From Aureimonas frigidaquae (lineage in GTDB: Bacteria > Pseudomonadota > Alphaproteobacteria > Rhizobiales > Rhizobiaceae), in assembly GCF_001463905.1 (NCBI RefSeq), contig NZ_BBWR01000011.1:62001-126000 (forward strand): DNA of 64,000 bases, read 5' to 3'. Positions 1 to 64,000 of this stretch are shown piece by piece (the stretch's first letter is position 1; each line of letters begins with the position of its first letter). The position numbers and the translations under genes are program-made. The notes under the pieces are model-generated. The model ran no database searches. It was not told where the DNA came from and saw nothing but the letters and a program-made list of their open reading frames with translations.

Positions 1-15
1 CCAAGGGCCCATGTT

Positions 16-1206
16 TCAGCCGCCCTTCTTCATCGAGCGCGGCCCGAGCGGATGATCGGCATGCGGATAGGGATGGTGCCCGTGCCCATGGCTATGGCTA
101 TGGCTATGCCCATGGTCGTGCCCATGCCCATGCCCATGGTGGTGGCCATGGCTGTGCCCGTGGTCGTGCGCGTGATCATGCCCGTGGCCGTGCCCATGGC
201 TGTGCCCGTGCTCGTGCCCGTGGTCATGGTGGTGCCCATGCCCATGATCGTGGCTATGGTGATGATCATGCCCATGGTCGTGGGAGTGACCATGATGATC
301 ATGGTCGTGATGGCTGTGCGAGGGCGCCGCCTCCCCCGTGCCGATGCCCTCGACATGATGGTGGTGGCTTTCCTGCGGCAGCCCGACCTCGGCCTCGAAG
401 CCGAGCACCTGCTCGCGATACTTGCACATCTGGCAGTTCATGCGGTTATCGCCGGTCAGGATCTCGTCCAGCCGGTCCACGAAGGTCTCCACGACGAGGT
501 CGTGATCACCCAGATAGGATGCCTTGATGAACTCGATCTCCGGATGGCGGGCCGCCACCATGTCCGTATAGTCGTAGATGCGCTGCACCAGGATTCCGGT
601 GAAGAGGAAATAGGGGAACACGACGATGCGCCGGTAGCCGAGCCGCGCGGCATGTTCCAGCGCCGGCTCGACCAGCGGGAAGGTGACGCCCGAATAGGCC
701 GTTTCACCCCAGCCGAAGCCGAGCCCCTCCCAGATGAGCCGCATCATCTTGGACACGTTCGAATTGGCGTCGGGGTCGGAAGCGCCGCGCCCCACCACGA
801 CGAGCATCGTGTCGTGCAGCGGCGCGCCGTCGCGCCAGCCGGCGGCCAAAAGCGCCTCACGTACGCGCGCACCGGCGGCGCGCACCATCTTCGGATCGAT
901 CCCCAGCTCACGGCCGTAGCGGATTTCGATCCCGTTGGCGCGGGCATAGGTGTTGAGGACGGAGGGAATGTCGTTCTTGGCGTGGCCGGCGGCAAACAGC
1001 ATGCCCGGAAGCGCCAGGACGGTGCCGGCGCCCGACTGCCGCAGGCGGTCCAGCCCGTCGCGGATGATCGGCCGCGCGAATTCCAGATAGCCGTAATCGA
1101 CGGTCCAGTCCGGCAGGCGGCGCGCCATCTTTTCGGCGAGCTGGCGGAACTCGTCCACGGCTCCCTGGTCGCGGCTGCCATGGCCGCACAACATCAAGGC
1201 GTTCAT
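16..1206 (-). CDS. cbiX: Sirohydrochlorin cobaltochelatase CbiX, long form with His-rich tail
   Basis: Inserts cobalt into sirohydrochlorin (early cobalt insertion of B12 synthesis). The 396-residue protein has two CbiX-type halves: the first begins with CGHGSRD, where His9 is the expected catalytic residue, and the second has GRGASD near residue 137. A MNCQMC motif at residues 256-261 matches the MxCxxC iron-sulfur site known in long CbiX proteins. From about residue 281 the tail holds roughly 50 histidines in HGH/HDH/HSH units, a likely metal store. GGAG lies just upstream of the ATG. It is divergent from the TauE/SafE gene and near cobQ. The organism also has CobN, the late cobalt chelatase subunit, so CbiX may support an alternative route, metal handling or siroheme chemistry (inference). 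Confidence 0.93.
   Translation of the reverse strand: MNALMLCGHGSRDQGAVDEFRQLAEKMARRLPDWTVDYGYLEFARPIIRDGLDRLRQSGAGTVLALPGMLFAAGHAKNDIPSVLNTYARANGIEIRYGRELGIDPKMVRAAGARVREALLAAGWRDGAPLHDTMLVVVGRGASDPDANSNVSKMMRLIWEGLGFGWGETAYSGVTFPLVEPALEHAARLGYRRIVVFPYFLFTGILVQRIYDYTDMVAARHPEIEFIKASYLGDHDLVVETFVDRLDEILTGDNRMNCQMCKYREQVLGFEAEVGLPQESHHHHVEGIGTGEAAPSHSHHDHDHHGHSHDHGHDHHHSHDHGHGHHHDHGHEHGHSHGHGHGHDHAHDHGHSHGHHHGHGHGHDHGHSHSHSHGHGHHPYPHADHPLGPRSMKKGG
40..366 (-). repeat. Low-complexity His-codon tract in cbiX
   Basis: The 3' third of cbiX is an imperfect array of CAT/CAC codons alternating with GGC, GAC, AGC and GAG. On the plus strand it reads as runs of catggctatg-like and catgcccatg-like units. 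It encodes the His tail and is expected to vary in length between strains by slippage. It is a coding repeat, not a CRISPR or intergenic repeat. Confidence 0.85.
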
Positions 1207-1415
1207 CGAGCGTCTCCTTCGGCTCCGTCCCTTGGCCCCCGATTTGGGTCGGCCGCACCGGATTCTGTTTCAGCCCCACGATTTGGGGCGCCGTCCCGAC
1301 GGGCCTTGGGCACCGTCGAAGGCGTGACCAATAGTGGAAGCCGTGCGTCGAGGAAACCGTCCTTTTCATTACCGGCTCCGGAGGCTACAGGGAACGGGCC
1401 CCACGGGAGCCGCTC
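1207..1415. other. Divergent intergenic region with a duplicated short motif
   Basis: The region separates the divergent cbiX and TauE/SafE starts. CGATTTGGG occurs twice in direct orientation (1240-1248 and 1279-1287), each copy preceded by a run of C, which gives two CCC...GGG pseudo-palindromes 39 bases apart. This could be a pair of operator half-sites for the divergent promoters. I recognise no regulator for them and no convincing cobalamin riboswitch here. Confidence 0.3.
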
Positions 1416-2162
1416 ATGTCGCCGGAAATCGTCGTCCTTCTCATCGTCGCCGCGGCCTTCCTGGCCGGCTATGTCGACGCCATCGCCGGCGGCGGGGGGC
1501 TCATCACCATTCCGGCACTGCTTCTGGGCGGGATCGATCCCTTGTCGGCCCTCGGCACGAACAAGCTGCAGAGCCTGTTCGGCTCGGGTTCGGCCACGCT
1601 CGCCTATGCGCGCAAGGGCCATATCGAGGTTGCCCGCCTGCTGCCCGCCGCGGCGCTGGCCTGCCTCGGCTCGGCCGCCGGCGCGCTTCTCGCCACCGTG
1701 CTGCCGCCCGATCTCCTGGGCCGCATCCTGCCCTTCCTGTTGATCGGCATCGCCCTCTATTTCGCCTTCAAGCCCAACCTGTCGGATGTCGACCGGGACC
1801 GGCGCGTCTCGCCCATGGCCTTCGCCCTTTTCATCGTGCCGCTGATCGGCTCCTATGACGGGCTGTTCGGGCCGGGAACGGGGTCCTTCTTCATGATCGC
1901 CTTCGTGGCCCTGGCAGGCTACGGCGTCCTGAAGGCGACGGCCCACACCAAGCTTCTGAACTTCGCCTCCAATATCGGCGGCTTCGCCGTCTTCGCCCTG
2001 TCCGGCTCGATCCACTGGAAGCTCGGCCTCGCCATGGGGGTCGCGCAATTCCTGGGCGCGCGCCTCGGCGCGGCATCGGCCATGCGCTTCGGTGCGCGGC
2101 TGATCCGGCCGCTCCTCGTCGTCATCTGCACGGCGCTGGCGCTGCGCCTCTTGTGGAGCTGA
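1416..2162 (+). CDS. TauE/SafE family membrane transporter
   Basis: A 248-residue, almost wholly hydrophobic protein of the TauE/SafE (DUF81) family, with about eight membrane segments and the family's repeated halves. It opens with a glycine-rich segment (AIAGGGGLITIPALL, about residues 23-37) and the second half has GSYDGLFGPGTGSFF. Family members export or import sulfite, sulfoacetate or other small anions, and the substrate cannot be read from sequence. It sits between cbiX and cobQ, five bases before cobQ, so a role tied to cobalamin or siroheme (sulfur anion or cobalt movement) is possible but is inference. Confidence 0.85.
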   Translation: MSPEIVVLLIVAAAFLAGYVDAIAGGGGLITIPALLLGGIDPLSALGTNKLQSLFGSGSATLAYARKGHIEVARLLPAAALACLGSAAGALLATVLPPDLLGRILPFLLIGIALYFAFKPNLSDVDRDRRVSPMAFALFIVPLIGSYDGLFGPGTGSFFMIAFVALAGYGVLKATAHTKLLNFASNIGGFAVFALSGSIHWKLGLAMGVAQFLGARLGAASAMRFGARLIRPLLVVICTALALRLLWS

Positions 2163-2167
2163 CGCGG

Positions 2168-3646
2168 ATGACCATGGCCCTGATGCTGCAGGGCACGGGA
2201 TCGGATGTCGGCAAGAGCGTGCTGGTGGCCGGTCTGTGCCGGGTGTTCGCCCGGCGCGGGCTGCGCGTCCTGCCCTTCAAGGCGCAGAACATGTCCAACA
2301 ATGCCGCCGTGGCCCGCCGCGCGGATGGCGCCTGGGGAGAGATCGGGCGCGCCCAGTGGCTCCAGGCCATGGCGGCGGGCGTCGAGCCGCATGTCGACAT
2401 GAACCCCGTGCTGCTCAAACCCATGAGCGATACCGGATCGGAAGTGATCCTGCGCGGTCACGGCCAGGGTCATGCGGATGCGCGGGCCTATCAGGCGCTG
2501 AAGGCCAGCCTCATGCCTCATGTGCTGGCGGCTTATGAAAGCCTTTGCGCGCAGGCCGATATCGTCCTGATCGAGGGCGCGGGCAGCGCATCGGAAGTCA
2601 ATCTGCGCCAGGACGATATCGCCAATATGGGCTTTGCCGCGAGCGCGAAAGTGCCGGTCGTGCTGGTCGGCGATATCGACCGTGGCGGCGTGATCGCCTC
2701 GCTGGTCGGCACCCATACCGTGCTGCCGCCGGAGGATCGGCGCCGCATCGCCGGGTTCATCGTCAATAAGTTCCGGGGCGATCCGACGCTCTTCGCTCCG
2801 GGCCAGGAGACGGTCACCCGCCATACGGGCTGGCCCTCGCTCGGGCTCGTGCCCTGGCTTTCCCTGCCGGGCCGCCTGCCGCCGGAGGATTCGGTCGCGC
2901 TGGAGCGGCCGCGCGCCACGCAAGCCGGCCGCCGCATCCGCATCGCCGTGCCGCAGCCCGGCCGCATCGCCAATTTCGACGATCTCGATCCGCTGGCCGC
3001 GACGCCGGGGGTGGAGGTCGCCTTCGTGCGTCCGGGCGAGGCGATCCCACAGGCCGACTGCATCCTTCTGCCCGGAACGCGCTCCACGCTGGGCGACCTT
3101 GCAGCCTTCCGCACCCATGGCTGGGACCGCGACATACTGCGCCATCATGCGGGCGGGGGCCGGATCATCGGCATTTGCGGCGGCTACCAGATGCTGGGCC
3201 GGCAGTTGCACGACCCGCTCGGCGCCGAGGGGCCCATCGCCTCGGCGCCGGGCCTCGGCCTTCTGGACGTGGAAACCGTCATGGAGCGGCACAAGACCGT
3301 GCGCCGGACGCAAGGGCGGGCGGCGAGCGGCGAAGCGATCGACGCCTATGAAATCCATCTCGGCCATACGCAGGGCGCCGACATGCAGCGCCCCTTCGCC
3401 GTCGTGGATGGCCAGGGCGAAGGCGCGATCAGCGCGGACGGGCGCGTTACCGGCACCTATCTGCACGGGATCTTCGCCAACGATGCCTGGCGGCACCGTT
3501 TCCTGGCGAAACTCGGGTTGAATGGCCCGCGCCACGACTACCGGGCAGAAATCGACGCCGCGCTAGACGGCCTCGCCGATGCCCTGGAACAGTCCCTGGA
3601 CATCGACGCGCTCACCACCCTCGCCGGGCGCGCCGGCAGCTTTTAG
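2168..3646 (+). CDS. cobQ: Cobyric acid synthase CobQ
   Basis: ATP- and glutamine-dependent amidation of side chains b, d, e and g of adenosylcobyrinate diamide to cobyric acid. The 492-residue length is normal. The N-terminal half is a dethiobiotin-synthetase-like domain with P-loop QGTGSDVGKS at about residues 7-16 and the family segments KAQNMSNNA and MNPVLLKP. The C-terminal half is a class I glutamine amidotransferase: nucleophile Cys337 in ICGGYQMLG and His433 in LHGIF. The ATG at 2168 is preferred; another ATG lies two codons later. It probably shares a transcript with the TauE/SafE gene. Its 3' end overlaps the convergent lipoprotein gene by four bases. Confidence 0.96.
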   Translation: MTMALMLQGTGSDVGKSVLVAGLCRVFARRGLRVLPFKAQNMSNNAAVARRADGAWGEIGRAQWLQAMAAGVEPHVDMNPVLLKPMSDTGSEVILRGHGQGHADARAYQALKASLMPHVLAAYESLCAQADIVLIEGAGSASEVNLRQDDIANMGFAASAKVPVVLVGDIDRGGVIASLVGTHTVLPPEDRRRIAGFIVNKFRGDPTLFAPGQETVTRHTGWPSLGLVPWLSLPGRLPPEDSVALERPRATQAGRRIRIAVPQPGRIANFDDLDPLAATPGVEVAFVRPGEAIPQADCILLPGTRSTLGDLAAFRTHGWDRDILRHHAGGGRIIGICGGYQMLGRQLHDPLGAEGPIASAPGLGLLDVETVMERHKTVRRTQGRAASGEAIDAYEIHLGHTQGADMQRPFAVVDGQGEGAISADGRVTGTYLHGIFANDAWRHRFLAKLGLNGPRHDYRAEIDAALDGLADALEQSLDIDALTTLAGRAGSF

Positions 3647-4020
3647 CTGCAGTTGGCCGCAACACCTTCGGCGTCGTTGGCAGCGCGGGCTGTTTCGCAC
3701 GCCGCGCCGCGGGTCAGGTTGTTGATGCCCTGGCGCGCCCGGTCGAGCGCATTGGCGCCCTCTTCCTGCGCGCGTTCGAGCGCCGGGCCTGCCCGGTTCT
3801 GCAGATCCTGCGCGGCTGCGCCGATCGCGTCTCCCGTCTGGCGCGCGGCATCTCCGAGCGCGTCGGCCGCCTCGCGCGCTTCGCGCTCGGCGTTGGATGG
3901 TGCGGACGCGGCGGGTGGTGGTGGCGGCGGGGCGGGTTGCGACGCGGTGTCGTTCCGGTCATCGCCGCAGGCGGCCAGCGACAAGGTTGCCAGAAGGGCA
4001 ATCGGCAGAAGCACTCTCAC
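3643..4020 (-). CDS. Small predicted lipoprotein, function unknown
   Basis: A 125-residue protein with a lipoprotein signal (LLPIALLATLSLAAC, the Cys following LSLAA). It continues with a proline/alanine-rich linker (PAPPPPPPAAS), then an Ala/Arg/Glu/Asp-rich helical region and a short Cys-containing end (GAACETARAANDAEGVAANCS). The GTG at 4020 is chosen because AAAGGA lies at good spacing and it puts the signal at the N-terminus; an ATG at 4077 gives a longer, less likely form. The helical part resembles small envelope proteins with apolipoprotein-like repeats, but I do not recognise the family. Convergent with cobQ. Confidence 0.6.
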   Translation of the reverse strand: MRVLLPIALLATLSLAACGDDRNDTASQPAPPPPPPAASAPSNAEREAREAADALGDAARQTGDAIGAAAQDLQNRAGPALERAQEEGANALDRARQGINNLTRGAACETARAANDAEGVAANCS

Positions 4021-4220
4021 GCTCGGTATTCCTTTGTTCAAAACCCTGGTCGCGACGCGTGTCGTCGGGGCCGACATGAACGTGCAAAGGTCGCCCCGGG
4101 TTGCGCCACGAGCGGAAATATTTCGTCACGCAGCCAAGGCTTCACCCCGGCGCCGAAATCCGCCACTCTGCGCTATCGACCCCCGCATGGGAGCATCCGG
4201 TGATAAGAAACACGACATGG

Positions 4221-4745
4221 ATGGATACGCCGCGCCGTTACGGCCTGCTCAGCCGCGGCTTCCACTGGATCATGGCTGCGCTGATCCTGTGGCAGTTCCT
4301 GACCGTGGTGTCCCGCCTCGTCGCCGAGGACACGCCGGTGGAGGCTTTCTTCTTTTCGACCCATGTCACGACGGGCGTCACCATCCTGGTCCTGGCGATC
4401 GCGCGCGGGGCCTGGGGGCTCGCCAACTTCAGCAAGCGGCCGCGGCATGACGGGCTGCGATTCGGCCGGGCGGCCGATCTCGGCCATCTGGCGCTGTATG
4501 CGCTGATGATCGCAACGCCGGCGATCGCCGTTCTGCGCAGCTATGGCGGCGGGCGCGGTCTGCGCGCCTTCGGCGTCCATCTTCTGCCGGCCACCGGGGA
4601 GCGCAGCGCCGATTTGATGGCGCCCGCCAATCTTCTGCATGGGCCGCTCGGCTACTGCCTTTTCGCGCTGGTAGCCGGCCATCTCCTGGCCGTCGTCCTG
4701 CACGAACGCGTCTTCCGCGAACCCGTCCTGGCGCGCATGCGCTAG
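4221..4745 (+). CDS. Cytochrome b561 family protein
   Basis: A 174-residue four-helix membrane protein of the prokaryotic cytochrome b561 family (CybB type), a di-heme quinol-linked electron carrier of the inner membrane; some members oxidise superoxide. Candidate haem histidines are in RGFHW (helix 1), STHVTTG (helix 2), and LHGPLGY and AGHLLAV (late helices). The ATG at 4221 places RRYGLLSRGFHW at the usual distance from the N-terminus; in-frame starts further upstream add a non-family leader. It stands alone between divergent or convergent neighbours, so the partner is unknown. Confidence 0.85.
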   Translation: MDTPRRYGLLSRGFHWIMAALILWQFLTVVSRLVAEDTPVEAFFFSTHVTTGVTILVLAIARGAWGLANFSKRPRHDGLRFGRAADLGHLALYALMIATPAIAVLRSYGGGRGLRAFGVHLLPATGERSADLMAPANLLHGPLGYCLFALVAGHLLAVVLHERVFREPVLARMR

Positions 4746-4766
4746 GCACCGCCATGCGGGCGGACG

Positions 4767-5612
4767 TCAGCTTCCCATGAAATCGGCGAAGCGGCCGGAC
4801 CAGTCCGGATGCCAGCGCGACAGGGGCGGACGGTTCTCGATCACGTCCTGCGCGGCCCAGAGGATGCGCTTTTCGTCCGTGCGCCGTGTCACCTCGTTGT
4901 CCGGACACAGGATGTAGAAATCGCCGGCGCTGAGGGCCTCCAGCATGAAGTCCACCGTTTCCTCCGGCGTCCAGGCGCCATCGGGCTTCTGCGTGCGGCC
5001 CCGCGCGGTCAGGCCCGTGAAGACGAAGCCAGGAATGAGCAGCGCCGCGCCGACACGGCAGCCGGGGCGCTCGCGCAGCTCGTGCGCCAGCGCCTCCGTA
5101 TAGGCCTTCACCCCGGCCTTCGACACATTGTAGGCCGGGTCCCCCGGCGGGGTGGTGATCCCCTGCTTGGAGCCCGTATTGATGATCAGCCCCGGCGCGC
5201 CATGCTCCAGCATGGCCGGGCCGAAGGCGCGCGTGCCGTTGATGACGCCGCCCAGATTGACCGACAGGACGGCATCCCAGCCTTCCTCCGGCCCGAAAAT
5301 GGCAGAGCCCGGCTGGATCCCCGCATTGTTCATCAGGACATGCACGGGCCCGAGCGTACGGCCCACATGGGCGGCCGTCCGGGCAAGCCCCGCGCGGTCG
5401 GTCACGTCGCAGGCCGCGGCGATGACGCTCTGGCCGGACGCCGCCTCCGCCTCCAGCGTTTCCAGAGCCACTGCCAGCGGGTCCATCTGCCGATCCACGA
5501 TGGCCACGTTCAGGCCGAGCGCCAGGAAGCGGCGGGCGGCGGCAAGGCCGATGCCGGACGCGCCTCCCATGATGACGGCGGTGTGGCCGGGTGCGATAGC
5601 GGCGTGCGACAT
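4767..5612 (-). CDS. Short-chain dehydrogenase/reductase
   Basis: A 281-residue classical SDR. The cofactor loop GGASGIG is at about residues 18-24, NNAGI is present, and the catalytic region has Ser in NTGSKQG and Tyr-Lys in YNVSK. The C-terminal extension (ENRPPLSRWHPDWSGRFADF) is longer than in minimal SDRs. The substrate cannot be predicted. AAAGG lies before the ATG at 5612. It is a single-gene unit, transcribed away from the riboswitch region upstream. Confidence 0.85.
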   Translation of the reverse strand: MSHAAIAPGHTAVIMGGASGIGLAAARRFLALGLNVAIVDRQMDPLAVALETLEAEAASGQSVIAAACDVTDRAGLARTAAHVGRTLGPVHVLMNNAGIQPGSAIFGPEEGWDAVLSVNLGGVINGTRAFGPAMLEHGAPGLIINTGSKQGITTPPGDPAYNVSKAGVKAYTEALAHELRERPGCRVGAALLIPGFVFTGLTARGRTQKPDGAWTPEETVDFMLEALSAGDFYILCPDNEVTRRTDEKRILWAAQDVIENRPPLSRWHPDWSGRFADFMGS

Positions 5613-5736
5613 GGGCAACCTTTCTTGGCGATGACGGGCCAACATGTCGGGCGGTCCGGCCTTATTGGCAAGCCCTGCGGTGCATGCGGGCGGCAGACGC
5701 TTCCGCTCGCAGCGCAAAGCGTCTATCCTTTTGCCC
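5613..5736. other. Intergenic leader upstream of the riboswitch
   Basis: Non-coding sequence between the SDR start and the riboswitch. A perfect seven-base inverted repeat (5695-5701 with 5718-5724, AGACGCT/AGCGTCT) lies just before the aptamer and could belong to the promoter or to the outer stem. The promoters of both the SDR and the B12 operon must lie here. I see no clear -35/-10 pair. Confidence 0.35.
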
Positions 5737-5955
5737 GATGGTCCCGGCGCGCCACTCGTGCGTGGCCGGGGAAGGAGCAAAGCTCCGAGAGGGAATGCGA
5801 CGGGCCGACCCATTCCGGGGGCCTTTATCGCAGCCGACCCCGCGACTGTAGAGCGGTGAGGTTCCGTCCGCCGGCCATGCCGGAAACGCCACTGGACACC
5901 CGTGTCCGGGAAGGCAGGACAGACCCCATGACCCGCGAGCCAGGAGACCTGCCAT
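5737..5955 (+). promoter_or_regulatory. Cobalamin riboswitch
   Basis: Adenosylcobalamin-sensing leader. Conserved blocks appear in order: the 5' GGTCCC segment, GAGAGGGAATGCGAC, the CCGCGACTGTA core near 5840-5850, the CCACTGG loop near 5889, and the B12 box AGCCAGGAGACCTGCC at 5938-5953. A GCGGCA/TGCCGC hairpin (5967-5984) follows before the GGAGG of cbtB and may be part of the expression platform. It should repress the downstream cbtB-cbtA-cobPWNO operon when B12 is plentiful. Confidence 0.95.
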
Positions 5956-6003
5956 CGCTATGAAGAGCGGCAAATCCCTGCCGCTGTCACGGAGGTTGAG
6001 CAC

Positions 6004-6180
6004 ATGACCACGCGGACCGCGTCCCGAACGCCATCCGACACCGCCACCCGATTCGCCACGGGGCTTCTGGCCCTGGCGCTGGGCGGCTTCCTGATCTTCG
6101 GCGCGGGCTTTGCCAGCGCCGACCAGTTGCACGATACCGCGCATGATGCGCGCCATGCGATGGGACTGCCCTGCCACTGA
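6004..6180 (+). CDS. cbtB: CbtB, small cobalt transporter subunit
   Basis: A 58-residue protein. A polar N-terminus is followed by one hydrophobic segment (GLLALALGGFLIFGAGFA) and a His-containing C-terminus ending HDARHAMGLPCH. This is the CbtB family pattern: one membrane helix and a C-terminal histidine motif that probably binds cobalt. GGAGG precedes the ATG. It is the first gene after the riboswitch, 18 bases before cbtA. The pair is a known B12-regulated cobalt uptake candidate in proteobacteria. It is easily missed because of its size. Confidence 0.93.
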   Translation: MTTRTASRTPSDTATRFATGLLALALGGFLIFGAGFASADQLHDTAHDARHAMGLPCH

Positions 6181-6198
6181 GCGGGGGAGCATAGACCC

Positions 6199-6921
6199 AT
6201 GACAATCCGGATCCTTCTTGCGGCGCTTCTCGCCGGAATTCTGGCTGGCCTGGCGATCACGCCGGTCCAGGCCCTTCGCACCACGCCCCTCATCATCGCG
6301 GCGGAAGCCTACGAGGATGGTGGCGCCCCCTCGGCCCACGAGCATGGCGCGCTGAGCCTTGCCACGCCCGCCCTTGCCCATGCGCCGGGCGCCGGCGCGG
6401 ACGCAGGGGGCACGAGCGCCGCCCGCCTTGGCGGCACGGCGCTCGCCAACATCGTGCTCGGCGCGGGCTTCGCGCTTCTGCTCCTCTCAGTCAGCCTTGT
6501 GAGCGGACGGGCCATCACGGCCCGGAACGGGGCCGTCTGGGGCCTTCTCGGCTTTGCCACCCTGACGCTCGCGCCGGCGCTCGGGCTGCCGCCCGAACTC
6601 CCGGCCATGCCGGCCGCCGATCTTGGCGCGCGCCAGCTCTGGTGGCTCATGGCCGTCCTGTGCACGGGCCTTGGCATCGGTGTCCTCACGCTGGCGCGGC
6701 CGGCCGGGCTGCGGGCCGCAGGCGCGGCGCTGATCGTCGTGCCGATGATGATCGCCGCGCCACATCCGGCGGAGCTGGCGAGCCCCATTCCGCCGACGCT
6801 CGCCGCCGAGTTCGCCGTCGCCTCTCTGACGACATCGGCCATCTTCTGGGTCCTGATCGGGGGCCTGACGGGCCTTGCGCTCGAGCGTTTCGGCACGGCC
6901 GGACGGCTGGCCCGGGCGTGA
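6199..6921 (+). CDS. cbtA: CbtA, cobalt transporter membrane subunit
   Basis: A 240-residue membrane protein with about five to six hydrophobic segments. The first helix (LLAALLAGILAGLAITPVQAL) is followed by a loop rich in His and Asp/Glu (YEDGGAPSAHEHGAL), as in CbtA. The region around APALGLPPELPAMPAADLGARQLWW is a family hallmark, and a later AAPHPAELASPIP segment is also typical. It is thought to import cobalt together with CbtB. Its TGA overlaps the GTG of cobP by two bases, so the genes are translationally coupled. Confidence 0.92.
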   Translation: MTIRILLAALLAGILAGLAITPVQALRTTPLIIAAEAYEDGGAPSAHEHGALSLATPALAHAPGAGADAGGTSAARLGGTALANIVLGAGFALLLLSVSLVSGRAITARNGAVWGLLGFATLTLAPALGLPPELPAMPAADLGARQLWWLMAVLCTGLGIGVLTLARPAGLRAAGAALIVVPMMIAAPHPAELASPIPPTLAAEFAVASLTTSAIFWVLIGGLTGLALERFGTAGRLARA

Positions 6922-7433
6922 GGCGTATCGGCCTCGTCCTCGGCGGAGCGCGCTCGGGCAAGAGCGCCTTCGCCGAGCGGCGCATCGTGGCCACCGGCCT
7001 TCCCCGCATCTACCTGGCGACGGGGCAGGCCTTCGACGCCGAGATGGCCGACCGGATCGAGGCCCATCGCACGGCGCGGGGGCCGGACTGGCAAACGGTC
7101 GACGCGCCGCTCGCCCTGCCGGAGGCAATCTGTCGGCACGCGCTGCCCGGGCAGGCCGTGCTGGTGGACTGCCTGACGCTCTGGCTCAGCAATCTCATGC
7201 TGGCGGAGCGGGATATCGGGCACGAGACGCAGGCGCTGTGCCAGGCGCTCGGTGCGGCCGCCGGCCCGGTCACGCTCGTGGCGAGCGAGGTCGGCCTGTC
7301 CATCGTGCCGGACAATGCGCTGGCGCGCGCCTTCCGCGACCATGCCGGCCGCATCAACCAGACCGTCGCGGCGCTGGCCGACGACGTCCATTTCGTCGCG
7401 GCCGGCTTGCCGCTGACACTGAAAGGTTCATGA
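6918..7433 (+). CDS. cobP: Bifunctional adenosylcobinamide kinase / GTP:adenosylcobinamide-phosphate guanylyltransferase
   Basis: CobP (CobU) phosphorylates adenosylcobinamide and then attaches GMP to it, a nucleotide-loop assembly step. The 171-residue length is normal. The P-loop GGARSGKS is at about residues 8-15; YLATGQAFDAEMADRI and VDCLTLWLSNLM are family blocks, and ASEVGLSIVPDNALARAFRD contains the conserved segment around the guanylylation region. The GTG start at 6918 overlaps the stop of cbtA and places the P-loop correctly. An upstream in-frame extension is not part of the family. Confidence 0.95.
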   Translation: MRRIGLVLGGARSGKSAFAERRIVATGLPRIYLATGQAFDAEMADRIEAHRTARGPDWQTVDAPLALPEAICRHALPGQAVLVDCLTLWLSNLMLAERDIGHETQALCQALGAAAGPVTLVASEVGLSIVPDNALARAFRDHAGRINQTVAALADDVHFVAAGLPLTLKGS

Positions 7434-7437
7434 TCCC

Positions 7438-8508
7438 ATGCAGACCAAGATTCCCGCCACCGTCATCACCGGCTTCCTCGGCGCCGGCAAGACGACACTC
7501 ATCCGCAACCTCCTGGAATCGGTGGAAGGCCGTCGCATCGCGCTGATCATCAACGAGTTCGGAGATCTGGGCGTGGATGGCGATACGCTGCGCGGCTGCG
7601 GCAGCCAGGCCTGCCGCGAGGAGGATATCGTCGAACTGACCAATGGCTGCATCTGCTGCACCGTCGCCGACGATTTCATCCCCACCATGCAGAAGCTCCT
7701 CGACCGGCCGCAGCCGCCGGATCACATCGTCATCGAAACCTCGGGCCTGGCGCTGCCCCAGCCCCTCGTGGCCGCCTTCAACTGGCCGGACGTCAAGGCG
7801 CGTGTCACCGTCGACGGCGTCGTGACGGTCATCGACACGGCGGCCGTCGCCGCCGGGCGCTTCGCGCAGGACGAGGCGCGGATCGCCGCCGAGCGTGCCA
7901 GGGATGAGAGCCTCGATCACGACAATCCGCTGGAGGAACTGTTCGAGGACCAGATCCGCGCCGCCGACCTCGTCATTCTGAACAAGGCCGATCTCGTCGA
8001 TGCGGCGGCGCTGGATGCGGTGCGCACCGAAGTGCTGGCGCAGGCCGGACGCAATCTGCCCGTGCTGACGGCACGGGACGGCAAGCTGCCGGTCGATGTG
8101 CTGATCGGCATCGGGGCCGGGACCGAAAGCCTGATCGCCGAGCGGCAATCCCATCACGAGCTGCACCATGCCGATGGCCACACGCATGACCACGAGGATT
8201 TCGACAGCTTCCTCCTGACCCTGCCGCCGGCCGCCTCCCGCGAGGCGCTGGAGGCAGCGCTGAAGACGGCGATTGAGCGCCACGATATCCTGCGCCTCAA
8301 GGGGTTCGCCCGTATTGCCGGAAAGCCGATGCGCCTGCAGGTGCAGGCCGTGGGCAGCCGGATCGACAGCTATTTCGACCGGCCGGCCACGCCGCAGGAG
8401 ACGCAGAGCCGGCTGGTCGTGATCGGCCTCCACGACCGGCTCGACGCGGCGGCGCAACGCGACATCGCCGACCTTCTGGCCGGTGCCGCCGACGCGGCGG
8501 CGGCCTGA
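7438..8508 (+). CDS. cobW: CobW, GTP-dependent cobalt chaperone
   Basis: A 356-residue G3E GTPase of the COG0523/CobW group, proposed to deliver cobalt to the CobNST chelatase. Walker A is GFLGAGKTT (about residues 11-19), the metal-binding GCICC is near residue 67, and NKAD gives base specificity near residue 181. A His-rich stretch (HHELHHADGHTHDHED) lies between the GTPase and C-terminal CobW domains. It sits four bases after cobP and directly before cobN, the order expected for a cobalt-insertion function rather than a zinc or nitrile hydratase chaperone. Confidence 0.95.
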   Translation: MQTKIPATVITGFLGAGKTTLIRNLLESVEGRRIALIINEFGDLGVDGDTLRGCGSQACREEDIVELTNGCICCTVADDFIPTMQKLLDRPQPPDHIVIETSGLALPQPLVAAFNWPDVKARVTVDGVVTVIDTAAVAAGRFAQDEARIAAERARDESLDHDNPLEELFEDQIRAADLVILNKADLVDAAALDAVRTEVLAQAGRNLPVLTARDGKLPVDVLIGIGAGTESLIAERQSHHELHHADGHTHDHEDFDSFLLTLPPAASREALEAALKTAIERHDILRLKGFARIAGKPMRLQVQAVGSRIDSYFDRPATPQETQSRLVVIGLHDRLDAAAQRDIADLLAGAADAAAA

Positions 8509-8512
8509 CGGC

Positions 8513-11500
8513 GTGCATCTTCTCCTTGCAGAGAAAGGCCGGATCGCCGATGGCGAGGAAGCGGTGGATCTTGGCCAGTCGCCGGGCGATATCGTCTTCC
8601 TGTCGGCGGCCGACACCGAGCTGAGCGCGCTGGCGGCGGCGGCGCATCGCGCCGGCCTGCCGCCGACGCGGCTGCGGCTGGCCAATCTTCTGCGGCTCGG
8701 CCACCCCATGTCCGTCGACAGTTTCGTGGAGCGGACGCTTTCGGGCGCCCGGCTGGTGGTGGTGCGCCTTCTGGGCGGCATCGGCTACTGGCCCTACGGG
8801 GTGGACGCTCTGAAGGCAGCGGCGCGGCGCTTCGGCTTCGCGCTCGCCTTCCTGCCGGGCGACGAGCGGCCGGACCCATCGCTGGCGGAGGCCGGCACGA
8901 TCGGCGCGGACCGTGCCGACGCGCTCGCCGCCTATCTGACGGAAGGCGGCATCGACAATGCCGGCCTGTTTCTGGACGCCTGCGCCGCCCTGATCGGCGC
9001 GGCGCCGGAGCCGCCCGCCGCCCGCCCGCTCCTGCGCGCCGGGCGGATGGACAGGCCCGGCGTGGCGGCGCCCGATGCGCCCGTCGTGGCCATCGTCTTC
9101 TACCGCGCCCTGATGCAGAGCGGCCAGACCGAGCCGATCGAGGCCCTGGCGGCCGCGCTGGAAGGGCACGGTCTTGCCGCGCTGCCGGTCTTCATTTCCA
9201 GCCTGAAGGATCCCGTCAGCATCGAGACGCTGCGCCACCTGTTCCAGCCCCGCGCGCCCGACGTCGTCCTGAACTGCACAGGCTTTGCCACGTCGCCCGC
9301 CGGCGCCGCGCATGTGCCGACCGTGCTGGACGAAAGCGGAGCCACGGTGCTGCAGGCCGTGCTGGCCGGCACCAGCCAGGAGGCCTGGGCTGCATCGGAC
9401 CGGGGCCTTGGGCCGCGTGATCTGGCAATGAACATCGCTTTGCCCGAGATCGACGGACGGGTCCTCAGCGGCGCGATCTCCTTCAAGGCGGCGGGCCAGT
9501 GGGACGCGCTGACCCAGTGCGATCTCGTCACCCATCGCTCGCATGCGGCCGGCATCGCCTTTGCCGCCGCGCTGGCCGCCCGCTGGGTGCGCTTGCGCAG
9601 ACGCCCGGCGGCAGAGCGGCGTGTCGCCATGCTTCTGGCCAACTATCCCAACCGCGACGGGCGGGTGGCCAACGGCGTCGGGCTGGACACGCCGGCCGCC
9701 GCGCTCGCCGTCCTCAACGCCTTGGTCGGGGCCGGTTATACGCTGGCGGACCTGCCCGCGGACGGCAATGCGCTCATTGCGCAGCTTCTGGCCGGGCCGA
9801 CCAATGCCGGCCATGGTGGACGGACCATCCGACACAGCCTCTCACTCGACGATTACCGCGCCGTCTTCGACAGCCTTCCAGAGGCGATCCGCAGCGCCGT
9901 CACGGCGCGCTGGGGGCCGCCGGAAGCGGACCCCTTCGTCGTTGCGGGCAAGGGCTTCGCCCTTCCCTTCCTGCAGTTCGGCAACGTGATCGTCGGCATC
10001 CAGCCGGCGCGCGGATACAATATCGACCCCAAGGAAAGCTATCACGCGCCGGACCTGCCGCCCCCGCACAACTACATCGCGGCCTATGCGCATATCCGAC
10101 GGACGTTCGATGCCGATGCCGTCATTCACATGGGCAAGCACGGCAACCTCGAATGGCTGCCGGGCAAGGCCCTGGCGCTGTCGCAGGACTGCTTCCCGCA
10201 GGGGCTCCTCGGGCCCATGCCGCATCTCTACCCCTTCATCGTCAACGATCCGGGCGAAGGCACGCAGGCCAAGCGGCGCAACGCCGCCGTCATCATCGAC
10301 CATCTGACCCCACCGCTGACGCGCGCCGACAGCTACGGCGTGTTGCGCGAACTCGAAGACCTGGTGGACGAGTTCTACGAGGCGCAGCTCGGCGACAGGC
10401 GGCGCATCGCCGCCCTGCGGCCCCGCATCCTGCAACTGGCCGCCGATAGCGGCCTTGCGGTCGATGCCGGCATTGCGGCAGCCGACGCGCCGGATGCGGC
10501 GCTGGACAAGCTGGACGCCTACCTGTGCGAATTGAAGGAAATGCAGATCCGCGACGGACTGCACATTTTCGGCACGCCGCCGTCGGGCCGCCTGGCCGAC
10601 GATCTCCTGGCCGCCATCACCCGCCTGCCGCGCGGCACGCGGGCAGAGGACGCCTCGCTCCTGCGGGCGCTCTGCCAGGACCTCGGCCTGCCCGCTGCGT
10701 TCGATCCGCTCGCACCCGCCATGAGCGCGCCGTGGAACGGGCCTTATCCACAGCTTCTGCAGGATGTGTCCACAGCGCTCTGGCGCAGCCATGGCGATAC
10801 GGTGGAGCGGTTGGAACTCCTGGCATCGCGCCTACTGGCAGGTCAGGACCGGGCGCGGCTGCCCGATGGCGCGGCCATGGCCGTGCTGGCGCATGTGGAC
10901 AGGGTGCTGCGCCCGGCTGTGGACAGGTGTGGACAGGCGGAAATGGCCGGGCTCCTGGCCGGCCTGTCCGGCCGCTTCGTCGCGCCCGGCCCCTCCGGCG
11001 CCCCGTCACGCGGGCGGCCGGACGTCCTGCCCACCGGTCGCAACTTCTATTCGGTGGACACACGCGCCGTGCCGACCGAGACGGCGTGGGCGCTCGGGCG
11101 CAAATCCGCAGAGGCCCTCGTCATGCGGCATCTGCAGGATCATGGCGACTGGCTGCGCGTCGTGGGGCTGTCTGTGTGGGGCACCGCCAATATGCGCACC
11201 GGCGGCGACGACATCGCCCAGGCTCTGGCGCTGATCGGCGTGCGGCCGCTCTGGGAAGGCGGGGGACGGCGCGTCACCGGCTTCGAAATCATTCCGCAGG
11301 CCGCGCTGGGGCGGCCGCGGGTGGATGTCACCTTGCGCATATCGGGCTTCTTCCGGGATGCCTTCCCCGAGCAGATCGCCCTGTTCGATGCCGCGGTCCG
11401 CGCGGTCGGCGCGCTGGACGAGGATGCAGCGGACAATCCCATCGCCGCGCGGATGCAGGAGGAAGCGGCCGCACTGATCGCCGCCGGACTGGCCCCGGAG

Positions 11501-12220
11501 ACGGCACGGCACCGGGCGGGCTTCCGGGTCTTCGGCTCCAAGCCCGGCGCCTATGGTGCGGGCCTACAGGCGCTGATCGACGAGCGCGGCTGGACGCAAC
11601 GGGCCGATCTTGCACAAGCTTACCTCAGCTGGGGCAGCTATGCCTATGGCGGAACCGCGGACGGCGTGGCGGACCGCGACGGGCTGGAGCGGCGGCTGGC
11701 GCGCGTGGAAGCCGTCGTCCAGAACCAGGACAACCGGGAGCACGATCTTCTGGATTCGGACGATTACTACCAGTTCGAAGGTGGCATGAGCGCTGCGGTG
11801 GAGCATCTGTCGGGCCGCCGGCCGGCCGCCTATCACAACGACCATTCCCGCCCCGAGCGCCCCGTCGTGCGGACCCTGGAGGACGAGATCGGGCGCGTGC
11901 TGCGGGCCAGGGTCGTCAACCCCAAATGGATCGCCGGCGTCATGCGCCATGGCTACAAGGGCGCCTTCGAGATCACGGCCACGGTAGACTATCTCTTCGC
12001 CTTCGCAGCCACCACCGGGGCCGTGCGCAACCACCACTTCGACCTCGTCCACGCGGCCTTCGTGGCCGACGAGACGGTGTCCCGCTTCATGCAGGACAAC
12101 AATCCAGACGCCTCCCGGGAGCTGCGCGACCGGCTCCGCGAGGCCGTCGAGCGCGGTTTGTGGACCCCGCGCTCCAATTCCGCCCCCTATGCGCTGGGCA
12201 TGCAGGAGGAGACACGATGA
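8513..12220 (+). CDS. cobN: Cobaltochelatase large subunit CobN
   Basis: The large porphyrin-binding subunit of the ATP-dependent CobNST chelatase, which inserts cobalt into hydrogenobyrinate a,c-diamide. About 1235 residues, full length. The family signature HMGKHGNLEWLPGKALALS lies near residue 540, and FGSKPGAYGAGLQALID and RHGYKGAFEI lie in the C-terminal third. I chose the GTG at 8513 because family members start close to HLLLAEKG; another GTG at 8483 overlaps cobW. CobS and CobT are not in the window, as is common since they are usually elsewhere. Confidence 0.96.
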   Translation: MHLLLAEKGRIADGEEAVDLGQSPGDIVFLSAADTELSALAAAAHRAGLPPTRLRLANLLRLGHPMSVDSFVERTLSGARLVVVRLLGGIGYWPYGVDALKAAARRFGFALAFLPGDERPDPSLAEAGTIGADRADALAAYLTEGGIDNAGLFLDACAALIGAAPEPPAARPLLRAGRMDRPGVAAPDAPVVAIVFYRALMQSGQTEPIEALAAALEGHGLAALPVFISSLKDPVSIETLRHLFQPRAPDVVLNCTGFATSPAGAAHVPTVLDESGATVLQAVLAGTSQEAWAASDRGLGPRDLAMNIALPEIDGRVLSGAISFKAAGQWDALTQCDLVTHRSHAAGIAFAAALAARWVRLRRRPAAERRVAMLLANYPNRDGRVANGVGLDTPAAALAVLNALVGAGYTLADLPADGNALIAQLLAGPTNAGHGGRTIRHSLSLDDYRAVFDSLPEAIRSAVTARWGPPEADPFVVAGKGFALPFLQFGNVIVGIQPARGYNIDPKESYHAPDLPPPHNYIAAYAHIRRTFDADAVIHMGKHGNLEWLPGKALALSQDCFPQGLLGPMPHLYPFIVNDPGEGTQAKRRNAAVIIDHLTPPLTRADSYGVLRELEDLVDEFYEAQLGDRRRIAALRPRILQLAADSGLAVDAGIAAADAPDAALDKLDAYLCELKEMQIRDGLHIFGTPPSGRLADDLLAAITRLPRGTRAEDASLLRALCQDLGLPAAFDPLAPAMSAPWNGPYPQLLQDVSTALWRSHGDTVERLELLASRLLAGQDRARLPDGAAMAVLAHVDRVLRPAVDRCGQAEMAGLLAGLSGRFVAPGPSGAPSRGRPDVLPTGRNFYSVDTRAVPTETAWALGRKSAEALVMRHLQDHGDWLRVVGLSVWGTANMRTGGDDIAQALALIGVRPLWEGGGRRVTGFEIIPQAALGRPRVDVTLRISGFFRDAFPEQIALFDAAVRAVGALDEDAADNPIAARMQEEAAALIAAGLAPETARHRAGFRVFGSKPGAYGAGLQALIDERGWTQRADLAQAYLSWGSYAYGGTADGVADRDGLERRLARVEAVVQNQDNREHDLLDSDDYYQFEGGMSAAVEHLSGRRPAAYHNDHSRPERPVVRTLEDEIGRVLRARVVNPKWIAGVMRHGYKGAFEITATVDYLFAFAATTGAVRNHHFDLVHAAFVADETVSRFMQDNNPDASRELRDRLREAVERGLWTPRSNSAPYALGMQEETR

Positions 12221-12858
12221 GCGTGAAGAACGAGAAACTTGCCGGCATGACCGAGGCCGAACTCGATGCGCGCCACGCCGACAAGATGCGCAAAAAGAAG
12301 CTCGCGCGCGACAAGATCATCGCCACCAAGACGCAGGAGAAGGGCCTCGTCATCGTCCACACCGGCAAGGGCAAGGGCAAGTCCACCGCTGCCTTCGGCC
12401 TGGTTTTCCGCGCCCTCGGCAACGACATGAAGGTGGCCATCGTCCAGTTCGTCAAAGGCCGTTGGGAAACCGGTGAGCGCCAGGCGCTCCGGCGCTTCGA
12501 GGACAGCGTCACCATCACCGCCATGGGCGATGGCTTCACCTGGGAAACGCAGGACCGCCAGCGCGACATCGCCGCCGCGCAGGCCGCCTGGGAACGTGCC
12601 AAGGCGCTGATCCTGGATGCGACACACCAGCTCGTCGTGCTGGACGAACTCAACATCGTCCTGCGCTACGATTATCTGCCCGTGGCCGAGGTGGTCGAAT
12701 TCCTGCGCGATCACAAGCCGGAGATGAAGCATGTGGTCATCACTGGCCGCAACGCCAAGGAAGAGCTGATCGACTTCGCCGACCTCGTGACCGAGATGGA
12801 GCAGGTCAAACACCCCTTCCGCTCCGGGATCAAGGCGCAGAAGGGGATCGAATTCTAG
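12217..12858 (+). CDS. cobO: Cob(I)yrinic acid a,c-diamide adenosyltransferase CobO
   Basis: Transfers adenosyl from ATP to the cobalt of the corrin (CobA/CobO/BtuR family). The 213-residue length is normal. The P-loop variant GKGKGKSTAAFG is at about residues 46-57; FVKGRWETGE, the Walker-B-like VVLDELN and VVITGRNA are family blocks. The ATG overlaps the cobN stop (ATGA), so translation is coupled. It is the last gene of the riboswitch operon. Confidence 0.96.
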   Translation: MSVKNEKLAGMTEAELDARHADKMRKKKLARDKIIATKTQEKGLVIVHTGKGKGKSTAAFGLVFRALGNDMKVAIVQFVKGRWETGERQALRRFEDSVTITAMGDGFTWETQDRQRDIAAAQAAWERAKALILDATHQLVVLDELNIVLRYDYLPVAEVVEFLRDHKPEMKHVVITGRNAKEELIDFADLVTEMEQVKHPFRSGIKAQKGIEF

Positions 12859-12905
12859 GTGCACTGCCGCAAAAAGCGGCGCGCAAAAAAATCGATCACA
12901 CCCGC

Positions 12906-12955
12906 TTGACGGTAAATCCTCTTAACAGTTAGCCTCCTTAACAGATAGGAGGCTA
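12906..12955 (+). promoter_or_regulatory. Promoter/operator and SD-masking hairpin of the ROK gene
   Basis: TTGACG at 12906-12911 is a plausible -35 element. CTTAACAGTTAG (12921-12932) and CTTAACAGATAG (12937-12948) form a 16-base-period direct repeat that looks like a tandem operator. Overlapping it, TAGCCTCC (12930-12937) and GGAGGCTA (12948-12955) form a perfect eight-base inverted repeat with a ten-base loop, and its 3' arm contains the GGAGG ribosome-binding site of the ROK gene. Both autoregulation by the ROK protein and RNA-level occlusion of the start are possible. Confidence 0.6.
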
Positions 12956-12958
12956 GCC

Positions 12959-14209
12959 ATGGGCAATATGTCCTCGCCGAGCGATATGCGACAGGCCAAC
13001 GCGCTGCACATTCTGCGGACGCTGCGCACGGCCGGGCCGCTCGGGCGCACGGACATTTCCCGGCTGACGGGCCTCTCCAAGCCGACCGTCAACACCATCG
13101 TCGGGGACCTTCTGGAGCGCGCCTATCTGCGCGAGCACCAGCCGGACCCCACCGCGGCCCTGCGGCCGGGCCCACAGGCAAACCCGCTCACCTTCAACGC
13201 CGCCATCGGGCATGTGGTCGGCTTCGATCTCGGCATCAGCCGGTTGCGGGCCGGGCTGGCGGACATGTCGGGGCATATCGTGGCAACGCGCGAGATCGCC
13301 TTTGCCGACGGCCCCCCGTCCTTGAACGAATTTGCCGCCCTTACGGCGGATCTGGCGCAGGATCTCATCGCCGCCAACAGGCTCGGGCCGGGCGATCTCT
13401 GGGCCGCGGGCATGGGGCTTCCGGGCTTTGTCGACCGCCATTCCGGAGAAATCCGCCTTGCCCCGGGGCTGGAACACTGGCTCGGCCTCTCCTTCACGGA
13501 CGCGCTGTCCGGCACGTTCGAGGCGCGGTTCGGCTGCCCCTTCGTCTCCGGCGGCCGGGTTCAGTTCGCCATGCTGGCGGAGCATCGCCACGGTGTCGCC
13601 GGCGGGCTCGAGGACGCGATCTTCGTGCATCTGGGCAAGGGGATCGGGCTCGGCATCATGGCGGGCGGGCGGATCGTCCAGGGCGCGGCGGGCTTTGCCG
13701 GAGAAATCGGCAGCATCGTCGTGGACGCCATCGAGCCAGCCCCGCCGGGTGTCGGTCAGTTCGAGTGGCAGGCGGGTGGACGGGCCTTCGCGCGCCTGGC
13801 GCGGCGCGCCGTCGAGGACGGACGCAGCCCGGCCCTTGAAGCACGGTGCGCCGGCCGGCTCGACACGCTCGATGCGCGCATGGTCTTCGATGCGGCGCAG
13901 GACGGGGATGCTGCCGCCCGCCAGATCGTGGACATGCTGACCGACCGGCTCGCCCGCGGGCTCGCCGTCGCCTGCTGCATGTTCAACCCGGAAATGCTGA
14001 TCATCGGCGCCGGCCTCGCCCATGCGGGCGAAAGCTTCATCGCCGATCTGCGGGCACGCATCTGTGCGCTCGTGCCCTTCCCCGTCGCCGTGGAGCGGAC
14101 GGCCCTTCTCGGCCGGACCTCGGTGCTGGGCGCCGTCGAACAGGCCATGCGCCTGGTGGAGCGGCACGATTTCTATCTCTTCGCGGGCCGCGAGGCGAAG
14201 GCCGCATGA
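12959..14209 (+). CDS. ROK family transcriptional regulator
   Basis: A 416-residue ROK repressor (NagC/XylR type). The N-terminal winged helix-turn-helix is at about residues 15-65 (GRTDISRLTGLSKPTVNTIVGDLL). A ROK sugar-kinase-like domain follows, with GFDLG, a glycine-rich HLGKGIGLGIMAGGRIVQGAAGFAGEIG and a C-terminal LLGRTSVLGAV. The usual zinc motif CxCGxxGCxE is missing; that position reads PPGVGQFEWQAGG. The regulator precedes a sugar ABC importer and oxidoreductases on the same strand and probably controls them in response to the imported sugar or a phosphorylated form. Confidence 0.9.
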   Translation: MGNMSSPSDMRQANALHILRTLRTAGPLGRTDISRLTGLSKPTVNTIVGDLLERAYLREHQPDPTAALRPGPQANPLTFNAAIGHVVGFDLGISRLRAGLADMSGHIVATREIAFADGPPSLNEFAALTADLAQDLIAANRLGPGDLWAAGMGLPGFVDRHSGEIRLAPGLEHWLGLSFTDALSGTFEARFGCPFVSGGRVQFAMLAEHRHGVAGGLEDAIFVHLGKGIGLGIMAGGRIVQGAAGFAGEIGSIVVDAIEPAPPGVGQFEWQAGGRAFARLARRAVEDGRSPALEARCAGRLDTLDARMVFDAAQDGDAAARQIVDMLTDRLARGLAVACCMFNPEMLIIGAGLAHAGESFIADLRARICALVPFPVAVERTALLGRTSVLGAVEQAMRLVERHDFYLFAGREAKAA

Positions 14210-14212
14210 AGG

Positions 14213-14229
14213 GGGCCGGCACCCGGCCC
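14213..14229 (+). terminator. Short GC-rich hairpin after the ROK gene
   Basis: GGGCCGG and CCGGCCC pair across a three-base loop immediately after the ROK stop codon. There is no T tract, so it may be a weak terminator or a 3'-end stabiliser, separating the regulator from the importer genes. Confidence 0.35.
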
Positions 14230-14365
14230 TGACGCCCCCGTCCCGGACCGTCAGGCCCGGAACGCCCTATGGATACCGGACGGGCCTGCGGGCGCCGGAC
14301 GGAGCAGCGATCGCATGCCTTCTTGCCGGGCGGAAATCTGCCCGGACGTCATCGAGGAGATCGTC

Positions 14366-15127
14366 ATGGCGACTGAAGAACTCTTGAGGCTGACCGACAT
14401 CACCCGCCGCTTCGGCGCGATCGAGGCGCTGCGCGGGATCGACTTTTCGATGCAGCGGGGCGAGGTCATCGCCCTTCTGGGCGATAACGGGGCCGGCAAG
14501 TCCACGCTGGTCAAGATCATGTCGGGCGGGCTGCAACCGAGTTCCGGGCAGATGCAGTTCGAAGGCCGGGACGTCGCCTTCGCATCGCCGCAGGAGGCGA
14601 AGCAGGCCGGCATCGAGACCGTCTACCAGGACTTGTCCCTGTGCACGAATGTGGACGTGGTCGCCAACTTCTTCATGGGGCGGGAGCTCACCCGCCGTTT
14701 CCTCGGCATCCCCTTCCTGCGTGAGAAGGCCATGTTCGAGGAAACCCGCAAGGCTCTCGTGGCCGCGGGAACGCGCATTCCGTCGCTGCGCACCAATGTC
14801 GAGCACCTGAGCGGTGGCCAGCGCCAGATCATCGAACTCAGCCGCTTCGTCCATTGGGGCGGCAAGCTGGTGCTGCTCGACGAACCCTTCGCCGCGCTCG
14901 GCGTCGAGCAGACCCGACGCGGCCTGGAAACGATCCGCCGCGTGGCGGACGAGGGCATCGGCGTGATCGTCATCACGCACATCATGGCCCAGGCCTTCCA
15001 GGTAGCCGACCGAATCGTGGTGATCCGCCAGGGGCGGGTCGCCGGGAATGTCCGCACGCGCGACACGCGTCCGGACGATGTCATCCGCATGATCACTGGT
15101 GAAATCCAACATGAGCCGATCCGTTGA
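14366..15127 (+). CDS. Sugar ABC transporter ATPase, single-domain (FrcA-like)
   Basis: A 253-residue ATP-binding protein with Walker [10 protein letters not shown] (about residues 38-46), Q-loop YQDLSL, signature LSGGQRQ and Walker B LVLLDEP. It has one ABC domain, unlike the double RbsA type, matching the FrcBCA fructose/ribose/mannose importer. The ATG at 14366 follows GAGGAG; an upstream in-frame ATG at 14315 adds a non-conserved leader. It is followed by a binding protein and one permease, completing a CUT2-type system. Confidence 0.92.
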
Positions 15128-15155
15128 TCGCTCGCAGGACGAAAGGATGAGTGCC

Positions 15156-16202
15156 ATGACAGTCAGACGCCTTCTCACCGGGCTTTGCACCGCGGCCATG
15201 TTGCTGGCCACCGGCGCCGGAGCCTTTGCGCAGGACACGAAGGGCAAGATCTACTACCTCGTGCCGACGCTGCTCGACGAGTTCCAGACCGGCTCCGTCG
15301 ATGCGCTGACCCGCTTCATGGGAGAGGTCGGCTACGAGACCGTTTCCCTCGACGCCCAGAACCGGACCGATCTCCAGCAGAGCCAGATGAACGACGTCCT
15401 CAGCCTCGACCCCAAGGCGATCGTCCTGGCCGCGGTCGATTTCGAGGCGATGAAACCCGGCATCGAAAAGGCCCGCGCCGCCGGCATCCCGGTCATGATC
15501 TTCGACCGGCAGATCACCTCGACGCAGAGCGACCTGACCTCCGTGGCCGGCACGGTCGAGATCGGCCAGGTCGCCGCGGAAAGCATCAAGAAGCTGCTCA
15601 CCGAGCGCAAGGGCAAGGTCGAGGGCAAGATCCTGCAGATCCTCGGCGATCCGGGCGATGCCTACACGCTCGACATCCAGAAAGGATTCGAGGGCGTGAT
15701 GAAGGATTATCCCGACGTCACGATCATCAGCCAGCCCGCCATCATGTGGGAGGCCACCAAGGCCGGCGATATCGCCAGCGACCAGTTGCTCGTCAATCCG
15801 GATATCGACCTGATCTTCGTCCATGCCGCGCATCTGGCCGTGCCGGTCAGCGCCATTCTGGAAGCGCGCGGCAAGAAGCCGGGCGAGATCATGCTCGTCT
15901 CCTCCAACGGCGCCCCGGTCGGGCTGGACCTGATCCGCAAGGGCTGGGAACAGGTCGAGGTGGAGCAGCCGCTCTTCGCGCAGGCGGCGGGCCTGGCCAT
16001 GTTCGCCGACAAGATCATCGCCAAGGAGCCCCTGGAGCCCGGCGAGTACGACGTGCTAGGCCTCAAGGCGCAGCTGACCATGGAGCCCTGGGGCCCGAAC
16101 CTGAAGATTCCCGGCGCGGCGATCGACAAGACCAATGTCGACGACCCGGCCTTCTGGGGCAACGGCAAGCTGCCGCAGACGCCCATCACCCCCGTGAAGT
16201 GA
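15156..16202 (+). CDS. Sugar ABC transporter periplasmic binding protein
   Basis: A 348-residue CUT2 (ribose/LacI-like) binding protein. The signal peptide is [23 protein letters not shown]. The periplasmic-binding fold follows, with the hinge-region motif [28 protein letters not shown] and later [13 protein letters not shown]. The ATG at 15156 has AAGG about nine bases upstream; ATG 15147 is the alternative. It differs enough from RbsB that the sugar cannot be named. It lies between the ATPase and permease genes. Confidence 0.92.
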
Positions 16203-16209
16203 CCGCATG

Positions 16210-16242
16210 GCCGGCCGCCCTGGCACGCCGGGTGCGGCCGGC
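16210..16242 (+). terminator. Intercistronic hairpin between binding protein and permease
   Basis: GCCGGCCGC (16210-16218) pairs perfectly with GCGGCCGGC (16234-16242) across a 15-base loop, right after the binding-protein stop and before the permease SD. No T run follows. In ABC operons such hairpins usually stabilise the upstream binding-protein mRNA or attenuate the permease. Confidence 0.55.
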
Positions 16243-16268
16243 TCGATCATCCCCCGGAGTGTTGCACC

Positions 16269-17306
16269 ATGGCCTTGACTGCGATCTTTTCCCGAAATGA
16301 AGGGGCCGCCCCCGGCGCACGCCGGCGCGCGCTCCTGGAGTTCACGCTCGACAATCTCGTCTGGGTGGTCTTCGTCATCGCCTTTGCGGCCTTCTCCCTG
16401 ACCATTCCGAACTTCTTCCAGGTCAGCATTCTCCTGAACATCCTGGAGCAATCGACCTTCATCGGCATTCTGGCCGTGGGGCTGACGCTGGTCGTCATCT
16501 GCGGCGAGATGGACCTGTCCATCGAATCCACCATGGCGCTGTCCGCCATGGCCTCGGCGCTCCTGTTCGGCAGCAACGGCGCGGGGCTGGGGCTGGTGAT
16601 CGGCAACGGCTTCACCACGGCGCTTCTGTCCATCCTCCTGGCGCTGGTCATCGGTGGCGTGGTCGGCTTCATCAATGCCTGGCTCATCGTCGTCTGGCGC
16701 ATCAACTCCTTCATCGTGACCCTCGCCTCCTTCCTCTGGGTCCGCGGGCTGGTCGTGGCGCTGTCGGGCGGCCGGTCGGTCTATGGCATGCCGGACGATA
16801 TACGCTGGGTGGCCGTCAACTCCTTCCTCGGCTTCCCGGTGCTCGCCTGGATCACCGGCCTGACCTTCCTCGTCTTCGGGATCATGCTGGCCAAAACCCC
16901 CTTCGGGCGGCACATCATCATGGTGGGCGGCAATGCGGTCGCGGCCTACCGCGCCGGCATTCCGGTGCGCCGGCTGATGATCATCGTCTTCATGCTGACG
17001 GGCATGATCGCCGGCTTCACCGGCTGGCTCCTGGCCGCCCGCACCTCCGGCGCGACGGCCAATCTGGGCACCGGCATGCTGTTCGAGGTCTTCGCGGCCG
17101 TCGTCATCGGCGGCGTCAGCCTGAAGGGCGGTGTCGGCCGGTTGAGCGGCGTCATCGCCGGCGTCCTGCTCCTGTCCTCCATCTCGACCGCCATCAACGT
17201 GATGGGCATGCCGCCCCATTACACGCAGATCATCCGGGGCGGGCTCGTCCTGGCGGCCATCCTGCTCGATACGGTCAAGACATCCCTTCGCCGCCAGATC
17301 GCCTGA
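16269..17306 (+). CDS. Sugar ABC transporter permease (RbsC/FrcC type)
   Basis: A 345-residue inner-membrane permease of the BPD_transp_2 family with about eight to ten helices. The family motif VGLTLVVICGEMDLSIES (about residues 73-90) and the C-terminal block VVIGGVSLKGGVGRLSGVIAGVLLLSS are clear. It forms the channel with the upstream ATPase and binding protein. GGAG precedes the ATG. The next gene, an SDR, starts 17 bases downstream, so metabolism genes share the transcript. Confidence 0.93.
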   Translation: MALTAIFSRNEGAAPGARRRALLEFTLDNLVWVVFVIAFAAFSLTIPNFFQVSILLNILEQSTFIGILAVGLTLVVICGEMDLSIESTMALSAMASALLFGSNGAGLGLVIGNGFTTALLSILLALVIGGVVGFINAWLIVVWRINSFIVTLASFLWVRGLVVALSGGRSVYGMPDDIRWVAVNSFLGFPVLAWITGLTFLVFGIMLAKTPFGRHIIMVGGNAVAAYRAGIPVRRLMIIVFMLTGMIAGFTGWLLAARTSGATANLGTGMLFEVFAAVVIGGVSLKGGVGRLSGVIAGVLLLSSISTAINVMGMPPHYTQIIRGGLVLAAILLDTVKTSLRRQIA

Positions 17307-17322
17307 CCTTCGGAGACACGAC

Positions 17323-18117
17323 ATGACGAGACTGGCAGACAGGGTCGCGGTGCTGATCGGCGCCGCACGCGGCATCGGCGGCGCCATCGCGCGGCGCTTC
17401 GTGGACGAAGGCGCGCGCATCGTCATCGGCGATCTGGACGAGGTCGAGGGCCGCCGCCTGGTGGAAGAGCTCGGCGGCCCCAACAAGGCGCGCTTCCTGC
17501 GCACCGATATCGCGCTCGAAAGCGATGCAGAGGCCATCGTGGCGGAAGCCATGGCCGCTTTCGGGCGGCTGGATATCCTGATCCAGAATGCCGGCATCTA
17601 CCCGCTGACGATGATCGAGGATATTTCCGCCGCCGAATGGGACAGCGTGCTCGGCGTCAACCTGCGCGGCACCTTCCTGGCGGCCAAGGCCGCCCTGCAC
17701 CCCATGCGCGCGGCCAGCTACGGACGCATGGTCTTCACCTCCTCGATCACCGGGCCGCGGGTCACCTCGGCCGGGCACGGACATTACGGAGCCTCCAAGG
17801 CCGGCATCAACGGCTTCATCCGCTCCGCCGCGCTGGAATTTGCGCCCTACGGGATCACCGTCAACGGCGTGGAGCCCGGCAACATCCTGACGGAGGGCAT
17901 GAAGGCGGGCCGCAGCCAGGCCTTCATCGACGGCATGGCGGCGTCGGTGCCGCTCGGCCGGCTCGGCACCCCGCGGGAAGTGGCGGAAGCGGTGCTCTTC
18001 CTTGCCAGCGCCGAATCGTCTTTCATCACCGGCACGACGATCATCGTCGACGGTGGGCAGACCCTTCCCGAAGGCCCCCTGCCCACCGCTCCGCAGCCTC
18101 ACCAACACCAGGCCTGA
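17323..18117 (+). CDS. SDR family oxidoreductase in the ROK-linked sugar operon
   Basis: A 264-residue classical SDR. The cofactor loop is GAARGIGG (about residues 12-19), GDLDE after beta-2 (Asp) suggests NAD preference, QNAGIY is the NNAG equivalent, and the catalytic region has Ser in FTSSITG and YGASKAG. Probably a sugar or sugar-alcohol dehydrogenase for the transported substrate. It ends two bases before the next gene. SD GGAG is upstream. Confidence 0.88.
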   Translation: MTRLADRVAVLIGAARGIGGAIARRFVDEGARIVIGDLDEVEGRRLVEELGGPNKARFLRTDIALESDAEAIVAEAMAAFGRLDILIQNAGIYPLTMIEDISAAEWDSVLGVNLRGTFLAAKAALHPMRAASYGRMVFTSSITGPRVTSAGHGHYGASKAGINGFIRSAALEFAPYGITVNGVEPGNILTEGMKAGRSQAFIDGMAASVPLGRLGTPREVAEAVLFLASAESSFITGTTIIVDGGQTLPEGPLPTAPQPHQHQA

Positions 18118-18119
18118 AC

Positions 18120-18995
18120 ATGACCGCAGTTTTCATCACCGGCGCGGGGGGCGGCCTCGGTCGCAAGCTCATCGCCCGCCTCCTCGCCACGGATTGGTGC
18201 AGCCGCATCGTCGCGGCCGACATCACCCCGCCGACCGATCTTTCCGACGGCCGCGTTACGCCCGTGGCCGGCAGCCTTCTCCACCCCGACGGCCCCTGGC
18301 GCGCGGCCATGGCAGGCTGTGACGCGGTGGTGCATTTAGCGGCGCAGAACCCGCATACGGATGCCAGCTGGGCCGATGCCGCCGCCTCCATCGACATGAC
18401 CCTGTCGGTCTACGATGCGGCGGCCGAGCACGGTGTCGGCCGTGTCGTCTTCGCCTCGTCCAACCATGTCATGGGTGGCTACAAGGATGCGCCCCTGGCC
18501 AGCCCGGAGCCCGGCTTCCTGACGCACGAAATCGACCCCGCGCCGGGCACGCGCTGGCATACGGGCCGTGAGATGATGGACTCCACCGCCTATGCCGCCG
18601 CCAAGCTGACGGGCGAGCGGGCCCTGGTGGCGCTGACGCGGCGCGTGCCCGCCATGACGGGCATCAACGTGCGGATCGGCTGGGTGCAGCCGGGCGACAA
18701 TCACCCCCGCACGATCAACATTTCGGGCGATGCTGTGTTCGACTCCGCCGACGAGCCGCAGGACGCGGATGGCCGCCGGGACCTGTCCTGGTACCGCAAT
18801 ATGTGGCTGTCGAACCGGGACTTCGCCGAGCTCTTCGCCGCCGCGCTGCAGGCGCCGGCGGAAGGCTGGCCGGAGCGCTGCATCACCGTCAACGGCGTCT
18901 CGCGCAACCGGGGCACCGGCTGGGATCTGGCCGGGGCGGAACGCTTCCTTGGCTATCGCCCACAGGACGATCTCTACGCCGCGCTGGGGCTCTAA
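18120..18995 (+). CDS. NAD-dependent epimerase/dehydratase family (uronate dehydrogenase-like SDR)
   Basis: A 291-residue extended SDR with GAGGGLG at about residues 8-14, HLAAQNPHT, SSNHVMGGY and the catalytic pair in YAAAKLTGE. The size, the SSNHVMG block and the INVRIGWVQPG segment resemble uronate dehydrogenase (Udh), which oxidises uronic acids or related aldoses to lactones. The exact substrate is not proven. Immediately downstream of an SDR in the ROK-linked operon. Confidence 0.8.
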   Translation: MTAVFITGAGGGLGRKLIARLLATDWCSRIVAADITPPTDLSDGRVTPVAGSLLHPDGPWRAAMAGCDAVVHLAAQNPHTDASWADAAASIDMTLSVYDAAAEHGVGRVVFASSNHVMGGYKDAPLASPEPGFLTHEIDPAPGTRWHTGREMMDSTAYAAAKLTGERALVALTRRVPAMTGINVRIGWVQPGDNHPRTINISGDAVFDSADEPQDADGRRDLSWYRNMWLSNRDFAELFAAALQAPAEGWPERCITVNGVSRNRGTGWDLAGAERFLGYRPQDDLYAALGL

Positions 18996-19012
18996 GGCTT
19001 GACGGAGGCAGC

Positions 19013-20290
19013 ATGCATGTGGTGGTTCTCGGCGCCGGCGTGATCGGGGTCACGACGGCGCATGCGCTCCTGGATGACGGGCATGAGGTCACGCTCATCG
19101 AGGCGGAGGAAGGGCCGGCCTGCGGGGCGAGCCATGCCAATGCCGGGCAGATCTCCCCCGCCTTGTCGGCGCCCTGGGCGGTGCCGGGCCTCGCCACCAA
19201 GGCAGTGGGGTGGATGTTCGCGCAATATCCGCCGCTGCGCCTGGGGAAGGTGCCGGACCTTGCGACGCTCGGCTGGCTCCTGCGCATGTTCCGGGCCGCC
19301 AATGCGGCCGATTACGACCGGTCCAAGCGCGCCATGGTGGCGCTCGGCACTTATAGCCGCGAGCGCCTGGCCGCTCTGCGCGCCGCCCTTCCCATCGATT
19401 ATGCGGGTGCGCAACGCGGAACCTTCGTCCTGTTCCGCAAGCGCGACCAGGCGGCCGCCTACGAGCGGGATCTGGACGCCCTGGCGCAACTCGGTGTCGC
19501 CGGGATGCGGATCGATCTCGACACGCTGCAGCGGGCCGAGCCCAATCTCGACGTGGCGGGGGCGGGAATCGTCGGCGCGGTGCATCTGCCGGGTGACGAA
19601 ACGGGCGATTGCCGCCGCTTCACCACCGGCCTCCTCGACGCCATCGCCGACCGCACGGGCTTCCGCCTCCTCCTGTCCACACGGGCGAGCGGCCTTCAGA
19701 CCGCCGGGGACAGGGTCCGCGCCGTCAGCCTGGAAGGCGGCGGCAGCATCGCTGCCGATGCGGTCATATGCTGCCTCGGCGTCGGTTCGTCGGCGTTTCT
19801 GCGCATGGCCGGACTGTCGGTTCCCGTCGCGCCGCTCAAGGGCTATTCGCTGACCATCCCGGCCGACAGCGCCGCCGTCGGCCCCCTGTCCACCGTATCG
19901 GACGAAACCTACAAGGTCGGCGTCACCTATCTGCGTGACAGGATCCGCGTGGGCGGCACGGCGGAGCTGGCCGGCTTCGATACGTCACGGCCGGAGCCGC
20001 GCTATGCCGGCCTTCTGCATGTGGTGCGCACGCTCTTTCCGACTGTGCCGGAAAAGGCCCTGGAACAGGCCGAGCGCTGGAGCGGGCTGCGCCCGATGAC
20101 GCCGGATGGGCCGCCCATACTGGGACAAGCGCGGCTGGACAATCTCTTCCTCAACACGGGCCACGGCACCCTCGGCTGGACCATGGCCTGCGGCTCCGCC
20201 TCCGTGACGGCAGACCTTCTGGCGGGTCGCAGGCCGGCCATCGACATGGCGCCCTTCTCACCCTTGCGGTTTGCAGGAAGGGGCGGATAA
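19013..20290 (+). CDS. FAD-dependent D-amino acid dehydrogenase-like oxidoreductase (DadA family)
   Basis: A 425-residue DAO-family flavoprotein. The N-terminal Rossmann loop VVLGAGVIGVTTA (about residues 3-15) is followed by Glu at the end of beta-2 (LIEAEEGPACGASHANAGQI), and the C-terminal flavin segment NLFLNTGHGTLGWTMACGSA is typical of DadA. It probably oxidises a D-amino acid or related amine and passes electrons to quinones. The ATG at 19013 has ACGGAGG upstream. It is the last gene of the ROK-linked run, convergent with the channel-receptor gene. Confidence 0.87.
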   Translation: MHVVVLGAGVIGVTTAHALLDDGHEVTLIEAEEGPACGASHANAGQISPALSAPWAVPGLATKAVGWMFAQYPPLRLGKVPDLATLGWLLRMFRAANAADYDRSKRAMVALGTYSRERLAALRAALPIDYAGAQRGTFVLFRKRDQAAAYERDLDALAQLGVAGMRIDLDTLQRAEPNLDVAGAGIVGAVHLPGDETGDCRRFTTGLLDAIADRTGFRLLLSTRASGLQTAGDRVRAVSLEGGGSIAADAVICCLGVGSSAFLRMAGLSVPVAPLKGYSLTIPADSAAVGPLSTVSDETYKVGVTYLRDRIRVGGTAELAGFDTSRPEPRYAGLLHVVRTLFPTVPEKALEQAERWSGLRPMTPDGPPILGQARLDNLFLNTGHGTLGWTMACGSASVTADLLAGRRPAIDMAPFSPLRFAGRGG

Positions 20291-20309
20291 GCCGGGCCTG
20301 GCGTCCCGT

Positions 20310-21461
20310 TCAAGGATTGTCGCCGAAATAGTAGCCGCGGATGCGCTCCAGCTCGCCATTTTCCATCGCGCGCAGGAGCTGCAGGTTGATCGGCCGCAGC
20401 AAGGGGCTGTCCGGCGGCAGCGCGAAGCCGTATTTGTCCGGATGGAAGGCCTTGCCAACGACTGCGAGCTTGATGCCCGAATTGGCATGTTCGAAATATT
20501 CGAGCACCGGCGCATCGCCGATGATGGCGTCGATATCCCCATCGCCGAGCGCGCTCACGGCCTCGTCCATGGAGGCGAAGGGCGTGACGTCGAGCTTGAT
20601 GGACTGCGCATAGTGTTCCGACACGCTGCCGGCAAGCACCCCGACATCCTTGCCCGGCAGGTCGTTCAACGAATTGATCTGCGTCGTCATGGCGATCTGC
20701 GTCATGACGCTCGTGATGGAGGATGTCAGATAGGCCACCACGGCGATGCCGACGATCAGCCACAGGCCCTGCCAGAAGCGTCCGATCCAGCCGAAGAGGT
20801 TCTTGCGCGCCGCCGGCTTGCCGGAGGTCGTCACCAGCATGACGGTGTGAAAACTCTCGGCCAGCCCTTCCTTCCAGGTCGGCGGAAAGTCCCGGTCGAA
20901 GCGCCGGTCGAACAGCGTCACGAGGATCGTCGCCACAAGGATGACGATGGCGATCAGCGCGTAGGCGGTCAGGTGGCCGGCCTCTCGAAGTTCCGTGATG
21001 ATTTCGGAAAAATCCGAGGCCTGCTGCTCGGGAACCATGATCCGCATGCCCGAATCGAGCCAGGGCTGCGTAAAGTCCATCCTCTGCGCCCGCTCCTGGG
21101 TGATGGTCAGGTTCGAGACGGCCACGTCGATCTGACCGCTGGCGGCCGCATTCAGAAGATCCTGGATCGTGGCGTAGCGCGAATAGGTGGTCAGCCTGTC
21201 GAGGCGCGGCCCGATCAGCTGCCACAATTCGATGGCCATCCCCCCATAGGTGCCGTTATCGTCCAGAACGAAGGGCGGATCGACATAGACGCCCACACGG
21301 ATCGGGCCGTTCTGCGGCTGCGCCGGAGCCTGGGCATGCACCGGAGCCGCGGCCGCCAGGCCGAAGGCCAGGATCAGCAAAAAGGCGATCTGCAAAACGG
21401 CACGATCGCCTGCCGTGCGGGCGCGCATCATGGCGCCGCGGAATATAGGATTCGACACCAT
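20310..21461 (-). CDS. Prokaryotic ionotropic glutamate receptor-like protein: solute-binding domain split by an ion-channel pore
   Basis: About 383 residues. A signal peptide (AFLLILAFGLAAAAPVHAQA) is followed by the first lobe of a type 3 solute-binding domain (RVGVYVDPPFV to about 150). Then come TM1 (about 165-184), a re-entrant pore segment (203-218), TM2 (229-251), and the second lobe (LNDLPGKDVGVLAGS to the end). This S1-TM1-P-TM2-S2 order is that of GluR0-type channels. The filter position reads TTSGK (about 211-215) rather than TVGYG, so potassium selectivity is not expected. The start is uncertain (in-frame starts at 21542, 21461, 21431). It is convergent with the DadA-like gene and has no partner gene. 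Confidence 0.85.
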   Translation of the reverse strand: MVSNPIFRGAMMRARTAGDRAVLQIAFLLILAFGLAAAAPVHAQAPAQPQNGPIRVGVYVDPPFVLDDNGTYGGMAIELWQLIGPRLDRLTTYSRYATIQDLLNAAASGQIDVAVSNLTITQERAQRMDFTQPWLDSGMRIMVPEQQASDFSEIITELREAGHLTAYALIAIVILVATILVTLFDRRFDRDFPPTWKEGLAESFHTVMLVTTSGKPAARKNLFGWIGRFWQGLWLIVGIAVVAYLTSSITSVMTQIAMTTQINSLNDLPGKDVGVLAGSVSEHYAQSIKLDVTPFASMDEAVSALGDGDIDAIIGDAPVLEYFEHANSGIKLAVVGKAFHPDKYGFALPPDSPLLRPINLQLLRAMENGELERIRGYYFGDNP

Positions 21462-21601
21462 CAAGCCCCGCCCGATGCCGCCCTGTCGGGCCCAGCCTGT
21501 CACTGAAGTTGCGAAGCTAGCTGCGCGCGCCGCCACCCACAACTGGAAATAGCGGCTCCTTCCCCAATCTTGCGTGAAACGCGATCATCCCGGAGACGTC
21601 C

Positions 21602-22072
21602 ATGCCCACCATCGGCATCCTGTCCGACACGCATGGCCTGATGCGGCCCGAGGCGCTGGCAGCGCTGGCCGGCGTCGACCATATCCTCCATGCGGGCGAT
21701 GTGGGCAGCCCCGCCATCCTGCCGGCGCTGCAGGCCATCGCGCCGGTCACCGCCATTGCCGGCAATATCGACACGGGCACCTGGGCCCGCATGCTGCCGG
21801 CCACGCTGCGGCTCGACCTGTTCGGCATATCCGTCTGCATGGTCCACAAGCGCGGCGACCTGCCGGGCAATGCCGCTCTGTCCGGCATACAGCTCGCGAT
21901 CTTCGGCCATTCCCACAAGCCGCTTCTGGAACGGGTGGGCGAAACGGCTTTACTCAACCCCGGAAGTGCGGGCCCGCGCCGCTTTCGCCTGCCGGTCACG
22001 CTGGCCCATGTGCGGGTGGAGCATGCGGCCATCGCCGACATTACGATCGAGACGCTGCCAATCCCCGCTTAA
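21602..22072 (+). CDS. YfcE/MJ0936-type metallophosphoesterase
   Basis: A 156-residue calcineurin-like phosphoesterase. The metal-binding motifs are present in order: SDTHG (residues 8-12), HAGDVG near 30, GNID near 54, and FGHSHK near 102-107. This small family hydrolyses phosphodiesters in vitro; its cellular substrate is unclear. It is monocistronic and lies before the palindrome-rich region of the next regulon. Confidence 0.92.
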   Translation: MPTIGILSDTHGLMRPEALAALAGVDHILHAGDVGSPAILPALQAIAPVTAIAGNIDTGTWARMLPATLRLDLFGISVCMVHKRGDLPGNAALSGIQLAIFGHSHKPLLERVGETALLNPGSAGPRRFRLPVTLAHVRVEHAAIADITIETLPIPA

Positions 22073-22075
22073 GAG

Positions 22076-22115
22076 GCATCATCCATGATGCATCATCCTT
22101 GCAAGATGCATCATG
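22076..22115 (+). promoter_or_regulatory. Palindromic operator cluster before the transketolase genes
   Basis: ATGATGCATCAT at 22085-22096 is a perfect 12-bp palindrome. It is flanked by GCATCAT-CC-ATGATGC (22076-22091) and by a second partial site, ATGCATCATG at 22106-22115. The same 12-bp palindrome recurs at 31105-31116 in front of the other arm of the cluster. It is probably the operator of the GntR regulator encoded at 24770-25477. Confidence 0.7.
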
Positions 22116-22199
22116 GGGCGGTAGAAAGCAGTGACGGCGATCGTGGCGCGTGGCCCCGCCGACAGGTCCGACCCCCTCTTCCGAAAGGCTACGGGAACC

Positions 22200-23078
22200 A
22201 TGCCATCGCCAGAGCCATCCATCGGGAACAACAGTTACGTTCCGGACGCGGCGACCATCGAGCGCCTGCGCGAGCGCGCCCAGTTCATCCGGCTGGAGAC
22301 GATCCGCCTGATCGACATTGCCAAGACGGGCCATTACAGCTCGGTCTTCTCGGCAGCGGAGGTCTTCTCCGCCCTCTATTACGACGTGATGAAGCTGCGG
22401 CACGGCGATCCCGCCTGGGACGAGCGGGACCGTTTCACCATCGGCAAGGGCCACGCCGCCGTGGGGCTCTTTCCCATCTATGCCGATCTCGGCTTCTTTC
22501 CTGCCGAATGGCTGGACGATTATACCCGGCTCGGCAGCCCGCTCGGCGACCATCCGGACATGCGCAAGGTGCCGGGGGTCGATTTCTCGTCCGGCTCCAT
22601 CGGGCATGCGCTGTCCAACGCCATCGGCATCGCGCTTGCGCAGCGCTGGACCGGCAAGTCCTACAGCGTCTTCTGCATGATGGGCGATGGCGAGATGCAG
22701 GAAGGCCAGGTCTGGGAAGCCGCCCTCTTCGCCGCGCAGAACAAGCTCGGCCACCTCATCGGCATCGTCGATCGCAATGGCTACCAGCTCGACGGCCGCG
22801 TGGACGACGTCATGGCGATCGAGCCGCTGGACGCCAAGTGGCGCGCATTCGGATGGGAGGTTCATGACGTGGACGGACACGACATCGCGGCCGTGACCGA
22901 GCTCCTGCGGCGCCTGCGGGCGGACGACACGCGCAGCCGTCCGGCGCTCGTCATCGCCCGCACCGTGAAGGGCAAGGGCGTCTCCTACATGGAGACGGAG
23001 CCGGGCTGGCACCTGGGCTGGCTGGACCCCTCGGACGCCGATGACGCCATCGACGAAATCCGTGCGCAGGTGATCTGA
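22200..23078 (+). CDS. Transketolase-like protein, N-terminal (thiamine diphosphate-binding) subunit
   Basis: A 292-residue half-transketolase carrying the pyrophosphate/metal domain: GKGHAAVG, the GSLGHALS-like SGSIGHALSNAIG, and the ThDP motif GDGEMQEGQVWEA with NRNGY-like DRNGYQLDG. The start at 22200 gives the usual N-terminus; a GTG at 22131 is in frame. It pairs with the following gene to form a full enzyme that transfers ketol units. Split transketolases of this kind occur in rare-sugar operons; ApsA/ApsB, which act on D-apulose 4-phosphate, are one known example. Confidence 0.92.
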   Translation: MPSPEPSIGNNSYVPDAATIERLRERAQFIRLETIRLIDIAKTGHYSSVFSAAEVFSALYYDVMKLRHGDPAWDERDRFTIGKGHAAVGLFPIYADLGFFPAEWLDDYTRLGSPLGDHPDMRKVPGVDFSSGSIGHALSNAIGIALAQRWTGKSYSVFCMMGDGEMQEGQVWEAALFAAQNKLGHLIGIVDRNGYQLDGRVDDVMAIEPLDAKWRAFGWEVHDVDGHDIAAVTELLRRLRADDTRSRPALVIARTVKGKGVSYMETEPGWHLGWLDPSDADDAIDEIRAQVI

Positions 23079-23079
23079 C

Positions 23080-24066
23080 ATGAACGCTCCCAAATCCCCC
23101 AATTCCTGGCAGTATCGCGGCCTGAACGCGAAGAACCCGGGCCTCGACCATCTGTCCAATGGGCTCATTGCGCTGGTCGAAGGCGGGCACAATGTCGTGG
23201 CCGGCTCGGCGGACCTGCAATATTCCAACGGGTTGAACCGCTTTGCGGCCGCCTATCCCGACCGCTACATCTCCTTCGGCATTTCCGAACAGAACATGGT
23301 GTCAACGGCGGCCGGCATGGCGACGACGGGCGTCATCCCCTTCGTGGCGACCTTCGCGTCCTTCCTGGCGCTCCTGGCCTGCGAGCAGATCCGGATGGAT
23401 GTCGCCTATGGCGGCCAGCCCGTGCGGCTGATCGGCCATCACACGGGCATCTCACTCGGCTTCTACGGCACCTCGCACCATGCGACGGAAGATATCGGCA
23501 CCATGCGTTCGATCGCCGACCTCGTCGTCGTTTCGCCGTCCGACGGGCCGCAGCTCGAAGCCGTGATCGCGGCCTCGGCCACGCTGGACAAGCCGATCTA
23601 CATCCGCATCGGCCGCGGGCGCGATCCGGTCGTCTATCCGGGCGGCACGCAGTTCGCCTTCGGCAAGGCGCATGTGCACGGCTTCGGCGAGGAGCTCACC
23701 ATTATCGCCTGCGGCATGGCCGTGCACGGCGCGCTGGAGGCGGCGGCGGCGCTCAACGCCGCGGGGCATTCGGTCGGCGTCATCGACATGGCTTCGATCA
23801 AGCCCATCGACCGCGCGGCCATCCTGGAAGCGGCCGATCGCAGCCGGACCGCCAAGCTCATGACGGTGGAAGAGCACAACGTGCTCGGCGGCCTCGGGGC
23901 CGCCGTTGCCGAAGTGCTGACGGACGAAGGCAAAGGCATTCGCCTGAAGCGCCACGGCCTGTATGACGAATACAGCCTCATCGCGCCGCCGACCCATCTC
24001 TACGCCCATTACAAGCTGGACGGGCCGGGGATCCGGGAGGTGGCCGAAGGGTTCCTGCGCGGCTGA
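23080..24066 (+). CDS. Transketolase-like protein, C-terminal (pyrimidine/ligand) subunit
   Basis: A 328-residue partner of the upstream half. It carries the pyrimidine-binding domain with ISFGISEQNMVSTAAGMA, where the Glu activates ThDP, and the C-terminal transketolase domain (LTIIACGMAVHGALEAA and LMTVEEHNVLGGLGAAVAE). It starts one base after the preceding stop, so the two subunits are co-translated. Function as for the N-terminal subunit. Confidence 0.92.
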   Translation: MNAPKSPNSWQYRGLNAKNPGLDHLSNGLIALVEGGHNVVAGSADLQYSNGLNRFAAAYPDRYISFGISEQNMVSTAAGMATTGVIPFVATFASFLALLACEQIRMDVAYGGQPVRLIGHHTGISLGFYGTSHHATEDIGTMRSIADLVVVSPSDGPQLEAVIAASATLDKPIYIRIGRGRDPVVYPGGTQFAFGKAHVHGFGEELTIIACGMAVHGALEAAAALNAAGHSVGVIDMASIKPIDRAAILEAADRSRTAKLMTVEEHNVLGGLGAAVAEVLTDEGKGIRLKRHGLYDEYSLIAPPTHLYAHYKLDGPGIREVAEGFLRG

Positions 24067-24095
24067 GCCGCGCCATGATTGGGGGAGGAAACGGA

Positions 24096-24785
24096 ATGAA
24101 GACTGCGATCGTCACCGGCGGCGGCACGGGCATCGGCCTTGCGACCTGCAGGCGCCTGGCCGCCGACGGCTACCGCGTCATCGCCGGCGGGCTCGACACC
24201 GAGGACGAACTGCCGGCCGGGGTGGAGTTCGTGCCGACCGACGTGACGCGGCAGGATGAGCTGGAGCGCCTTGTCGCCACGGCCGAGCGCGTCGATGCCC
24301 TCGTCAACTGTGCCGGCATCCTGCGCCAGGAGCGCGAATGGGGGCTCGACGATTTCAAGCTGGTTCTCGACGTCAACCTGACGGCGAGCCTTGCCGCCGG
24401 CAACGCGGCCCGTGACAAGCTGCGCGCGGCCGGCGGCTCCATCGTCAACATCGCGTCCATGTGGAGCTATTTCGGCTCGCCCAAATCCCCCGCCTATGCC
24501 TCGTCCAAGGCCGGCATCATGGGCCTGACACGGTCGATGGCCGTTGCCTGGGGGCCGGAGGGCATCCGTGTCAACGCCGTGGCGCCGGGCTGGGTGCTGA
24601 CGCGCATGGCGATCGGGGCGAAGAACGATCCCGAGCGCGGGCCGCGCATCACCGCCCGCATACCGCTGGGACGCTGGGCGGAGCCGGCGGACGTGGCCAA
24701 TGTCATCGCCTTCCTGACCGGGCCCGATGCCGCCTATGTGCATGGCGTCGTCCTGCCCGTGGATGGCGGCTACTCCATCGCCTGA
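24096..24785 (+). CDS. SDR family oxidoreductase in the transketolase operon
   Basis: A 229-residue classical SDR. The cofactor loop is GGGTGIG (residues 8-14), NCAGI is present, and the catalytic region has Ser in NIASMWS and YASSKAG. GGGGGAGGAAAC precedes the ATG at 24096; an ATG seven codons upstream is less likely. Presumably it oxidises or reduces a sugar or polyol intermediate of the pathway. It overlaps the convergent GntR gene by 16 bases. Confidence 0.9.
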   Translation: MKTAIVTGGGTGIGLATCRRLAADGYRVIAGGLDTEDELPAGVEFVPTDVTRQDELERLVATAERVDALVNCAGILRQEREWGLDDFKLVLDVNLTASLAAGNAARDKLRAAGGSIVNIASMWSYFGSPKSPAYASSKAGIMGLTRSMAVAWGPEGIRVNAVAPGWVLTRMAIGAKNDPERGPRITARIPLGRWAEPADVANVIAFLTGPDAAYVHGVVLPVDGGYSIA

Positions 24786-25477
24786 CGGCGCGGGTCAGCC
24801 CCGGCCGCTGCGGCGGCTGCCAGTTCCTCCCGGCGGGCGATCAATTCGTCGCTCCAGGCGATGTCGTCCTGCATGGCGCGGCCGGCGGCATCCGCGTCGC
24901 CGGCCTTCAGTGCGGCCAGGAAGCGGAAATGCAGGTGGTCCTTGCCCGCGAGCCGGCGGACCGGCACCTCTTCGTGGAAGGTGCGCAGGAACGGCCCCAT
25001 CAAGGCCCACATATTCTCGCAGACCGCTTCCACATAGGGCATCTGCGCATAGCGCAGGATCAGGAAGTGGAAGTCGCGATTGGCCTGGGCCGCATCGCGC
25101 GGGTCACGCCCGGCGGCCGCCACGAACATGGCGTTCTGCGCCTCCAGCGCCGCGATCATCTCCGGCGTCGCGATCCGGCCGACATGCCTTGCGGCCATGC
25201 CTTCCAGTTCCTTGCGGATGGCGACGATCTCCCGAAGGTTCCGGTTGGTGAGATCGGGCACCACGACGGAAGTCGACGCCTTCACCTCCAGCGCCTGCTC
25301 GCTCGCCAGGCGGAAGATGGCTTCACGCACGGGGGTGATGGACGTGCCGTATTGCTCGGCCACGGACGAGATGGTCAGCCGCTGGCCGGGCCGGAACTCG
25401 CCGTCCATCAGGCCGAGCCGCAGGTTCCGGTAGATCTGCTCGGACAGGTTCGCTTTGACCAGGACTTTCGGTGGCAT
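24770..25477 (-). CDS. GntR family regulator, FCD (FadR) subfamily
   Basis: A 235-residue regulator. The winged helix-turn-helix is at about residues 10-70 (LSEQIYRNLRLGLMDGEFRPGQRLTI and SITPVREAIFRL), and an FCD all-helical effector domain follows with metal-type residues (Asp/His in NRDFHFLIL, His in FHEE, His in KDHLHFRFL). Such regulators bind palindromic operators and release them on binding small organic acids. It lies inside the sugar-acid cluster, so ATGATGCATCAT is its likely site (inference). The ATG at 25477 is chosen by domain fit. Confidence 0.92.
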   Translation of the reverse strand: MPPKVLVKANLSEQIYRNLRLGLMDGEFRPGQRLTISSVAEQYGTSITPVREAIFRLASEQALEVKASTSVVVPDLTNRNLREIVAIRKELEGMAARHVGRIATPEMIAALEAQNAMFVAAAGRDPRDAAQANRDFHFLILRYAQMPYVEAVCENMWALMGPFLRTFHEEVPVRRLAGKDHLHFRFLAALKAGDADAAGRAMQDDIAWSDELIARREELAAAAAAGADPRRQAME

Positions 25478-25542
25478 GACGGACCCTTCAGGCTGCGCAT
25501 CGTCCCCCGGGCGGGACAGCCCTCCCCGGGGATCTGCCGGGC

Positions 25543-26415
25543 TTAACCCTCGTAGCGGTACTCGGGCAAGCCCCGGACCCCGAGCCCGTCGATGACGAAG
25601 AGGGAACCGGCGAGCGGCCCGGTTTCCGTCACGCCGGGCACCGGCGCCTGCAGCATCGAGGTCACGTAAAGGCGGTCGAGCTGCGGCCCGCCGAACATGA
25701 CGGAGGTGACGCAGACCACCGGCATGTCGATGACCTGCATCGAGCGGCCGTCCGGATCGAAGCGGTGGATCTTGCTCTTGTAGACGCCGGCGCTCCACAC
25801 GCAGCCTTCCGCATCGACCGTGGCGCCGTCGGGAAGGCCGTCTTCCGGCCCGAACTCGCAGAACTTGCGCTTGTTGTGCGCCTGCCCGGTTTCGACATCG
25901 TAATCATAGGCCCAGATGGCGCGGGACCGGCTGTCGGCAAAATAGAAGATCGAATGATCGGGGCTCCAGCAGGGCCCGTTGGAGACGGTGATGCCTGCGT
26001 CGAGCCGCGTGACGGTGTGGTCCGTGCCGAGGCTGTAGATGAAGCCGAGCGGCGCTTCTTCCGTCGTGTCCATGCTCCCGGCGACGAAGCGGCCCCGCCT
26101 GTCGACTTTTCCGTCGTTCATGCGCACGGTCGGGCCGAGATGCTCGATCTGGCGCAGCGGCTCGGCGACCCCGGTGGCGAAATCGAACAGGTGGAACCCG
26201 TCGGCCAGGGACAGGACCGCCCCACCCTGCCGGCGCAGCGCCATGGAGCCGATCCGCTGGGGGACGCTCCAGCTTTCCACGCCCTGCCCGTCCTGGTCGG
26301 CGCGGAAGATGCGGCCGCCATAGCTGTCGATCCAGTAGAGCTTCTGTTCCTCGACGTCCCAGAGCGGGCCCTCGCCCAGGATGGTCTTGCAGTCGACGAT
26401 GGCCTTGATGTCCAT
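25543..26415 (-). CDS. SMP-30/gluconolactonase family lactonase
   Basis: A 290-residue six-bladed beta-propeller of the SMP-30/gluconolaconase/LRE-like family, which hydrolyses sugar lactones with a divalent metal. The metal-binding Glu is in LGEGPLWD (about residues 13-20), Asn in SNGPCWSPD, and Asp in PDGATVDAEGCVWSA. The protein is cytosolic, without a signal. It is upstream of the permease in the same operon and implies that an aldose is oxidised to a lactone before ring opening to an acid. Confidence 0.93.
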   Translation of the reverse strand: MDIKAIVDCKTILGEGPLWDVEEQKLYWIDSYGGRIFRADQDGQGVESWSVPQRIGSMALRRQGGAVLSLADGFHLFDFATGVAEPLRQIEHLGPTVRMNDGKVDRRGRFVAGSMDTTEEAPLGFIYSLGTDHTVTRLDAGITVSNGPCWSPDHSIFYFADSRSRAIWAYDYDVETGQAHNKRKFCEFGPEDGLPDGATVDAEGCVWSAGVYKSKIHRFDPDGRSMQVIDMPVVCVTSVMFGGPQLDRLYVTSMLQAPVPGVTETGPLAGSLFVIDGLGVRGLPEYRYEG

Positions 26416-26442
26416 GACGGTTCCTTCCTGCCGTAGTCCGGC

Positions 26443-27378
26443 TCACAGGCCGGGCTGGTTACGCCGGTGTGCACTGACGGCAAGGATCAGAAGCGCACCC
26501 TTGATGATCATCTGGTAGTAGGTGGATATGTTCAGGAGGTTCAGCCCGTTGCCGAGCAGCGCCAGGAACAGGACCCCGGTCACGGGACCGGCAATGCCCC
26601 CGAGCCCGCCCGAAAGCTGCGTGCCGCCAAGGGCGGTAGCGGCGATCGAATCGATCGAGAAGGCGGCGCCGACGAGCGGGTCCCCGCTGGCCAGCCGCGC
26701 GGCGAGGTTCAGCCCGCCCAGACACGCAAAGAGCGACGACAGGAGGTAGGCCCACAGGATCACCATCCGTGTGTTGACGCCGCCCAGAAGCGCGCTGTCC
26801 TCCGAGGCGCCGGTCGCCATCAGGTGCAGGCCGAACCGGCTGCGCGCCACGAGAATGCCCGACAGGATGACCAGCACCGCCGCCGCCAGGACGGCGACCG
26901 GCACGCCGCCGATGGCCGTGGCGGAATAGCGGCTCATCCAGTCCGGAACCTGGCCGCCGGGGATCGGCCGGATAAACAGGGCGATGCCCTGCACCGCCGT
27001 CATGGTCGACAGGGTCATCAGGATCGGATGGACGCCGAGCCGCAGGATGCCGATGGCATTGACGAGCCCCACCGTCAGGGCCGCGGCCACGGCCAGCGGC
27101 ACGGCGTAGGGCAGATCGTGGCTGACGATGGCGGTGGTCATGGACACGACCGATCCCACCGAAAGGTCGAGCCCGCCCGTCAGGATGACCAGCGTCTGGC
27201 CGATCGTCACCAGGATCAGGCTGACCTGCTGGTTCAGGATGTTGACGATGTTCTGGAAGGACAGGGCATGCGGCGAGGATATGCCGAGCGCCACCGCCAG
27301 GGCCAGGATCATCAGGAAGACCGGCACCGCCGACAGGCGTCGCAGCCCGACGGCGGTGGTCACTGTCTTGAGCTTCAT
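26443..27378 (-). CDS. Sugar ABC transporter permease (CUT2)
   Basis: A 311-residue BPD_transp_2 permease with about eight to nine helices. It has VTIGQTLVILTGGLDLSVGS (about residues 55-75) and AATALGGTQLSGGLGGIAGPVTGV near the C-terminus. It overlaps the ATPase gene (ATG 27378 against stop 27375). This is one of two distinct permeases flanking the ATPase and binding protein, so the channel is probably a heterodimer. Confidence 0.93.
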   Translation of the reverse strand: MKLKTVTTAVGLRRLSAVPVFLMILALAVALGISSPHALSFQNIVNILNQQVSLILVTIGQTLVILTGGLDLSVGSVVSMTTAIVSHDLPYAVPLAVAAALTVGLVNAIGILRLGVHPILMTLSTMTAVQGIALFIRPIPGGQVPDWMSRYSATAIGGVPVAVLAAAVLVILSGILVARSRFGLHLMATGASEDSALLGGVNTRMVILWAYLLSSLFACLGGLNLAARLASGDPLVGAAFSIDSIAATALGGTQLSGGLGGIAGPVTGVLFLALLGNGLNLLNISTYYQMIIKGALLILAVSAHRRNQPGL

Positions 27379-28862
27379 GACCGCCCCCCTTTGATGGCCG
27401 CGGCCATGATCGCTTCCTCGCTCGCATCCGCCCCGGCGAACTCGGCCACCGTGGCGCCCTCCCGGATCACCACGATCCGGTCGCAGAGGCCGATCAGCTC
27501 CGGCAGCTCGCGTGAGGTCACGAGCACCGGAATTCCGGCATCCGCCAGTTCCCGCAGCAAGGCGTAGATTTCGGACTTGGCGCCGATGTCGACGCCGCGT
27601 GTCGGCTCCTCGCAGATCAGGAGCCGCACGCCGCGCACGAGCCAGCGGGCGAGCAGGACCTTCTGCTGGTTGCCGCCGGACAATTCGCGGATCGCCTGCC
27701 CGACATGGCGCAGCCGGATCGCCAGGCGCCGGACCTGCTCGGTGACGGCGCCCTTGGCCGTCGGCGCCCGCCGCCAGAGGCCGCGCCCGGGCAGAAGCCC
27801 GGCCGTGATGTTGCGCGCGACGCTCAAGGACAGATAGAGCCCGTCGGCCTTGCGGTCTTCGGGGATGAGGCCGATCCCGGCCGCGATGCCGCCGGCCGGC
27901 CCGCCCGCACCGAGCGGCGCCCCGTCGATCAGGATCTCCCCCGCGCTCAGGGCGTGCCCCTCGTAGATGGCGCGGGTGATCTCGATCTGGCCCTGGCCTT
28001 CCAGCCCGGCCAGCCCGACGATCTCGTTGCGCCCGACGGTCAGGTTCACCGGTCCGGCCAGGCCCTTGGCGGCAACGCCCGTCAATTGCAGAGCCGGCGC
28101 GCCGCCCATGCCGGCAGCGCGGCGCGGCGGGTAAAGCTGGTCGAGCGAGCGGCCCACCATGGCGGTGACGAGTTCGTCCGCATTCGTGTCCGCCATGCGG
28201 TAGTGGCCGGCGAACTGGCCATCCTTCAGGACGGTCACCTCGTCGCAGAGCTCGAACAGTTCCGGCAGGCGATGCGAGATGTAGAGGACACCCTTGCCGT
28301 CCGCCTGCAGCTTGCGGATCAGCGAGAAGAGCTTCTGCGCCTCGCGGTCGCCCAGCGCAGCGGTCGGCTCGTCGAAGACAAAGATCCGCGCATCGCGCAT
28401 CACCCCCTTGGCGATTTCCACCATCTGCTGCTCGGCCACGCGCAGGCTGGATGTCACCCGGTCGGGATCGATGTCGAGCCCGACCGTCGACAGGATGCGG
28501 CGGGCCTCGCCGGCCATGCGGCCGCGATCGACCAGCCCGAGCGCGTTGCGCGGTTCGCGGCCGAGAAACAGGTTCTCGGCCACGGACAGGTTGGGCAGAA
28601 GGATGAACTCCTGGAAGATGGTGGACACGCCCGCCGCGCGCGCTTCTTCCGCGCTGTGCCAATCGACCGGCGCGCCGAACAGGCTCAGGCTTCCCGAGGT
28701 CGGCCGGAACACACCCGAGATGATCTTCATCAGGGTGGATTTGCCGGCCCCGTTCTCGCCCAGCACGGCGTGCACGCTGCCTGCCCGCAGGCTCAGCGAG
28801 GCGCCGCGCAGCGCGTGCACGGGCCCGAAGGATTTGGCGATGTCACGTGCTTCCAGGAGCAT
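27375..28862 (-). CDS. Sugar ABC transporter ATPase, double-domain (RbsA type)
   Basis: A 495-residue protein with two ABC domains. The first has Walker A GENGAGKST (about residues 34-42) and FVFDEPTAALGD; the second has LSGGNQQKVLLARWL and ICEEPTRGVDIG. The second Walker A is degenerate, usual in this family. It energises the two permeases at 26443-27378 and 30014-30979. It lies 13 bases after the binding-protein gene. Confidence 0.94.
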   Translation of the reverse strand: MLLEARDIAKSFGPVHALRGASLSLRAGSVHAVLGENGAGKSTLMKIISGVFRPTSGSLSLFGAPVDWHSAEEARAAGVSTIFQEFILLPNLSVAENLFLGREPRNALGLVDRGRMAGEARRILSTVGLDIDPDRVTSSLRVAEQQMVEIAKGVMRDARIFVFDEPTAALGDREAQKLFSLIRKLQADGKGVLYISHRLPELFELCDEVTVLKDGQFAGHYRMADTNADELVTAMVGRSLDQLYPPRRAAGMGGAPALQLTGVAAKGLAGPVNLTVGRNEIVGLAGLEGQGQIEITRAIYEGHALSAGEILIDGAPLGAGGPAGGIAAGIGLIPEDRKADGLYLSLSVARNITAGLLPGRGLWRRAPTAKGAVTEQVRRLAIRLRHVGQAIRELSGGNQQKVLLARWLVRGVRLLICEEPTRGVDIGAKSEIYALLRELADAGIPVLVTSRELPELIGLCDRIVVIREGATVAEFAGADASEEAIMAAAIKGGRS

Positions 28863-28875
28863 GCCGGGGTCCCGT

Positions 28876-29934
28876 CTACTTTTTGTACATTTCGACGAGG
28901 GTCTCGTCCGGCAGGGTGGAGCCGACCCAGTAGGAATCGTTCAGATCGGGGCGGTAATATTCGTCGATCTGTTCCTTGGTGATGGGCGCCGGGTTGACGA
29001 GATTGTCCTTGGCGATGGGCTCCCCTTCCAGGACCCGCAGCGCCGCGATCACGCCCTGCTGGCCGAACCAGGTGGGGCTGATCGGCGCCACGCTCTGAAG
29101 GTCCTTTTCCTTCCAGATGCGCAGGAAGCCGTTATTCGCCTCTCCCGTCATGGGGATCATCGGCAGGCCGTTCTCCTCGGCCACCTCGGCGCAGGCCTGG
29201 GTCATGGCGCCGCCGGAGGACCAGACCCCCTGCACGTCCGGATGGGCGATGAGCAGGGATTCGCAGACCTGCTTTCCCTTGTCATAGGCCCAGTCGCCGA
29301 AGCCCTGGTCGATGATCTTGATGTCCGGATGATCCGCAAAGACCTCCTCGACGCCGCGGAAGCGGTCATTGTCGATGGAGTTGCCGGAAATGCCCCGGAT
29401 GGCGAGGACGTTGCCCTTGCCGCCCAGCGCTTCGGCCAGGTACTTCGCCCCGTCGCGGCCGAACTGCGCGTCGTCCGCCAGGAGCTTGACAGTGTAGTTC
29501 TTGGGCGTGGCGTTGGACGAGAAGATGATGACCGGGATGCCGGCATCATAGGCCTTGTCGAGCGCCGTGTTCAGCGCGACTTCCGATCCCGGCGCCACGA
29601 GCAGCGCATCGACGCCGCGGGCGATGAGGCTTTCGATGTCGGCCACCTGGCGGTTCACGTCGCCGCCGGCATCCGACACGATCATCTCGGAGATTTCCGG
29701 ATGGAGCGAAGCCTCGTGCTTGAGCTCCTCCACCATCTGGACGCGCCAGGTGTTGACCACCGATATGTTGGAGAAGCCCAGGACGAAGGATTCCTTGTCC
29801 GATTTCGGCCGGTCGACCATGGGCGATCCGGCCACGGGCGACAGAGCGGGGTTCAGCTGGGGAACTTCCGCCAGCGCCGGAGCCGCGGCGCCGGCTAGGA
29901 TCGTGCCCGCCAGGAATAGCATCTTCAATGACAT
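28876..29934 (-). CDS. Sugar ABC transporter periplasmic binding protein
   Basis: A 352-residue CUT2 binding protein. The signal peptide is LKMLFLAGTILAGAAAPALA. The peripla_BP_4 fold has FVLGFSNISVVNTWRVQMVEEL, ARGVDALLVAPGSEVALNTALDKAYDAGIPVIIFSSNA and AIRGISGN. A strong SD (AAGGAGGAGG) precedes the ATG at 29934. It probably supplies the sugar or sugar acid metabolised by the surrounding enzymes. Confidence 0.94.
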   Translation of the reverse strand: MSLKMLFLAGTILAGAAAPALAEVPQLNPALSPVAGSPMVDRPKSDKESFVLGFSNISVVNTWRVQMVEELKHEASLHPEISEMIVSDAGGDVNRQVADIESLIARGVDALLVAPGSEVALNTALDKAYDAGIPVIIFSSNATPKNYTVKLLADDAQFGRDGAKYLAEALGGKGNVLAIRGISGNSIDNDRFRGVEEVFADHPDIKIIDQGFGDWAYDKGKQVCESLLIAHPDVQGVWSSGGAMTQACAEVAEENGLPMIPMTGEANNGFLRIWKEKDLQSVAPISPTWFGQQGVIAALRVLEGEPIAKDNLVNPAPITKEQIDEYYRPDLNDSYWVGSTLPDETLVEMYKK

Positions 29935-30013
29935 TGGGTTTCCTCCTCCTTCACATGTGCCTTGGGGCACAGTCCTCCGCCGGTGACCGGGAAGTGTTCG
30001 TATCTGCCGTAAC

Positions 30014-30979
30014 TCAGCGTTCGCGCCACCGGGCCAGGGCGGCCGCGCCGGCGATGATCGCACCCTGCAGGATGAGCTGGGCCGGCTTGCCCAGGCCCAC
30101 GCCCGTCAGAAGATTGGCCAGGAAGGTCAGCGCATAGGCCCCGGCGACCACGCCGACGATGCCGCCCGCGCCCCCGCCGAAACTGGTACCGCCCAGGACC
30201 ACGGCGGCGATCGACGCCATGACGAGGTCCGCGCCGAGATTGAGCGTGCCCGTGCCGATGTAGCCGGTCAGCACGATCCCCGCGAGGCCGGCGAACAGAC
30301 CGCTTAACATATGCGCGACGACGAGCTGCCGGCGCACGGCGATGCCGCCCAGCCAGGCGGCCGAGTAGCTGGCGCCCGTCGCCTGGAGGGCGTGGCCGAA
30401 GGTGCTGACCCGCAACAGGACCGCCGCTCCCGCGGCCACGACGAGGACCAGGATGCCGGCCACCGGCAGCATGCCCAGCCGGCCCGTCGCGATCTCGCGG
30501 ATGAAGGGATGGACGCTGCCGCCCGGCGCGCCGCCGCTGACAAGGTAGCTGACCCCGACCAGCATGACCGACACGCCCAGCGTCACCACCACCGAAGAGG
30601 CGCGCACATAGGCGATCAGCGCCGCATTGAACAGGCCGACACAGGCACCGAAGATGAGCGGGAAGGCCAGCGACAGAAGCACCGGCCCACGCGAAAAGCT
30701 TGGCAGCGCCAGCGTGACGTTGACCACGGCGATGACCCCGCCGATCGACAGATCGATCGAGCGGCCGATCATGGGAAGGCACTGGCCGAGCGCAGCCAGC
30801 GCCAGAGGCACCGCCTGGCGCAGGACGATCAGAAGGAAGGGCACGCTCATCAGCCGCGGCTGGACGATGGCGGCCGTGACGAAGAGCTGCACGAGCGCCG
30901 GGCATGCGGGAATGGCAAGGGCCGCCCAGAACACGGTCCTGGACAGTTCCGCGAGCCCGTTCCTCCTGGCCGCCAGCAT
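30014..30979 (-). CDS. Second sugar ABC transporter permease (CUT2)
   Basis: A 321-residue membrane protein with about eight to ten helices. It has LAALGQCLPMIGRSIDLSIGG in place of the usual glycine-rich permease motif and AAVVLGGTSFGGGAGGIVGVVAG at the C-terminus. It diverges clearly from the permease at 26443-27378. The ATG at 30979 is preferred; upstream in-frame starts reach toward the operator at 31105. It is the first gene of the minus-strand importer operon. Confidence 0.9.
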   Translation of the reverse strand: MLAARRNGLAELSRTVFWAALAIPACPALVQLFVTAAIVQPRLMSVPFLLIVLRQAVPLALAALGQCLPMIGRSIDLSIGGVIAVVNVTLALPSFSRGPVLLSLAFPLIFGACVGLFNAALIAYVRASSVVVTLGVSVMLVGVSYLVSGGAPGGSVHPFIREIATGRLGMLPVAGILVLVVAAGAAVLLRVSTFGHALQATGASYSAAWLGGIAVRRQLVVAHMLSGLFAGLAGIVLTGYIGTGTLNLGADLVMASIAAVVLGGTSFGGGAGGIVGVVAGAYALTFLANLLTGVGLGKPAQLILQGAIIAGAAALARWRER

Positions 30980-31104
30980 GGTCACCCTCGCATCTCCTCC
31001 AGGCTCTTGCCGGCCCTCGGCCGGTCGCGTCGCCCCTGCCCAACGACGCAGCGGACCCGACCTTTCGCCCCGACCGTGGCACGAAGACTGAAAACCTGTC
31101 AAGG

Positions 31105-31116
31105 ATGATGCATCAT
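31105..31116. promoter_or_regulatory. Second copy of the ATGATGCATCAT operator
   Basis: A perfect 12-bp palindrome identical to 22085-22096, in the 213-bp region between the divergent permease (start 30979) and SDR (start 31193) genes. The flanks are also alike: CAAG lies just upstream and a G follows in both places (22102-22115 and 31100-31117). TCATGCACCTTG follows as a partial half-site. One regulator acting here could control both the importer and the catabolic genes. Confidence 0.72.
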
Positions 31117-31192
31117 GCGTCATGCACCTTGAAAGCTGTCGGCCGATATGTGTAGCTGGTTGCGCGTTGGCCGGATGGGATGGAGCTCAAGA

Positions 31193-31936
31193 ATGATTCA
31201 GGATACGGGGCGGCTGGCCGTGGTGACGGGCGCCGCCGGCACGATGGGGAGCGCCATCACGCGCCAGCTGGTCACCGATGGCCACCGCGTGGTGGCCGTC
31301 GACCTGCAGGAAGCCGCCCTCAACGATCTGGCGGCGCAGGCGCCGGACCGGATCGTGCCGCTGGCGCTCGACATCACCGATGCCGCCGCGGTCGAGGCTG
31401 CCTGGGCATCGACGACGGCCGCAGAAGGGCCGGTGCAGATCCTCGTCAACAATGCCGGCATCCTGTCCAACAACAAGGCTGCCGCAACCACACTCGAGGA
31501 ATGGCGGGCCATCATGGCCGTGAACCTGGATGCGCCCTTCATCCTGTCGCGCCTGGCACTGGCCGACATGCGCGCCGCCGGCTGGGGGCGCATCGTCAAC
31601 ATCTGCTCCCTGTCCATGAAGACGGGCGGCCTGACGGCCGGCACGGCCTATGCCACCTCCAAGGGCGGGCTCGGCGTCCTGACCTTTTCGCTCGCCCGGG
31701 AGACGGCGGCGCAGTCCATCACCGTCAACGGCATCGCGCCCGGCTATGTGCTGACGCCGATGGTCACCGAGCAGCTGACCGAAGCGCAGCGGCAGGCCCA
31801 GCTGCGGGACATTCCCGTCGGCCGGTTCTGCAGCGCCGAGGAAGTCGCCCATTGCGTGTCGTATCTCGCCAGCGAGAGGGCCGGCTTCATCACCGGTGAG
31901 ATCGTCGACATGAATGGCGGGATGCTGATGGACTGA
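31193..31936 (+). CDS. SDR family oxidoreductase upstream of the sugar-acid kinase
   Basis: A 247-residue classical SDR with GAAGTMGSA (about residues 14-22), VDLQE (NAD preference), NNAGIL, NICSLS and YATSKGG. The ATG at 31193 follows GGAGC. It overlaps the kinase ATG by one base. In DUF1537/aldolase pathways a dehydrogenase makes the 3-oxo (or 2-oxo) acid substrate of the kinase; here an SDR probably fills that role instead of the beta-hydroxyacid dehydrogenase seen in the OtnK pathway. Confidence 0.9.
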   Translation: MIQDTGRLAVVTGAAGTMGSAITRQLVTDGHRVVAVDLQEAALNDLAAQAPDRIVPLALDITDAAAVEAAWASTTAAEGPVQILVNNAGILSNNKAAATTLEEWRAIMAVNLDAPFILSRLALADMRAAGWGRIVNICSLSMKTGGLTAGTAYATSKGGLGVLTFSLARETAAQSITVNGIAPGYVLTPMVTEQLTEAQRQAQLRDIPVGRFCSAEEVAHCVSYLASERAGFITGEIVDMNGGMLMD

Positions 31937-33252
31937 TGGCCGTGCGCGTGCCCAGCACCCCGACCGGGCCGCTCCCGCCCATGCGCCGCCTCGGCATCGT
32001 CGCGGACGATCTGACAGGCGGCCTGGAAACCGCCGCCATGCTGGTGGCGAAGGGCGTTGCCACCGGCTTTGCGACGGATGCCGGCGCGCTGGACGCGTCG
32101 GACGACATGCCCGTCATGGTTATCGCGCAGAAGACCCGCGTGATCGCGCCACAGGACGCCGTCTCCCGCATGGAAGCCGCCGCCCGCGCGCTTCTGGCGG
32201 GCGGATGGCAGCAGATCTTCTTCAAATATTGCGCCACCTTCGATTCCACCGACCGCGGCAATATCGGCCCCGTGGCAGACATGCTTCTTCGGGTGACGGG
32301 CGCGCGGGTCACGCTCTTCTGCCCGGCTTCCCCGCAGGCCGGGCGCACCGTCTACCAGGGCCACCTCTTTGTCGGCACGCAGCTCGTGTCCGATTCTCCC
32401 AAGCGCTTCGATCCGCTCACACCGATGACGGACCCCGATCTCGTCCGGGTGCTCCAGCGCCAGACATCCCTCCCCGTCGGGCTGGTCGCCCATCGGCAGG
32501 TGGCGGCCGGGCCGCAGGCCATCCTGGCGGAGATCGAGCGACAGGCGGCCGACGGAACACGCTACTTCATCGCCGATACGATCGACGATGCCGATCTTGC
32601 CCATTTGGCGGCCGTTGCGGCGCTCTGGCCGCTGATGACGGGGAACGCCCCCATCCTGCAGCACTATCCGGCGCTGTGGCGCGCCGCGGCCGGCGATGCC
32701 GCGCCGGCTTCCGGCATGCCGCCGCTCGCCCCGGTCAGGGGGCCCGGCGTCGTCCTGGCGGGAAGCTGCGCCGAGCGCACGCTCGAGCAACTGGCCGAGT
32801 TCGAGCGCTGGCACAAGGTGCTGCGGCTCGACCTTGCGGCCCAGGCGGACCCCGAAGCGGCGGTTGCCGCCGCGCTCGCCTTTGCGCGGGCGCATCGCGC
32901 GGAAGGGCCGGTCGCCATTGCGACCAGCGGCGGGCCGGCGGATGTGGAGATGGCGCAGCGCAGGCACGGGCGCGAGGGGGCGGCGCTCCTTGCCGAGCGT
33001 ATCCTCGGCTCACTGGCCGTTGCCCTCCATGAAGACGGCGTCCGGCGTTTCGTGGTGGCGGGCGGAGAAACCTCCGGCGCCGTCCTGGAACATCTGCGCA
33101 TCCGCCGCCTGCGCGTCGGCCCCTATGGCGGCCCGGGCATCGGCTCGGCCGTGACAGAGGGGCCCGATCCGATCGGCCTGTGCCTGAAATCGGGCAAGCT
33201 CGGCGCCGTGGATCTGTTTTCGGCGGCGCTCGCCGCAATGGAACGGGGTTAG
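31936..33252 (+). CDS. Four-carbon acid sugar kinase family protein (DUF1537; OtnK/OiaK type)
   Basis: A 438-residue ATP-dependent kinase. The N-terminal substrate domain has ADDLTGG (about residues 23-29) and KYCATFDSTDRGNIG (97-111). The C-terminal nucleotide domain has ATSGGPADVE and GGETSGAVLEHL. Characterised relatives phosphorylate 3-oxo-tetronates (OtnK) or 3-oxo-isoapionate (OiaK). The substrate is open. It is translationally coupled to the SDR upstream and adjacent to an OtnC-type aldolase. Confidence 0.93.
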   Translation: MAVRVPSTPTGPLPPMRRLGIVADDLTGGLETAAMLVAKGVATGFATDAGALDASDDMPVMVIAQKTRVIAPQDAVSRMEAAARALLAGGWQQIFFKYCATFDSTDRGNIGPVADMLLRVTGARVTLFCPASPQAGRTVYQGHLFVGTQLVSDSPKRFDPLTPMTDPDLVRVLQRQTSLPVGLVAHRQVAAGPQAILAEIERQAADGTRYFIADTIDDADLAHLAAVAALWPLMTGNAPILQHYPALWRAAAGDAAPASGMPPLAPVRGPGVVLAGSCAERTLEQLAEFERWHKVLRLDLAAQADPEAAVAAALAFARAHRAEGPVAIATSGGPADVEMAQRRHGREGAALLAERILGSLAVALHEDGVRRFVVAGGETSGAVLEHLRIRRLRVGPYGGPGIGSAVTEGPDPIGLCLKSGKLGAVDLFSAALAAMERG

Positions 33253-33254
33253 GC

Positions 33255-33911
33255 ATGGACAAGCCGGACGATAGGGCGCTGCGCCAGGCGCTCGTCGACA
33301 CCGTCGCGCGGCTCGACGCGGCGGGCTATAATCACGGAACGAGCGGCAATGTGAGCTGCCGCTCGGGCGCCGGACTCCTCATCAGCCCGACCGGCGCCAA
33401 TGCCGCCACGCTGACGGCCGACCGGATCGTTCGGCTTGCGCCCGACGGAAGTGTGGTGGGCGATGGCGTCCCGTCCAGCGAATGGCACATGCACCGGGCG
33501 ATCCTGAATGCCTATCCGGCCGTCGATGCGGTCATCCACACCCATGCCGATTGCTGCGTGGCCCTGTCCTGCCTGCAACGGCCGCTCCCGGCCTTCCATT
33601 ACATGATCGCCGCCTTTGGCGGTGCGGATGTCCGCTGCGCACCCTACGCCACCTTCGGAACGGCGGCCCTTGCCGACAATGCGGTCGAAGCCCTGCGCGA
33701 TCGACGCGCCTGCCTTCTGTCCAATCACGGCATGATCGCAGTCGGTGCCAGCCTGGAAGCGGCGTTGAACCTGACCATCAAGCTGGAGACGCTCGCGCGG
33801 CAATATCTTCTGGCCTGCCAGGCCGGCAGTCCCGTCATCCTGCCGGATGCGGAGATCGCCCGCGTGCTCGAGCGTTATTCCGGCTACGGCCGGACGCGCC
33901 TTTCAGGCTGA
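33255..33911 (+). CDS. Class II aldolase/adducin family protein (OtnC/OiaC-type decarboxylase)
   Basis: A 218-residue zinc aldolase-fold protein. GTSGNVSCR and SPTGAN bind the phosphate, the metal ligands are in VIHTHADC and SNHGM, and a catalytic-region Glu is in SEWHMH. OtnC-type members decarboxylate 3-oxo-tetronate 4-phosphate (or 3-oxo-isoapionate 4-phosphate) to triose-type phosphates. It starts three bases after the kinase gene and ends the plus-strand operon. Confidence 0.93.
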   Translation: MDKPDDRALRQALVDTVARLDAAGYNHGTSGNVSCRSGAGLLISPTGANAATLTADRIVRLAPDGSVVGDGVPSSEWHMHRAILNAYPAVDAVIHTHADCCVALSCLQRPLPAFHYMIAAFGGADVRCAPYATFGTAALADNAVEALRDRRACLLSNHGMIAVGASLEAALNLTIKLETLARQYLLACQAGSPVILPDAEIARVLERYSGYGRTRLSG

Positions 33912-33936
33912 GCGGGGCGCGGCTCGACCCCTGTGC

Positions 33937-34521
33937 CTAGGGCATCAGGCCCTGCGTGCGGCTCAGCGCCGCCCCGATGCCGCCAAGTCCGACCGTCAGC
34001 GCCACGGGAGCGCCGACATCCGCCGCAACGGCGTTGACCGTGAGCTTGCGGCCGGCCACGAGCCTGCCGACCATGCCGGCGTCGAACGACAAGGGAATGA
34101 TGCATCCCACCGGCAGGCAGGTCTTGAAGGCAATCGGCTGTTCCGGCGCGGCGTCATCGATTTTCAGTGTGGCCCCCTCTGCCAGGGTCAGCCCGAAGGG
34201 CAGCACCAGCGCGCCCCCGGCGGCGCCGCCGTCCCGCGGCTGCAACTCGATCGCCAGGATGCGCTGCCCGCTCTCCGGCTTCGTCTGCGTCTGCAGGAGT
34301 GAGCAGACCCGCTGTCCGTCCGGAACGGAGCACTGGACGGTCCAATCGCCATAGGTTTCCCGGAGCGAGGATGCGCCACCCGGCAGGGTGGCAGGCGCCT
34401 CTGCCGCCCCTTGCGCAGGCGCGGTGGCGGCCGGGACTGGGACTTGCGCCGCAGCGCCGCCGATCGTTACCGCCAGGACAAGCGGCAGCATTGCGGATGA
34501 GAGGAAGCCAAGGCGTGTCAT
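33937..34521 (-). CDS. Invasion-associated locus B (IalB) family protein
   Basis: A 194-residue secreted protein. The signal peptide is followed by a Pro/Ala-rich linker and the IalB domain: ETYGDWTVQCSVPDGQRVCSLLQTQ, then QRILAIELQP, FKTCLPVGCIIPLSFDAGMV. The two Cys pairs are family landmarks. Known mainly from Bartonella erythrocyte invasion but widespread in environmental alphaproteobacteria, where its role is unclear. It may be co-transcribed with sapC upstream. Confidence 0.9.
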   Translation of the reverse strand: MTRLGFLSSAMLPLVLAVTIGGAAAQVPVPAATAPAQGAAEAPATLPGGASSLRETYGDWTVQCSVPDGQRVCSLLQTQTKPESGQRILAIELQPRDGGAAGGALVLPFGLTLAEGATLKIDDAAPEQPIAFKTCLPVGCIIPLSFDAGMVGRLVAGRKLTVNAVAADVGAPVALTVGLGGIGAALSRTQGLMP

Positions 34522-34601
34522 GTGCAGTTCCAGGGAAGCACGGGGTGGGATGCATGCGCCGCCGCTGATGGTGGCGCATGCGAAAGGCGGCAGCTTGCGG
34601 C

Positions 34602-35414
34602 TCAGGCCGCTTCCTGCTGCGCTGCGCTCGCTGACAGATCGGCCAGCCGCCGCCAGGACAGCTGGGACGCCAGGTGGAGCGCCACGAGATCGAGCCAGCC
34701 ATTGGCATGGAAGGTGGCGAGCACGTCGCCGGACAAAGCGCGGAAGGCGTCCTCGTCCACCAGGCGGAAGCCGTCCAGGTGGATGGAAGCTTCGGCACCA
34801 TCCCTGGGGTAGTTGATCCGCAGGTCGCGCTCGACCAGGAGCCCGTGCTCCACCAGCGCCGCCGCGAAGGCACGTGTCCGCTCGTGGTGCTGGGCGTAGG
34901 CCTCGCACAGGGTCATAGCCGACAGGCTCAACTGGGTCGGCTTGCCGTCATCGCCGAAGAAGGGATCGGCGGCATCCTCCACTGCGGCGGCGGACAGGCG
35001 GTCGCAGGCACTGTCGACGCAAAGCATCAGCGGCCCGCCCTGCCCGTCCGACATGCCGATATAGGGGTAGCGGCGCACGTAAGTCGGCACGTAGGAATCG
35101 GCAAGCCACTGGCCCGCCGCATCCACGAACAGGTTCTGCCCCGGCACGAGCCCGGTCACGGCCAGCGGCATGGCCCCTTCGGCGATCGAGAAGACAATCG
35201 GATAGGACCGGCTGACCCGTGCGAACTCCTGCCCGACGATCGGAATTGCGGTGGCAGCGGCAGCAAAGCGCGAATCCGTCGCCGGGCGCATCCCGTAGGC
35301 TGCATGTTCCTGCGCCTGCAGGAGCAGCGGGCTGGTGTAGAAGAGCGGCAGGTTCACGACGAACTGCCCCGCATTGCCGGCCGCCCCGTTCGCGGCGGGT
35401 GTCACGTCACTCAT
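34602..35414 (-). CDS. SapC family protein
   Basis: A 270-residue protein of the SapC (S-layer/peptidoglycan-associated) family, with typical PLFYTSPLLLQAQEHAAYGM, FARVSRSYPIVFSI, NLFVDAAGQWLADSYVPTYVRRYPYI and SAMTLCEAYAQHHERTRAFAAAL. There is no signal peptide. SapC belongs to outer-surface S-layer operons in Campylobacter-type systems, but in alphaproteobacteria the function is unknown. GGAAGG precedes the ATG at 35414. Confidence 0.88.
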   Translation of the reverse strand: MSDVTPAANGAAGNAGQFVVNLPLFYTSPLLLQAQEHAAYGMRPATDSRFAAAATAIPIVGQEFARVSRSYPIVFSIAEGAMPLAVTGLVPGQNLFVDAAGQWLADSYVPTYVRRYPYIGMSDGQGGPLMLCVDSACDRLSAAAVEDAADPFFGDDGKPTQLSLSAMTLCEAYAQHHERTRAFAAALVEHGLLVERDLRINYPRDGAEASIHLDGFRLVDEDAFRALSGDVLATFHANGWLDLVALHLASQLSWRRLADLSASAAQQEAA

Positions 35415-35663
35415 GCAATGTCCTTCCTGCAATGATGCCGGTGCGCGCAAACCGCCATGGGGCGGATGCACGCGCCGGCCTGAAATACGGATCGACGAGG
35501 CCGTCCCGCTTCGGCACATGGCCCGCAGGGCGCAAGGGCGGCGCCCGGCGGATCGTCGGCGATGACGGGTGCCCCGGCCAACAATTCCTTTGTACGATAA
35601 ATGATAAAACTATATCAACTGAATTTTCGCAACGACCGGTTAATTTGCCGGCGGCACTATGCG
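35415..35663. other. Intergenic region with AT-rich block
   Basis: Lies between the MFS stop and sapC, both on the minus strand. Bases 35581-35650 are unusually AT-rich for this genome (a run including TGTACGATAAATGATAAAAC) and probably hold the sapC promoter. I see no strong hairpin or repeat. Confidence 0.4.
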
Positions 35664-37184
35664 CTACCCATGCCCCGAAATGGTGTGCGGCAGGGCCGGG
35701 TCGGCCCGCCGGGACAGCCGCCAGAGCAGGATGGCGGCGGCCAGCGTGACGGCGACCGTCGCGCCGATCACCGCCAGAACCGCCGCGTCGAAGGCGCCGC
35801 GCGCGGCAAGTTGCAGGGCGTGTGCCGGCTCGGCGGGCAGCGTGCGTGCGATGGCCAGGGCCTCGTCCAGGCTGTCGAAGGCCGTTCCGGGTGCGACGAC
35901 ATTGCCGGGCAGAACGAGGGCGGCCCCGTAGACGGCAGTCAGCACGCTGCCGAGGACCGCAATGCCGATGGCGCCGCCCAGTTCGAACGAAACTTCCTCG
36001 ATCGACGCCGCCATGCCGGCGCGGTCGGCCGGCGCGCTGGACATGATCGTCGTCGAAGCGGCCGTCATGACTGCACCCAGCGCCGCGCCGAGCAGGATGA
36101 AGCCCGGCAGCTGGACCATGAGCGACATGTCGAAGGTGGCCGCCGCATAGGCAAGACTGAGGCCCGCGCCCAGCATTCCGCACCACAGAAGACGCAAGGC
36201 GCCGAGGCGCGGCATCAGCGCGCCTGCCACCGGGCCGGCCACGAAGGCCGCGGCCGGGATCGGAAGGATGAAAAGCCCCGCCTGGAGCGGCGACAGGCCA
36301 AGGACGAGTTGCAGGCGCTGCGACAGGACGAGCTCGAAGCCGATCAGCGCCAGCATGGAGACCAGCGCTGCGACCACCCCGGCGCTGAAGCGCGGATTGG
36401 CAAAGAGGCGAAAGTCGATCAGCTTGTGCGTCCGGCGATCCTGCCGCCGCTTGAACAGGACGAATGCCGCGATGGCCAGCGCCAGAGCCGCCAGCGTCAC
36501 GCCGAGCGACCCGTCGCGGCGGGCGACCTCCTTCACCGCATAGGCAGCGGCCACCAGCCCGACAAGGATCTGCGCCGACCCGGCAAGATCCCAGGGCCGC
36601 GTGGAGTGGCTTTGCGCCCGCGGGATCAGGAGAAACCCGGCCAGGAGCGCCACCAGCACGACCGGCACGTTGATCAGGAAGACCGATCCCCACCAGAAAT
36701 GTTCCAGAAGCAGCCCGCCCAGCACCGGGCCGAGGGCGGCCCCGCCCGAGGCGACGGCAGCCCAGATGCCGATGGCGAAGGCGCGCTCCCCATCATCCTC
36801 GAAGGTCAGCCGGATGATCGACAAGGTCGCGGGCATCATGGCCGCCGCGCCGACCGCCAGAAGCACGCGTCCGCCGATCAGGACCGCAGGTCCCGGCGCG
36901 AAGGCAGCGATCAGGGATGCAACGCCGAAGATGACGAGCCCGAAGAGGAAGAGCCGGCGGTGGCCGAGCCTGTCGCCCAAGGTGCCGAGGCCGGGCAGAA
37001 GCCCCGCCATGACCAGGGGATAGGCGTTGACGATCCACAGCTTCTGCGCCGCCGTCGCGGCCAGATCGGCCGTCAGGCTCGGCAGGGCGGTGTAGAGCAC
37101 CGTGACGTCGATGGTGATGAGCAAAAGCGCGCTCGACAATATGGCGAGCGTCAGCCAGCGGTTCTGGGTGGGGACCCGGGTCAT
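35664..37184 (-). CDS. MFS multidrug efflux pump, DHA2 family (SmvA-like)
   Basis: A 506-residue, 14-helix proton antiporter. The helix-1 motif IDVTVLYTALPSL is followed by KLWIVNAYPLVMAG and GTLGDRLGHRRLFLFG, with WGSVFLINVPV in helix 5. The order closely follows SmvA, a methyl viologen and cationic antiseptic exporter. The ATG at 37184 has GGAAAG nine bases upstream; a GTG at 37205 is the alternative. It is divergent from a TetR gene, the usual local repressor arrangement. Confidence 0.9.
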   Translation of the reverse strand: MTRVPTQNRWLTLAILSSALLLITIDVTVLYTALPSLTADLAATAAQKLWIVNAYPLVMAGLLPGLGTLGDRLGHRRLFLFGLVIFGVASLIAAFAPGPAVLIGGRVLLAVGAAAMMPATLSIIRLTFEDDGERAFAIGIWAAVASGGAALGPVLGGLLLEHFWWGSVFLINVPVVLVALLAGFLLIPRAQSHSTRPWDLAGSAQILVGLVAAAYAVKEVARRDGSLGVTLAALALAIAAFVLFKRRQDRRTHKLIDFRLFANPRFSAGVVAALVSMLALIGFELVLSQRLQLVLGLSPLQAGLFILPIPAAAFVAGPVAGALMPRLGALRLLWCGMLGAGLSLAYAAATFDMSLMVQLPGFILLGAALGAVMTAASTTIMSSAPADRAGMAASIEEVSFELGGAIGIAVLGSVLTAVYGAALVLPGNVVAPGTAFDSLDEALAIARTLPAEPAHALQLAARGAFDAAVLAVIGATVAVTLAAAILLWRLSRRADPALPHTISGHG

Positions 37185-37251
37185 CTCGGACAGCTTTCCA
37201 AACACGAAACAAGGCGCTGCGCTTGCCAGCGCGGCGCCCTTTATTTAAATA

Positions 37252-37261
37252 CATACGTATG
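37252..37261. promoter_or_regulatory. TetR operator overlapping the tetR start codon
   Basis: CATACGTATG is a perfect 10-bp palindrome whose last three bases are the tetR ATG (37259-37261). It lies in an AT-rich stretch (TTATTTAAATACATACG...) within the divergent MFS/TetR spacer and so can control both promoters. Confidence 0.65.
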
Positions 37262-37888
37262 GAAAATAAAAAGTCCACCCCCGCTCCGAAGCGTCGTTCC
37301 CCCGGCCGCCCCCGTTCCATCGACCGCAGCGCCCTTCTGGATGCGGCGGAAGACATTGTCGCGCGGGACGGCGCGGCCGCCCTGACCATCGATGCCCTCG
37401 CCAGGGCGGTGGGCGTGACGAAGGGCGGCGTGCAATATGCCTTCGGCACCAAGGAGGCGCTGATCCGCGCCATGATCGACCGGTGGGAGGAGGGCTACGC
37501 CGCAAGCGTTCGGGCCCTCGTGGGCGACGATCCCTCCCCCGTCGCGGCGATCCGCGCCCATGTGGAGATTACGCGCGACACGCCGGCCGCCGACCATGCC
37601 CGCTCGGCCGCCATCCTGTCCTCGCTCCTGCGCTCGCCCGAGGCGATGGAAACCACCCGTCGATGGTATCGCGAACGGCTCTCGGGCCTCGACATGGCCG
37701 ATCCCGCGCACCGCACCGCCCGCCTTGCCTTCCTGGCGACGGAGGGGGCGTACCTCCTTCGCTTTTTCGGCCTGATCGACATGGACGATGCAAGCTGGAA
37801 CGTGATCTTCAAGGATATCGGCGCGCTCCGGCCGGATATGGCCGGCGGTGACGGCACGGCGCCTATCGGCGGCGCGAAGAAGGCCTGA
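37259..37888 (+). CDS. TetR family transcriptional regulator
   Basis: A 209-residue regulator. The helix-turn-helix (LTIDALARAVGVTKGGVQYAFGTKEALIRAM) is at about residues 42-72, after a basic N-terminus. The C-terminal ligand domain is helical with a TetR_C-like segment (HARSAAILSSLLRSPEAMETTRRWY). No SD lies upstream of the ATG, so it may be translated leaderlessly; an in-frame TTG at 37223 is a weaker alternative. Divergent from the SmvA-like pump, it is its likely repressor. Confidence 0.9.
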   Translation: MENKKSTPAPKRRSPGRPRSIDRSALLDAAEDIVARDGAAALTIDALARAVGVTKGGVQYAFGTKEALIRAMIDRWEEGYAASVRALVGDDPSPVAAIRAHVEITRDTPAADHARSAAILSSLLRSPEAMETTRRWYRERLSGLDMADPAHRTARLAFLATEGAYLLRFFGLIDMDDASWNVIFKDIGALRPDMAGGDGTAPIGGAKKA

Positions 37889-38243
37889 CCGTCAGGAGAT
37901 CCAGCGCATCGGCATTGGCGCGCCCCCAGCCATAGAGCAGGTCGATGGGCTCCAGGAAGCGCGTGCCGAGGGCGGTCAGGCGGTACTCGACGGCCGGCGG
38001 CGTCGTCGCCTCGACATGGCGCGAGATCAGGCCGCTGCCCTCCATCTCGCGCAGCGTCTGCGTCAGCATCTTCTTGGAAATGCCGGGCAGGCTGCGCAGC
38101 AGCGCACCGGTCCGGGCCGCGCCGCCGTGGCGGCTGGCGAGCGTATGCAGGATCATGCTTGTCCACTTGGTGGCGAAGAGTTCGAGGACGCGCCGGGGTG
38201 CGCAATCCTCGCGCCCCGCCGCATCCGGTGTGCCGGCTTTCAA
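37863..38243 (-). CDS. HxlR family transcriptional regulator
   Basis: A 126-residue winged-helix HxlR protein: LFATKWTSMILHTLA, RTGALLRSLPGISKKMLTQTLREMEGSGLISR and VEYRLTALG are canonical. The TTG at 38243 is chosen because GGAGGG lies eight bases upstream and the domain starts normally; the frame is open further upstream but then runs into the divergent gene's leader. Its 3' end overlaps tetR by 26 bases. It probably represses the divergent PRISE-like gene. Confidence 0.8.
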   Translation of the reverse strand: MKAGTPDAAGREDCAPRRVLELFATKWTSMILHTLASRHGGAARTGALLRSLPGISKKMLTQTLREMEGSGLISRHVEATTPPAVEYRLTALGTRFLEPIDLLYGWGRANADALDLLTVRPSSRRR

Positions 38244-38339
38244 CTGCGGTTCCCTCCGCTTCCCTGGACCCCAAATGGTGCCGTCTGGAAAGCGCAGATG
38301 GGATCGCCTAGCTAGCTGCGCAACGCAAAGGAGCATGAC

Positions 38340-39401
38340 ATGTCGAAAACAGCCTTGGTGGTCGGCGCCAGCGGCATCGTGGGCAGCGCCACCGCCAGCC
38401 TTCTGGTCGAGCGCGGATGGACGGTGCACGGCCTTGCCCGCCGGCCCGTCGAACAGGCGGGCGTGGCCCCGCTCGTGGCGGACCTGCAGGACGCATCGGC
38501 CACGCGGGAGGCGCTGCGCGCGCTGCGTCCGGACGCCGTCTTCATCACGACCTGGCTGCGCCAGGACAGCGAGGCGGAGAACATCCGCGTCAATTCAGCC
38601 ATGGTCCGCAACCTCCTCGACGCGCTCAGCGCCGGCGGGACGACGCGGCATGTCGCGCTGGTGACCGGGCTGAAACACTATCTCGGCCCGTTCGAGGCCT
38701 ATGGGAAGGGCGTCCTGCCGCAGACGCCTTTCCGCGAGGAACAGGGGCGGCTCGACGTTGCGAATTTCTATTATGCGCAGGAGGACGAGGTCTTCACCGC
38801 GGCCGGGCGCGACGGCTTTTCCTGGAGCGTCCACCGGCCGCATACGGTGATCGGCAAGGCCGTCGGCAATGCCATGAACATGGGCACCACGCTCGCCGCC
38901 TACGCGACCCTGTGCCGGGAGGCCGGCCGCCCCTTCCGCTTCCCGGGCTCATCGGCGCAGTGGACCGGCCTCAGCGATATGACGGATGCACGCCAGCTTG
39001 CGCGCCATCTCGTCTGGGCCGCGACCACGCCGGCCGCCGCGAACGAGGATTTCAACGTCGTCAATGGCGATGTCTTCCGCTGGAACTGGATGTGGTCCCG
39101 CATTGCGGACTGGTTCGGCATTGAGCCCGCGCCCTTCGACGGAGACATCCTGCCGCTGGAGCGGCAGATGCAGGATGATGCCGCCCTGTGGCGGCAGATC
39201 GCCGAGCGCGAGAAGCTGGCCGAGCCCGACCTGTGGCGCCTTGCCTCCCCATGGCACACGGACGCCGATCTCGGCCGCCCCTTCGAGGTGATGACCGATA
39301 TGAGCAAGAGCCGGCGCCTCGGCTTCCTGGACTACCAGCCGACCGACGACGCCTTCTTCGACCTTTTCGCACGGCTGCGCGCGGACCGGTTGATTCCCTG
39401 A
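38340..39401 (+). CDS. Extended SDR of the progesterone 5-beta-reductase (PRISE)-like family
   Basis: A 353-residue NAD(P)-binding protein. The Rossmann loop GASGIVGSA is at about residues 9-17, LARRP is after beta-2 and VTGLKHYLGPFEAYG matches the KxYxGP-like motif of PRISE enzymes. FSWSVHRPHTVIG follows, and YYAQED holds a catalytic Tyr. Family members reduce enone C=C bonds. AAAGGAG precedes the ATG. It is flanked by HxlR genes on both sides, suggesting substrate-induced expression in response to reactive carbonyls. Confidence 0.85.
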   Translation: MSKTALVVGASGIVGSATASLLVERGWTVHGLARRPVEQAGVAPLVADLQDASATREALRALRPDAVFITTWLRQDSEAENIRVNSAMVRNLLDALSAGGTTRHVALVTGLKHYLGPFEAYGKGVLPQTPFREEQGRLDVANFYYAQEDEVFTAAGRDGFSWSVHRPHTVIGKAVGNAMNMGTTLAAYATLCREAGRPFRFPGSSAQWTGLSDMTDARQLARHLVWAATTPAAANEDFNVVNGDVFRWNWMWSRIADWFGIEPAPFDGDILPLERQMQDDAALWRQIAEREKLAEPDLWRLASPWHTDADLGRPFEVMTDMSKSRRLGFLDYQPTDDAFFDLFARLRADRLIP

Positions 39402-39405
39402 CCCT

Positions 39406-39849
39406 CTAGCGCTGCCGCGCGGCGGAGCTGGCCGCGTCGAAGCTGCGGCGTGCGGCGTCGACGCGCTCCAGATTGTCCTCGGCCCAGATCCAGACGCCAC
39501 AGAAGGCGGCGCCGAGGCTCTGGCCGAGATCGGTCAGCCGGTAATCGACGCGCGGCGGCACGATTGCATGCACCGTCCGCGTGACCATGCCGTCGCGCTC
39601 CATCTGCCGCAGCGTCTGCGTCAGCATCTTCTGGCTGATCCCTTTGACATGCCGCGACAGCTGCGTGAACCGCAGCTCGCCATGCTCGACCAGCACCTCG
39701 ATGACGATCATCGTCCATTTGTCGGCGACCCGGCCGATCAGCTCATTGACCAAGGCCTCGACCCGCGGATCGCTGTCGGCCGGGGGCTCCGTCTGCGCAA
39801 CGCGCCGCGCCTTGCGGATCGTGTCCGCATCGAATGGAAGCTCGGCCAT
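39406..39849 (-). CDS. HxlR family transcriptional regulator
   Basis: A 147-residue HxlR protein: VADKWTMIVIEVLVEHGELRFTQLSRHVKGISQKMLTQTLRQMERDGMVTR and PPRVDYRLTDLGQSL. The ATG at 39849 has AAGGAG nine bases upstream; a GTG two codons earlier is in frame. It is divergent from the DltE-like SDR at 39957 and probably regulates it. It is clearly a different paralogue from the HxlR at 37863-38243. Confidence 0.93.
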   Translation of the reverse strand: MAELPFDADTIRKARRVAQTEPPADSDPRVEALVNELIGRVADKWTMIVIEVLVEHGELRFTQLSRHVKGISQKMLTQTLRQMERDGMVTRTVHAIVPPRVDYRLTDLGQSLGAAFCGVWIWAEDNLERVDAARRSFDAASSAARQR

Positions 39850-39956
39850 GCCCACACTCTCCTTTCGGTAAGTTGGAATATTTCGGGTGCCTTCTTACAA
39901 AGTCACCCCCGGCAGCCGAGGTGTAGCGCTGTACCATTGCAACGGGAACCATTGTC

Positions 39957-40721
39957 ATGAAACAGAGCGGAAACACGATCCTCGTCACCGGCGGCGGCTC
40001 GGGCATCGGCGCGGCCCTGGCGCGGCGCTTCCACGATGCCGGCAACACGGTCATCGTCGCCGGCCGCCGGCGCGACGCGCTGGAGGCGGTCTGCGCCGGC
40101 CACCCGAACATGCATGCCATGGAGCTGGATGTGGAGAGCGCGCCAGCCATCGACGATTTTGCGCGCCGGGTGCTGGCAGCCCATCCCGGGCTGAACGTCC
40201 TCGTCAACAATGCCGGCATCATGCGCTTCGAGGCGATCGGCCAGAAGCGCGATCTGGCGGATGCAGAGGCGACGATCACCACCAACCTCCTCGGCCCGAT
40301 CCGCCTGACCGACGCGCTGATCGACCATCTCGCCCGGCAGCGGGACGCGGCGATCGTCAATGTCACGTCGGGCCTGGCCTTCGTGCCCCTCCTGACGACG
40401 CCCACCTACAACGCCACCAAGGCGGCGATGCATTCCTATACCGTCTCGCTGCGGGAGGTCTTGAAAGGGCGCGTGGAGGTCATCGAGCTTGCCCCGCCGG
40501 CCGTCCAGACGGGCCTGACGCCCGGCCAGGAAAGCCGGCCCGGCTATCTGCCGCTCGCCGACTTCGTCGACGAGGTCATGGCTCTTTTCGCGCAGGAGCC
40601 GACGCCGCCGGAAATCCTGGTGGAGCGTGTCCGCTTCCTGCGCGATGCCGAAGCGCAAGGCCGCTTCGACGCCACGCTCGCCCAGCTGAACGACATGGCG
40701 GCCAGGGCGCGCCAGGACTGA
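39957..40721 (+). CDS. DltE-like short-chain dehydrogenase
   Basis: A 254-residue classical SDR. GGGSGIG is at about residues 12-18, AGRRRD (Arg residues, NADPH preference), NNAGIM, NVTSGLAF and YNATKAA. The C-terminal half (LKGRVEVIELAPPAVQT) resembles the DltE-like oxidoreductases often paired with HxlR or TetR regulators. Monocistronic and divergent from an HxlR gene. Confidence 0.9.
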   Translation: MKQSGNTILVTGGGSGIGAALARRFHDAGNTVIVAGRRRDALEAVCAGHPNMHAMELDVESAPAIDDFARRVLAAHPGLNVLVNNAGIMRFEAIGQKRDLADAEATITTNLLGPIRLTDALIDHLARQRDAAIVNVTSGLAFVPLLTTPTYNATKAAMHSYTVSLREVLKGRVEVIELAPPAVQTGLTPGQESRPGYLPLADFVDEVMALFAQEPTPPEILVERVRFLRDAEAQGRFDATLAQLNDMAARARQD

Positions 40722-40731
40722 CGGCATAGCT

Positions 40732-41646
40732 TCAGGCGCTGTCCGGCCGGTCGCAGCGCAGGCCCAGCCGGCCGGACAGGTGGTGGATATGCTCGCGGCC
40801 GATGCCGCAGCATCCGCCGACGATGCGTGCCCCCTTGCCGACCCATCCGTCCGCCCATTGCGCATAATGCGGCGGGTCGAGATCGGCGCGGATGGTCGAC
40901 ACGACCTCGTTTGCGGCACCCTCCTCGTCCTGGGAGTCGCTGAAGGCATTGGCATAGACGCCGAGCGTCAGCTCGGGTTGCGCGGCATGTGCGGCCTTCA
41001 GCGCCGGCCCCATCACCTCCGGCCGCGAACAGTTGAAGAGCATTGCGGCAGCGCCCAGCTGCACGGCGAGCGCCGCCGCCTCGGTGACGGCCTCGCCCGA
41101 TCGCAGTTGCGGCACGGGCAGATCGTCCTCATCGTCGCGCAGGGTAAAGGACAACCAGAGCGGCTTGCCCGTGTGGCGCGTGGCGTCTGCGGCGGCCTCG
41201 GCCTCCTCCAGGCTGCTCTGGGTCTCTGCAAGCCACAGGTCGACATGCGGCGCAAGGCCCCGGACCAGCACCGACAAATAGTGCCGTGCAAGCTCCGGCT
41301 CGAAGAGTTCCGGCTGGTAGGAGCCGAAGACCGGCGGCAGCGAGCCGGCCACCCGGACGCCCTGACCTGCATCCGCGGCCCCGCGCGCGAGCTGCCCGGC
41401 CAGGTCGGCCAGCCGCTCCGCGTCCCGATCGAACCGCTCCTGCCCGATATGGAAGGGGACGAGGGCGTAGGAATTGGTGGTGATGACGTTCGCCCCTGCC
41501 GCGACATAGGCGGCGTGGACCTCCGCCACCGTCTCGGGCGCTTCCATCAGGGCCAAAGCCGACCATTCCGGCTGCCGGAACGGGGCGCCGACACGTTCGA
41601 GCTCGCGGCCCATGCCGCCATCGAGGATGGTGATGCTGGAGGTCAT
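40732..41646 (-). CDS. Homocysteine S-methyltransferase family protein
   Basis: A 304-residue Zn-dependent methyltransferase of the MmuM type: ILDGGMGRELE at the N-terminus, ITTNSYA, and zinc Cys ligands in LFNCSRPEV and IVGGCCGIG near the C-terminus. It transfers a methyl group from S-methylmethionine or a similar donor to homocysteine. The ATG at 41646 overlaps the GntR stop. It is the last gene of an operon with a polar amino acid importer and an M20 hydrolase, suggesting methionine-type amino acid use. Confidence 0.9.
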   Translation of the reverse strand: MTSSITILDGGMGRELERVGAPFRQPEWSALALMEAPETVAEVHAAYVAAGANVITTNSYALVPFHIGQERFDRDAERLADLAGQLARGAADAGQGVRVAGSLPPVFGSYQPELFEPELARHYLSVLVRGLAPHVDLWLAETQSSLEEAEAAADATRHTGKPLWLSFTLRDDEDDLPVPQLRSGEAVTEAAALAVQLGAAAMLFNCSRPEVMGPALKAAHAAQPELTLGVYANAFSDSQDEEGAANEVVSTIRADLDPPHYAQWADGWVGKGARIVGGCCGIGREHIHHLSGRLGLRCDRPDSA

Positions 41647-42314
41647 GCTGATCCTGTCCTGTTCAGGCGGTGGAAGCCCGCCAGGTCTTCCGTGATGGAA
41701 TAGTCGATATGGTCCCGCACGGCTTGTTCCGCATCGGCCGGGCTGCCCCGCACGAGCGCCTCGAACAGGGGGCGGTGCTCGGCCACCAGTGGATTGCGGC
41801 ACGGCCAGTGGCTCTCCGACCAGCGATAGAGCCACTCCATCTTGTCGGCCAGAAGCGCATGGCGGCGGATCAGGTGCTGATGGCGGATCTGCTGCACGAA
41901 GCTGGCATGGAAGGACAGATCGGCAAAGACCCGCGCATCGGTGCCGCTGCCCTCGGCCGCGGCGAGCGCCGCAAAGGCCCTTTCGACCCGCTCCGTGCCG
42001 AACTCGCCGCGCCGCGCTGCCAGGATGCGGCCTGCAAGCCCCTCATAGGCCGCCCGCAGCGTATAGATTTCCCAGATCGCCTGCGCCGTCAGTTCGGCCA
42101 CCCGCCAGCTCGAATAAGGCGAACGGCTGACGAGTTCCTGCCCTTCCAGCGTAAAGAGGGCCGAGCGCACCGTGCTGCGGCTGGTCCCGATCCGTTCGGC
42201 CAGGGACAGTTCCGTCAGCGTGGATCCCGGCGCGAACTCGCCGCGCACGATCCCCTGGCGCAGCCATTCCACGGCCTGGTCCTGGATACTCTTGCGCTCG
42301 ATGGGCTCGCGCAT
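41643..42314 (-). CDS. GntR family regulator, FCD subfamily
   Basis: A 223-residue protein with an N-terminal winged helix (IGTSRSTVRSALFTLEGQELVSRSPYSSW) and an FCD domain with ligand residues in FADLSFHASFV and EHRPLFEAL. It is encoded inside the ABC/methyltransferase operon, six bases after the ATPase gene, and probably autoregulates the operon in response to the imported compound. Confidence 0.92.
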   Translation of the reverse strand: MREPIERKSIQDQAVEWLRQGIVRGEFAPGSTLTELSLAERIGTSRSTVRSALFTLEGQELVSRSPYSSWRVAELTAQAIWEIYTLRAAYEGLAGRILAARRGEFGTERVERAFAALAAAEGSGTDARVFADLSFHASFVQQIRHQHLIRRHALLADKMEWLYRWSESHWPCRNPLVAEHRPLFEALVRGSPADAEQAVRDHIDYSITEDLAGFHRLNRTGSA

Positions 42315-42320
42315 GCCGGC

Positions 42321-43106
42321 TTAACCCCTCCGGTCGAAGTAGCGCGCCAGGAAGGCCCGCGTGCGGTCCGAGCGGGGCGCGCCGAACACGTCGTCCGGGC
42401 GGCCGTCTTCCTCGATCCGACCCTCGTGCAGCAGCACCACGCGGGAGGATACATCCCGGGCAAAGCCCATTTCATGGGTGACGATCAGCATGGTGCGGCC
42501 TTCTTCGGCCAGGCTGCGAATGACCTTCAGCACCTCGCCGACCAGTTCGGGATCGAGGGCCGATGTCGGCTCGTCGAACAGGAGCGCGCGCGGGCGCTGC
42601 GCCAGCGCGCGGGCAATGGCCACGCGTTGCTGCTGGCCGCCCGACAGATGCGCCGGCCAGGCGTCCCGCTTCTCGGCAAGTCCCACCTTGTCGAGCAGCG
42701 CCAGCGCCTCGTCCACCGCCTCGGCGCGTGTGCGCCGCTGGACGAAGAGCGGCGCTTCGATGACGTTCTGCAGGACGGTGCGGTGCGGCCAGAGATGGAA
42801 GTTCTGGAACACGAAGCCGAGATGGCTGCGCATGCGGCGGGCGGTCGCCTCCTGCGAGCGGGTCAGGCGGCCGCCGGAGGGCATCAGGCTGTCGGACCCG
42901 ACGCTCACCGTGCCCGCATCGGGCACTTCCAGCATGGGAATGCAGCGCAGGAGCGTGCTCTTGCCCGAGCCCGATGCGCCGATCATCGATATGACGTCGC
43001 CGTCCCGGGCCGCAAGGTCGATGCCGCGCAGCACCGCATTCGCCCCGAAGGCCTTGTGCAAGCCCTGGACGGACAAGGCCACCGGCCGCGTATCGGACAG
43101 GCTCAT
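42321..43106 (-). CDS. Polar amino acid ABC transporter ATPase (HisP/GlnQ type)
   Basis: A 261-residue ATPase with Walker [25 protein letters not shown], signature [15 protein letters not shown] and Walker [14 protein letters not shown]. It couples to the two permeases upstream. The ATG at 43106 overlaps the permease stop. The start is set by domain length; the frame stays open upstream without homology. Confidence 0.94.
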
Positions 43107-43792
43107 GCCGCGCTCCCTGCGAACTGCCACGGCGAGAGGCGGCGCTCGACCAGCGCCGTCAGTCGCGTGACGATGAGCGAGACGACAAGGTAGATCACCG
43201 CCGCGCACAGAAGGATTTCCACCGCCCGCCATGTTTCGGACATGGCCGCCCGGGCGATCCCCGTCATGTCCATGAGGGTGATGGTGGAGACAAGCGCGGT
43301 CGCTTTCAGCATGGAGATGATCTCGTTCGAATAGGCGGGCAGCGCCTGGCGGATGGCGATGGGCAGGGTGATCCGCCGCAGGACCATGCCCCGCGTCATC
43401 CCGCCGACGCGCCCGGCTTCGACCAGCCCGCTCGGAACGGCCTTCAGGCCACCGCGCAGGATTTCGGCCGTATAGGCGGCGTCGTTCAGGATGAGGGCGA
43501 GCAGCGCGCACCAGTATGGCTCACGCAGGAAGGGCCACAGGACGCTCTGCCGGATGAAGCCGAACCCGGCCAGGCCGTAATAGATCATGAAGATCTGGAT
43601 CAGGAGGGGCGTGCCGCGAAAAACGAAGATGTAGGACGCTGCGACGGCATTGCCGATCCGCGTGGTTCGCATGAGGTTCAGGATCAGGGCTAGGATTCCG
43701 CCCCCGGCCAGGGACAGGACCCAGAAGTTCAGGGTGAGCGGCAGCCCGGTGAGGATCTGCCCGAACATGCGCAGGATAAAATCGCCGTCCAT
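43103..43792 (-). CDS. Polar amino acid ABC permease (HisM type)
   Basis: A 229-residue inner-membrane permease with about five helices. The EAA loop is [33 protein letters not shown], and [12 protein letters not shown] is before it. It partners with the other permease four bases upstream. Confidence 0.93.
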
Positions 43793-43795
43793 GAT

Positions 43796-44512
43796 CTAGA
43801 GTCCCGCCGGGCGCTGGCCGCGCATCGTGTAGCGCTCCACCATACGGAAGATCTGGTCGGAGAAACTGGTGATGATCAGGTAGATCACCATGCCCGCGGC
43901 ATAGAACAGGAAATGCTCCTGCGTCGTCCCCGCCGCGACGGAAACCTGGCGCATGGTCTCCACGAGGCCGGTGATGGAGACGAGTGCCGATTCCTTGATG
44001 ACCGATTGCCACTGATTGCCCATGCCGGGCAGAGCCGTGACCAGCGCCTGCGGAGCGATGACGCGGCGGAACAGCGTCAGGCGGCTCATGCCGACGACGC
44101 GCCCCGCCTCGATCGTTCCCTTGGGCACGGCCTGATAGGCCCCGCGCAGCACCTCCGACTGGTTGGCCGCGGACATCAGGCCGATGGCCAGCATTCCGGC
44201 GATGAAGCCGGAAATGTCGAAGGGGCCGGGAAAGCCGAGGGCCGTGCCGACAGCGGTCACCACCTGCCGCCCGCCGAAATAGAAGAGGTAAATGACGAGG
44301 ATGTCCGGCACGCCGCGCAGGACGACCGTATAGGCTTCCGCCGCCCCGCGCAGCACGCGGCCGCCCGCGATGCGGGCCCAGGCCACCAGCGTGCCCAGCG
44401 CCAGCCCGCAGGCGAAGGCCGCGGCCGACACGGCCAGGGTCATGAGCCCGGCGCGCGCCAGGGCGGAGCCCCATCCTTCCGGCCCGAAGCCGAGAAGCGT
44501 CAGATCCTCCAT
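43796..44512 (-). CDS. Polar amino acid ABC permease (HisQ type)
   Basis: A 238-residue permease. VLRGVPDILVIYLFYFGGRQ and the EAA loop EAGRVVGMSRLTLFRRVIAPQALVTALPGMGNQWQSVIKESALVS are typical of HisQ-type subunits. Encoded between the binding protein and HisM-type permease. Confidence 0.93.
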   Translation of the reverse strand: MEDLTLLGFGPEGWGSALARAGLMTLAVSAAAFACGLALGTLVAWARIAGGRVLRGAAEAYTVVLRGVPDILVIYLFYFGGRQVVTAVGTALGFPGPFDISGFIAGMLAIGLMSAANQSEVLRGAYQAVPKGTIEAGRVVGMSRLTLFRRVIAPQALVTALPGMGNQWQSVIKESALVSITGLVETMRQVSVAAGTTQEHFLFYAAGMVIYLIITSFSDQIFRMVERYTMRGQRPAGL

Positions 44513-44519
44513 CCGATCC

Positions 44520-45368
44520 TCAAAGCTTGGGCGTGACGTTCAGCCCGAACCATTGGTTGGAGAGCTTCTCCAGGGTTCCGTCCTCCGACATGGATTTCAG
44601 CGCCGCGCTCAATCTGTCGGCCAGTTCGGTATTGCCCTTCTGCACGACGATGGCCGCACCGGACCCCATCACCCCACCCTTGAAGGCCGGTCCCGTGGTC
44701 GTGGCGGTGTCGGTATTCTTCTGCAGGAAGGCCGAGATGTTCGTGACCGACGCCATGCCGGCATCGAGCCGCCCGTTCGACAGGTCCTGGTAGACGTCCG
44801 GCCCGTTCGGATAGGTGCGGATGGTCACGCCGCGCGGGGCAAGATACTGGTTCAGGAAGTCGGACTGGATGGTGGAGACGTGCACGCCGACCGTCTTGCC
44901 CTCCAGCACCTCGGCGATGGCCGCGACGGCGGCCTCGGTCGCCTCCGGCTCGTCCAGATTGACGACGGTTCCGACACCCGGCAATTCGATTCCGCTTTCC
45001 TTCATGACGACGAAGGTCGAACCACCCGTCGTATAGGGCAGCGAAAAATCGACCACTTCGAGCCGCTTCTGCGTGATGGTGACGGAATCGATCACCGCAT
45101 CGTACTTGCCGTCGACAAGGCCCTGGATCATCCCGTCCCAGGCCTGGGCGATCACCTCGTACTGGAAGCCGGCGCGCTTGGCGATTTCGGCCAGCATGTC
45201 CAGCTCGAAACCGTAGAGCGTGCCGTCGGGCCGCGTCATGTTGAAGGGCGGGAAGGCGCCTTCGGTCGCGAAGACGAGCTTGCGATCCTGCGCGAATGCC
45301 GGACGAAGGGCGAGCGTGGCGCCCAGCGCAAGGCTGCCGCGCAGGAAGGTGCTGCGGGTGATCGTCAT
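44520..45368 (-). CDS. Periplasmic polar amino acid-binding protein
   Basis: A 282-residue type 3 solute-binding protein. The signal peptide is RGSLALGATLALRPAFAQ. The motif FATEGAFPPFNMTRPDGTLYGFELDMLAEIAKRAG is canonical, followed by DAVIDSVTITQKRLEVVDFSLPY. The ATG at 45368 sits nine bases after AAGGA; another ATG is two codons upstream. Ligand unknown; the operon suggests a methionine-like or N-acyl amino acid. Confidence 0.93.
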   Translation of the reverse strand: MTITRSTFLRGSLALGATLALRPAFAQDRKLVFATEGAFPPFNMTRPDGTLYGFELDMLAEIAKRAGFQYEVIAQAWDGMIQGLVDGKYDAVIDSVTITQKRLEVVDFSLPYTTGGSTFVVMKESGIELPGVGTVVNLDEPEATEAAVAAIAEVLEGKTVGVHVSTIQSDFLNQYLAPRGVTIRTYPNGPDVYQDLSNGRLDAGMASVTNISAFLQKNTDTATTTGPAFKGGVMGSGAAIVVQKGNTELADRLSAALKSMSEDGTLEKLSNQWFGLNVTPKL

Positions 45369-45386
45369 GTCCATAGGTCCTTTATG

Positions 45387-46574
45387 TCAGGAGAGAAGTT
45401 CGGTGGCCATGCGCGCCAGCGCGATCGCGCTCTGCGCGATACAGGCTTCGTCGGGCTGGTAATCGGAATTGTGGACCCGGTCGTCACGGCCCGGCTGGCC
45501 GGAGCCGATCAGGATCTGGATCGAGGGCATGCGCTCGGAGAAGTAGGAGAAATCCTCCGCGCCGAAGCCGCTGCCGGCTTCGACCAGCACCGGTGCGTCG
45601 AACTGCGCGGTCAGGGCCTGTGCGGCCTTGTCGACCAGGCCATCGTCGTTCATCAGGGCCGGGGCGCCGCGGACATAGTCGATCACCGCCGTCAGCCCCA
45701 TCGCCTCGGCCGCCCCCGTGCAGACGCGCCGGAACGCAGCTTCCGCACGGTCGCGCGATTGCGGCGAACGGCACCGGACCGTTCCCTCGAACATGCAGCT
45801 GTCGGGAATTATGTTCTGCGTCGCACCGCCTTCGATATGGCCGACGGTGAGGACGGCCGACAAGGCCGGGTCCATCTCACGCGAGATGACGGTCTGCAGC
45901 TGGGTGATGACATAGGCAGCGCCGACGATCGGGTCGATGGCCGCATGCGGGCGGGCCGCATGGCCCGACCGGCCCTGGAGGACGACGCGGAACTCGTCGC
46001 TCGAGGCCGTGCTGGCGCCCCGGCTCAGCCCAATGCGCCCGGCCGCGAGCTCCGGCCGGTTGTGGAAGGCGATCGCCATGTCGGCCCCATCCGCCGCGCC
46101 TTCCGCCACCATAGCGGCGGCGCCGCTTTCCTGCGTTTCCTCCGCCGGCTGGAAGACCAGCCGCACCGTGCCCGACAGGCGCGGTGCGATCTGCGCAAGG
46201 GCCTCTGCGGCGCCGAGCAGCGATGCGGTGTGCAGGTCGTGGCCGCAGGCATGCATCTTGCCCGGAACGGTCGAGGCATAGGGCAGACCGGTTTCCTCGT
46301 GGATCGGCAAGGCGTCCATGTCCGCCCGCAGGATCACACAGGGCCCCTCGCGTCCGCCCGCAATCTCGGCGACGACGCCCGTCCGCCCGACGCCGGTCCT
46401 GACATTCAGGCCGAGTGCGCGGAGCCGCTCGGCCACGATCCCGGCCGTACGGACCGTATCGAAGCCGGTTTCGGGATAGGCGTGGATATCCCGCCGGATG
46501 GCGACGAGATCCGGCTCGATCCGGCGGATCAACCCTTCGAGTTCGGGCCCGATATCGTTGGCAAGTCGGCTCAT
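45387..46574 (-). CDS. M20 family amidohydrolase (aminoacylase/IAA-amidohydrolase type)
   Basis: A 395-residue M20D hydrolase. Metal ligands are in HACGHDLHTA, EETQESGA, AFHNRPE and SGFGAEDFSYF; RDIHAYPETGFDT and RADMDALPI are further family blocks. It removes acyl groups from N-acyl amino acids or related conjugates. It is the first gene of the operon, upstream of the importer, so an N-acylated amino acid may be the real nutrient (inference). ATG 46574 is preferred; ATG 46613 is in frame. Confidence 0.92.
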   Translation of the reverse strand: MSRLANDIGPELEGLIRRIEPDLVAIRRDIHAYPETGFDTVRTAGIVAERLRALGLNVRTGVGRTGVVAEIAGGREGPCVILRADMDALPIHEETGLPYASTVPGKMHACGHDLHTASLLGAAEALAQIAPRLSGTVRLVFQPAEETQESGAAAMVAEGAADGADMAIAFHNRPELAAGRIGLSRGASTASSDEFRVVLQGRSGHAARPHAAIDPIVGAAYVITQLQTVISREMDPALSAVLTVGHIEGGATQNIIPDSCMFEGTVRCRSPQSRDRAEAAFRRVCTGAAEAMGLTAVIDYVRGAPALMNDDGLVDKAAQALTAQFDAPVLVEAGSGFGAEDFSYFSERMPSIQILIGSGQPGRDDRVHNSDYQPDEACIAQSAIALARMATELLS

Positions 46575-46775
46575 CTCAGTGCTTTCAAAAGGCGTGCGGA
46601 CATCGGGTGACATGCCTGTCCGCCCACGCCGATTGTCGAGTGTCGGGGATTAACAATAGACGGCTTAGCATGGACCGGACAGGTCAAGGGTGCGATTCTC
46701 AACCGCGAATGGAAACTAAGTTTGCACAATCGCGCCCGATTTTGAAACCGCAGCGGCGTAGCATTCTGCCCGCGT
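46575..46775. other. Intergenic region upstream of the M20 operon
   Basis: Holds the promoter of the minus-strand amino acid operon and the 3' end of the unknown protein at 46776-47075. A short AT-rich segment (46698-46740) is present. No hairpin or repeat stands out. Confidence 0.35.
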
Positions 46776-47075
46776 CTATTTCGGGCACCCGTTGCGATAG
46801 GGGATCCAGCATCGTCCGGTCTTGTAGGCGCAGAGATGGTCGATCACCACCACGGCGGCGATCGCCAGCGTCATGCCGGCGATGGCGATGACACCCGTCC
46901 AGTCCGGAAAAGCCTTGGCGAAGGGTCCGATGATGCCGATCGCCACGACGCAGAAAGCCGCGACCTCCCCCAGGCCGAACAGGATGTAAATCCACAGGCT
47001 CGGCGTCTTTTTTCCAGCAAAGGCACGCAGGCCGCCGCTTGCGCGACCGGACCGGCGGGGCAGCGTCACGGGCAT
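46776..47075 (-). CDS. Small membrane protein, function unknown
   Basis: A 99-residue protein with two hydrophobic segments (IYILFGLGEVAAFCVVAIGIIG and VIAIAGMTLAIAAVVVIDHL), a basic N-terminus and a short Cys-containing tail (YKTGRCWIPYRNGCPK). I do not recognise the family. Its start overlaps the stop of the next gene upstream by ten bases, so the two are coupled. Confidence 0.6.
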   Translation of the reverse strand: MPVTLPRRSGRASGGLRAFAGKKTPSLWIYILFGLGEVAAFCVVAIGIIGPFAKAFPDWTGVIAIAGMTLAIAAVVVIDHLCAYKTGRCWIPYRNGCPK

Positions 47076-47722
47076 CCCTCTTCGAACCGCTCCACCTGGA
47101 TGCCGTCGTGCAAGGAAATGGTGGCGGCCTTGCGCTCGCGCGCCCCGGCCGGGTTGTCGCAGCCGTCGTAATAGACCTCCGTCACGCTTTCCACGATGCG
47201 CGCCCCGCCGTCTGCCAGGAGAGCCGCCACATCGAGCGACATGGACGTCTGGCCCATATTCATGAAGCTCGTCTCCAGGAAGACCTCGTCCAGCCCATCG
47301 CCATCCGTATCGGCTGCGGCCACGAGGCGCTGATACTGGACACCGTCCGGCAGGACATGGATGCCGGCCGCGTCCGTGCCGCGCATCACCACCAGAAGCG
47401 GAGGCGGCGCGTCGGGAAAGGGGTCGATGGCGACGGCCGCTTCCGCCTGGACCAGGTAGACGCGCTCCTGCGCACCGGCTGTCGAAAAGGATCCGGCCGC
47501 ATCGCCGCGCAGGACGAAATCATCCGCCAACCGCTTGGCCGCATTGCCGGGCGCGGCGGCCAGCGCCGCCTTGATCATGCGGCTGTCGGCGGCGGAATAG
47601 TATGGACTGCCCGCCAGGAAGGCCGCGTCCCGATAATCGAGCAGGGTCTCGTCGGCCCGCGCCGGCAGGATGCCGAGCGCGAGCGCGGCAGCCAGGATAA
47701 GCTTGGATGTCCTTGGGTTCAT
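47066..47722 (-). CDS. Secreted protein of unknown function
   Basis: A 218-residue protein with a signal peptide (LILAAALALGILPARA). The body is Ala/Asp-rich and contains DTDGDGLDEVFLETSF, which resembles calcium-binding EF-hand or FG-GAP sequence. The C-terminus has two cysteines (YDGCDNP and FEEGCP). No family is recognised; a periplasmic or outer-surface role is likely. Confidence 0.65.
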   Translation of the reverse strand: MNPRTSKLILAAALALGILPARADETLLDYRDAAFLAGSPYYSAADSRMIKAALAAAPGNAAKRLADDFVLRGDAAGSFSTAGAQERVYLVQAEAAVAIDPFPDAPPPLLVVMRGTDAAGIHVLPDGVQYQRLVAAADTDGDGLDEVFLETSFMNMGQTSMSLDVAALLADGGARIVESVTEVYYDGCDNPAGARERKAATISLHDGIQVERFEEGCP

Positions 47723-47817
47723 GGATGCCTCGCAAGAGAGCGCGCCTCATCGCCGAAGCATGGGACGGGGCGCCGGATGTCTTTAACGGCGCGAGGGGCA
47801 CGCATGGCCCCGCCGCG

Positions 47818-48321
47818 TTATTCGACCGTGACACGGCCGAGATAGCCGCGCGCCCATTGGCCGTCGGCCGGTGCAACGAAGTTGCGCATGGTGATCTGCA
47901 CCACGCCCAGATCGCGGCCGAGATCGAGGACGCGCACGAAAACCGTTTCCATGCGGTCGGTCGCCGGATGGCGCGGGCAGTCGATCCGCAGCCCCGATGC
48001 CGTCCCCATGGGAACCGGCGTGACATTGCTGTTCGGGCAGGACGCCGCATAGCGCTCGCGGAAAGCTGCCAGGAAATCGCCCGGCGGCACGTCTCCCATG
48101 TCCGGAGCGGTCTGGAGCGTGACCATGCGGCTGAAGGTCTGCACGGTTTCACCGGCGGGTATCAGCTCGACCAGAACGGAGCGGCCGGCCTGTTCCTGAT
48201 GTCCCACCACCAGCCCGGCTTCCGCGGGAAGCGAAACGCGCTTGTCCGCCGTATCGGCCTGCGCCCATGCACCTCCACAGAACGCCAGGCCGGCAAGCGC
48301 TGCGCACACGACAGTCTTCAT
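47818..48321 (-). CDS. Secreted protein of unknown function
   Basis: A 167-residue protein with a signal peptide (KTVVCAALAGLAFCGGAWAQ). The mature part has VVGHQEQAGRSVLVELIPAGETVQTF, paired Cys (AASCPNSN and IDCPRH) and an ITMRNF segment. This pattern of a lipid- or pilus-type periplasmic domain is not assigned to a family I know. It is divergent from the Zur-regulated aztC. Confidence 0.65.
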   Translation of the reverse strand: MKTVVCAALAGLAFCGGAWAQADTADKRVSLPAEAGLVVGHQEQAGRSVLVELIPAGETVQTFSRMVTLQTAPDMGDVPPGDFLAAFRERYAASCPNSNVTPVPMGTASGLRIDCPRHPATDRMETVFVRVLDLGRDLGVVQITMRNFVAPADGQWARGYLGRVTVE

Positions 48322-48662
48322 ACGCCGAACCTCCCTTTCGCCAGATGTTCCGACGAAAATGTGTAGAAACCGGGGCACGCTCCGGTTGCACCCGACGAGA
48401 CGTTCGGACGGCAGTGTCTTGCCCATCACGCAGGCTGTACCGTCACTGCGCTGAGGCCTGATACACACTACTCGCTTAAACTCGGAATTGCTTTCACGTG
48501 CCGACGCGTTTATTTTGACGCGCAGCGGCGAAGGACGGCTTGCACATCCGAACAACGTTATGTAATAACATAACACGACCAGAACAGAGCGTTCGGGTCG
48601 CGGAAGGACGTTGCACGCCGGTGCCGCGCCAGCCGCGCCATGCCCCACACGCGGATCAGGAC
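48322..48662. other. 341-base divergent intergenic region upstream of aztC
   Basis: Holds the promoters of the unknown secreted protein (minus strand) and of aztC (plus strand). It contains the Zur box at 48557-48574. The 48465-48520 part includes TTGACGCG and is moderately AT-rich; I cannot place -10 elements with confidence. No gene-like ORF fits here. Confidence 0.5.
48557..48574 (+). promoter_or_regulatory. Zur box upstream of aztC
   Basis: GTTATGT and ACATAAC form perfect seven-base arms around AATA, close to the alphaproteobacterial Zur operator (TGTTAT...ATAACA). It lies 89 bases before the aztC start and predicts repression by zinc-loaded Zur. The zinc-binding products of the two following genes agree. 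Confidence 0.85.
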
Positions 48663-49610
48663 ATGTTTGCCACAATGCTGTCCCGGAACCTTCCCTGCAC
48701 CGTCGCCACGATCGCGCTTCTGTCGACCGCTAGCGCCCCGGCCCATGCCGAGCCGCTGCGGGTGGTGGCGAGTTTCTCCATCATCGGCGATTTCGCGGCG
48801 AAGGTGGGCGGCGACCGCATCGCGCTGACGACGCTGGTCGGGCCCAATGGCGATGCGCATGCCTATGAGCCGCGCCCCACCGATGCCCGGGCTCTGGCGG
48901 AGGCCGATGTCGTCCTGACCAACGGCCTGGAACTGGAAGGATTCATGGACCGGCTCATCACCGCCAGCGGGAGCCGCGCGCCGATCGTACCGCTGACGCA
49001 GGGCATCGACACGCTGGAGGAGCCCGGCGGCGGGCACTACCACTTCGTCAATGGTGAGGCCATCTTCCATGTCGGGGCGCTGAACGCCCATGCCTGGCAG
49101 TCCGTGCCCAACGCCCAGCGATACATTGCCAATACAAGGGACGCTTTCTGCGCGGCCGATGCGCAAGGCTGCCCTATCTATACGGCCAATGCAGCGTCCT
49201 ACCGGGACGCGCTCGATGCGCTGGACCGGGATATCCGCGCCGCGGTCTCCGCACTCCCGCCGGGCCGGCGAACCGTCGTCGTTGGGCACAGTGCCTTCGG
49301 CTATTTCGAACAGGCCTATGGCGTCACATTCCTGTCGCCGCAGGGCGTTTCCACGGCATCGGAGGCCTCCGCCGCAGATTTAGCCGGCCTCATCGAAGCG
49401 ATGCGCAAGGCGGATGCCAAGGCCATCTTCGCCGAAAACATCAGCGATCCGCGCCTCGTTTCGCAAATCGCGGCCGAGGTCGGCACGCAGCTTTCCGGCA
49501 CCCTCTATTCCGACGCCCTGTCGGAGCCGGACGGCCCGGCGCCCGACTATATCGCCATGATGCGACACAATCTGAACGCTCTCAGCGCGGCACTGACCGC
49601 GGCTGATTGA
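48663..49610 (+). CDS. aztC: Zinc ABC transporter binding protein AztC (ZnuA-like)
   Basis: A 315-residue cluster A-I metal-binding protein. The signal peptide (ATIALLSTASAPAHA) is followed by VVASFSIIGDFAAKVGGDRI. Zinc ligands are predicted in GDAHAYEPRPTD (His), LNAHAWQS (His), VGHSAFGYF (His) and YSDALSEPDG (Asp); His/His/His/Asp is the AztC pattern. The His-rich loop is short (GGGHYHF). The ATG at 48663 follows AGGA. No AztA or AztB gene is adjacent. It probably receives zinc from the following AztD-ZinT protein. Confidence 0.9.
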   Translation: MFATMLSRNLPCTVATIALLSTASAPAHAEPLRVVASFSIIGDFAAKVGGDRIALTTLVGPNGDAHAYEPRPTDARALAEADVVLTNGLELEGFMDRLITASGSRAPIVPLTQGIDTLEEPGGGHYHFVNGEAIFHVGALNAHAWQSVPNAQRYIANTRDAFCAADAQGCPIYTANAASYRDALDALDRDIRAAVSALPPGRRTVVVGHSAFGYFEQAYGVTFLSPQGVSTASEASAADLAGLIEAMRKADAKAIFAENISDPRLVSQIAAEVGTQLSGTLYSDALSEPDGPAPDYIAMMRHNLNALSAALTAAD

Positions 49611-49654
49611 GCGCCGCCCCACCCCCTTCCACCAGCATTTTCAAGGATACAATC

Positions 49655-51475
49655 ATGCTGCGATCACTGCGCTGCGCGACAGCGCTCGTCTCCCTTTTGT
49701 CCGCCGGGGCCATGGCCCATGCCAACGACCACGCCGATTCCGGCGAGGACGTAACCCATTACCGCATCTTCGTGGCCGACCATGCGGAGCCGCGCATCAC
49801 GGCCATCGACCTTGCGCAACCGGATCGGCGCTGGAGTTTCGACACCAGGGGTCAAGCCAGGCTCTATGCCGTCGGCGGCGGCTCGGCCATCGCCGCCGTC
49901 CAGTCCGACGACGATATCGTACAGTTCCTGTCCAGCGGCATCACGCTGCAGAGCCATGGCGACCATGCCGATATCGAGATTGCCGACCCGGCCGCCTTGC
50001 CGGACACGCTCGAAGGCCCGCGGCCCTTCCATCTGATCGATCATGACGGGACGCTCTCCATCAACTTCGATCGTGGGGGCTATGCGCAGATCCTGGACAC
50101 GCATGCGCTGACCAAGAGCCCGCTATCATCGTGGCGGCTGCCGGTCGAGCGCGCCCATCATGGCTATGTCGCCCCGATCGGCCAGGCCTGGGTCGCCAGC
50201 GTTGCCTCCGACGCGCCCACATCGGGCGACGAGGCGCCCAAGCGCATCGGCCTGCGCGCCGTCCATCGCGACGGCGCGCCGGCCGGCGCGGTGGAGACAT
50301 GCACCGGCATTCATGGCGAGGCCTTCTCCGGCGCCTATCTGGCGACCGGTTGCCAGGAGGGCATCCTGACCGTCACCGCAGGTGAGGCGGGACCGGTCTT
50401 CCAGATGCTGGACTATCCGTCGGATATCCCTGCCAGGGAGACCACCGGAACGCTCCTCGGCTCGACCGGCATGCAGGTGTTTCTGGGCAATTACGGCGCC
50501 AAGGGCCTCGTCGTCATCGATCCGGTGGACGCGCCGCATCTGCGCCATGTCGAGCTGCCCTTCCGCCGCGTCGATTTCACGCTCGATCCGGCCAATGCGC
50601 GCTTCGCCTATGTTTTGACCGAGGACGGGACGCTGCACCGGCTCGACCTTCTCGACGCGAAGCTGATGGCGAGCGCGCGGGTGAGCGAACCCTATTCGAT
50701 GGACGGCCACTGGAACGATCCGCGCCCGCGCCTGGCCATGGCGGGCGACGAAGTCCTGTTGAGCGACCCGAGGGCGGGCCTGATCCGGCGCATCGACAAG
50801 GCGGCGCTGAACGAGACCGGAACCATCGCCGTGGACGGCATGCCCTACGCCATCGCGGTTGCCGGCGGCAGCGGCGTCGTGCACGACCACGACCACGACC
50901 ACGACCATGATCACGCGGGCCATGCGCACAGCCATGGCGACCCGCAGATCTACAAGGGCTATTTCGAGGATGCGCAGATCAAGGACCGCCCCCTGTCCGA
51001 CTATGCGGGCGACTGGCAATCCGTCTATCCCTATCTGCAGGACGGCTCGCTCGATCCGGTCTTTGCGCACAAGGCCGCCAGCGGCACGATGAGCGCGCAG
51101 GAATATCGTGACGAGTATGAGATCGGCTACCGCACGGATGTCGAGCGGATCACCATCAACGGCGACCGTGTCACCTTCTTCCGGAACGGCAGCCCGGTGG
51201 CCGGGACCTATACCTATGACGGCCGCGAGACGCTGACCTACAAGAAGGGCAATCGCGGTGTCCGCTTCATCTTCGCCAAGACGGGCGGCGATGAGGCGGC
51301 CCCGGACTTCATCCAGTTCAGCGATCACAAGATCGCGCCGGAGAAGACGGACCATTTCCATCTTTACTGGGGTGATGATCGCGCGGCCCTTCTGGAGGAA
51401 GTCACCAACTGGCCGACCTACTACCCTTCCGCGCTCGATGCGAATGCGATCGTCGAAGAAATGATGGCGCATTGA
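49655..51475 (+). CDS. aztD: AztD-ZinT fusion: periplasmic zinc metallochaperone
   Basis: A 606-residue protein. The signal peptide (LRSLRCATALVSLLSAGAMAHA) is followed by a beta-propeller of the AztD family (about residues 25-405: HYRIFVADHAEPRITAIDL and repeated WDxG-like strands, His in GIHGEAFSG and ERAHHGY). A His-rich linker (HDH repeats then GHAHSHG, 410-429) leads to a C-terminal ZinT/YodA domain (435-606: LSDYAGDWQSVYPYLQDGSLDPVF, TYKKGNRGVRF, FSDHKIAPEKTDHFH, NWPTYYPSALD and EEMMAH). AztD hands zinc to AztC, and ZinT scavenges periplasmic zinc; here both are one chain. SD AAGGA precedes ATG 49655. It is 44 bases after aztC, in the same transcript. Confidence 0.93.
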   Translation: MLRSLRCATALVSLLSAGAMAHANDHADSGEDVTHYRIFVADHAEPRITAIDLAQPDRRWSFDTRGQARLYAVGGGSAIAAVQSDDDIVQFLSSGITLQSHGDHADIEIADPAALPDTLEGPRPFHLIDHDGTLSINFDRGGYAQILDTHALTKSPLSSWRLPVERAHHGYVAPIGQAWVASVASDAPTSGDEAPKRIGLRAVHRDGAPAGAVETCTGIHGEAFSGAYLATGCQEGILTVTAGEAGPVFQMLDYPSDIPARETTGTLLGSTGMQVFLGNYGAKGLVVIDPVDAPHLRHVELPFRRVDFTLDPANARFAYVLTEDGTLHRLDLLDAKLMASARVSEPYSMDGHWNDPRPRLAMAGDEVLLSDPRAGLIRRIDKAALNETGTIAVDGMPYAIAVAGGSGVVHDHDHDHDHDHAGHAHSHGDPQIYKGYFEDAQIKDRPLSDYAGDWQSVYPYLQDGSLDPVFAHKAASGTMSAQEYRDEYEIGYRTDVERITINGDRVTFFRNGSPVAGTYTYDGRETLTYKKGNRGVRFIFAKTGGDEAAPDFIQFSDHKIAPEKTDHFHLYWGDDRAALLEEVTNWPTYYPSALDANAIVEEMMAH

Positions 51476-51540
51476 GGCAAAGCCACCTCGCGTCATGAAC
51501 GGGCTGCTGGCCAAGCGCCGGGAAGGCCCGCATAAAGAGC

Positions 51541-51567
51541 AGGACCGCGCCGGGGGGGCGCGGTCCT
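51541..51567 (+). terminator. Perfect 11-bp hairpin after aztD
   Basis: AGGACCGCGCC (51541-51551) pairs fully with GGCGCGGTCCT (51557-51567) around GGGGG. No T run follows, but the stability is very high. Placed 65 bases past the aztD stop and 21 bases before the SDR start, it probably ends the zinc transcript or protects its 3' end. Confidence 0.7.
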
Positions 51568-51588
51568 GCATCGGGAGGATAGCGGACC

Positions 51589-52362
51589 ATGAGCGACGCG
51601 GCGCCACGGGTGGATCTCGATTTCTCGCTGGCGGGCAAGGTCGCCATCGTCACGGGCGGTGGCTCGGGCATCGGCGCGGCCATCGCCACCGCCTTCGCAG
51701 CCAAGGGCGCGTCGGTCGCCATCTTCGACATCGCGCTTGCGGGCGCCGAGGCCAGGGCTGCGGAGATCGGCGGCGCGGCACGCGCCTTTGCCTGCGACGT
51801 GAGCGACGCGGCCTCTGTCCAAACCGCCGTGACCGCCGCGCATGACGCCTTCGGCCGCATCGACATCCTCGTCAACAGCGCCGGGATTGTCGCCCTGGCG
51901 CCGGCGGAAAGCCTGTCGATCGACGCTTTCGACCGCACCATCGCCATCAATCTGAAGGGTACGTTCCTTGTCTCGCAGGCTGTCGGACGGTTGATGATCG
52001 CCGCCGGCGGCGGCGGCCGGATCGTGAACCTCGCCTCGCAGGCGGGCACGGTGGCGATCGAGGAACATGCCGCCTACTGCGCCTCGAAGTTCGGCGTCAT
52101 CGGGCTGACCAAGACGCTGGCGGCCGAGTGGGGGCGCCACGGGATCCGGGCCAACACCCTGTCCCCGACCATCGTCCTGACCGATCTCGGCCGGGCGGCC
52201 TGGGCGGGTGAAAAGGGCGAGGCCGCCCGCAAGCGCATCCCCGCCGGGCGCTTCGCCTACCCCGAAGACATCGCCGCCGCGGCGGTCTTCCTGGCGTCGA
52301 GCGGGGCGGAGATGATCAACGGGGCCGACCTGTTGATCGATGGCGGCTACACCATTCTCTGA
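51589..52362 (+). CDS. SDR family oxidoreductase, GolD/D-threitol dehydrogenase-like
   Basis: A 257-residue classical SDR. GGGSGIG is at about residues 23-29, DI after beta-2 (NAD), NSAGIV, NLASQAGTVAIEEHAAYCASKFG and IPAGRFAYPEDI. The block TLSPTIVLTDLGRAAWAGEKGE closely matches GolD-type threitol/arabitol dehydrogenases, so a polyol substrate is likely. GGAGGA precedes the ATG. Apparently a single-gene unit behind the hairpin. Confidence 0.85.
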   Translation: MSDAAPRVDLDFSLAGKVAIVTGGGSGIGAAIATAFAAKGASVAIFDIALAGAEARAAEIGGAARAFACDVSDAASVQTAVTAAHDAFGRIDILVNSAGIVALAPAESLSIDAFDRTIAINLKGTFLVSQAVGRLMIAAGGGGRIVNLASQAGTVAIEEHAAYCASKFGVIGLTKTLAAEWGRHGIRANTLSPTIVLTDLGRAAWAGEKGEAARKRIPAGRFAYPEDIAAAAVFLASSGAEMINGADLLIDGGYTIL

Positions 52363-52466
52363 CCGCCGGCCGGGGCTGAGCCGGGCCGTTTCCTTCCGGC
52401 GCGCGCCGGGTTAGGACGAGTGGACGGGCTGCGGCTCCGATCCGACCCCTGCTGGAGAGGCGAAGA

Positions 52467-53162
52467 ATGGCACATTCCACCCCGATCGACGCGCTGCTGA
52501 CCGGCGCCATCGCGCCGCTCGGCCCGCGCGCCGCGCCGAGCGGGATCGCCAAGCGGCCGGTGGCCGGGCCGCTGGTTCTCGGCTACACCGGCCTTGTGGG
52601 TGACGTCCAGGGTGATCTGCGCGTGCATGGCGGACCGGAGAAGGCGGTGCACCACTACCCGCGCGATCACTATGCGGCATGGATGGCGGAGTTGGGGGCA
52701 CATCCCCTTCTGGACCAGGCCGGCGCCTTCGGAGAAAACATCTCCACCTCGGGCCTGACCGAGGCGGATGTCGCCATCGGCGATGTCTTCGCGCTCGGCA
52801 GCGCGCGCGTCCAGGTGAGCCAGGGCCGGCAGCCCTGCTGGAAACTCAATGCGCGCTTCGGCGTGAAGGATCTGGCGCTCCGGGTCCAGAAGACGGGCCG
52901 GACGGGCTGGTACTACCGCGTCCTGGAAGCCGGCACCGTGGCGCCGGGGGACGCGATGGTCTGCATCGAGCGCCCGACCCCGGACTGGACACTCGAGCGC
53001 ACCTGGCGCGTCCTGTATGTCGACATGCTCGCCCCGGACGAACTCAGCGCCATGGCCGTGCTGCCCAATCTCGCCGCCGGCTGGCAAGCCTATGCCGCCA
53101 AGCGCCTCGCCTCCCGCAAGGTCGAGGATTGGGACAAGCGGCTGAACGGGTCCAGGGACTGA
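52467..53162 (+). CDS. MOSC domain protein (YiiM-like)
   Basis: A 231-residue protein with an MOSC beta-barrel and the C-terminal helical 3-alpha domain. The molybdenum-cofactor ligand Cys is in SQGRQPCWKLN, and HGGPEKAVHHYPRDHY, AFGENIST and PNLAAGWQAYAAKRL are family blocks. YiiM reduces N-hydroxylated compounds such as 6-N-hydroxyaminopurine. A stand-alone gene, convergent with the siderophore importer. Confidence 0.92.
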   Translation: MAHSTPIDALLTGAIAPLGPRAAPSGIAKRPVAGPLVLGYTGLVGDVQGDLRVHGGPEKAVHHYPRDHYAAWMAELGAHPLLDQAGAFGENISTSGLTEADVAIGDVFALGSARVQVSQGRQPCWKLNARFGVKDLALRVQKTGRTGWYYRVLEAGTVAPGDAMVCIERPTPDWTLERTWRVLYVDMLAPDELSAMAVLPNLAAGWQAYAAKRLASRKVEDWDKRLNGSRD

Positions 53163-53177
53163 CCTTGTCCGGCCGCG

Positions 53178-54005
53178 TCAGGCCGGGAAGGCCAGGAGGC
53201 GGCCGGCCGGGCCATGCGCCACCACGTCCATCTCCACGCCATAGATGCGCCGCAGCTCGGGCGGCGTCATGATGTCGGCCGGCGCGCCGCGTGCGATCAG
53301 CCGGCCGCCCTTGAGCGCCAGGATCTCATCGCAGAAGCGCGCGGCCATGTTCACATCGTGCAGGACGACGATCACGCCAATGCCACGCTCGGCCGACAGG
53401 CGCTGCACCAGCGACAGGACCTCGATCTGATGCGCCACGTCGAGCGCCGAGATCGGTTCGTCGAGCAGCAGGCACTCGGCATTCTGCGCCACCAGCATGG
53501 CGAGCCAGGCGCGCTGCCGCTCGCCGCCGGAAAGCGTATCGACATGCCGGTCGGCGAAGCCGCCAATGTCGGTCAGGGCGATGGCCTCGTCCACCATGGC
53601 GCGGTCCTGCGGGCCGAAGCGGCCGAGCGCCCCGTGCCATGGGTAGCGGCCGAGCGCCACGAGTTCGCGCACCAGCATGCCCGTCGCTGCCGGGGTATAT
53701 TGCGGCAGATAGGCGACCTTGCGGGCGAATTCGCGCTCCCCCCAGGCATCGAGGCGCCGCCCCTCGAAGGCGATCTCCCCGCTCGTCGGCGGCTCCTGCC
53801 GCGCCAGCATCTTGAGAAGCGTCGACTTGCCGGAGCCGTTATGGCCGATCAGTCCGATCACGCGGCCGGCCGGCAGGGTCAGGTTCAGCGGCGCGACGAG
53901 GTCCCGCCCGGGAACCGCATAGCGGGCCGCCGTCAGCGTGTAGAGCGCCGTGGCCGGTGCCAGCCCGCAATCCGGGACGTCGGGCGAAAGTGCCATGTGG
54001 CTCAT
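53178..54005 (-). CDS. fhuC: Ferric-siderophore ABC transporter ATPase (FhuC-like)
   Basis: A 275-residue ATPase with Walker A GHNGSGKST, YLPQYTPAATGMLVRELVALGRYPWHGALGRF, signature LSGGERQRAWLAML and Walker B LLLDEPISALD. This arrangement is typical of FhuC/FepC-type siderophore importers. It is the last gene of fhuD-fhuB-fhuC, 27 bases after fhuB. Confidence 0.93.
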   Translation of the reverse strand: MSHMALSPDVPDCGLAPATALYTLTAARYAVPGRDLVAPLNLTLPAGRVIGLIGHNGSGKSTLLKMLARQEPPTSGEIAFEGRRLDAWGEREFARKVAYLPQYTPAATGMLVRELVALGRYPWHGALGRFGPQDRAMVDEAIALTDIGGFADRHVDTLSGGERQRAWLAMLVAQNAECLLLDEPISALDVAHQIEVLSLVQRLSAERGIGVIVVLHDVNMAARFCDEILALKGGRLIARGAPADIMTPPELRRIYGVEMDVVAHGPAGRLLAFPA

Positions 54006-54032
54006 CGGGCCGGTATCCTCTTATGGTTCGTG

Positions 54033-56024
54033 TCAACGTTCGGCATGGGTCCCCGCCCGCTGCAAAAGAATGAGCAGGAACGGCCCGCCGACAAGGCAGG
54101 CCACCAGCCCGGTCGGCAGCTGGAACGGGAAGGCCACTATTCGGGCCACCCAGTCCGCCACGACCATGATGATGCCGCCTGCCAGGGCTGCGCGTAAGAG
54201 CATGGTGCCCTGCCCGGCCGGACCCGCCAGCCTGGTCACGAGATGCGGGGCCATCAACCCGACGAAGCTGACCGTGCCGGCCACCGGGACCGCGAGCGCC
54301 GCGGCCAGAGCGGCCACGCATAGGAGCGCCGCACGCGCCCCTTGCAACGGGACGCCGAGGGCTTGCGCCGCCGCCCCGCCAAGCGGCAGAAGCATCAGCC
54401 AGCGCCGCATTGCAAGGCCGGCGGCACAGATGGCCGCCAGCGCCAGGAACAGGTTCAGCACCGTATCGTAGGATGCAGCCGACGCGGTTCCGCCGATCAG
54501 CCGCAAGAGCTGGAAGCCGCGCGGATCGCCGCTCGCCGTCAGGACGCCGATCATCGCATCGGCCAGGGCATTGATGGCGATGCCCGACAGGAGCACCCGT
54601 TCGGGCGAAAAGCCGGATCGGCGCGCGAGGCCCAGGACCAGCGCCACCGTGACCACGCCGCCCAGAATGCCGAGCCCCGCCATGCCGACGCCGCCCGCAA
54701 GGCCGGCCACCAGGAGCCCCGCCGCCATGGCGATGAGCGCGCCGGCACCGACACCCAGGATTTCAGGGCTGGCCATGTCATTGCCGCTGACGCGCTGCAG
54801 GATCGCCCCGGCCGCGCCCAGGAGGCCACCGGCCGCGAAGGCGGCCAGCATGCGCGGAACGCGCCAGGGCGCAAGCTCCGCCCATTGCGACGGCGCGGCC
54901 AGGCTGAAGGCGCCGCCTGGCAGGCGCCCGACCACCAGCGTCAGCGCCATCAGGGCGACGGCCAGCGCAAGAAGGGCCGGCACCCCGCCGGGAAGGCGGC
55001 GCACCGCGCGCAATGCGACATGGCCGGCCGGCGGCACACGCCGGTGCAGGTTCAGCCGGGGCAGCAGCCACAGGAGCAGGGGCGAGCCGAGCACCGCCGT
55101 CACCGCGCCGGTCGGTACGAAGGCGGCCATGCCGCCCGCCGCCCATTGCACGCCAAGATCGGTCAGGACCAGGAGACCCGCCCCGGTCAGCGCCGACCAG
55201 ACGAGCCGCTGCAGGGGCGTCGTCGCGCCGGCGGCCCGCGCCAGGAGTGGAGCCACCAGCCCGATAAAGCCGAACACGCCCACCGCGCTCGTCACGAAGG
55301 CCGCGGGCAGTAGCCCCGCAAAGATCGCGGCGAGCCGCCAACGGGCCACCTTCAGGCCCAGGCCCTTCGCGCTCGCATCGCCCAGTTCGATCAGCCGCAG
55401 CGGGCGCATCAACGGCGCCAGGATCGCCGCGCAGATCAGGAGCCGGCCGCTCAGGGCGGCGACGGGCGCCCAACCCTGGACGCTGAGCGACCCCGAGCCC
55501 CAGATGAACAACCCTTCCAGGTAACGCTGATGCGTCAGCTGAAGGATTCCGGCCAGAGCCGCGCAGAGAAGGCTCAGCATGAGCCCGGCCAGCACCAGCG
55601 GCACCGGCGAGAAACCCTGCCGGCGCGTCAGTCCGAGCACGGCCAGCATGGCCATGGCGGAGCCGCAGAGCGCCGCCACGTCGCGGCCCCAGCCCAGGAG
55701 GCCTGGGGTGAAGACCAGCGCCGCGGCGATGGCCAGGCGCGCCCCGCCATCCGTGCCGAGCGTGGTTGGAGAGGCCAGCGGATTGCGCAGCGCCATCTGC
55801 ATGACCGCGCCCGAGGCGCCGAGCCCGGCCCCGACCAGGAGCGCCAGGACCAGCCGCGGCAGGGTCGCGTGCAGGAAGACGAGCCGCTCCACGTCGTAGG
55901 CATCGCTCGCAGGCTGCAACAGGTCGCGCATCGGATGCCAGAATTGCAGGAGCGCGCACAGGGCCGATGCCGCGAGAAGGCCCAGGACGAGTTGTGGGGG
56001 CGATACGGCCGGACGCAGCGTCAC
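54033..56024 (-). CDS. fhuB: Fused ferric-siderophore permease (FhuB-like)
   Basis: A 663-residue protein of two tandem FecCD-type permease halves, each with about nine to ten helices. The first half has AVMQMALRNPLASPTTLGTDGGARL and the second AILQRVSGNDMASPEILGVGAGALI, the G-x-x-x-Q...NPLA-like signature. Fusion of both halves is the hallmark of FhuB. Its ATG overlaps the fhuD stop. Confidence 0.93.
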   Translation of the reverse strand: MTLRPAVSPPQLVLGLLAASALCALLQFWHPMRDLLQPASDAYDVERLVFLHATLPRLVLALLVGAGLGASGAVMQMALRNPLASPTTLGTDGGARLAIAAALVFTPGLLGWGRDVAALCGSAMAMLAVLGLTRRQGFSPVPLVLAGLMLSLLCAALAGILQLTHQRYLEGLFIWGSGSLSVQGWAPVAALSGRLLICAAILAPLMRPLRLIELGDASAKGLGLKVARWRLAAIFAGLLPAAFVTSAVGVFGFIGLVAPLLARAAGATTPLQRLVWSALTGAGLLVLTDLGVQWAAGGMAAFVPTGAVTAVLGSPLLLWLLPRLNLHRRVPPAGHVALRAVRRLPGGVPALLALAVALMALTLVVGRLPGGAFSLAAPSQWAELAPWRVPRMLAAFAAGGLLGAAGAILQRVSGNDMASPEILGVGAGALIAMAAGLLVAGLAGGVGMAGLGILGGVVTVALVLGLARRSGFSPERVLLSGIAINALADAMIGVLTASGDPRGFQLLRLIGGTASAASYDTVLNLFLALAAICAAGLAMRRWLMLLPLGGAAAQALGVPLQGARAALLCVAALAAALAVPVAGTVSFVGLMAPHLVTRLAGPAGQGTMLLRAALAGGIIMVVADWVARIVAFPFQLPTGLVACLVGGPFLLILLQRAGTHAER

Positions 56025-56938
56025 GATGCCGCCTCCGGCACGGCCGTCAGAAGCGCCTCTCCGAAACGCTGCGCCGCGACGAGGCTGCCGAACATCAGGA
56101 CCGATGGCAGGCGGCGCACCGGGCGGTGGCGCACCGCCGGCAGAGCCTGCCAGAGGGTCGACTGGCGGATCGCCTCCCAGGCGTCCTCCTGGACGTTCTC
56201 CAGAAGGAAAATCTGCGCAGGGCCCACCTCGGACAGACGCTCGATGCCAACCGTCTCGAACCCCCAGAAACCGCCATCCCCCGTCCAGGCATTGACGAGG
56301 CCCAGCTTGCGCATGGCCGAATCCAAGAGCCCGACCGGCGCATAGACGCGCACATGCCGGTTATCCATAAGGCTGAGGACGAGGAGCGGCGTCTGCGCAT
56401 AGGGTGCAAGCGCGGCGCGTCCGGCCTGCCAGAAGGCATCCGTCCGCGCGAGCAGGGCGCGGGCCTGCGCTTCGCGCCCCGTCAGCGCGCCGAGCCGCAG
56501 GGTCGCCCCCCGCGCGGCATCGATCGGAACGAGCCCGGGCGCGTAGAGCGTGATGCGCTCGACCGGTGCGATGCGGGACAGCTGCGGCTCGACGCCGGAC
56601 GTGTAATCCGTCGTCAGGATCAGGTCCGGTTTCAGGCTGGCGACGACTTCCAGATTGGGGTCGAGGCTCGCACCGATATCCACCGTTGCCGGCGGCAGGG
56701 GCGGCGCCACCACCCATTCCGCCCAGCCCGGCACATCCCCCAGCCCGACGGGCGGATGGTCGAGCGCGATGAGCGTTTCGGCCAGGGCGTAATCGGTGGA
56801 GACGATCCGCAACGGGAGATCGGCCCGCGCGCCGCGCGGCGCAAAGGCGGCCGTGGCTGCCGCCGCAAGGCCAAGGACTGACCGACGCGTGAGCGGCGGC
56901 AACCGGAACGGATCGGGGCTGGATGATAGACGGTGCAT
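56021..56938 (-). CDS. fhuD: Ferric-siderophore periplasmic binding protein (FhuD-like)
   Basis: About 305 residues. The N-terminus has a twin-arginine motif (TRRSVLGLAAAA), so export is probably Tat-dependent, as in known FhuD. A class III binding fold follows with RIVSTDYALAETLIALDHPPVGLGDVPG, PNLEVVASLKPDLILTTD and GGFWGFETVGIERL (hydroxamate type likely). The ATG at 56938 is used; ATG 56974 would include an inverted repeat. First gene of the operon. Confidence 0.88.
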   Translation of the reverse strand: MHRLSSSPDPFRLPPLTRRSVLGLAAAATAAFAPRGARADLPLRIVSTDYALAETLIALDHPPVGLGDVPGWAEWVVAPPLPPATVDIGASLDPNLEVVASLKPDLILTTDYTSGVEPQLSRIAPVERITLYAPGLVPIDAARGATLRLGALTGREAQARALLARTDAFWQAGRAALAPYAQTPLLVLSLMDNRHVRVYAPVGLLDSAMRKLGLVNAWTGDGGFWGFETVGIERLSEVGPAQIFLLENVQEDAWEAIRQSTLWQALPAVRHRPVRRLPSVLMFGSLVAAQRFGEALLTAVPEAAS

Positions 56939-56948
56939 GAACACGAAA

Positions 56949-56961
56949 TCTTGAGCCAAGA
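56949..56961. promoter_or_regulatory. Possible operator upstream of fhuD
   Basis: TCTTG and CAAGA arms around AGC form a short inverted repeat just before the preferred fhuD start. It could be an iron-regulator site, but it does not match a Fur or RirA consensus clearly. Low confidence. Confidence 0.25.
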
Positions 56962-57023
56962 GTTCATGTTTCATAGTGGCGGTGCCGGCCGCTGTCCAGC
57001 GCACCGGCGCGCCGGGCGCCGCC

Positions 57024-58316
57024 TCAGCCGCCGTGCAGCTTGAGCGGCGGCCCTGCCGTGGGGGAGATGAGGTCGGCCAGGATGGCGACCGATCCGCGCA
57101 GCGGGCCGAGGACACGCCACTGGTGCTGGCGCTGCAGCGCGTCATAGGCGGCGGCGGCGAACTGGCCGTGGATCAGGATGTCGTCGCGCCGCCGCAGCCC
57201 GATCATGCCCACCGCGCCGGCCCCGGCCAGCGAAACGAGCCGCCCCTTGTTGCGGAAGGTGAAGTCCTCCACGGGAGCGTTGACCATGACGCGCGGCAGC
57301 GCCTGCGCCAGATATTGCGCCTGCTGGCTGGCAGCCTGCGCGGTCGGCGGAAGCGGTGCGTCCGCGCCTTCGGGCGTGCAGGCGGCCGAATCGCCCATGA
57401 CATAGACGGCATCGTCCGTGGTCGAGCGCAGATGCGTATCGACGAGGATACGCCCCTTCTTATCGAGCTTGAACGCGCCGAGCCGGGCAAGGATCGGGTT
57501 GCCGATTAGCCCGGCCGCCCAGACGGTGATGTCGGACGGCCAGGATTCGCCGGTCGCGGTGCGGATCTCCTGCACGTCGATCCGGGTGATCTTGGCATCC
57601 GTCACGACCTTGATGTCCAGCGCGCGCAGGCGCTCCAAGAGCTTGTCACGCAGCGCCGGCTCGGCCCCCGGCATGAGTTCGGGCGCCGCTTCCAGGATGG
57701 TGAGGTTCAACAGCTTCGGGCTGTCGCCGGGGGCGTTCTGGCTCCAGTCGAAGAAGGCGCGTTCGGAATGGCGCAGATGCGCCGCCAGCTCCGTCCCCGT
57801 CGCGCCGGAGCCGATGATGACGATATCGGCCGGCACGCCTGTCGACCGGGCCCGGATCATGTGGCGGATGAAGCGCTGGCGGAAGGCTTCGGCGTCCCCC
57901 TGCCCGTCCAGCCGCACGGCATGTTCGGCCACGCCCGTCGTGTTGAAATCCGGCGTGACGCCACCGAGCGCGACGACGCAGTAATCATAGGTCAGGAGGC
58001 GCTCGGGCGTGACCACCGCCCCGCGCTCGTCGCGCATGGGGGCGAGCCGCACCGCCTTCATGGCATGCTCGATCCCCACGACCTCGCCCTGTTCGAAGCG
58101 GAAGCCGCGGAGCTGGCCCAGAATGTAGAAGCTGATCTCGGCCAGCGACGAGGACACCGTCCCGGCTGCGAATTCATGCAGCCGGGGCTTCCAGAGATGC
58201 GAGGTGACACGGTCGATCAGCGTCACGTCGATGTCGCGCCGGCCGGCCAATTGGGCGGCCAGTTCCAGCCCACCGGAGCCACCGCCCAGAATGAGGATAC
58301 GCGTCTTGCGTGACAC
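57024..58316 (-). CDS. ndh: Type II NADH dehydrogenase (NDH-2)
   Basis: A 430-residue single-chain flavoprotein that oxidises NADH and reduces quinone without pumping protons. The FAD loop GGGSGGLE is at about residues 11-18, ALGGVTPDFNTTG follows, the NADH loop GSGATGTELA is near 168-177, and VYVMGDSAA and TAQAASQQAQYLA are the C-terminal FAD-binding blocks. The C-terminal end is amphipathic for membrane attachment. The GTG at 58316 follows AGGGAG. It lies downstream of a DUF3096 peptide gene in the same direction. Confidence 0.92.
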   Translation of the reverse strand: MSRKTRILILGGGSGGLELAAQLAGRRDIDVTLIDRVTSHLWKPRLHEFAAGTVSSSLAEISFYILGQLRGFRFEQGEVVGIEHAMKAVRLAPMRDERGAVVTPERLLTYDYCVVALGGVTPDFNTTGVAEHAVRLDGQGDAEAFRQRFIRHMIRARSTGVPADIVIIGSGATGTELAAHLRHSERAFFDWSQNAPGDSPKLLNLTILEAAPELMPGAEPALRDKLLERLRALDIKVVTDAKITRIDVQEIRTATGESWPSDITVWAAGLIGNPILARLGAFKLDKKGRILVDTHLRSTTDDAVYVMGDSAACTPEGADAPLPPTAQAASQQAQYLAQALPRVMVNAPVEDFTFRNKGRLVSLAGAGAVGMIGLRRRDDILIHGQFAAAAYDALQRQHQWRVLGPLRGSVAILADLISPTAGPPLKLHGG

Positions 58317-58423
58317 CGTCGCTACTCCCTGCGCAGGGGCGTGTCCAGGACGCAGCCCCCGTCGAATGATTCCGGATGATCGGATGCAAAGGGCCGATTT
58401 GACAAGTGTCCCGGCGCCTCCGA

Positions 58424-58555
58424 TCAGGCAAGAAGGCCGGTCAGACCCACGACGATCAGGTAGAAGGCGACGATATAGTTGAGCAGCCGCGGCATGATCA
58501 GGATGAGGATGCCGGCGATCAGCGCGATGATGGGCTGGATGACGATCACGTCCAT
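58424..58555 (-). CDS. DUF3096 family membrane microprotein
   Basis: A 43-residue, wholly hydrophobic protein with a central IAGILILIMPRLLNYIVAFYLI and a glycine-containing end (GLTGLLA). The pattern matches DUF3096 proteins, which have no known function. Two short helices separated by MPRLLNY suggest an inner-membrane hairpin. It lies 107 bases upstream of ndh, possibly in the same transcript. Confidence 0.85.
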   Translation of the reverse strand: MDVIVIQPIIALIAGILILIMPRLLNYIVAFYLIVVGLTGLLA

Positions 58556-58782
58556 GACTTGTTGTCTCCGGGGTCGGGAAGGGACAGATAGGCGCGGCGT
58601 CGGCCTCTACCAGCCGTGCCGGCGCTGCCATAGCCGGCGAAGGCTGCCAAAGCCCCTTCGCCGCGCATAAAATCTTCGGTTGCGATTTCCTTTTAAGCGC
58701 AATTTATAGTTGAATTTCAATGAGTTGACCGATCTTCGGTGCTGATTTACTCGTCTGGGTAATCGATAACCCAACGGGTGCC
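58556..58782. other. Divergent intergenic region before lacI
   Basis: Contains the promoters for the DUF3096/ndh unit and for lacI. ATCTTCGGT is repeated directly exactly 60 bases apart (58672-58680 and 58732-58740). The 58681-58720 segment is AT-rich and may hold a promoter (TTGCGA and TATAGT, with long spacing). Confidence 0.35.
58756..58773. promoter_or_regulatory. LacI-family operator before lacI
   Basis: TGGGT and ACCCA arms flank a central ATCGAT, a near-perfect 18-bp palindrome of LacI type, 9 bases before the lacI start at 58783. It is expected to give autorepression and possibly to control the operon downstream. Confidence 0.65.
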
Positions 58783-59796
58783 ATGTCCCGATCCACCGTC
58801 TCCCTCCAGGATATTGCCGCACGCCTCGGCGTGTCGGCCAAGACGGTGTCCGGCGCCCTGCACAACCGTTCCATCCGCATGTCGGACGAAACGCGCCAGC
58901 GCATCCGGGCGCTGGCCGATGAGCTCGGCTACACGCCCAATCTGGTGGCGCGGGGTATGCGCCAGGGCACTCTGCCGATCGTCGGCATGGTGGCGGAGGG
59001 TGTAATCACGCAGCCCTTCGCGACGGAAATCGTGCGCAGCTTCGACAATCTGCTGCGCCTGGAGGGCCTGCGCGCCATCGTCTCCAATCTGCGCCGGCGC
59101 GACGATGTCGAAGCCGAGGTGGCCGAGTTGCAGCGGCTCATGCCGCAGACCATCGTCTATGCCAGCATGTACCATCACACGGTGCACCTGCCCGCTGCGC
59201 TCAAGGGGACCATCGCGCTGATGGTCAACTGCCGCGAAGCGTCCGACGCCGTGCCCGCGCTGGTGCCGGCCGAGCGGGAGGCCGGGCGCGCCATCACCGC
59301 GCATCTGCTTGCTCGCGGTCGGCGGCGCATCGCCTTCCTGAACCTGCCCGGATTGCTGGCCGGCACATTGCGGGAAGACGGCTTCCACAGCGCGCTGGCG
59401 CATGCCGGGCTTTCCCCGAACGAGGCCTGGCTGCGCCCGGCGACGGCCGAACCCTATTCCGACCGCGCGCCGAGCCTGGTGCGCGCGCAGATCGACGCCT
59501 GGTTCGGGGCGGCGGGGGCGCGGCCCGACGCCATACTCTGCGGCAACGACCGCGTCGCGCTGGAAACCTACAACGTGCTCCGGCGCGCCGGGCTCGACGT
59601 CCCGGCCGACGTGGCCGTGGCGAGCTTCGACAATCAGGTGGAGATCGCCGCGCGGCTCGATCCCCCTTTGACGACCATGGCGTTGCCCCACCGGGACATG
59701 GGGCGGCTGGCCGCAGAGATGCTGTCCGGGCGGCGTGCGCTGCCCAAGACGGTGGAAGAAGTTCCGTTTCGCCTTGTGGAACGCGCCTCGGTCTGA
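58783..59796 (+). CDS. LacI family transcriptional regulator
   Basis: A 337-residue repressor. The helix-turn-helix VSLQDIAARLGVSAKTVSGALHN is at about residues 6-28, with the hinge YTPNLVARGM. A periplasmic-binding-like effector domain follows (DAILCGNDRVALETYNVLRRAGLDVPADVAVASFDN). It is upstream of a sugar importer and a GH32 gene, so the inducer is probably sucrose, a fructo-oligosaccharide or fructose. Confidence 0.92.
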   Translation: MSRSTVSLQDIAARLGVSAKTVSGALHNRSIRMSDETRQRIRALADELGYTPNLVARGMRQGTLPIVGMVAEGVITQPFATEIVRSFDNLLRLEGLRAIVSNLRRRDDVEAEVAELQRLMPQTIVYASMYHHTVHLPAALKGTIALMVNCREASDAVPALVPAEREAGRAITAHLLARGRRRIAFLNLPGLLAGTLREDGFHSALAHAGLSPNEAWLRPATAEPYSDRAPSLVRAQIDAWFGAAGARPDAILCGNDRVALETYNVLRRAGLDVPADVAVASFDNQVEIAARLDPPLTTMALPHRDMGRLAAEMLSGRRALPKTVEEVPFRLVERASV

Positions 59797-59829
59797 GGCG
59801 GGCAAATGTCTGACTGGGAGAAGGACACT

Positions 59830-61116
59830 ATGCGAATTGTATCGAAATACCTGACCATGCTGGGCGCCGCGGCCTCGCTCGCCGCCCTGGCCAGCGCGGC
59901 TGAGGCCGCCAGCCTGAAGATCATGTTCCAGGGCGATGCCTACGAAATCGAGGCGATCCAGGGTGCCGCCGAGCGTTTCGAAGCGGCCAACCCCGACATC
60001 AAGATCGAACTGCTCAACACACCGCACGATGCCTATAACGAGAAGTTCGGCGCCATGGCGTCGACGGGCGATCTGCCGGACATCATCGAACTCGATGCGC
60101 CCTTCCTGGCGAACTACGTCTGGTCGGGCTACCTGCAGCCAGTGACGGGTCTCATCGATCAGGCGCTGATCGACGACATGACCCCGTCCAACATCGCGCA
60201 GGGCACCTATCCGCCGGACAAGGGCCTCTACGCCATCGGCCTGACCGACTCGACGGTGGTTCTCTACGGCAGCCGCAAGCAGCTCGAAGCCGCCAAGCTG
60301 CGCATTCCCACCTCCGTCGCCGACGCCTGGACGCGCGACGAGTTCGAGAGCGCGTTGAAGACCCTGTCGGCTTCGGCCAAATGGCCGATCGACCTGTTCC
60401 GCGGCTATGGCTCGAAGACCGAGTGGATCACCTATGGCTATCAGCCCATCCTGGAATCGATGGGCTGCCAGTTGATCGACCAGACGACGTGGACGTCGGA
60501 AGGCACCCTCGACAGCGCGGCCTGCGTGGACGCCGCCACCATGATGCAGAACTGGGTCAAGCAGGGCTGGGTCGTGCCGCAATCGGCAGGCAACAACCAG
60601 TTCTATGCGGAAGGCCGGCCCGCCGCGCTCGCCTGGGGCGGTCACTGGGTCTATGCGGAGGCGCAGGCCGCCATGGGCGACGATCTCGTCGCCATGCCGC
60701 TGCCCCGCTTCGGCGACAAGAGCGCCAGCCCGAACGGCACCTGGATCTACGGCATCTCCAAGACCGCGAGCGACCCGGAGCTTGCCGGCCGCTTCCTCAG
60801 CTTCATGCTGTCGGACGCCACCTACCGCAAAGCCTATACCGACCATACGGGCTTCCCGGGGCTGAAGTCCTTTGCCGCCGCCTCGCCCGTCTATGCCGGA
60901 ACCGGGCCGATGGCGGTCGCCTTCTCGCAGGCCAGCGAGAGCGCCGTGCCGCGCCCGCCGCACCCGGCCTACCCGACCATCACCCTCGCCTTCCAGCAGG
61001 CCATGACGGACATTTTCGACGGGGCGGACCCGAAGGAGGAACTGTCGGCGGCAGCCGAGAAGATCGACGCCGATATCGAGGACAATGACGGTTATGCCCC
61101 GTTCGGCGCCAACTGA
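59830..61116 (+). CDS. Sugar ABC transporter binding protein (CUT1, family 1 solute-binding)
   Basis: A 428-residue binding protein. The signal is KYLTMLGAAASLAALASAAEA. Family 1 features: FEAANPDIKIELLNTPHDAYNEKFGAMASTGDLPDIIELDAPF and GRPAALAWGGHWVYAEAQAAMG. It carries internal Cys. AGAAGGA precedes the ATG. It probably binds an oligosaccharide or sucrose that GH32 later cleaves. Confidence 0.92.
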   Translation: MRIVSKYLTMLGAAASLAALASAAEAASLKIMFQGDAYEIEAIQGAAERFEAANPDIKIELLNTPHDAYNEKFGAMASTGDLPDIIELDAPFLANYVWSGYLQPVTGLIDQALIDDMTPSNIAQGTYPPDKGLYAIGLTDSTVVLYGSRKQLEAAKLRIPTSVADAWTRDEFESALKTLSASAKWPIDLFRGYGSKTEWITYGYQPILESMGCQLIDQTTWTSEGTLDSAACVDAATMMQNWVKQGWVVPQSAGNNQFYAEGRPAALAWGGHWVYAEAQAAMGDDLVAMPLPRFGDKSASPNGTWIYGISKTASDPELAGRFLSFMLSDATYRKAYTDHTGFPGLKSFAAASPVYAGTGPMAVAFSQASESAVPRPPHPAYPTITLAFQQAMTDIFDGADPKEELSAAAEKIDADIEDNDGYAPFGAN

Positions 61117-61132
61117 CCGCAACATTCTTGCG

Positions 61133-61158
61133 TCCCGCCGCCGGCCACGGCGGCGGGA
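61133..61158 (+). terminator. Intercistronic hairpin between binding protein and permease
   Basis: TCCCGCCGCC (61133-61142) pairs perfectly with GGCGGCGGGA (61149-61158) across GGCCAC. It sits just after the binding-protein gene and before the SD of the permease, as in the ABC operon at 16210-16242. It probably keeps binding-protein mRNA abundant. Confidence 0.6.
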
Positions 61159-61179
61159 AAACCACAGAAGGGAGGAACC

Positions 61180-62127
61180 ATGGCCGATCAGATCACGCTT
61201 GCCGATGCTGCGCCCCCGCCGGCGCGCCATAGCACCAGACGCTCGAACCGGCGGCTGACGCGGCGCCTTCAGGAAGTCGGCATGCTGGCGCCGGCCTGTC
61301 TCCTGGTGGCCTCCTTCCTGCTCTTTCCCTTCCTGTCGTCCTTCGAACTCGCGCTCACCAACCAGCGCCTGATCCCGCGCCCGGTGCCGACGCGTTTTGT
61401 CGGCCTGGACAACTTCATCCGCGTTCTGTCCGACGCCGACTTCTGGCAGGCGCTGTGGAATGTCGCGCGCTTCACGCTCATGGTCCTGCCGCTGCAATGC
61501 GGCCTCGCCCTCGGCTTCGCGCTCCTGCTCAACCAGCGCCTGCCTTTGCGCAATCTCTTCCGGGGCATCCTGTTCCTGCCGGCCATCACCTCCATGACGG
61601 TGGTCTGCGTCATCTGGGCGACGCTCTTCCAGTATCCGTCCGGCCCGCTGAACCAGATCGTCTCCATCGTCAGCTTCGGCACGGTTGCACCGATCGACTG
61701 GCTGGGAGATCCACGCTGGGCCATGGTGTCGATCGTGATGCTGTCGGCCTGGCAGGCCTACGGCTTCCAGATGGTCGTCTATCTGGCCGGGCTGCAGAAC
61801 ATTCCGGACTCCCTCTACGAGGCGGCGCGGCTCGACGGTGCCAATGCCTGGCAGCGCTTCTGGAACGTCACCTGGCCGGGCCTGCGGCAGACCAACATCT
61901 TCGTGCTCATCATCACCACGATCCAGGCCTTCAAGCTCTTCGTGCAGGTCAATATCCTGACGCAGGGCGGCCCGCGCGGCTCCACCAACACGGTCGTCCA
62001 ATACATGTATTCGGCCGGCTTCGTGGATCAGCGCCTGGGCCTTGCCTCGGCTGTCTCGATCATCCTCTTCCTCATCGTCCTCGTCATCTCGCTCGTGCAG
62101 CGCTTCGTCGTGAGGGAACGGCCATGA
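61180..62127 (+). CDS. Sugar ABC permease (MalF-like)
   Basis: A 315-residue permease with about six helices. The EAA loop is YEAARLDGANAWQRFWNVTWPGLRQT (near residue 210). VGLDNFIRVLSDADFWQALWNVARFT is the typical second-helix region. GGAGG precedes the ATG. Its stop overlaps the start of the next permease. Confidence 0.93.
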   Translation: MADQITLADAAPPPARHSTRRSNRRLTRRLQEVGMLAPACLLVASFLLFPFLSSFELALTNQRLIPRPVPTRFVGLDNFIRVLSDADFWQALWNVARFTLMVLPLQCGLALGFALLLNQRLPLRNLFRGILFLPAITSMTVVCVIWATLFQYPSGPLNQIVSIVSFGTVAPIDWLGDPRWAMVSIVMLSAWQAYGFQMVVYLAGLQNIPDSLYEAARLDGANAWQRFWNVTWPGLRQTNIFVLIITTIQAFKLFVQVNILTQGGPRGSTNTVVQYMYSAGFVDQRLGLASAVSIILFLIVLVISLVQRFVVRERP

Positions 62128-63038
62128 ACAGCCCGTCGCCAAGCCGCTCCGCAACCGACGCTCCGGCCCGGCGCCGGTCGTCGCCCCGGACCATCGTCAA
62201 CATGCCGGCGGCCGATATCGTCAAAGTCGCCTGCGTCGCCATCGTGGCGCTGGTCATCGTCTCGCCCCTGATCCTCCTGGCGGTCGCCAGCCTGAAGCCC
62301 GACCGCTTCCAGATCCTGGCCGATATGGGCAGTTTCCGCGCCTTCTGGGTTTCGCAACCGACCCTCGACAATTACCGGCAGATCGTCACCCTGGACGGGC
62401 CCTTGCCCATGGGGCGCTATCTGTTGAATTCCGTGGTGATCCTGAGCCTCACCGTCCTCGGCGGCATCCTCGTCAACTCGACGGCGGCCTTCGTCCTGGC
62501 CTGGGGCCGCCTGCCCGGCCGCGCGCTGATCCTGGCGCTGATGATCGGCCTCTACATCGTGCCGCAGGAATCGATCGTCCTGCCGCTTCTCAACATCGTC
62601 ATCAAGCTGGGCCTCGCCGATACGTTCACAGCGCAGATCCTTCCCTGGCTGGCGAGCCCTCTCTACATCTTCCTCCTCTACCAGTTCTTCATCCAGATCC
62701 CGCACGAGCTCTACGACGCGGCCGTGATCGATGGCGCCTCGCCCTTCCGGATCTACTGGTCGGTCTTCCTGCCAATGAGCGCGCCGGCGCTCGCAACCGT
62801 TGCGATCCTCTTGGGGATCGATACGTGGAACCAGTATCTCTGGCCGCTGATGATCACCCAGTCCAATTGGGCACGGCCGATCTCGGTCGGCATCGCCAGC
62901 TATTTCGGCAGCGACTCGATCTACTGGAACTATGCCATGGCGTCCTCCGTGCTGATGATGGCGCCGGTGCTCCTCTTCTACATCTTCTTCCAGCGCTGGT
63001 TCGTCAGCTCGCTGATCGGCTCCGCCGTCAAAGGCTGA
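62124..63038 (+). CDS. Sugar ABC permease (MalG-like)
   Basis: A 304-residue permease with about six helices. The EAA loop is YDAAVIDGASPFRIYWSVFLPMSAPALATV. It follows the MalF-like gene by a four-base overlap. No ATPase gene follows within the window; GH32 comes next. Confidence 0.93.
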   Translation: MNSPSPSRSATDAPARRRSSPRTIVNMPAADIVKVACVAIVALVIVSPLILLAVASLKPDRFQILADMGSFRAFWVSQPTLDNYRQIVTLDGPLPMGRYLLNSVVILSLTVLGGILVNSTAAFVLAWGRLPGRALILALMIGLYIVPQESIVLPLLNIVIKLGLADTFTAQILPWLASPLYIFLLYQFFIQIPHELYDAAVIDGASPFRIYWSVFLPMSAPALATVAILLGIDTWNQYLWPLMITQSNWARPISVGIASYFGSDSIYWNYAMASSVLMMAPVLLFYIFFQRWFVSSLIGSAVKG

Positions 63039-63089
63039 CCCGTCACGCACCGCACCCATTCCGCATCGACAGGAAGCAAAAGGCCGTTC

Positions 63090-64000
63090 ATGCCGCATCT
63101 TGCCACCACCGTCCGCATTGGCGACATCATCGATCTCTGGCTTCGGCCGGCCAAGGGCGGGGCGCGGTCACGCCTCGTTCTGGAGGTTGGCGGCATCGCG
63201 CGCAATATCGACGGCGGCCCCACCGACGACTTCCAGCGCCACAGCTTGACGATGGAGGCGGACGGCACTGCCCGCCTGTCCTTCGATCCGGAAACGACGG
63301 AGCTTTCGCTCGCCTATGCCTATACGCCGGCGCGCGTGATGGACGAGGGGATCCGCCTTCTCCACACGAGCGAGCGCAACGGCAATGAGGGCCGGCGCTT
63401 TGCGCTGCATCTGCAGCCGCCCTTTGGCTGGATGAACGATCCGAACGGCCTGTTCGAACAGGATGGCGTGACCCACGCCTTCTACCAGCACTATCCGCAT
63501 GGCCGGCGCTGGAACACGATGCATTGGGGCCATGCCGTGTCCCACAATCTCGTCGACTGGGTGCATCTGCCGATTTTCCTCGACCCTCCGGCGCACATGC
63601 TGGCAGACGATGCGAAAGTCGGCGGCGCCTTCTCCGGATCGGCACAACCGCAGCCGGACGGCAGCGTGCGGGTGTTCTTCACCGACCGGGACGACGATCG
63701 CAAGCCGCGCATGGAATGGCAGATGAGCGCCCTGTCGCAGGACCTCCTCAATGTGGGGCCGGCGCAAGCGCTGATCACCGATGCCCCGCCGCTGGAGGGT
63801 TTCGGCCGGGACCTGCGCGATCCCTACGTCTTCCGGGGGCCGGACGGGTTGTGGAAGATGCTGCTCGGCGGCGCGGACACGCGCGGCGGCCTCGTCCTCC
63901 TGTATGAAAGCACGCATCCGCAAGGTGCGGCGGACTGGCGCTTCGTCGGCGTCCTCCACGAGGAACCCTGCGCGCCGAGCCTGCCGGTCGAATGCCCCTG
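63090..64000 (+). CDS. Glycoside hydrolase family 32 (fructosidase), truncated by the window end
   Basis: Begins at ATG 63090 and runs off the window with no stop, so at least 303 residues are seen. The GH32 nucleophile block WMNDPNG is at about residues 114-120, FSGSA near 182-186, RDPYVF near 243-248, and the acid/base block ECP comes at the last codons (VECP). These are the three GH32 catalytic motifs, implying hydrolysis of beta-fructosides such as sucrose, inulin or levan. About 110 residues with a beta-sandwich look precede the catalytic part. No signal peptide is evident, which suggests cytosolic action after import. Confidence 0.92.
   Translation, partial: MPHLATTVRIGDIIDLWLRPAKGGARSRLVLEVGGIARNIDGGPTDDFQRHSLTMEADGTARLSFDPETTELSLAYAYTPARVMDEGIRLLHTSERNGNEGRRFALHLQPPFGWMNDPNGLFEQDGVTHAFYQHYPHGRRWNTMHWGHAVSHNLVDWVHLPIFLDPPAHMLADDAKVGGAFSGSAQPQPDGSVRVFFTDRDDDRKPRMEWQMSALSQDLLNVGPAQALITDAPPLEGFGRDLRDPYVFRGPDGLWKMLLGGADTRGGLVLLYESTHPQGAADWRFVGVLHEEPCAPSLPVECP

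Follow-up and report, generated by a model that had tools for sequence, protein, structure and literature searches.

Direct hand-over of zinc outside the cytoplasm is known for few protein pairs (PMC6689063, PMC7858048). In the AztD/AztC pair, zinc reaches AztC exclusively from site 2 of AztD, and the C-terminal His408 of the P. denitrificans protein (PdAztD) is a ligand of that site; a storage role has been suggested for site 1 (PMC6689063). Transfer requires a loop of AztC, which a docking model of the P. denitrificans proteins puts in the AztD channel (PMC6689063), and the N-terminal His-rich motif of PdAztD is apparently not involved in passing zinc to AztC (PMC7463823). ZinT is thought to deliver zinc to a binding protein (PMC7858048), and how it passes zinc on is still unclear (PMC6689063, PMC7858048). 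In AdcA, where ZinT is joined to a ZnuA-like binding protein, growth of an adcAII-null background with restricted zinc did not change significantly when either the ZinT domain or the His-rich loop alone was lost; the authors nonetheless conclude that both aid uptake (PMC7858048).

The window (the whole 64-kb stretch of DNA that was analysed) holds a gene in which an AztD-type propeller, a His/Asp-rich linker and a complete ZinT domain are read in one frame, as the original prediction had proposed:

49655..51475, forward strand: aztD-zinT fusion gene, ATG to TGA without an internal stop, 606 residues; the aztC stop lies 44 bp upstream
49655..49723, forward strand: probable signal peptide, about residues 1-23, from sequence and alignment with PdAztD
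49727..50884, forward strand: AztD-type beta-propeller, residues 25-410, by profile, phmmer and AlphaFold2/Foldseek
50948..51472, forward strand: ZinT domain, residues 432-606, by PF09223

By profiles and phmmer, the borders first given for propeller, linker and ZinT domain (residues 25-405, 410-429 and 435-606) are off by no more than a few residues. Residues 40-405 match the whole AztD model NF038015.2 in an NCBIfam scan (356.4 bits, E 1.3e-106), and since this score lies below the curated cut-off of 400 bits, we call the domain AztD-type. The proposed profile check of the ZinT assignment bears it out, with Pfam PF09223 covering residues 431-606 at profile positions 4-181 of 181 (265.5 bits against a cut-off of 27). 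The equivalog for E. coli-type ZinT, NF007639, scores 206.8 bits, below its curated cut-off of 300, and the AdcA model NF033605 is matched only at positions 331-517 of 517 (241 bits against 700), the ZnuA-like binding-protein domain that stands before ZinT in AdcA being absent. Against PDB chains, phmmer aligns PdAztD (6ck1) to residues 1-410 with 568 bits, and the stretch from residues 398-433 to the end is matched by S. pneumoniae AdcA, in its ZinT domain, and by the ZinT proteins of E. coli and Salmonella. An AlphaFold2 model built from 39 fusion sequences has high confidence for both the propeller and the ZinT domain; model residues 387-411, which correspond to 411-435 of the protein, have a pLDDT below 50 and are predicted to be disordered, and with a pTM of 0.65 the output gives no readable placement of one domain relative to the other. 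The modelled fold is that of the AztD propeller, which Foldseek superposes on 6ck1 with a TM-score of 0.98 of the target and 62% identity; the ZinT domain matches 1oej, 6lm2 and 7jja at 50-52% identity, and the Foldseek rows for E. coli and Salmonella ZinT give 45-50%. Both halves are under purifying selection, with dN/dS values of 0.08-0.22 for AztD and 0.07-0.18 for ZinT in 10 hand-chosen fusion pairs.

With the AztD proteins of P. denitrificans (6ck1) and Citrobacter koseri (6cmk, 6n01) the fusion shares the propeller fold, site 1, site 2 and the disulfide Cys pair. However, PdAztD stops at the site-2 His, C. koseri AztD ends in a short His-rich tail, and neither carries ZinT. The lipocalin-like domain and its three His ligands are those of ZinT/YodA of E. 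coli and Salmonella, which are free-standing, whereas here ZinT is the C-terminal domain of an AztD. AdcA of streptococci and enterococci is similar in having a C-terminal ZinT module in a zinc protein, ZinT ligands of the same spacing and a His-rich element at the interface, but there ZinT is coupled to the transporter's own binding protein instead of a chaperone, a loop of that binding protein forms the His-rich element, and a linker of 11 residues joins the two domains (PMC7858048). The suspicion that such a fusion had not been described agrees with our searches of the open PMC literature, which gave no description of an AztD-ZinT fusion, although the supplement of a 577-sequence AztD survey (PMC6689063) could mention one; it does not hold for the databases, whose records already contain such proteins under the name AztD or ZinT. 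The fusion is also a warning that a gene annotated as zinT or aztD, in rhizobia and related bacteria, may carry both functions.

The zinc ligands and the joint between the halves are located as follows, a fusion residue being the PdAztD residue plus 2 in the phmmer alignment:

49955..49972, forward strand: first part of site 2, H101, H104 and D106, by alignment to PdAztD
50030..50314, forward strand: site 1 ligands H126, H169 and H220, with codons at 50030, 50159 and 50312, each in 46 of 46 fusions
50882..50884, forward strand: H410, fourth site-2 ligand, equivalent to the C-terminal His408 of PdAztD, in 46 of 46 fusions; the linker starts after it
50885..50947, forward strand: linker DHDHDHDHDHAGHAHSHGDPQ, residues 411-431, His/Asp-rich and predicted to be disordered
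51326..51361, forward strand: ZinT zinc ligands H558, H567 and H569, in 46 of 46 fusions, spaced as His452/461/463 of AdcA (PMC7858048)

All ligands of site 1, site 2 and ZinT, together with the disulfide Cys pair, are kept in the 46 aligned fusions (H104 and D106 in 46/46), save H101, which is found in 45 of 46; in the exception, locus L025, the alignment shows a gap of three residues at this position. The linker begins directly after the transfer-site His, a more specific position than the original prediction could state and one at which a linker could matter. In 50 of 50 fusion loci, a count in which the pair L022/L136 with identical AztD halves enters twice, the motif G[GA][ST]GxxH is followed immediately by the linker and then by ZinT. 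If the join has recurred at a single residue, this would be an argument for the importance of the position. Linker length ranges from 9 to 39 residues (median 18) in these loci, and there is thus no fixed geometry; His, Asp or Glu make up 55% on average. Exactly at the site-2 His, 20 of 34 solo AztD frames stop, and others continue into tails that are short or rich in His; before the domain, most of the solo ZinT proteins looked at have a His-rich stretch. Because some solo AztD ends and most of these solo ZinT starts are His-rich, the linker looks like the merged tails of two parents. The coding sequence at 50882-50915 consists of 5.7 copies of CACGAC, a repeat in which slippage could alter linker length.

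Upstream of the fusion lies a gene for an AztC-type protein, preceded by a palindrome, and a hairpin follows the fusion downstream:

48557..48574, no strand: Zur-box-like palindrome GTTATGTAATAACATAAC, 88 bp from its end to the aztC ATG
48663..49610, forward strand: aztC-type zinc-binding protein gene, ATG at 48663 and TGA at 49610, scanned from 48666
49026..49043, forward strand: GGGHYH of the AztC flexible loop, from sequence; counterpart of the P. denitrificans loop docked into the AztD channel (PMC6689063)
51539..51569, no strand: 13-pair hairpin between the fusion gene and an SDR gene, possible operon end

The AztC-type protein scores 341.3 bits with the AztC model NF040870, below the cut-off of 350, and 273.6 bits with ZnuA PF01297. 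The palindrome GTTATGTAATAACATAAC at 48557 is perfect and is the sole match at up to 3 mismatches in the window, with the pattern being taken from this site, which is its own reverse complement, and not from a published matrix. A match at up to 3 mismatches is found in 25 of 46 fusion loci, within 1.1-1.6 kb upstream of the mature start, and in none of 230 shuffled or 46 coding stretches. A simple scan of 48400-51620 gave no sigma-70-type promoter specific to the fusion. The hairpin, possibly the end of the operon, is one of four terminator-like sites versus a mean of 1.5 in shuffles, and its T-run is on the reverse strand only. Two genes for small proteins with apparent signal peptides, as judged by eye, lie at 47066-47722 and about 47818-48306 on the reverse strand, divergent from aztC across the Zur-box-like site; the product of the first has no NCBIfam match and that of the second no Pfam match.

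Between 41655 and 58000 there is no AztB match at E<=1e-8 and no convincing aztA, the best matches being two ABC ATPases with 75 and 107 bits; an AztABCD operon, with aztA and aztB beside aztC and aztD, is not found in this interval. The genome contains six ABC-3 permease matches, none of them on the contig of the window, and that contig carries no aztB. Azt-like A, B and C genes are found in one place in this genome, contig 15, with sub-cut-off scores of 217.7 of 220, 260.8 of 280 and 312 of 350 bits, respectively, and the AztC-like protein encoded there has a long His-rich loop in place of GGGHYH. At E<=1e-45 the genome has no ZnuA (best 7.6e-24). Contig 7 carries an operon that, by eye, resembles a manganese ABC importer.

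Full-length fusions are present in 11 of the 21 genomes of the same genus; four more have AztD alone and six have no match. There is a single match (E<=0.001) in each of the 11, which therefore have no separate AztD or ZinT. The survey of relatives that had been suggested for this architecture also gave at least 29 of 394 genomes in the family draw, in at least 15 genera, with two further genomes matching only from residue 232 or 295 onward, and at least 8 of 397 in the order draw, plus a shortened copy in G193; these counts are lower bounds, as at most three candidates per genome were scored in the large draws. Among the candidates scored in the class (385) and phylum (398) draws, the fusion is found in its own genome only. 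An assembly or annotation artefact, which would have joined two genes, is ruled out because independent genomes of genus, family and order carry query residues 1-606 in one stop-free frame. Holders include Stappia indica SBBC 49 and Rhizobium sp. Leaf262, and Jiella pacifica is matched only from residue 232. Plasmid copies occur in Rhizobium sp. Q54, Phyllobacterium, Mesorhizobium, Devosia and Sinorhizobium meliloti, those of Devosia and Mesorhizobium spanning more than one frame and those of S. meliloti matching only from residue 70.

Several copies are altered. L123, the shortened copy in G193 (6001-7272, reverse strand), lacks roughly 180-190 propeller residues in frame and keeps ZinT and the linker, and L025, on a plasmid of S. 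meliloti SM11 (8001-9581), is a truncated fusion matched only from residue 70. In G377 (L042/L239; 2941-3666 of L239), a ZinT gene follows an apparent remnant of the AztD C-terminus with the rest of the propeller absent, and is perhaps a decayed fusion.

In the 42 fusion genomes, at thresholds chosen after the lists were seen (AztC, E<=1e-55; ZnuA, E<=1e-45), AztC-type proteins are found in 29 and ZnuA-type proteins in 24: 18 genomes have AztC only, 13 ZnuA only, 11 both and none neither. This complementarity is weak evidence, because any genome would be expected to need some zinc importer. AztC was also counted, without ZnuA, in 42 solo-AztD genomes hand-picked from the genus, order and family lists, and is found in 25 of them versus 29 of the 42 fusion genomes; AztC absence therefore does not set the fusion apart, and the idea that it marks the fusion is rejected. 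In G1121 and G1284, both of one genus, a znuA-type gene ends about 100 bp before the fusion; it scores 256 and 279 bits in the two genomes, against a cut-off of 268. In G1471, aztA, aztB and aztC are reduced to a row of short remnants directly before an intact fusion (L241, about 4102-6421), the operon having collapsed around the fusion gene, and G1383 has an aztC remnant before its fusion; by these remnants, the fusion has outlived its neighbours in both genomes.

The AztD halves of the fusions fall into separate groups with solo relatives between them, and well-supported branches of the tree force at least eight changes; at least four are forced in the tree of the ZinT half. One ancestral fusion with simple descent is rejected for the AztD half by AU tests, in which placing all fusions in one clade gives a p-AU of 5e-7 with 54 rows and about 3e-36 with 92 rows, and placing the 19 fusions outside the main AztD clade in one clade gives p 8e-53. 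For the ZinT half, a single clade is not rejected with 67 rows (p 0.161) and weakly rejected with 92 rows (p 0.0155). The main group as then used is not rejected with 67 rows (p 0.223). With 92 rows, the 30 fusions of the main AztD group, a group defined after the AztD tree was seen, are rejected as one ZinT clade (p 0.0014); 3 of these 30 rows, L023, L087 and L123, are outside the 92-row AztD tree, L023 having been placed by the first tree and the others by identity. The ZinT tree has a poorly resolved backbone and a bootstrap that did not settle, and its evidence is weaker than that for the AztD half. The 54-row tree was built after dropping L101, L103 and L104, which have very long branches, and L023 and L026, which span more than one frame; the 92-row AztD tree leaves out these five and all pieces of 250 residues or fewer, including L087 and L123, and the 92-row ZinT tree leaves out L077. 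In addition, 23 loci were omitted that duplicate a stretch present under a different id.

Because the propeller halves do not form one clade and the history of ZinT departs from that of AztD, the AztD-ZinT join was probably made or reshuffled several times. The simplest readings of these trees are that fusion happened repeatedly, that fusions exchanged halves, or both; ZinT loss in some lines, or horizontal transfer, may also be involved and would look like repeated fusion here. A broader proposal, which we offer tentatively and consider rather doubtful, is that evolution has used ZinT as a portable zinc-capturing module, adding it several times to different AztD lineages, and swapping it, each time at the transfer-site His; the result would be an intramolecular relay that can feed either AztC or ZnuA.

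For the protein itself we lean, with modest conviction, towards a periplasmic zinc scavenger-chaperone in which ZinT is joined to AztD at the site of zinc hand-over. Zinc scarcity would lift Zur repression at the Zur-box-like site, and aztC and the fusion would be made together. The open three-His site of ZinT and the flexible His/Asp linker would raise the capture of scarce zinc, and zinc could then move from ZinT or the linker onto site 2 of the propeller; the linker extends from H410, the fourth ligand of this site. As shown for relatives in published work, site 2 would pass zinc to the GGGHYH-loop side of AztC, which in turn would feed an AztAB-type transporter. In hosts that lack AztC, the ZinT half would probably act for ZnuA instead; the ZnuA match in all 13 AztC-less fusion genomes, the znuA-type gene before the fusion in G1121 and G1284 and the azt remnants in G1471 speak for this. 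A scavenger that loads its own hand-over site would be the simplest outcome of placing ZinT and a His tether on a site-2 ligand. Caution is due for the relay from ZinT to site 2, because the N-terminal His motif of PdAztD apparently takes no part in transfer (PMC7463823), a result that speaks against His-rich tails as relays; in the literature searched we found no experiment on zinc movement from ZinT to AztD. The complete domains and ligands, the linker at the site-2 His and its predicted disorder, the adjacent aztC, the Zur-box-like site upstream, the absence of separate AztD or ZinT in the genus and the AdcA precedent count in favour of a scavenger-chaperone, and the variable linker length, the pTM of 0.65, the unchanged growth after single losses in AdcA, the similar share of AztC-less genomes among solo-AztD holders and the sub-cut-off AztD and AztC scores count against it. 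With ZinT on a ligand of the AztD transfer site, the question of hand-over becomes testable within one chain.

In the original prediction, the fusion, its domains and a linker placed where it could matter are supported; passage of zinc from ZinT through the linker to the propeller would be a further, putative step. Service to AztC is probably not all that the fusion does, because some fusion genomes have only AztC-type and others only ZnuA-type proteins, and the protein is one of a larger group. The same division of genomes agrees with a two-acceptor adaptor that has no internal relay, in which each half would work on its own, AztD with AztC as acceptor and ZinT with ZnuA or a binding protein that has a His loop, and joining would only ensure equal amounts and one export event. 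Its own genome, with an AztC and a second, His-loop AztC-like protein on contig 15, and the znuA-type neighbours in G1121 and G1284 also fit such an adaptor. However, the fusions of AztC-only genomes keep all ZinT ligands without a ZnuA at E<=1e-45, and AztC is missing about as often from solo-AztD genomes; we regard the adaptor as possible and on the improbable side.

A still less probable reading is that of a periplasmic zinc buffer, in which both halves and the linker simply act as a store that gives up its zinc by dissociation and gains capacity through the fusion. That only site 2 passes zinc to AztC, with storage suggested for site 1 (PMC6689063), and that the N-terminal His-rich motif has no part in transfer (PMC7463823) would suit a buffer, but the site-2 ligands and the starting point of the linker are kept, seemingly beyond what storage needs, and aztC genes with a G[GD]?GHYH-type loop still adjoin many fusions. 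A neutral accident, the loss of a stop between neighbouring aztD and zinT leaving two independently working parts, could yield the linker by read-through, because His-rich tails sit at the ends of some solo AztD and most solo ZinT proteins looked at that would meet, and G1368 indeed has both halves side by side in different frames. It is nevertheless hard to reconcile with fusions in several separate AztD lineages with the same joint residue and in at least 15 genera of one family, and we give it very little credence. The scavenger-chaperone remains the reading that we prefer.

Other genes are found near the fusion in this genome and elsewhere. At 53178-57145 on the reverse strand of the window, an ABC ATPase, a double-length permease and a binding protein have, by eye, the look of an iron-siderophore uptake operon. 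A ZigA-type gene directly follows the fusion in L025, L026, L126, L240 and L242, by annotation in L026 and L126 and by similarity in the others. The fusion of Rhizobium sp. Q54 (L022, LR606148.1, 8001-9833) is on a plasmid typed as conjugative; about 2.3-6.3 kb downstream of it are genes whose annotations read chloramphenicol efflux and beta-lactamases. Genome G1356 has an AztD half identical to the one in this fusion.
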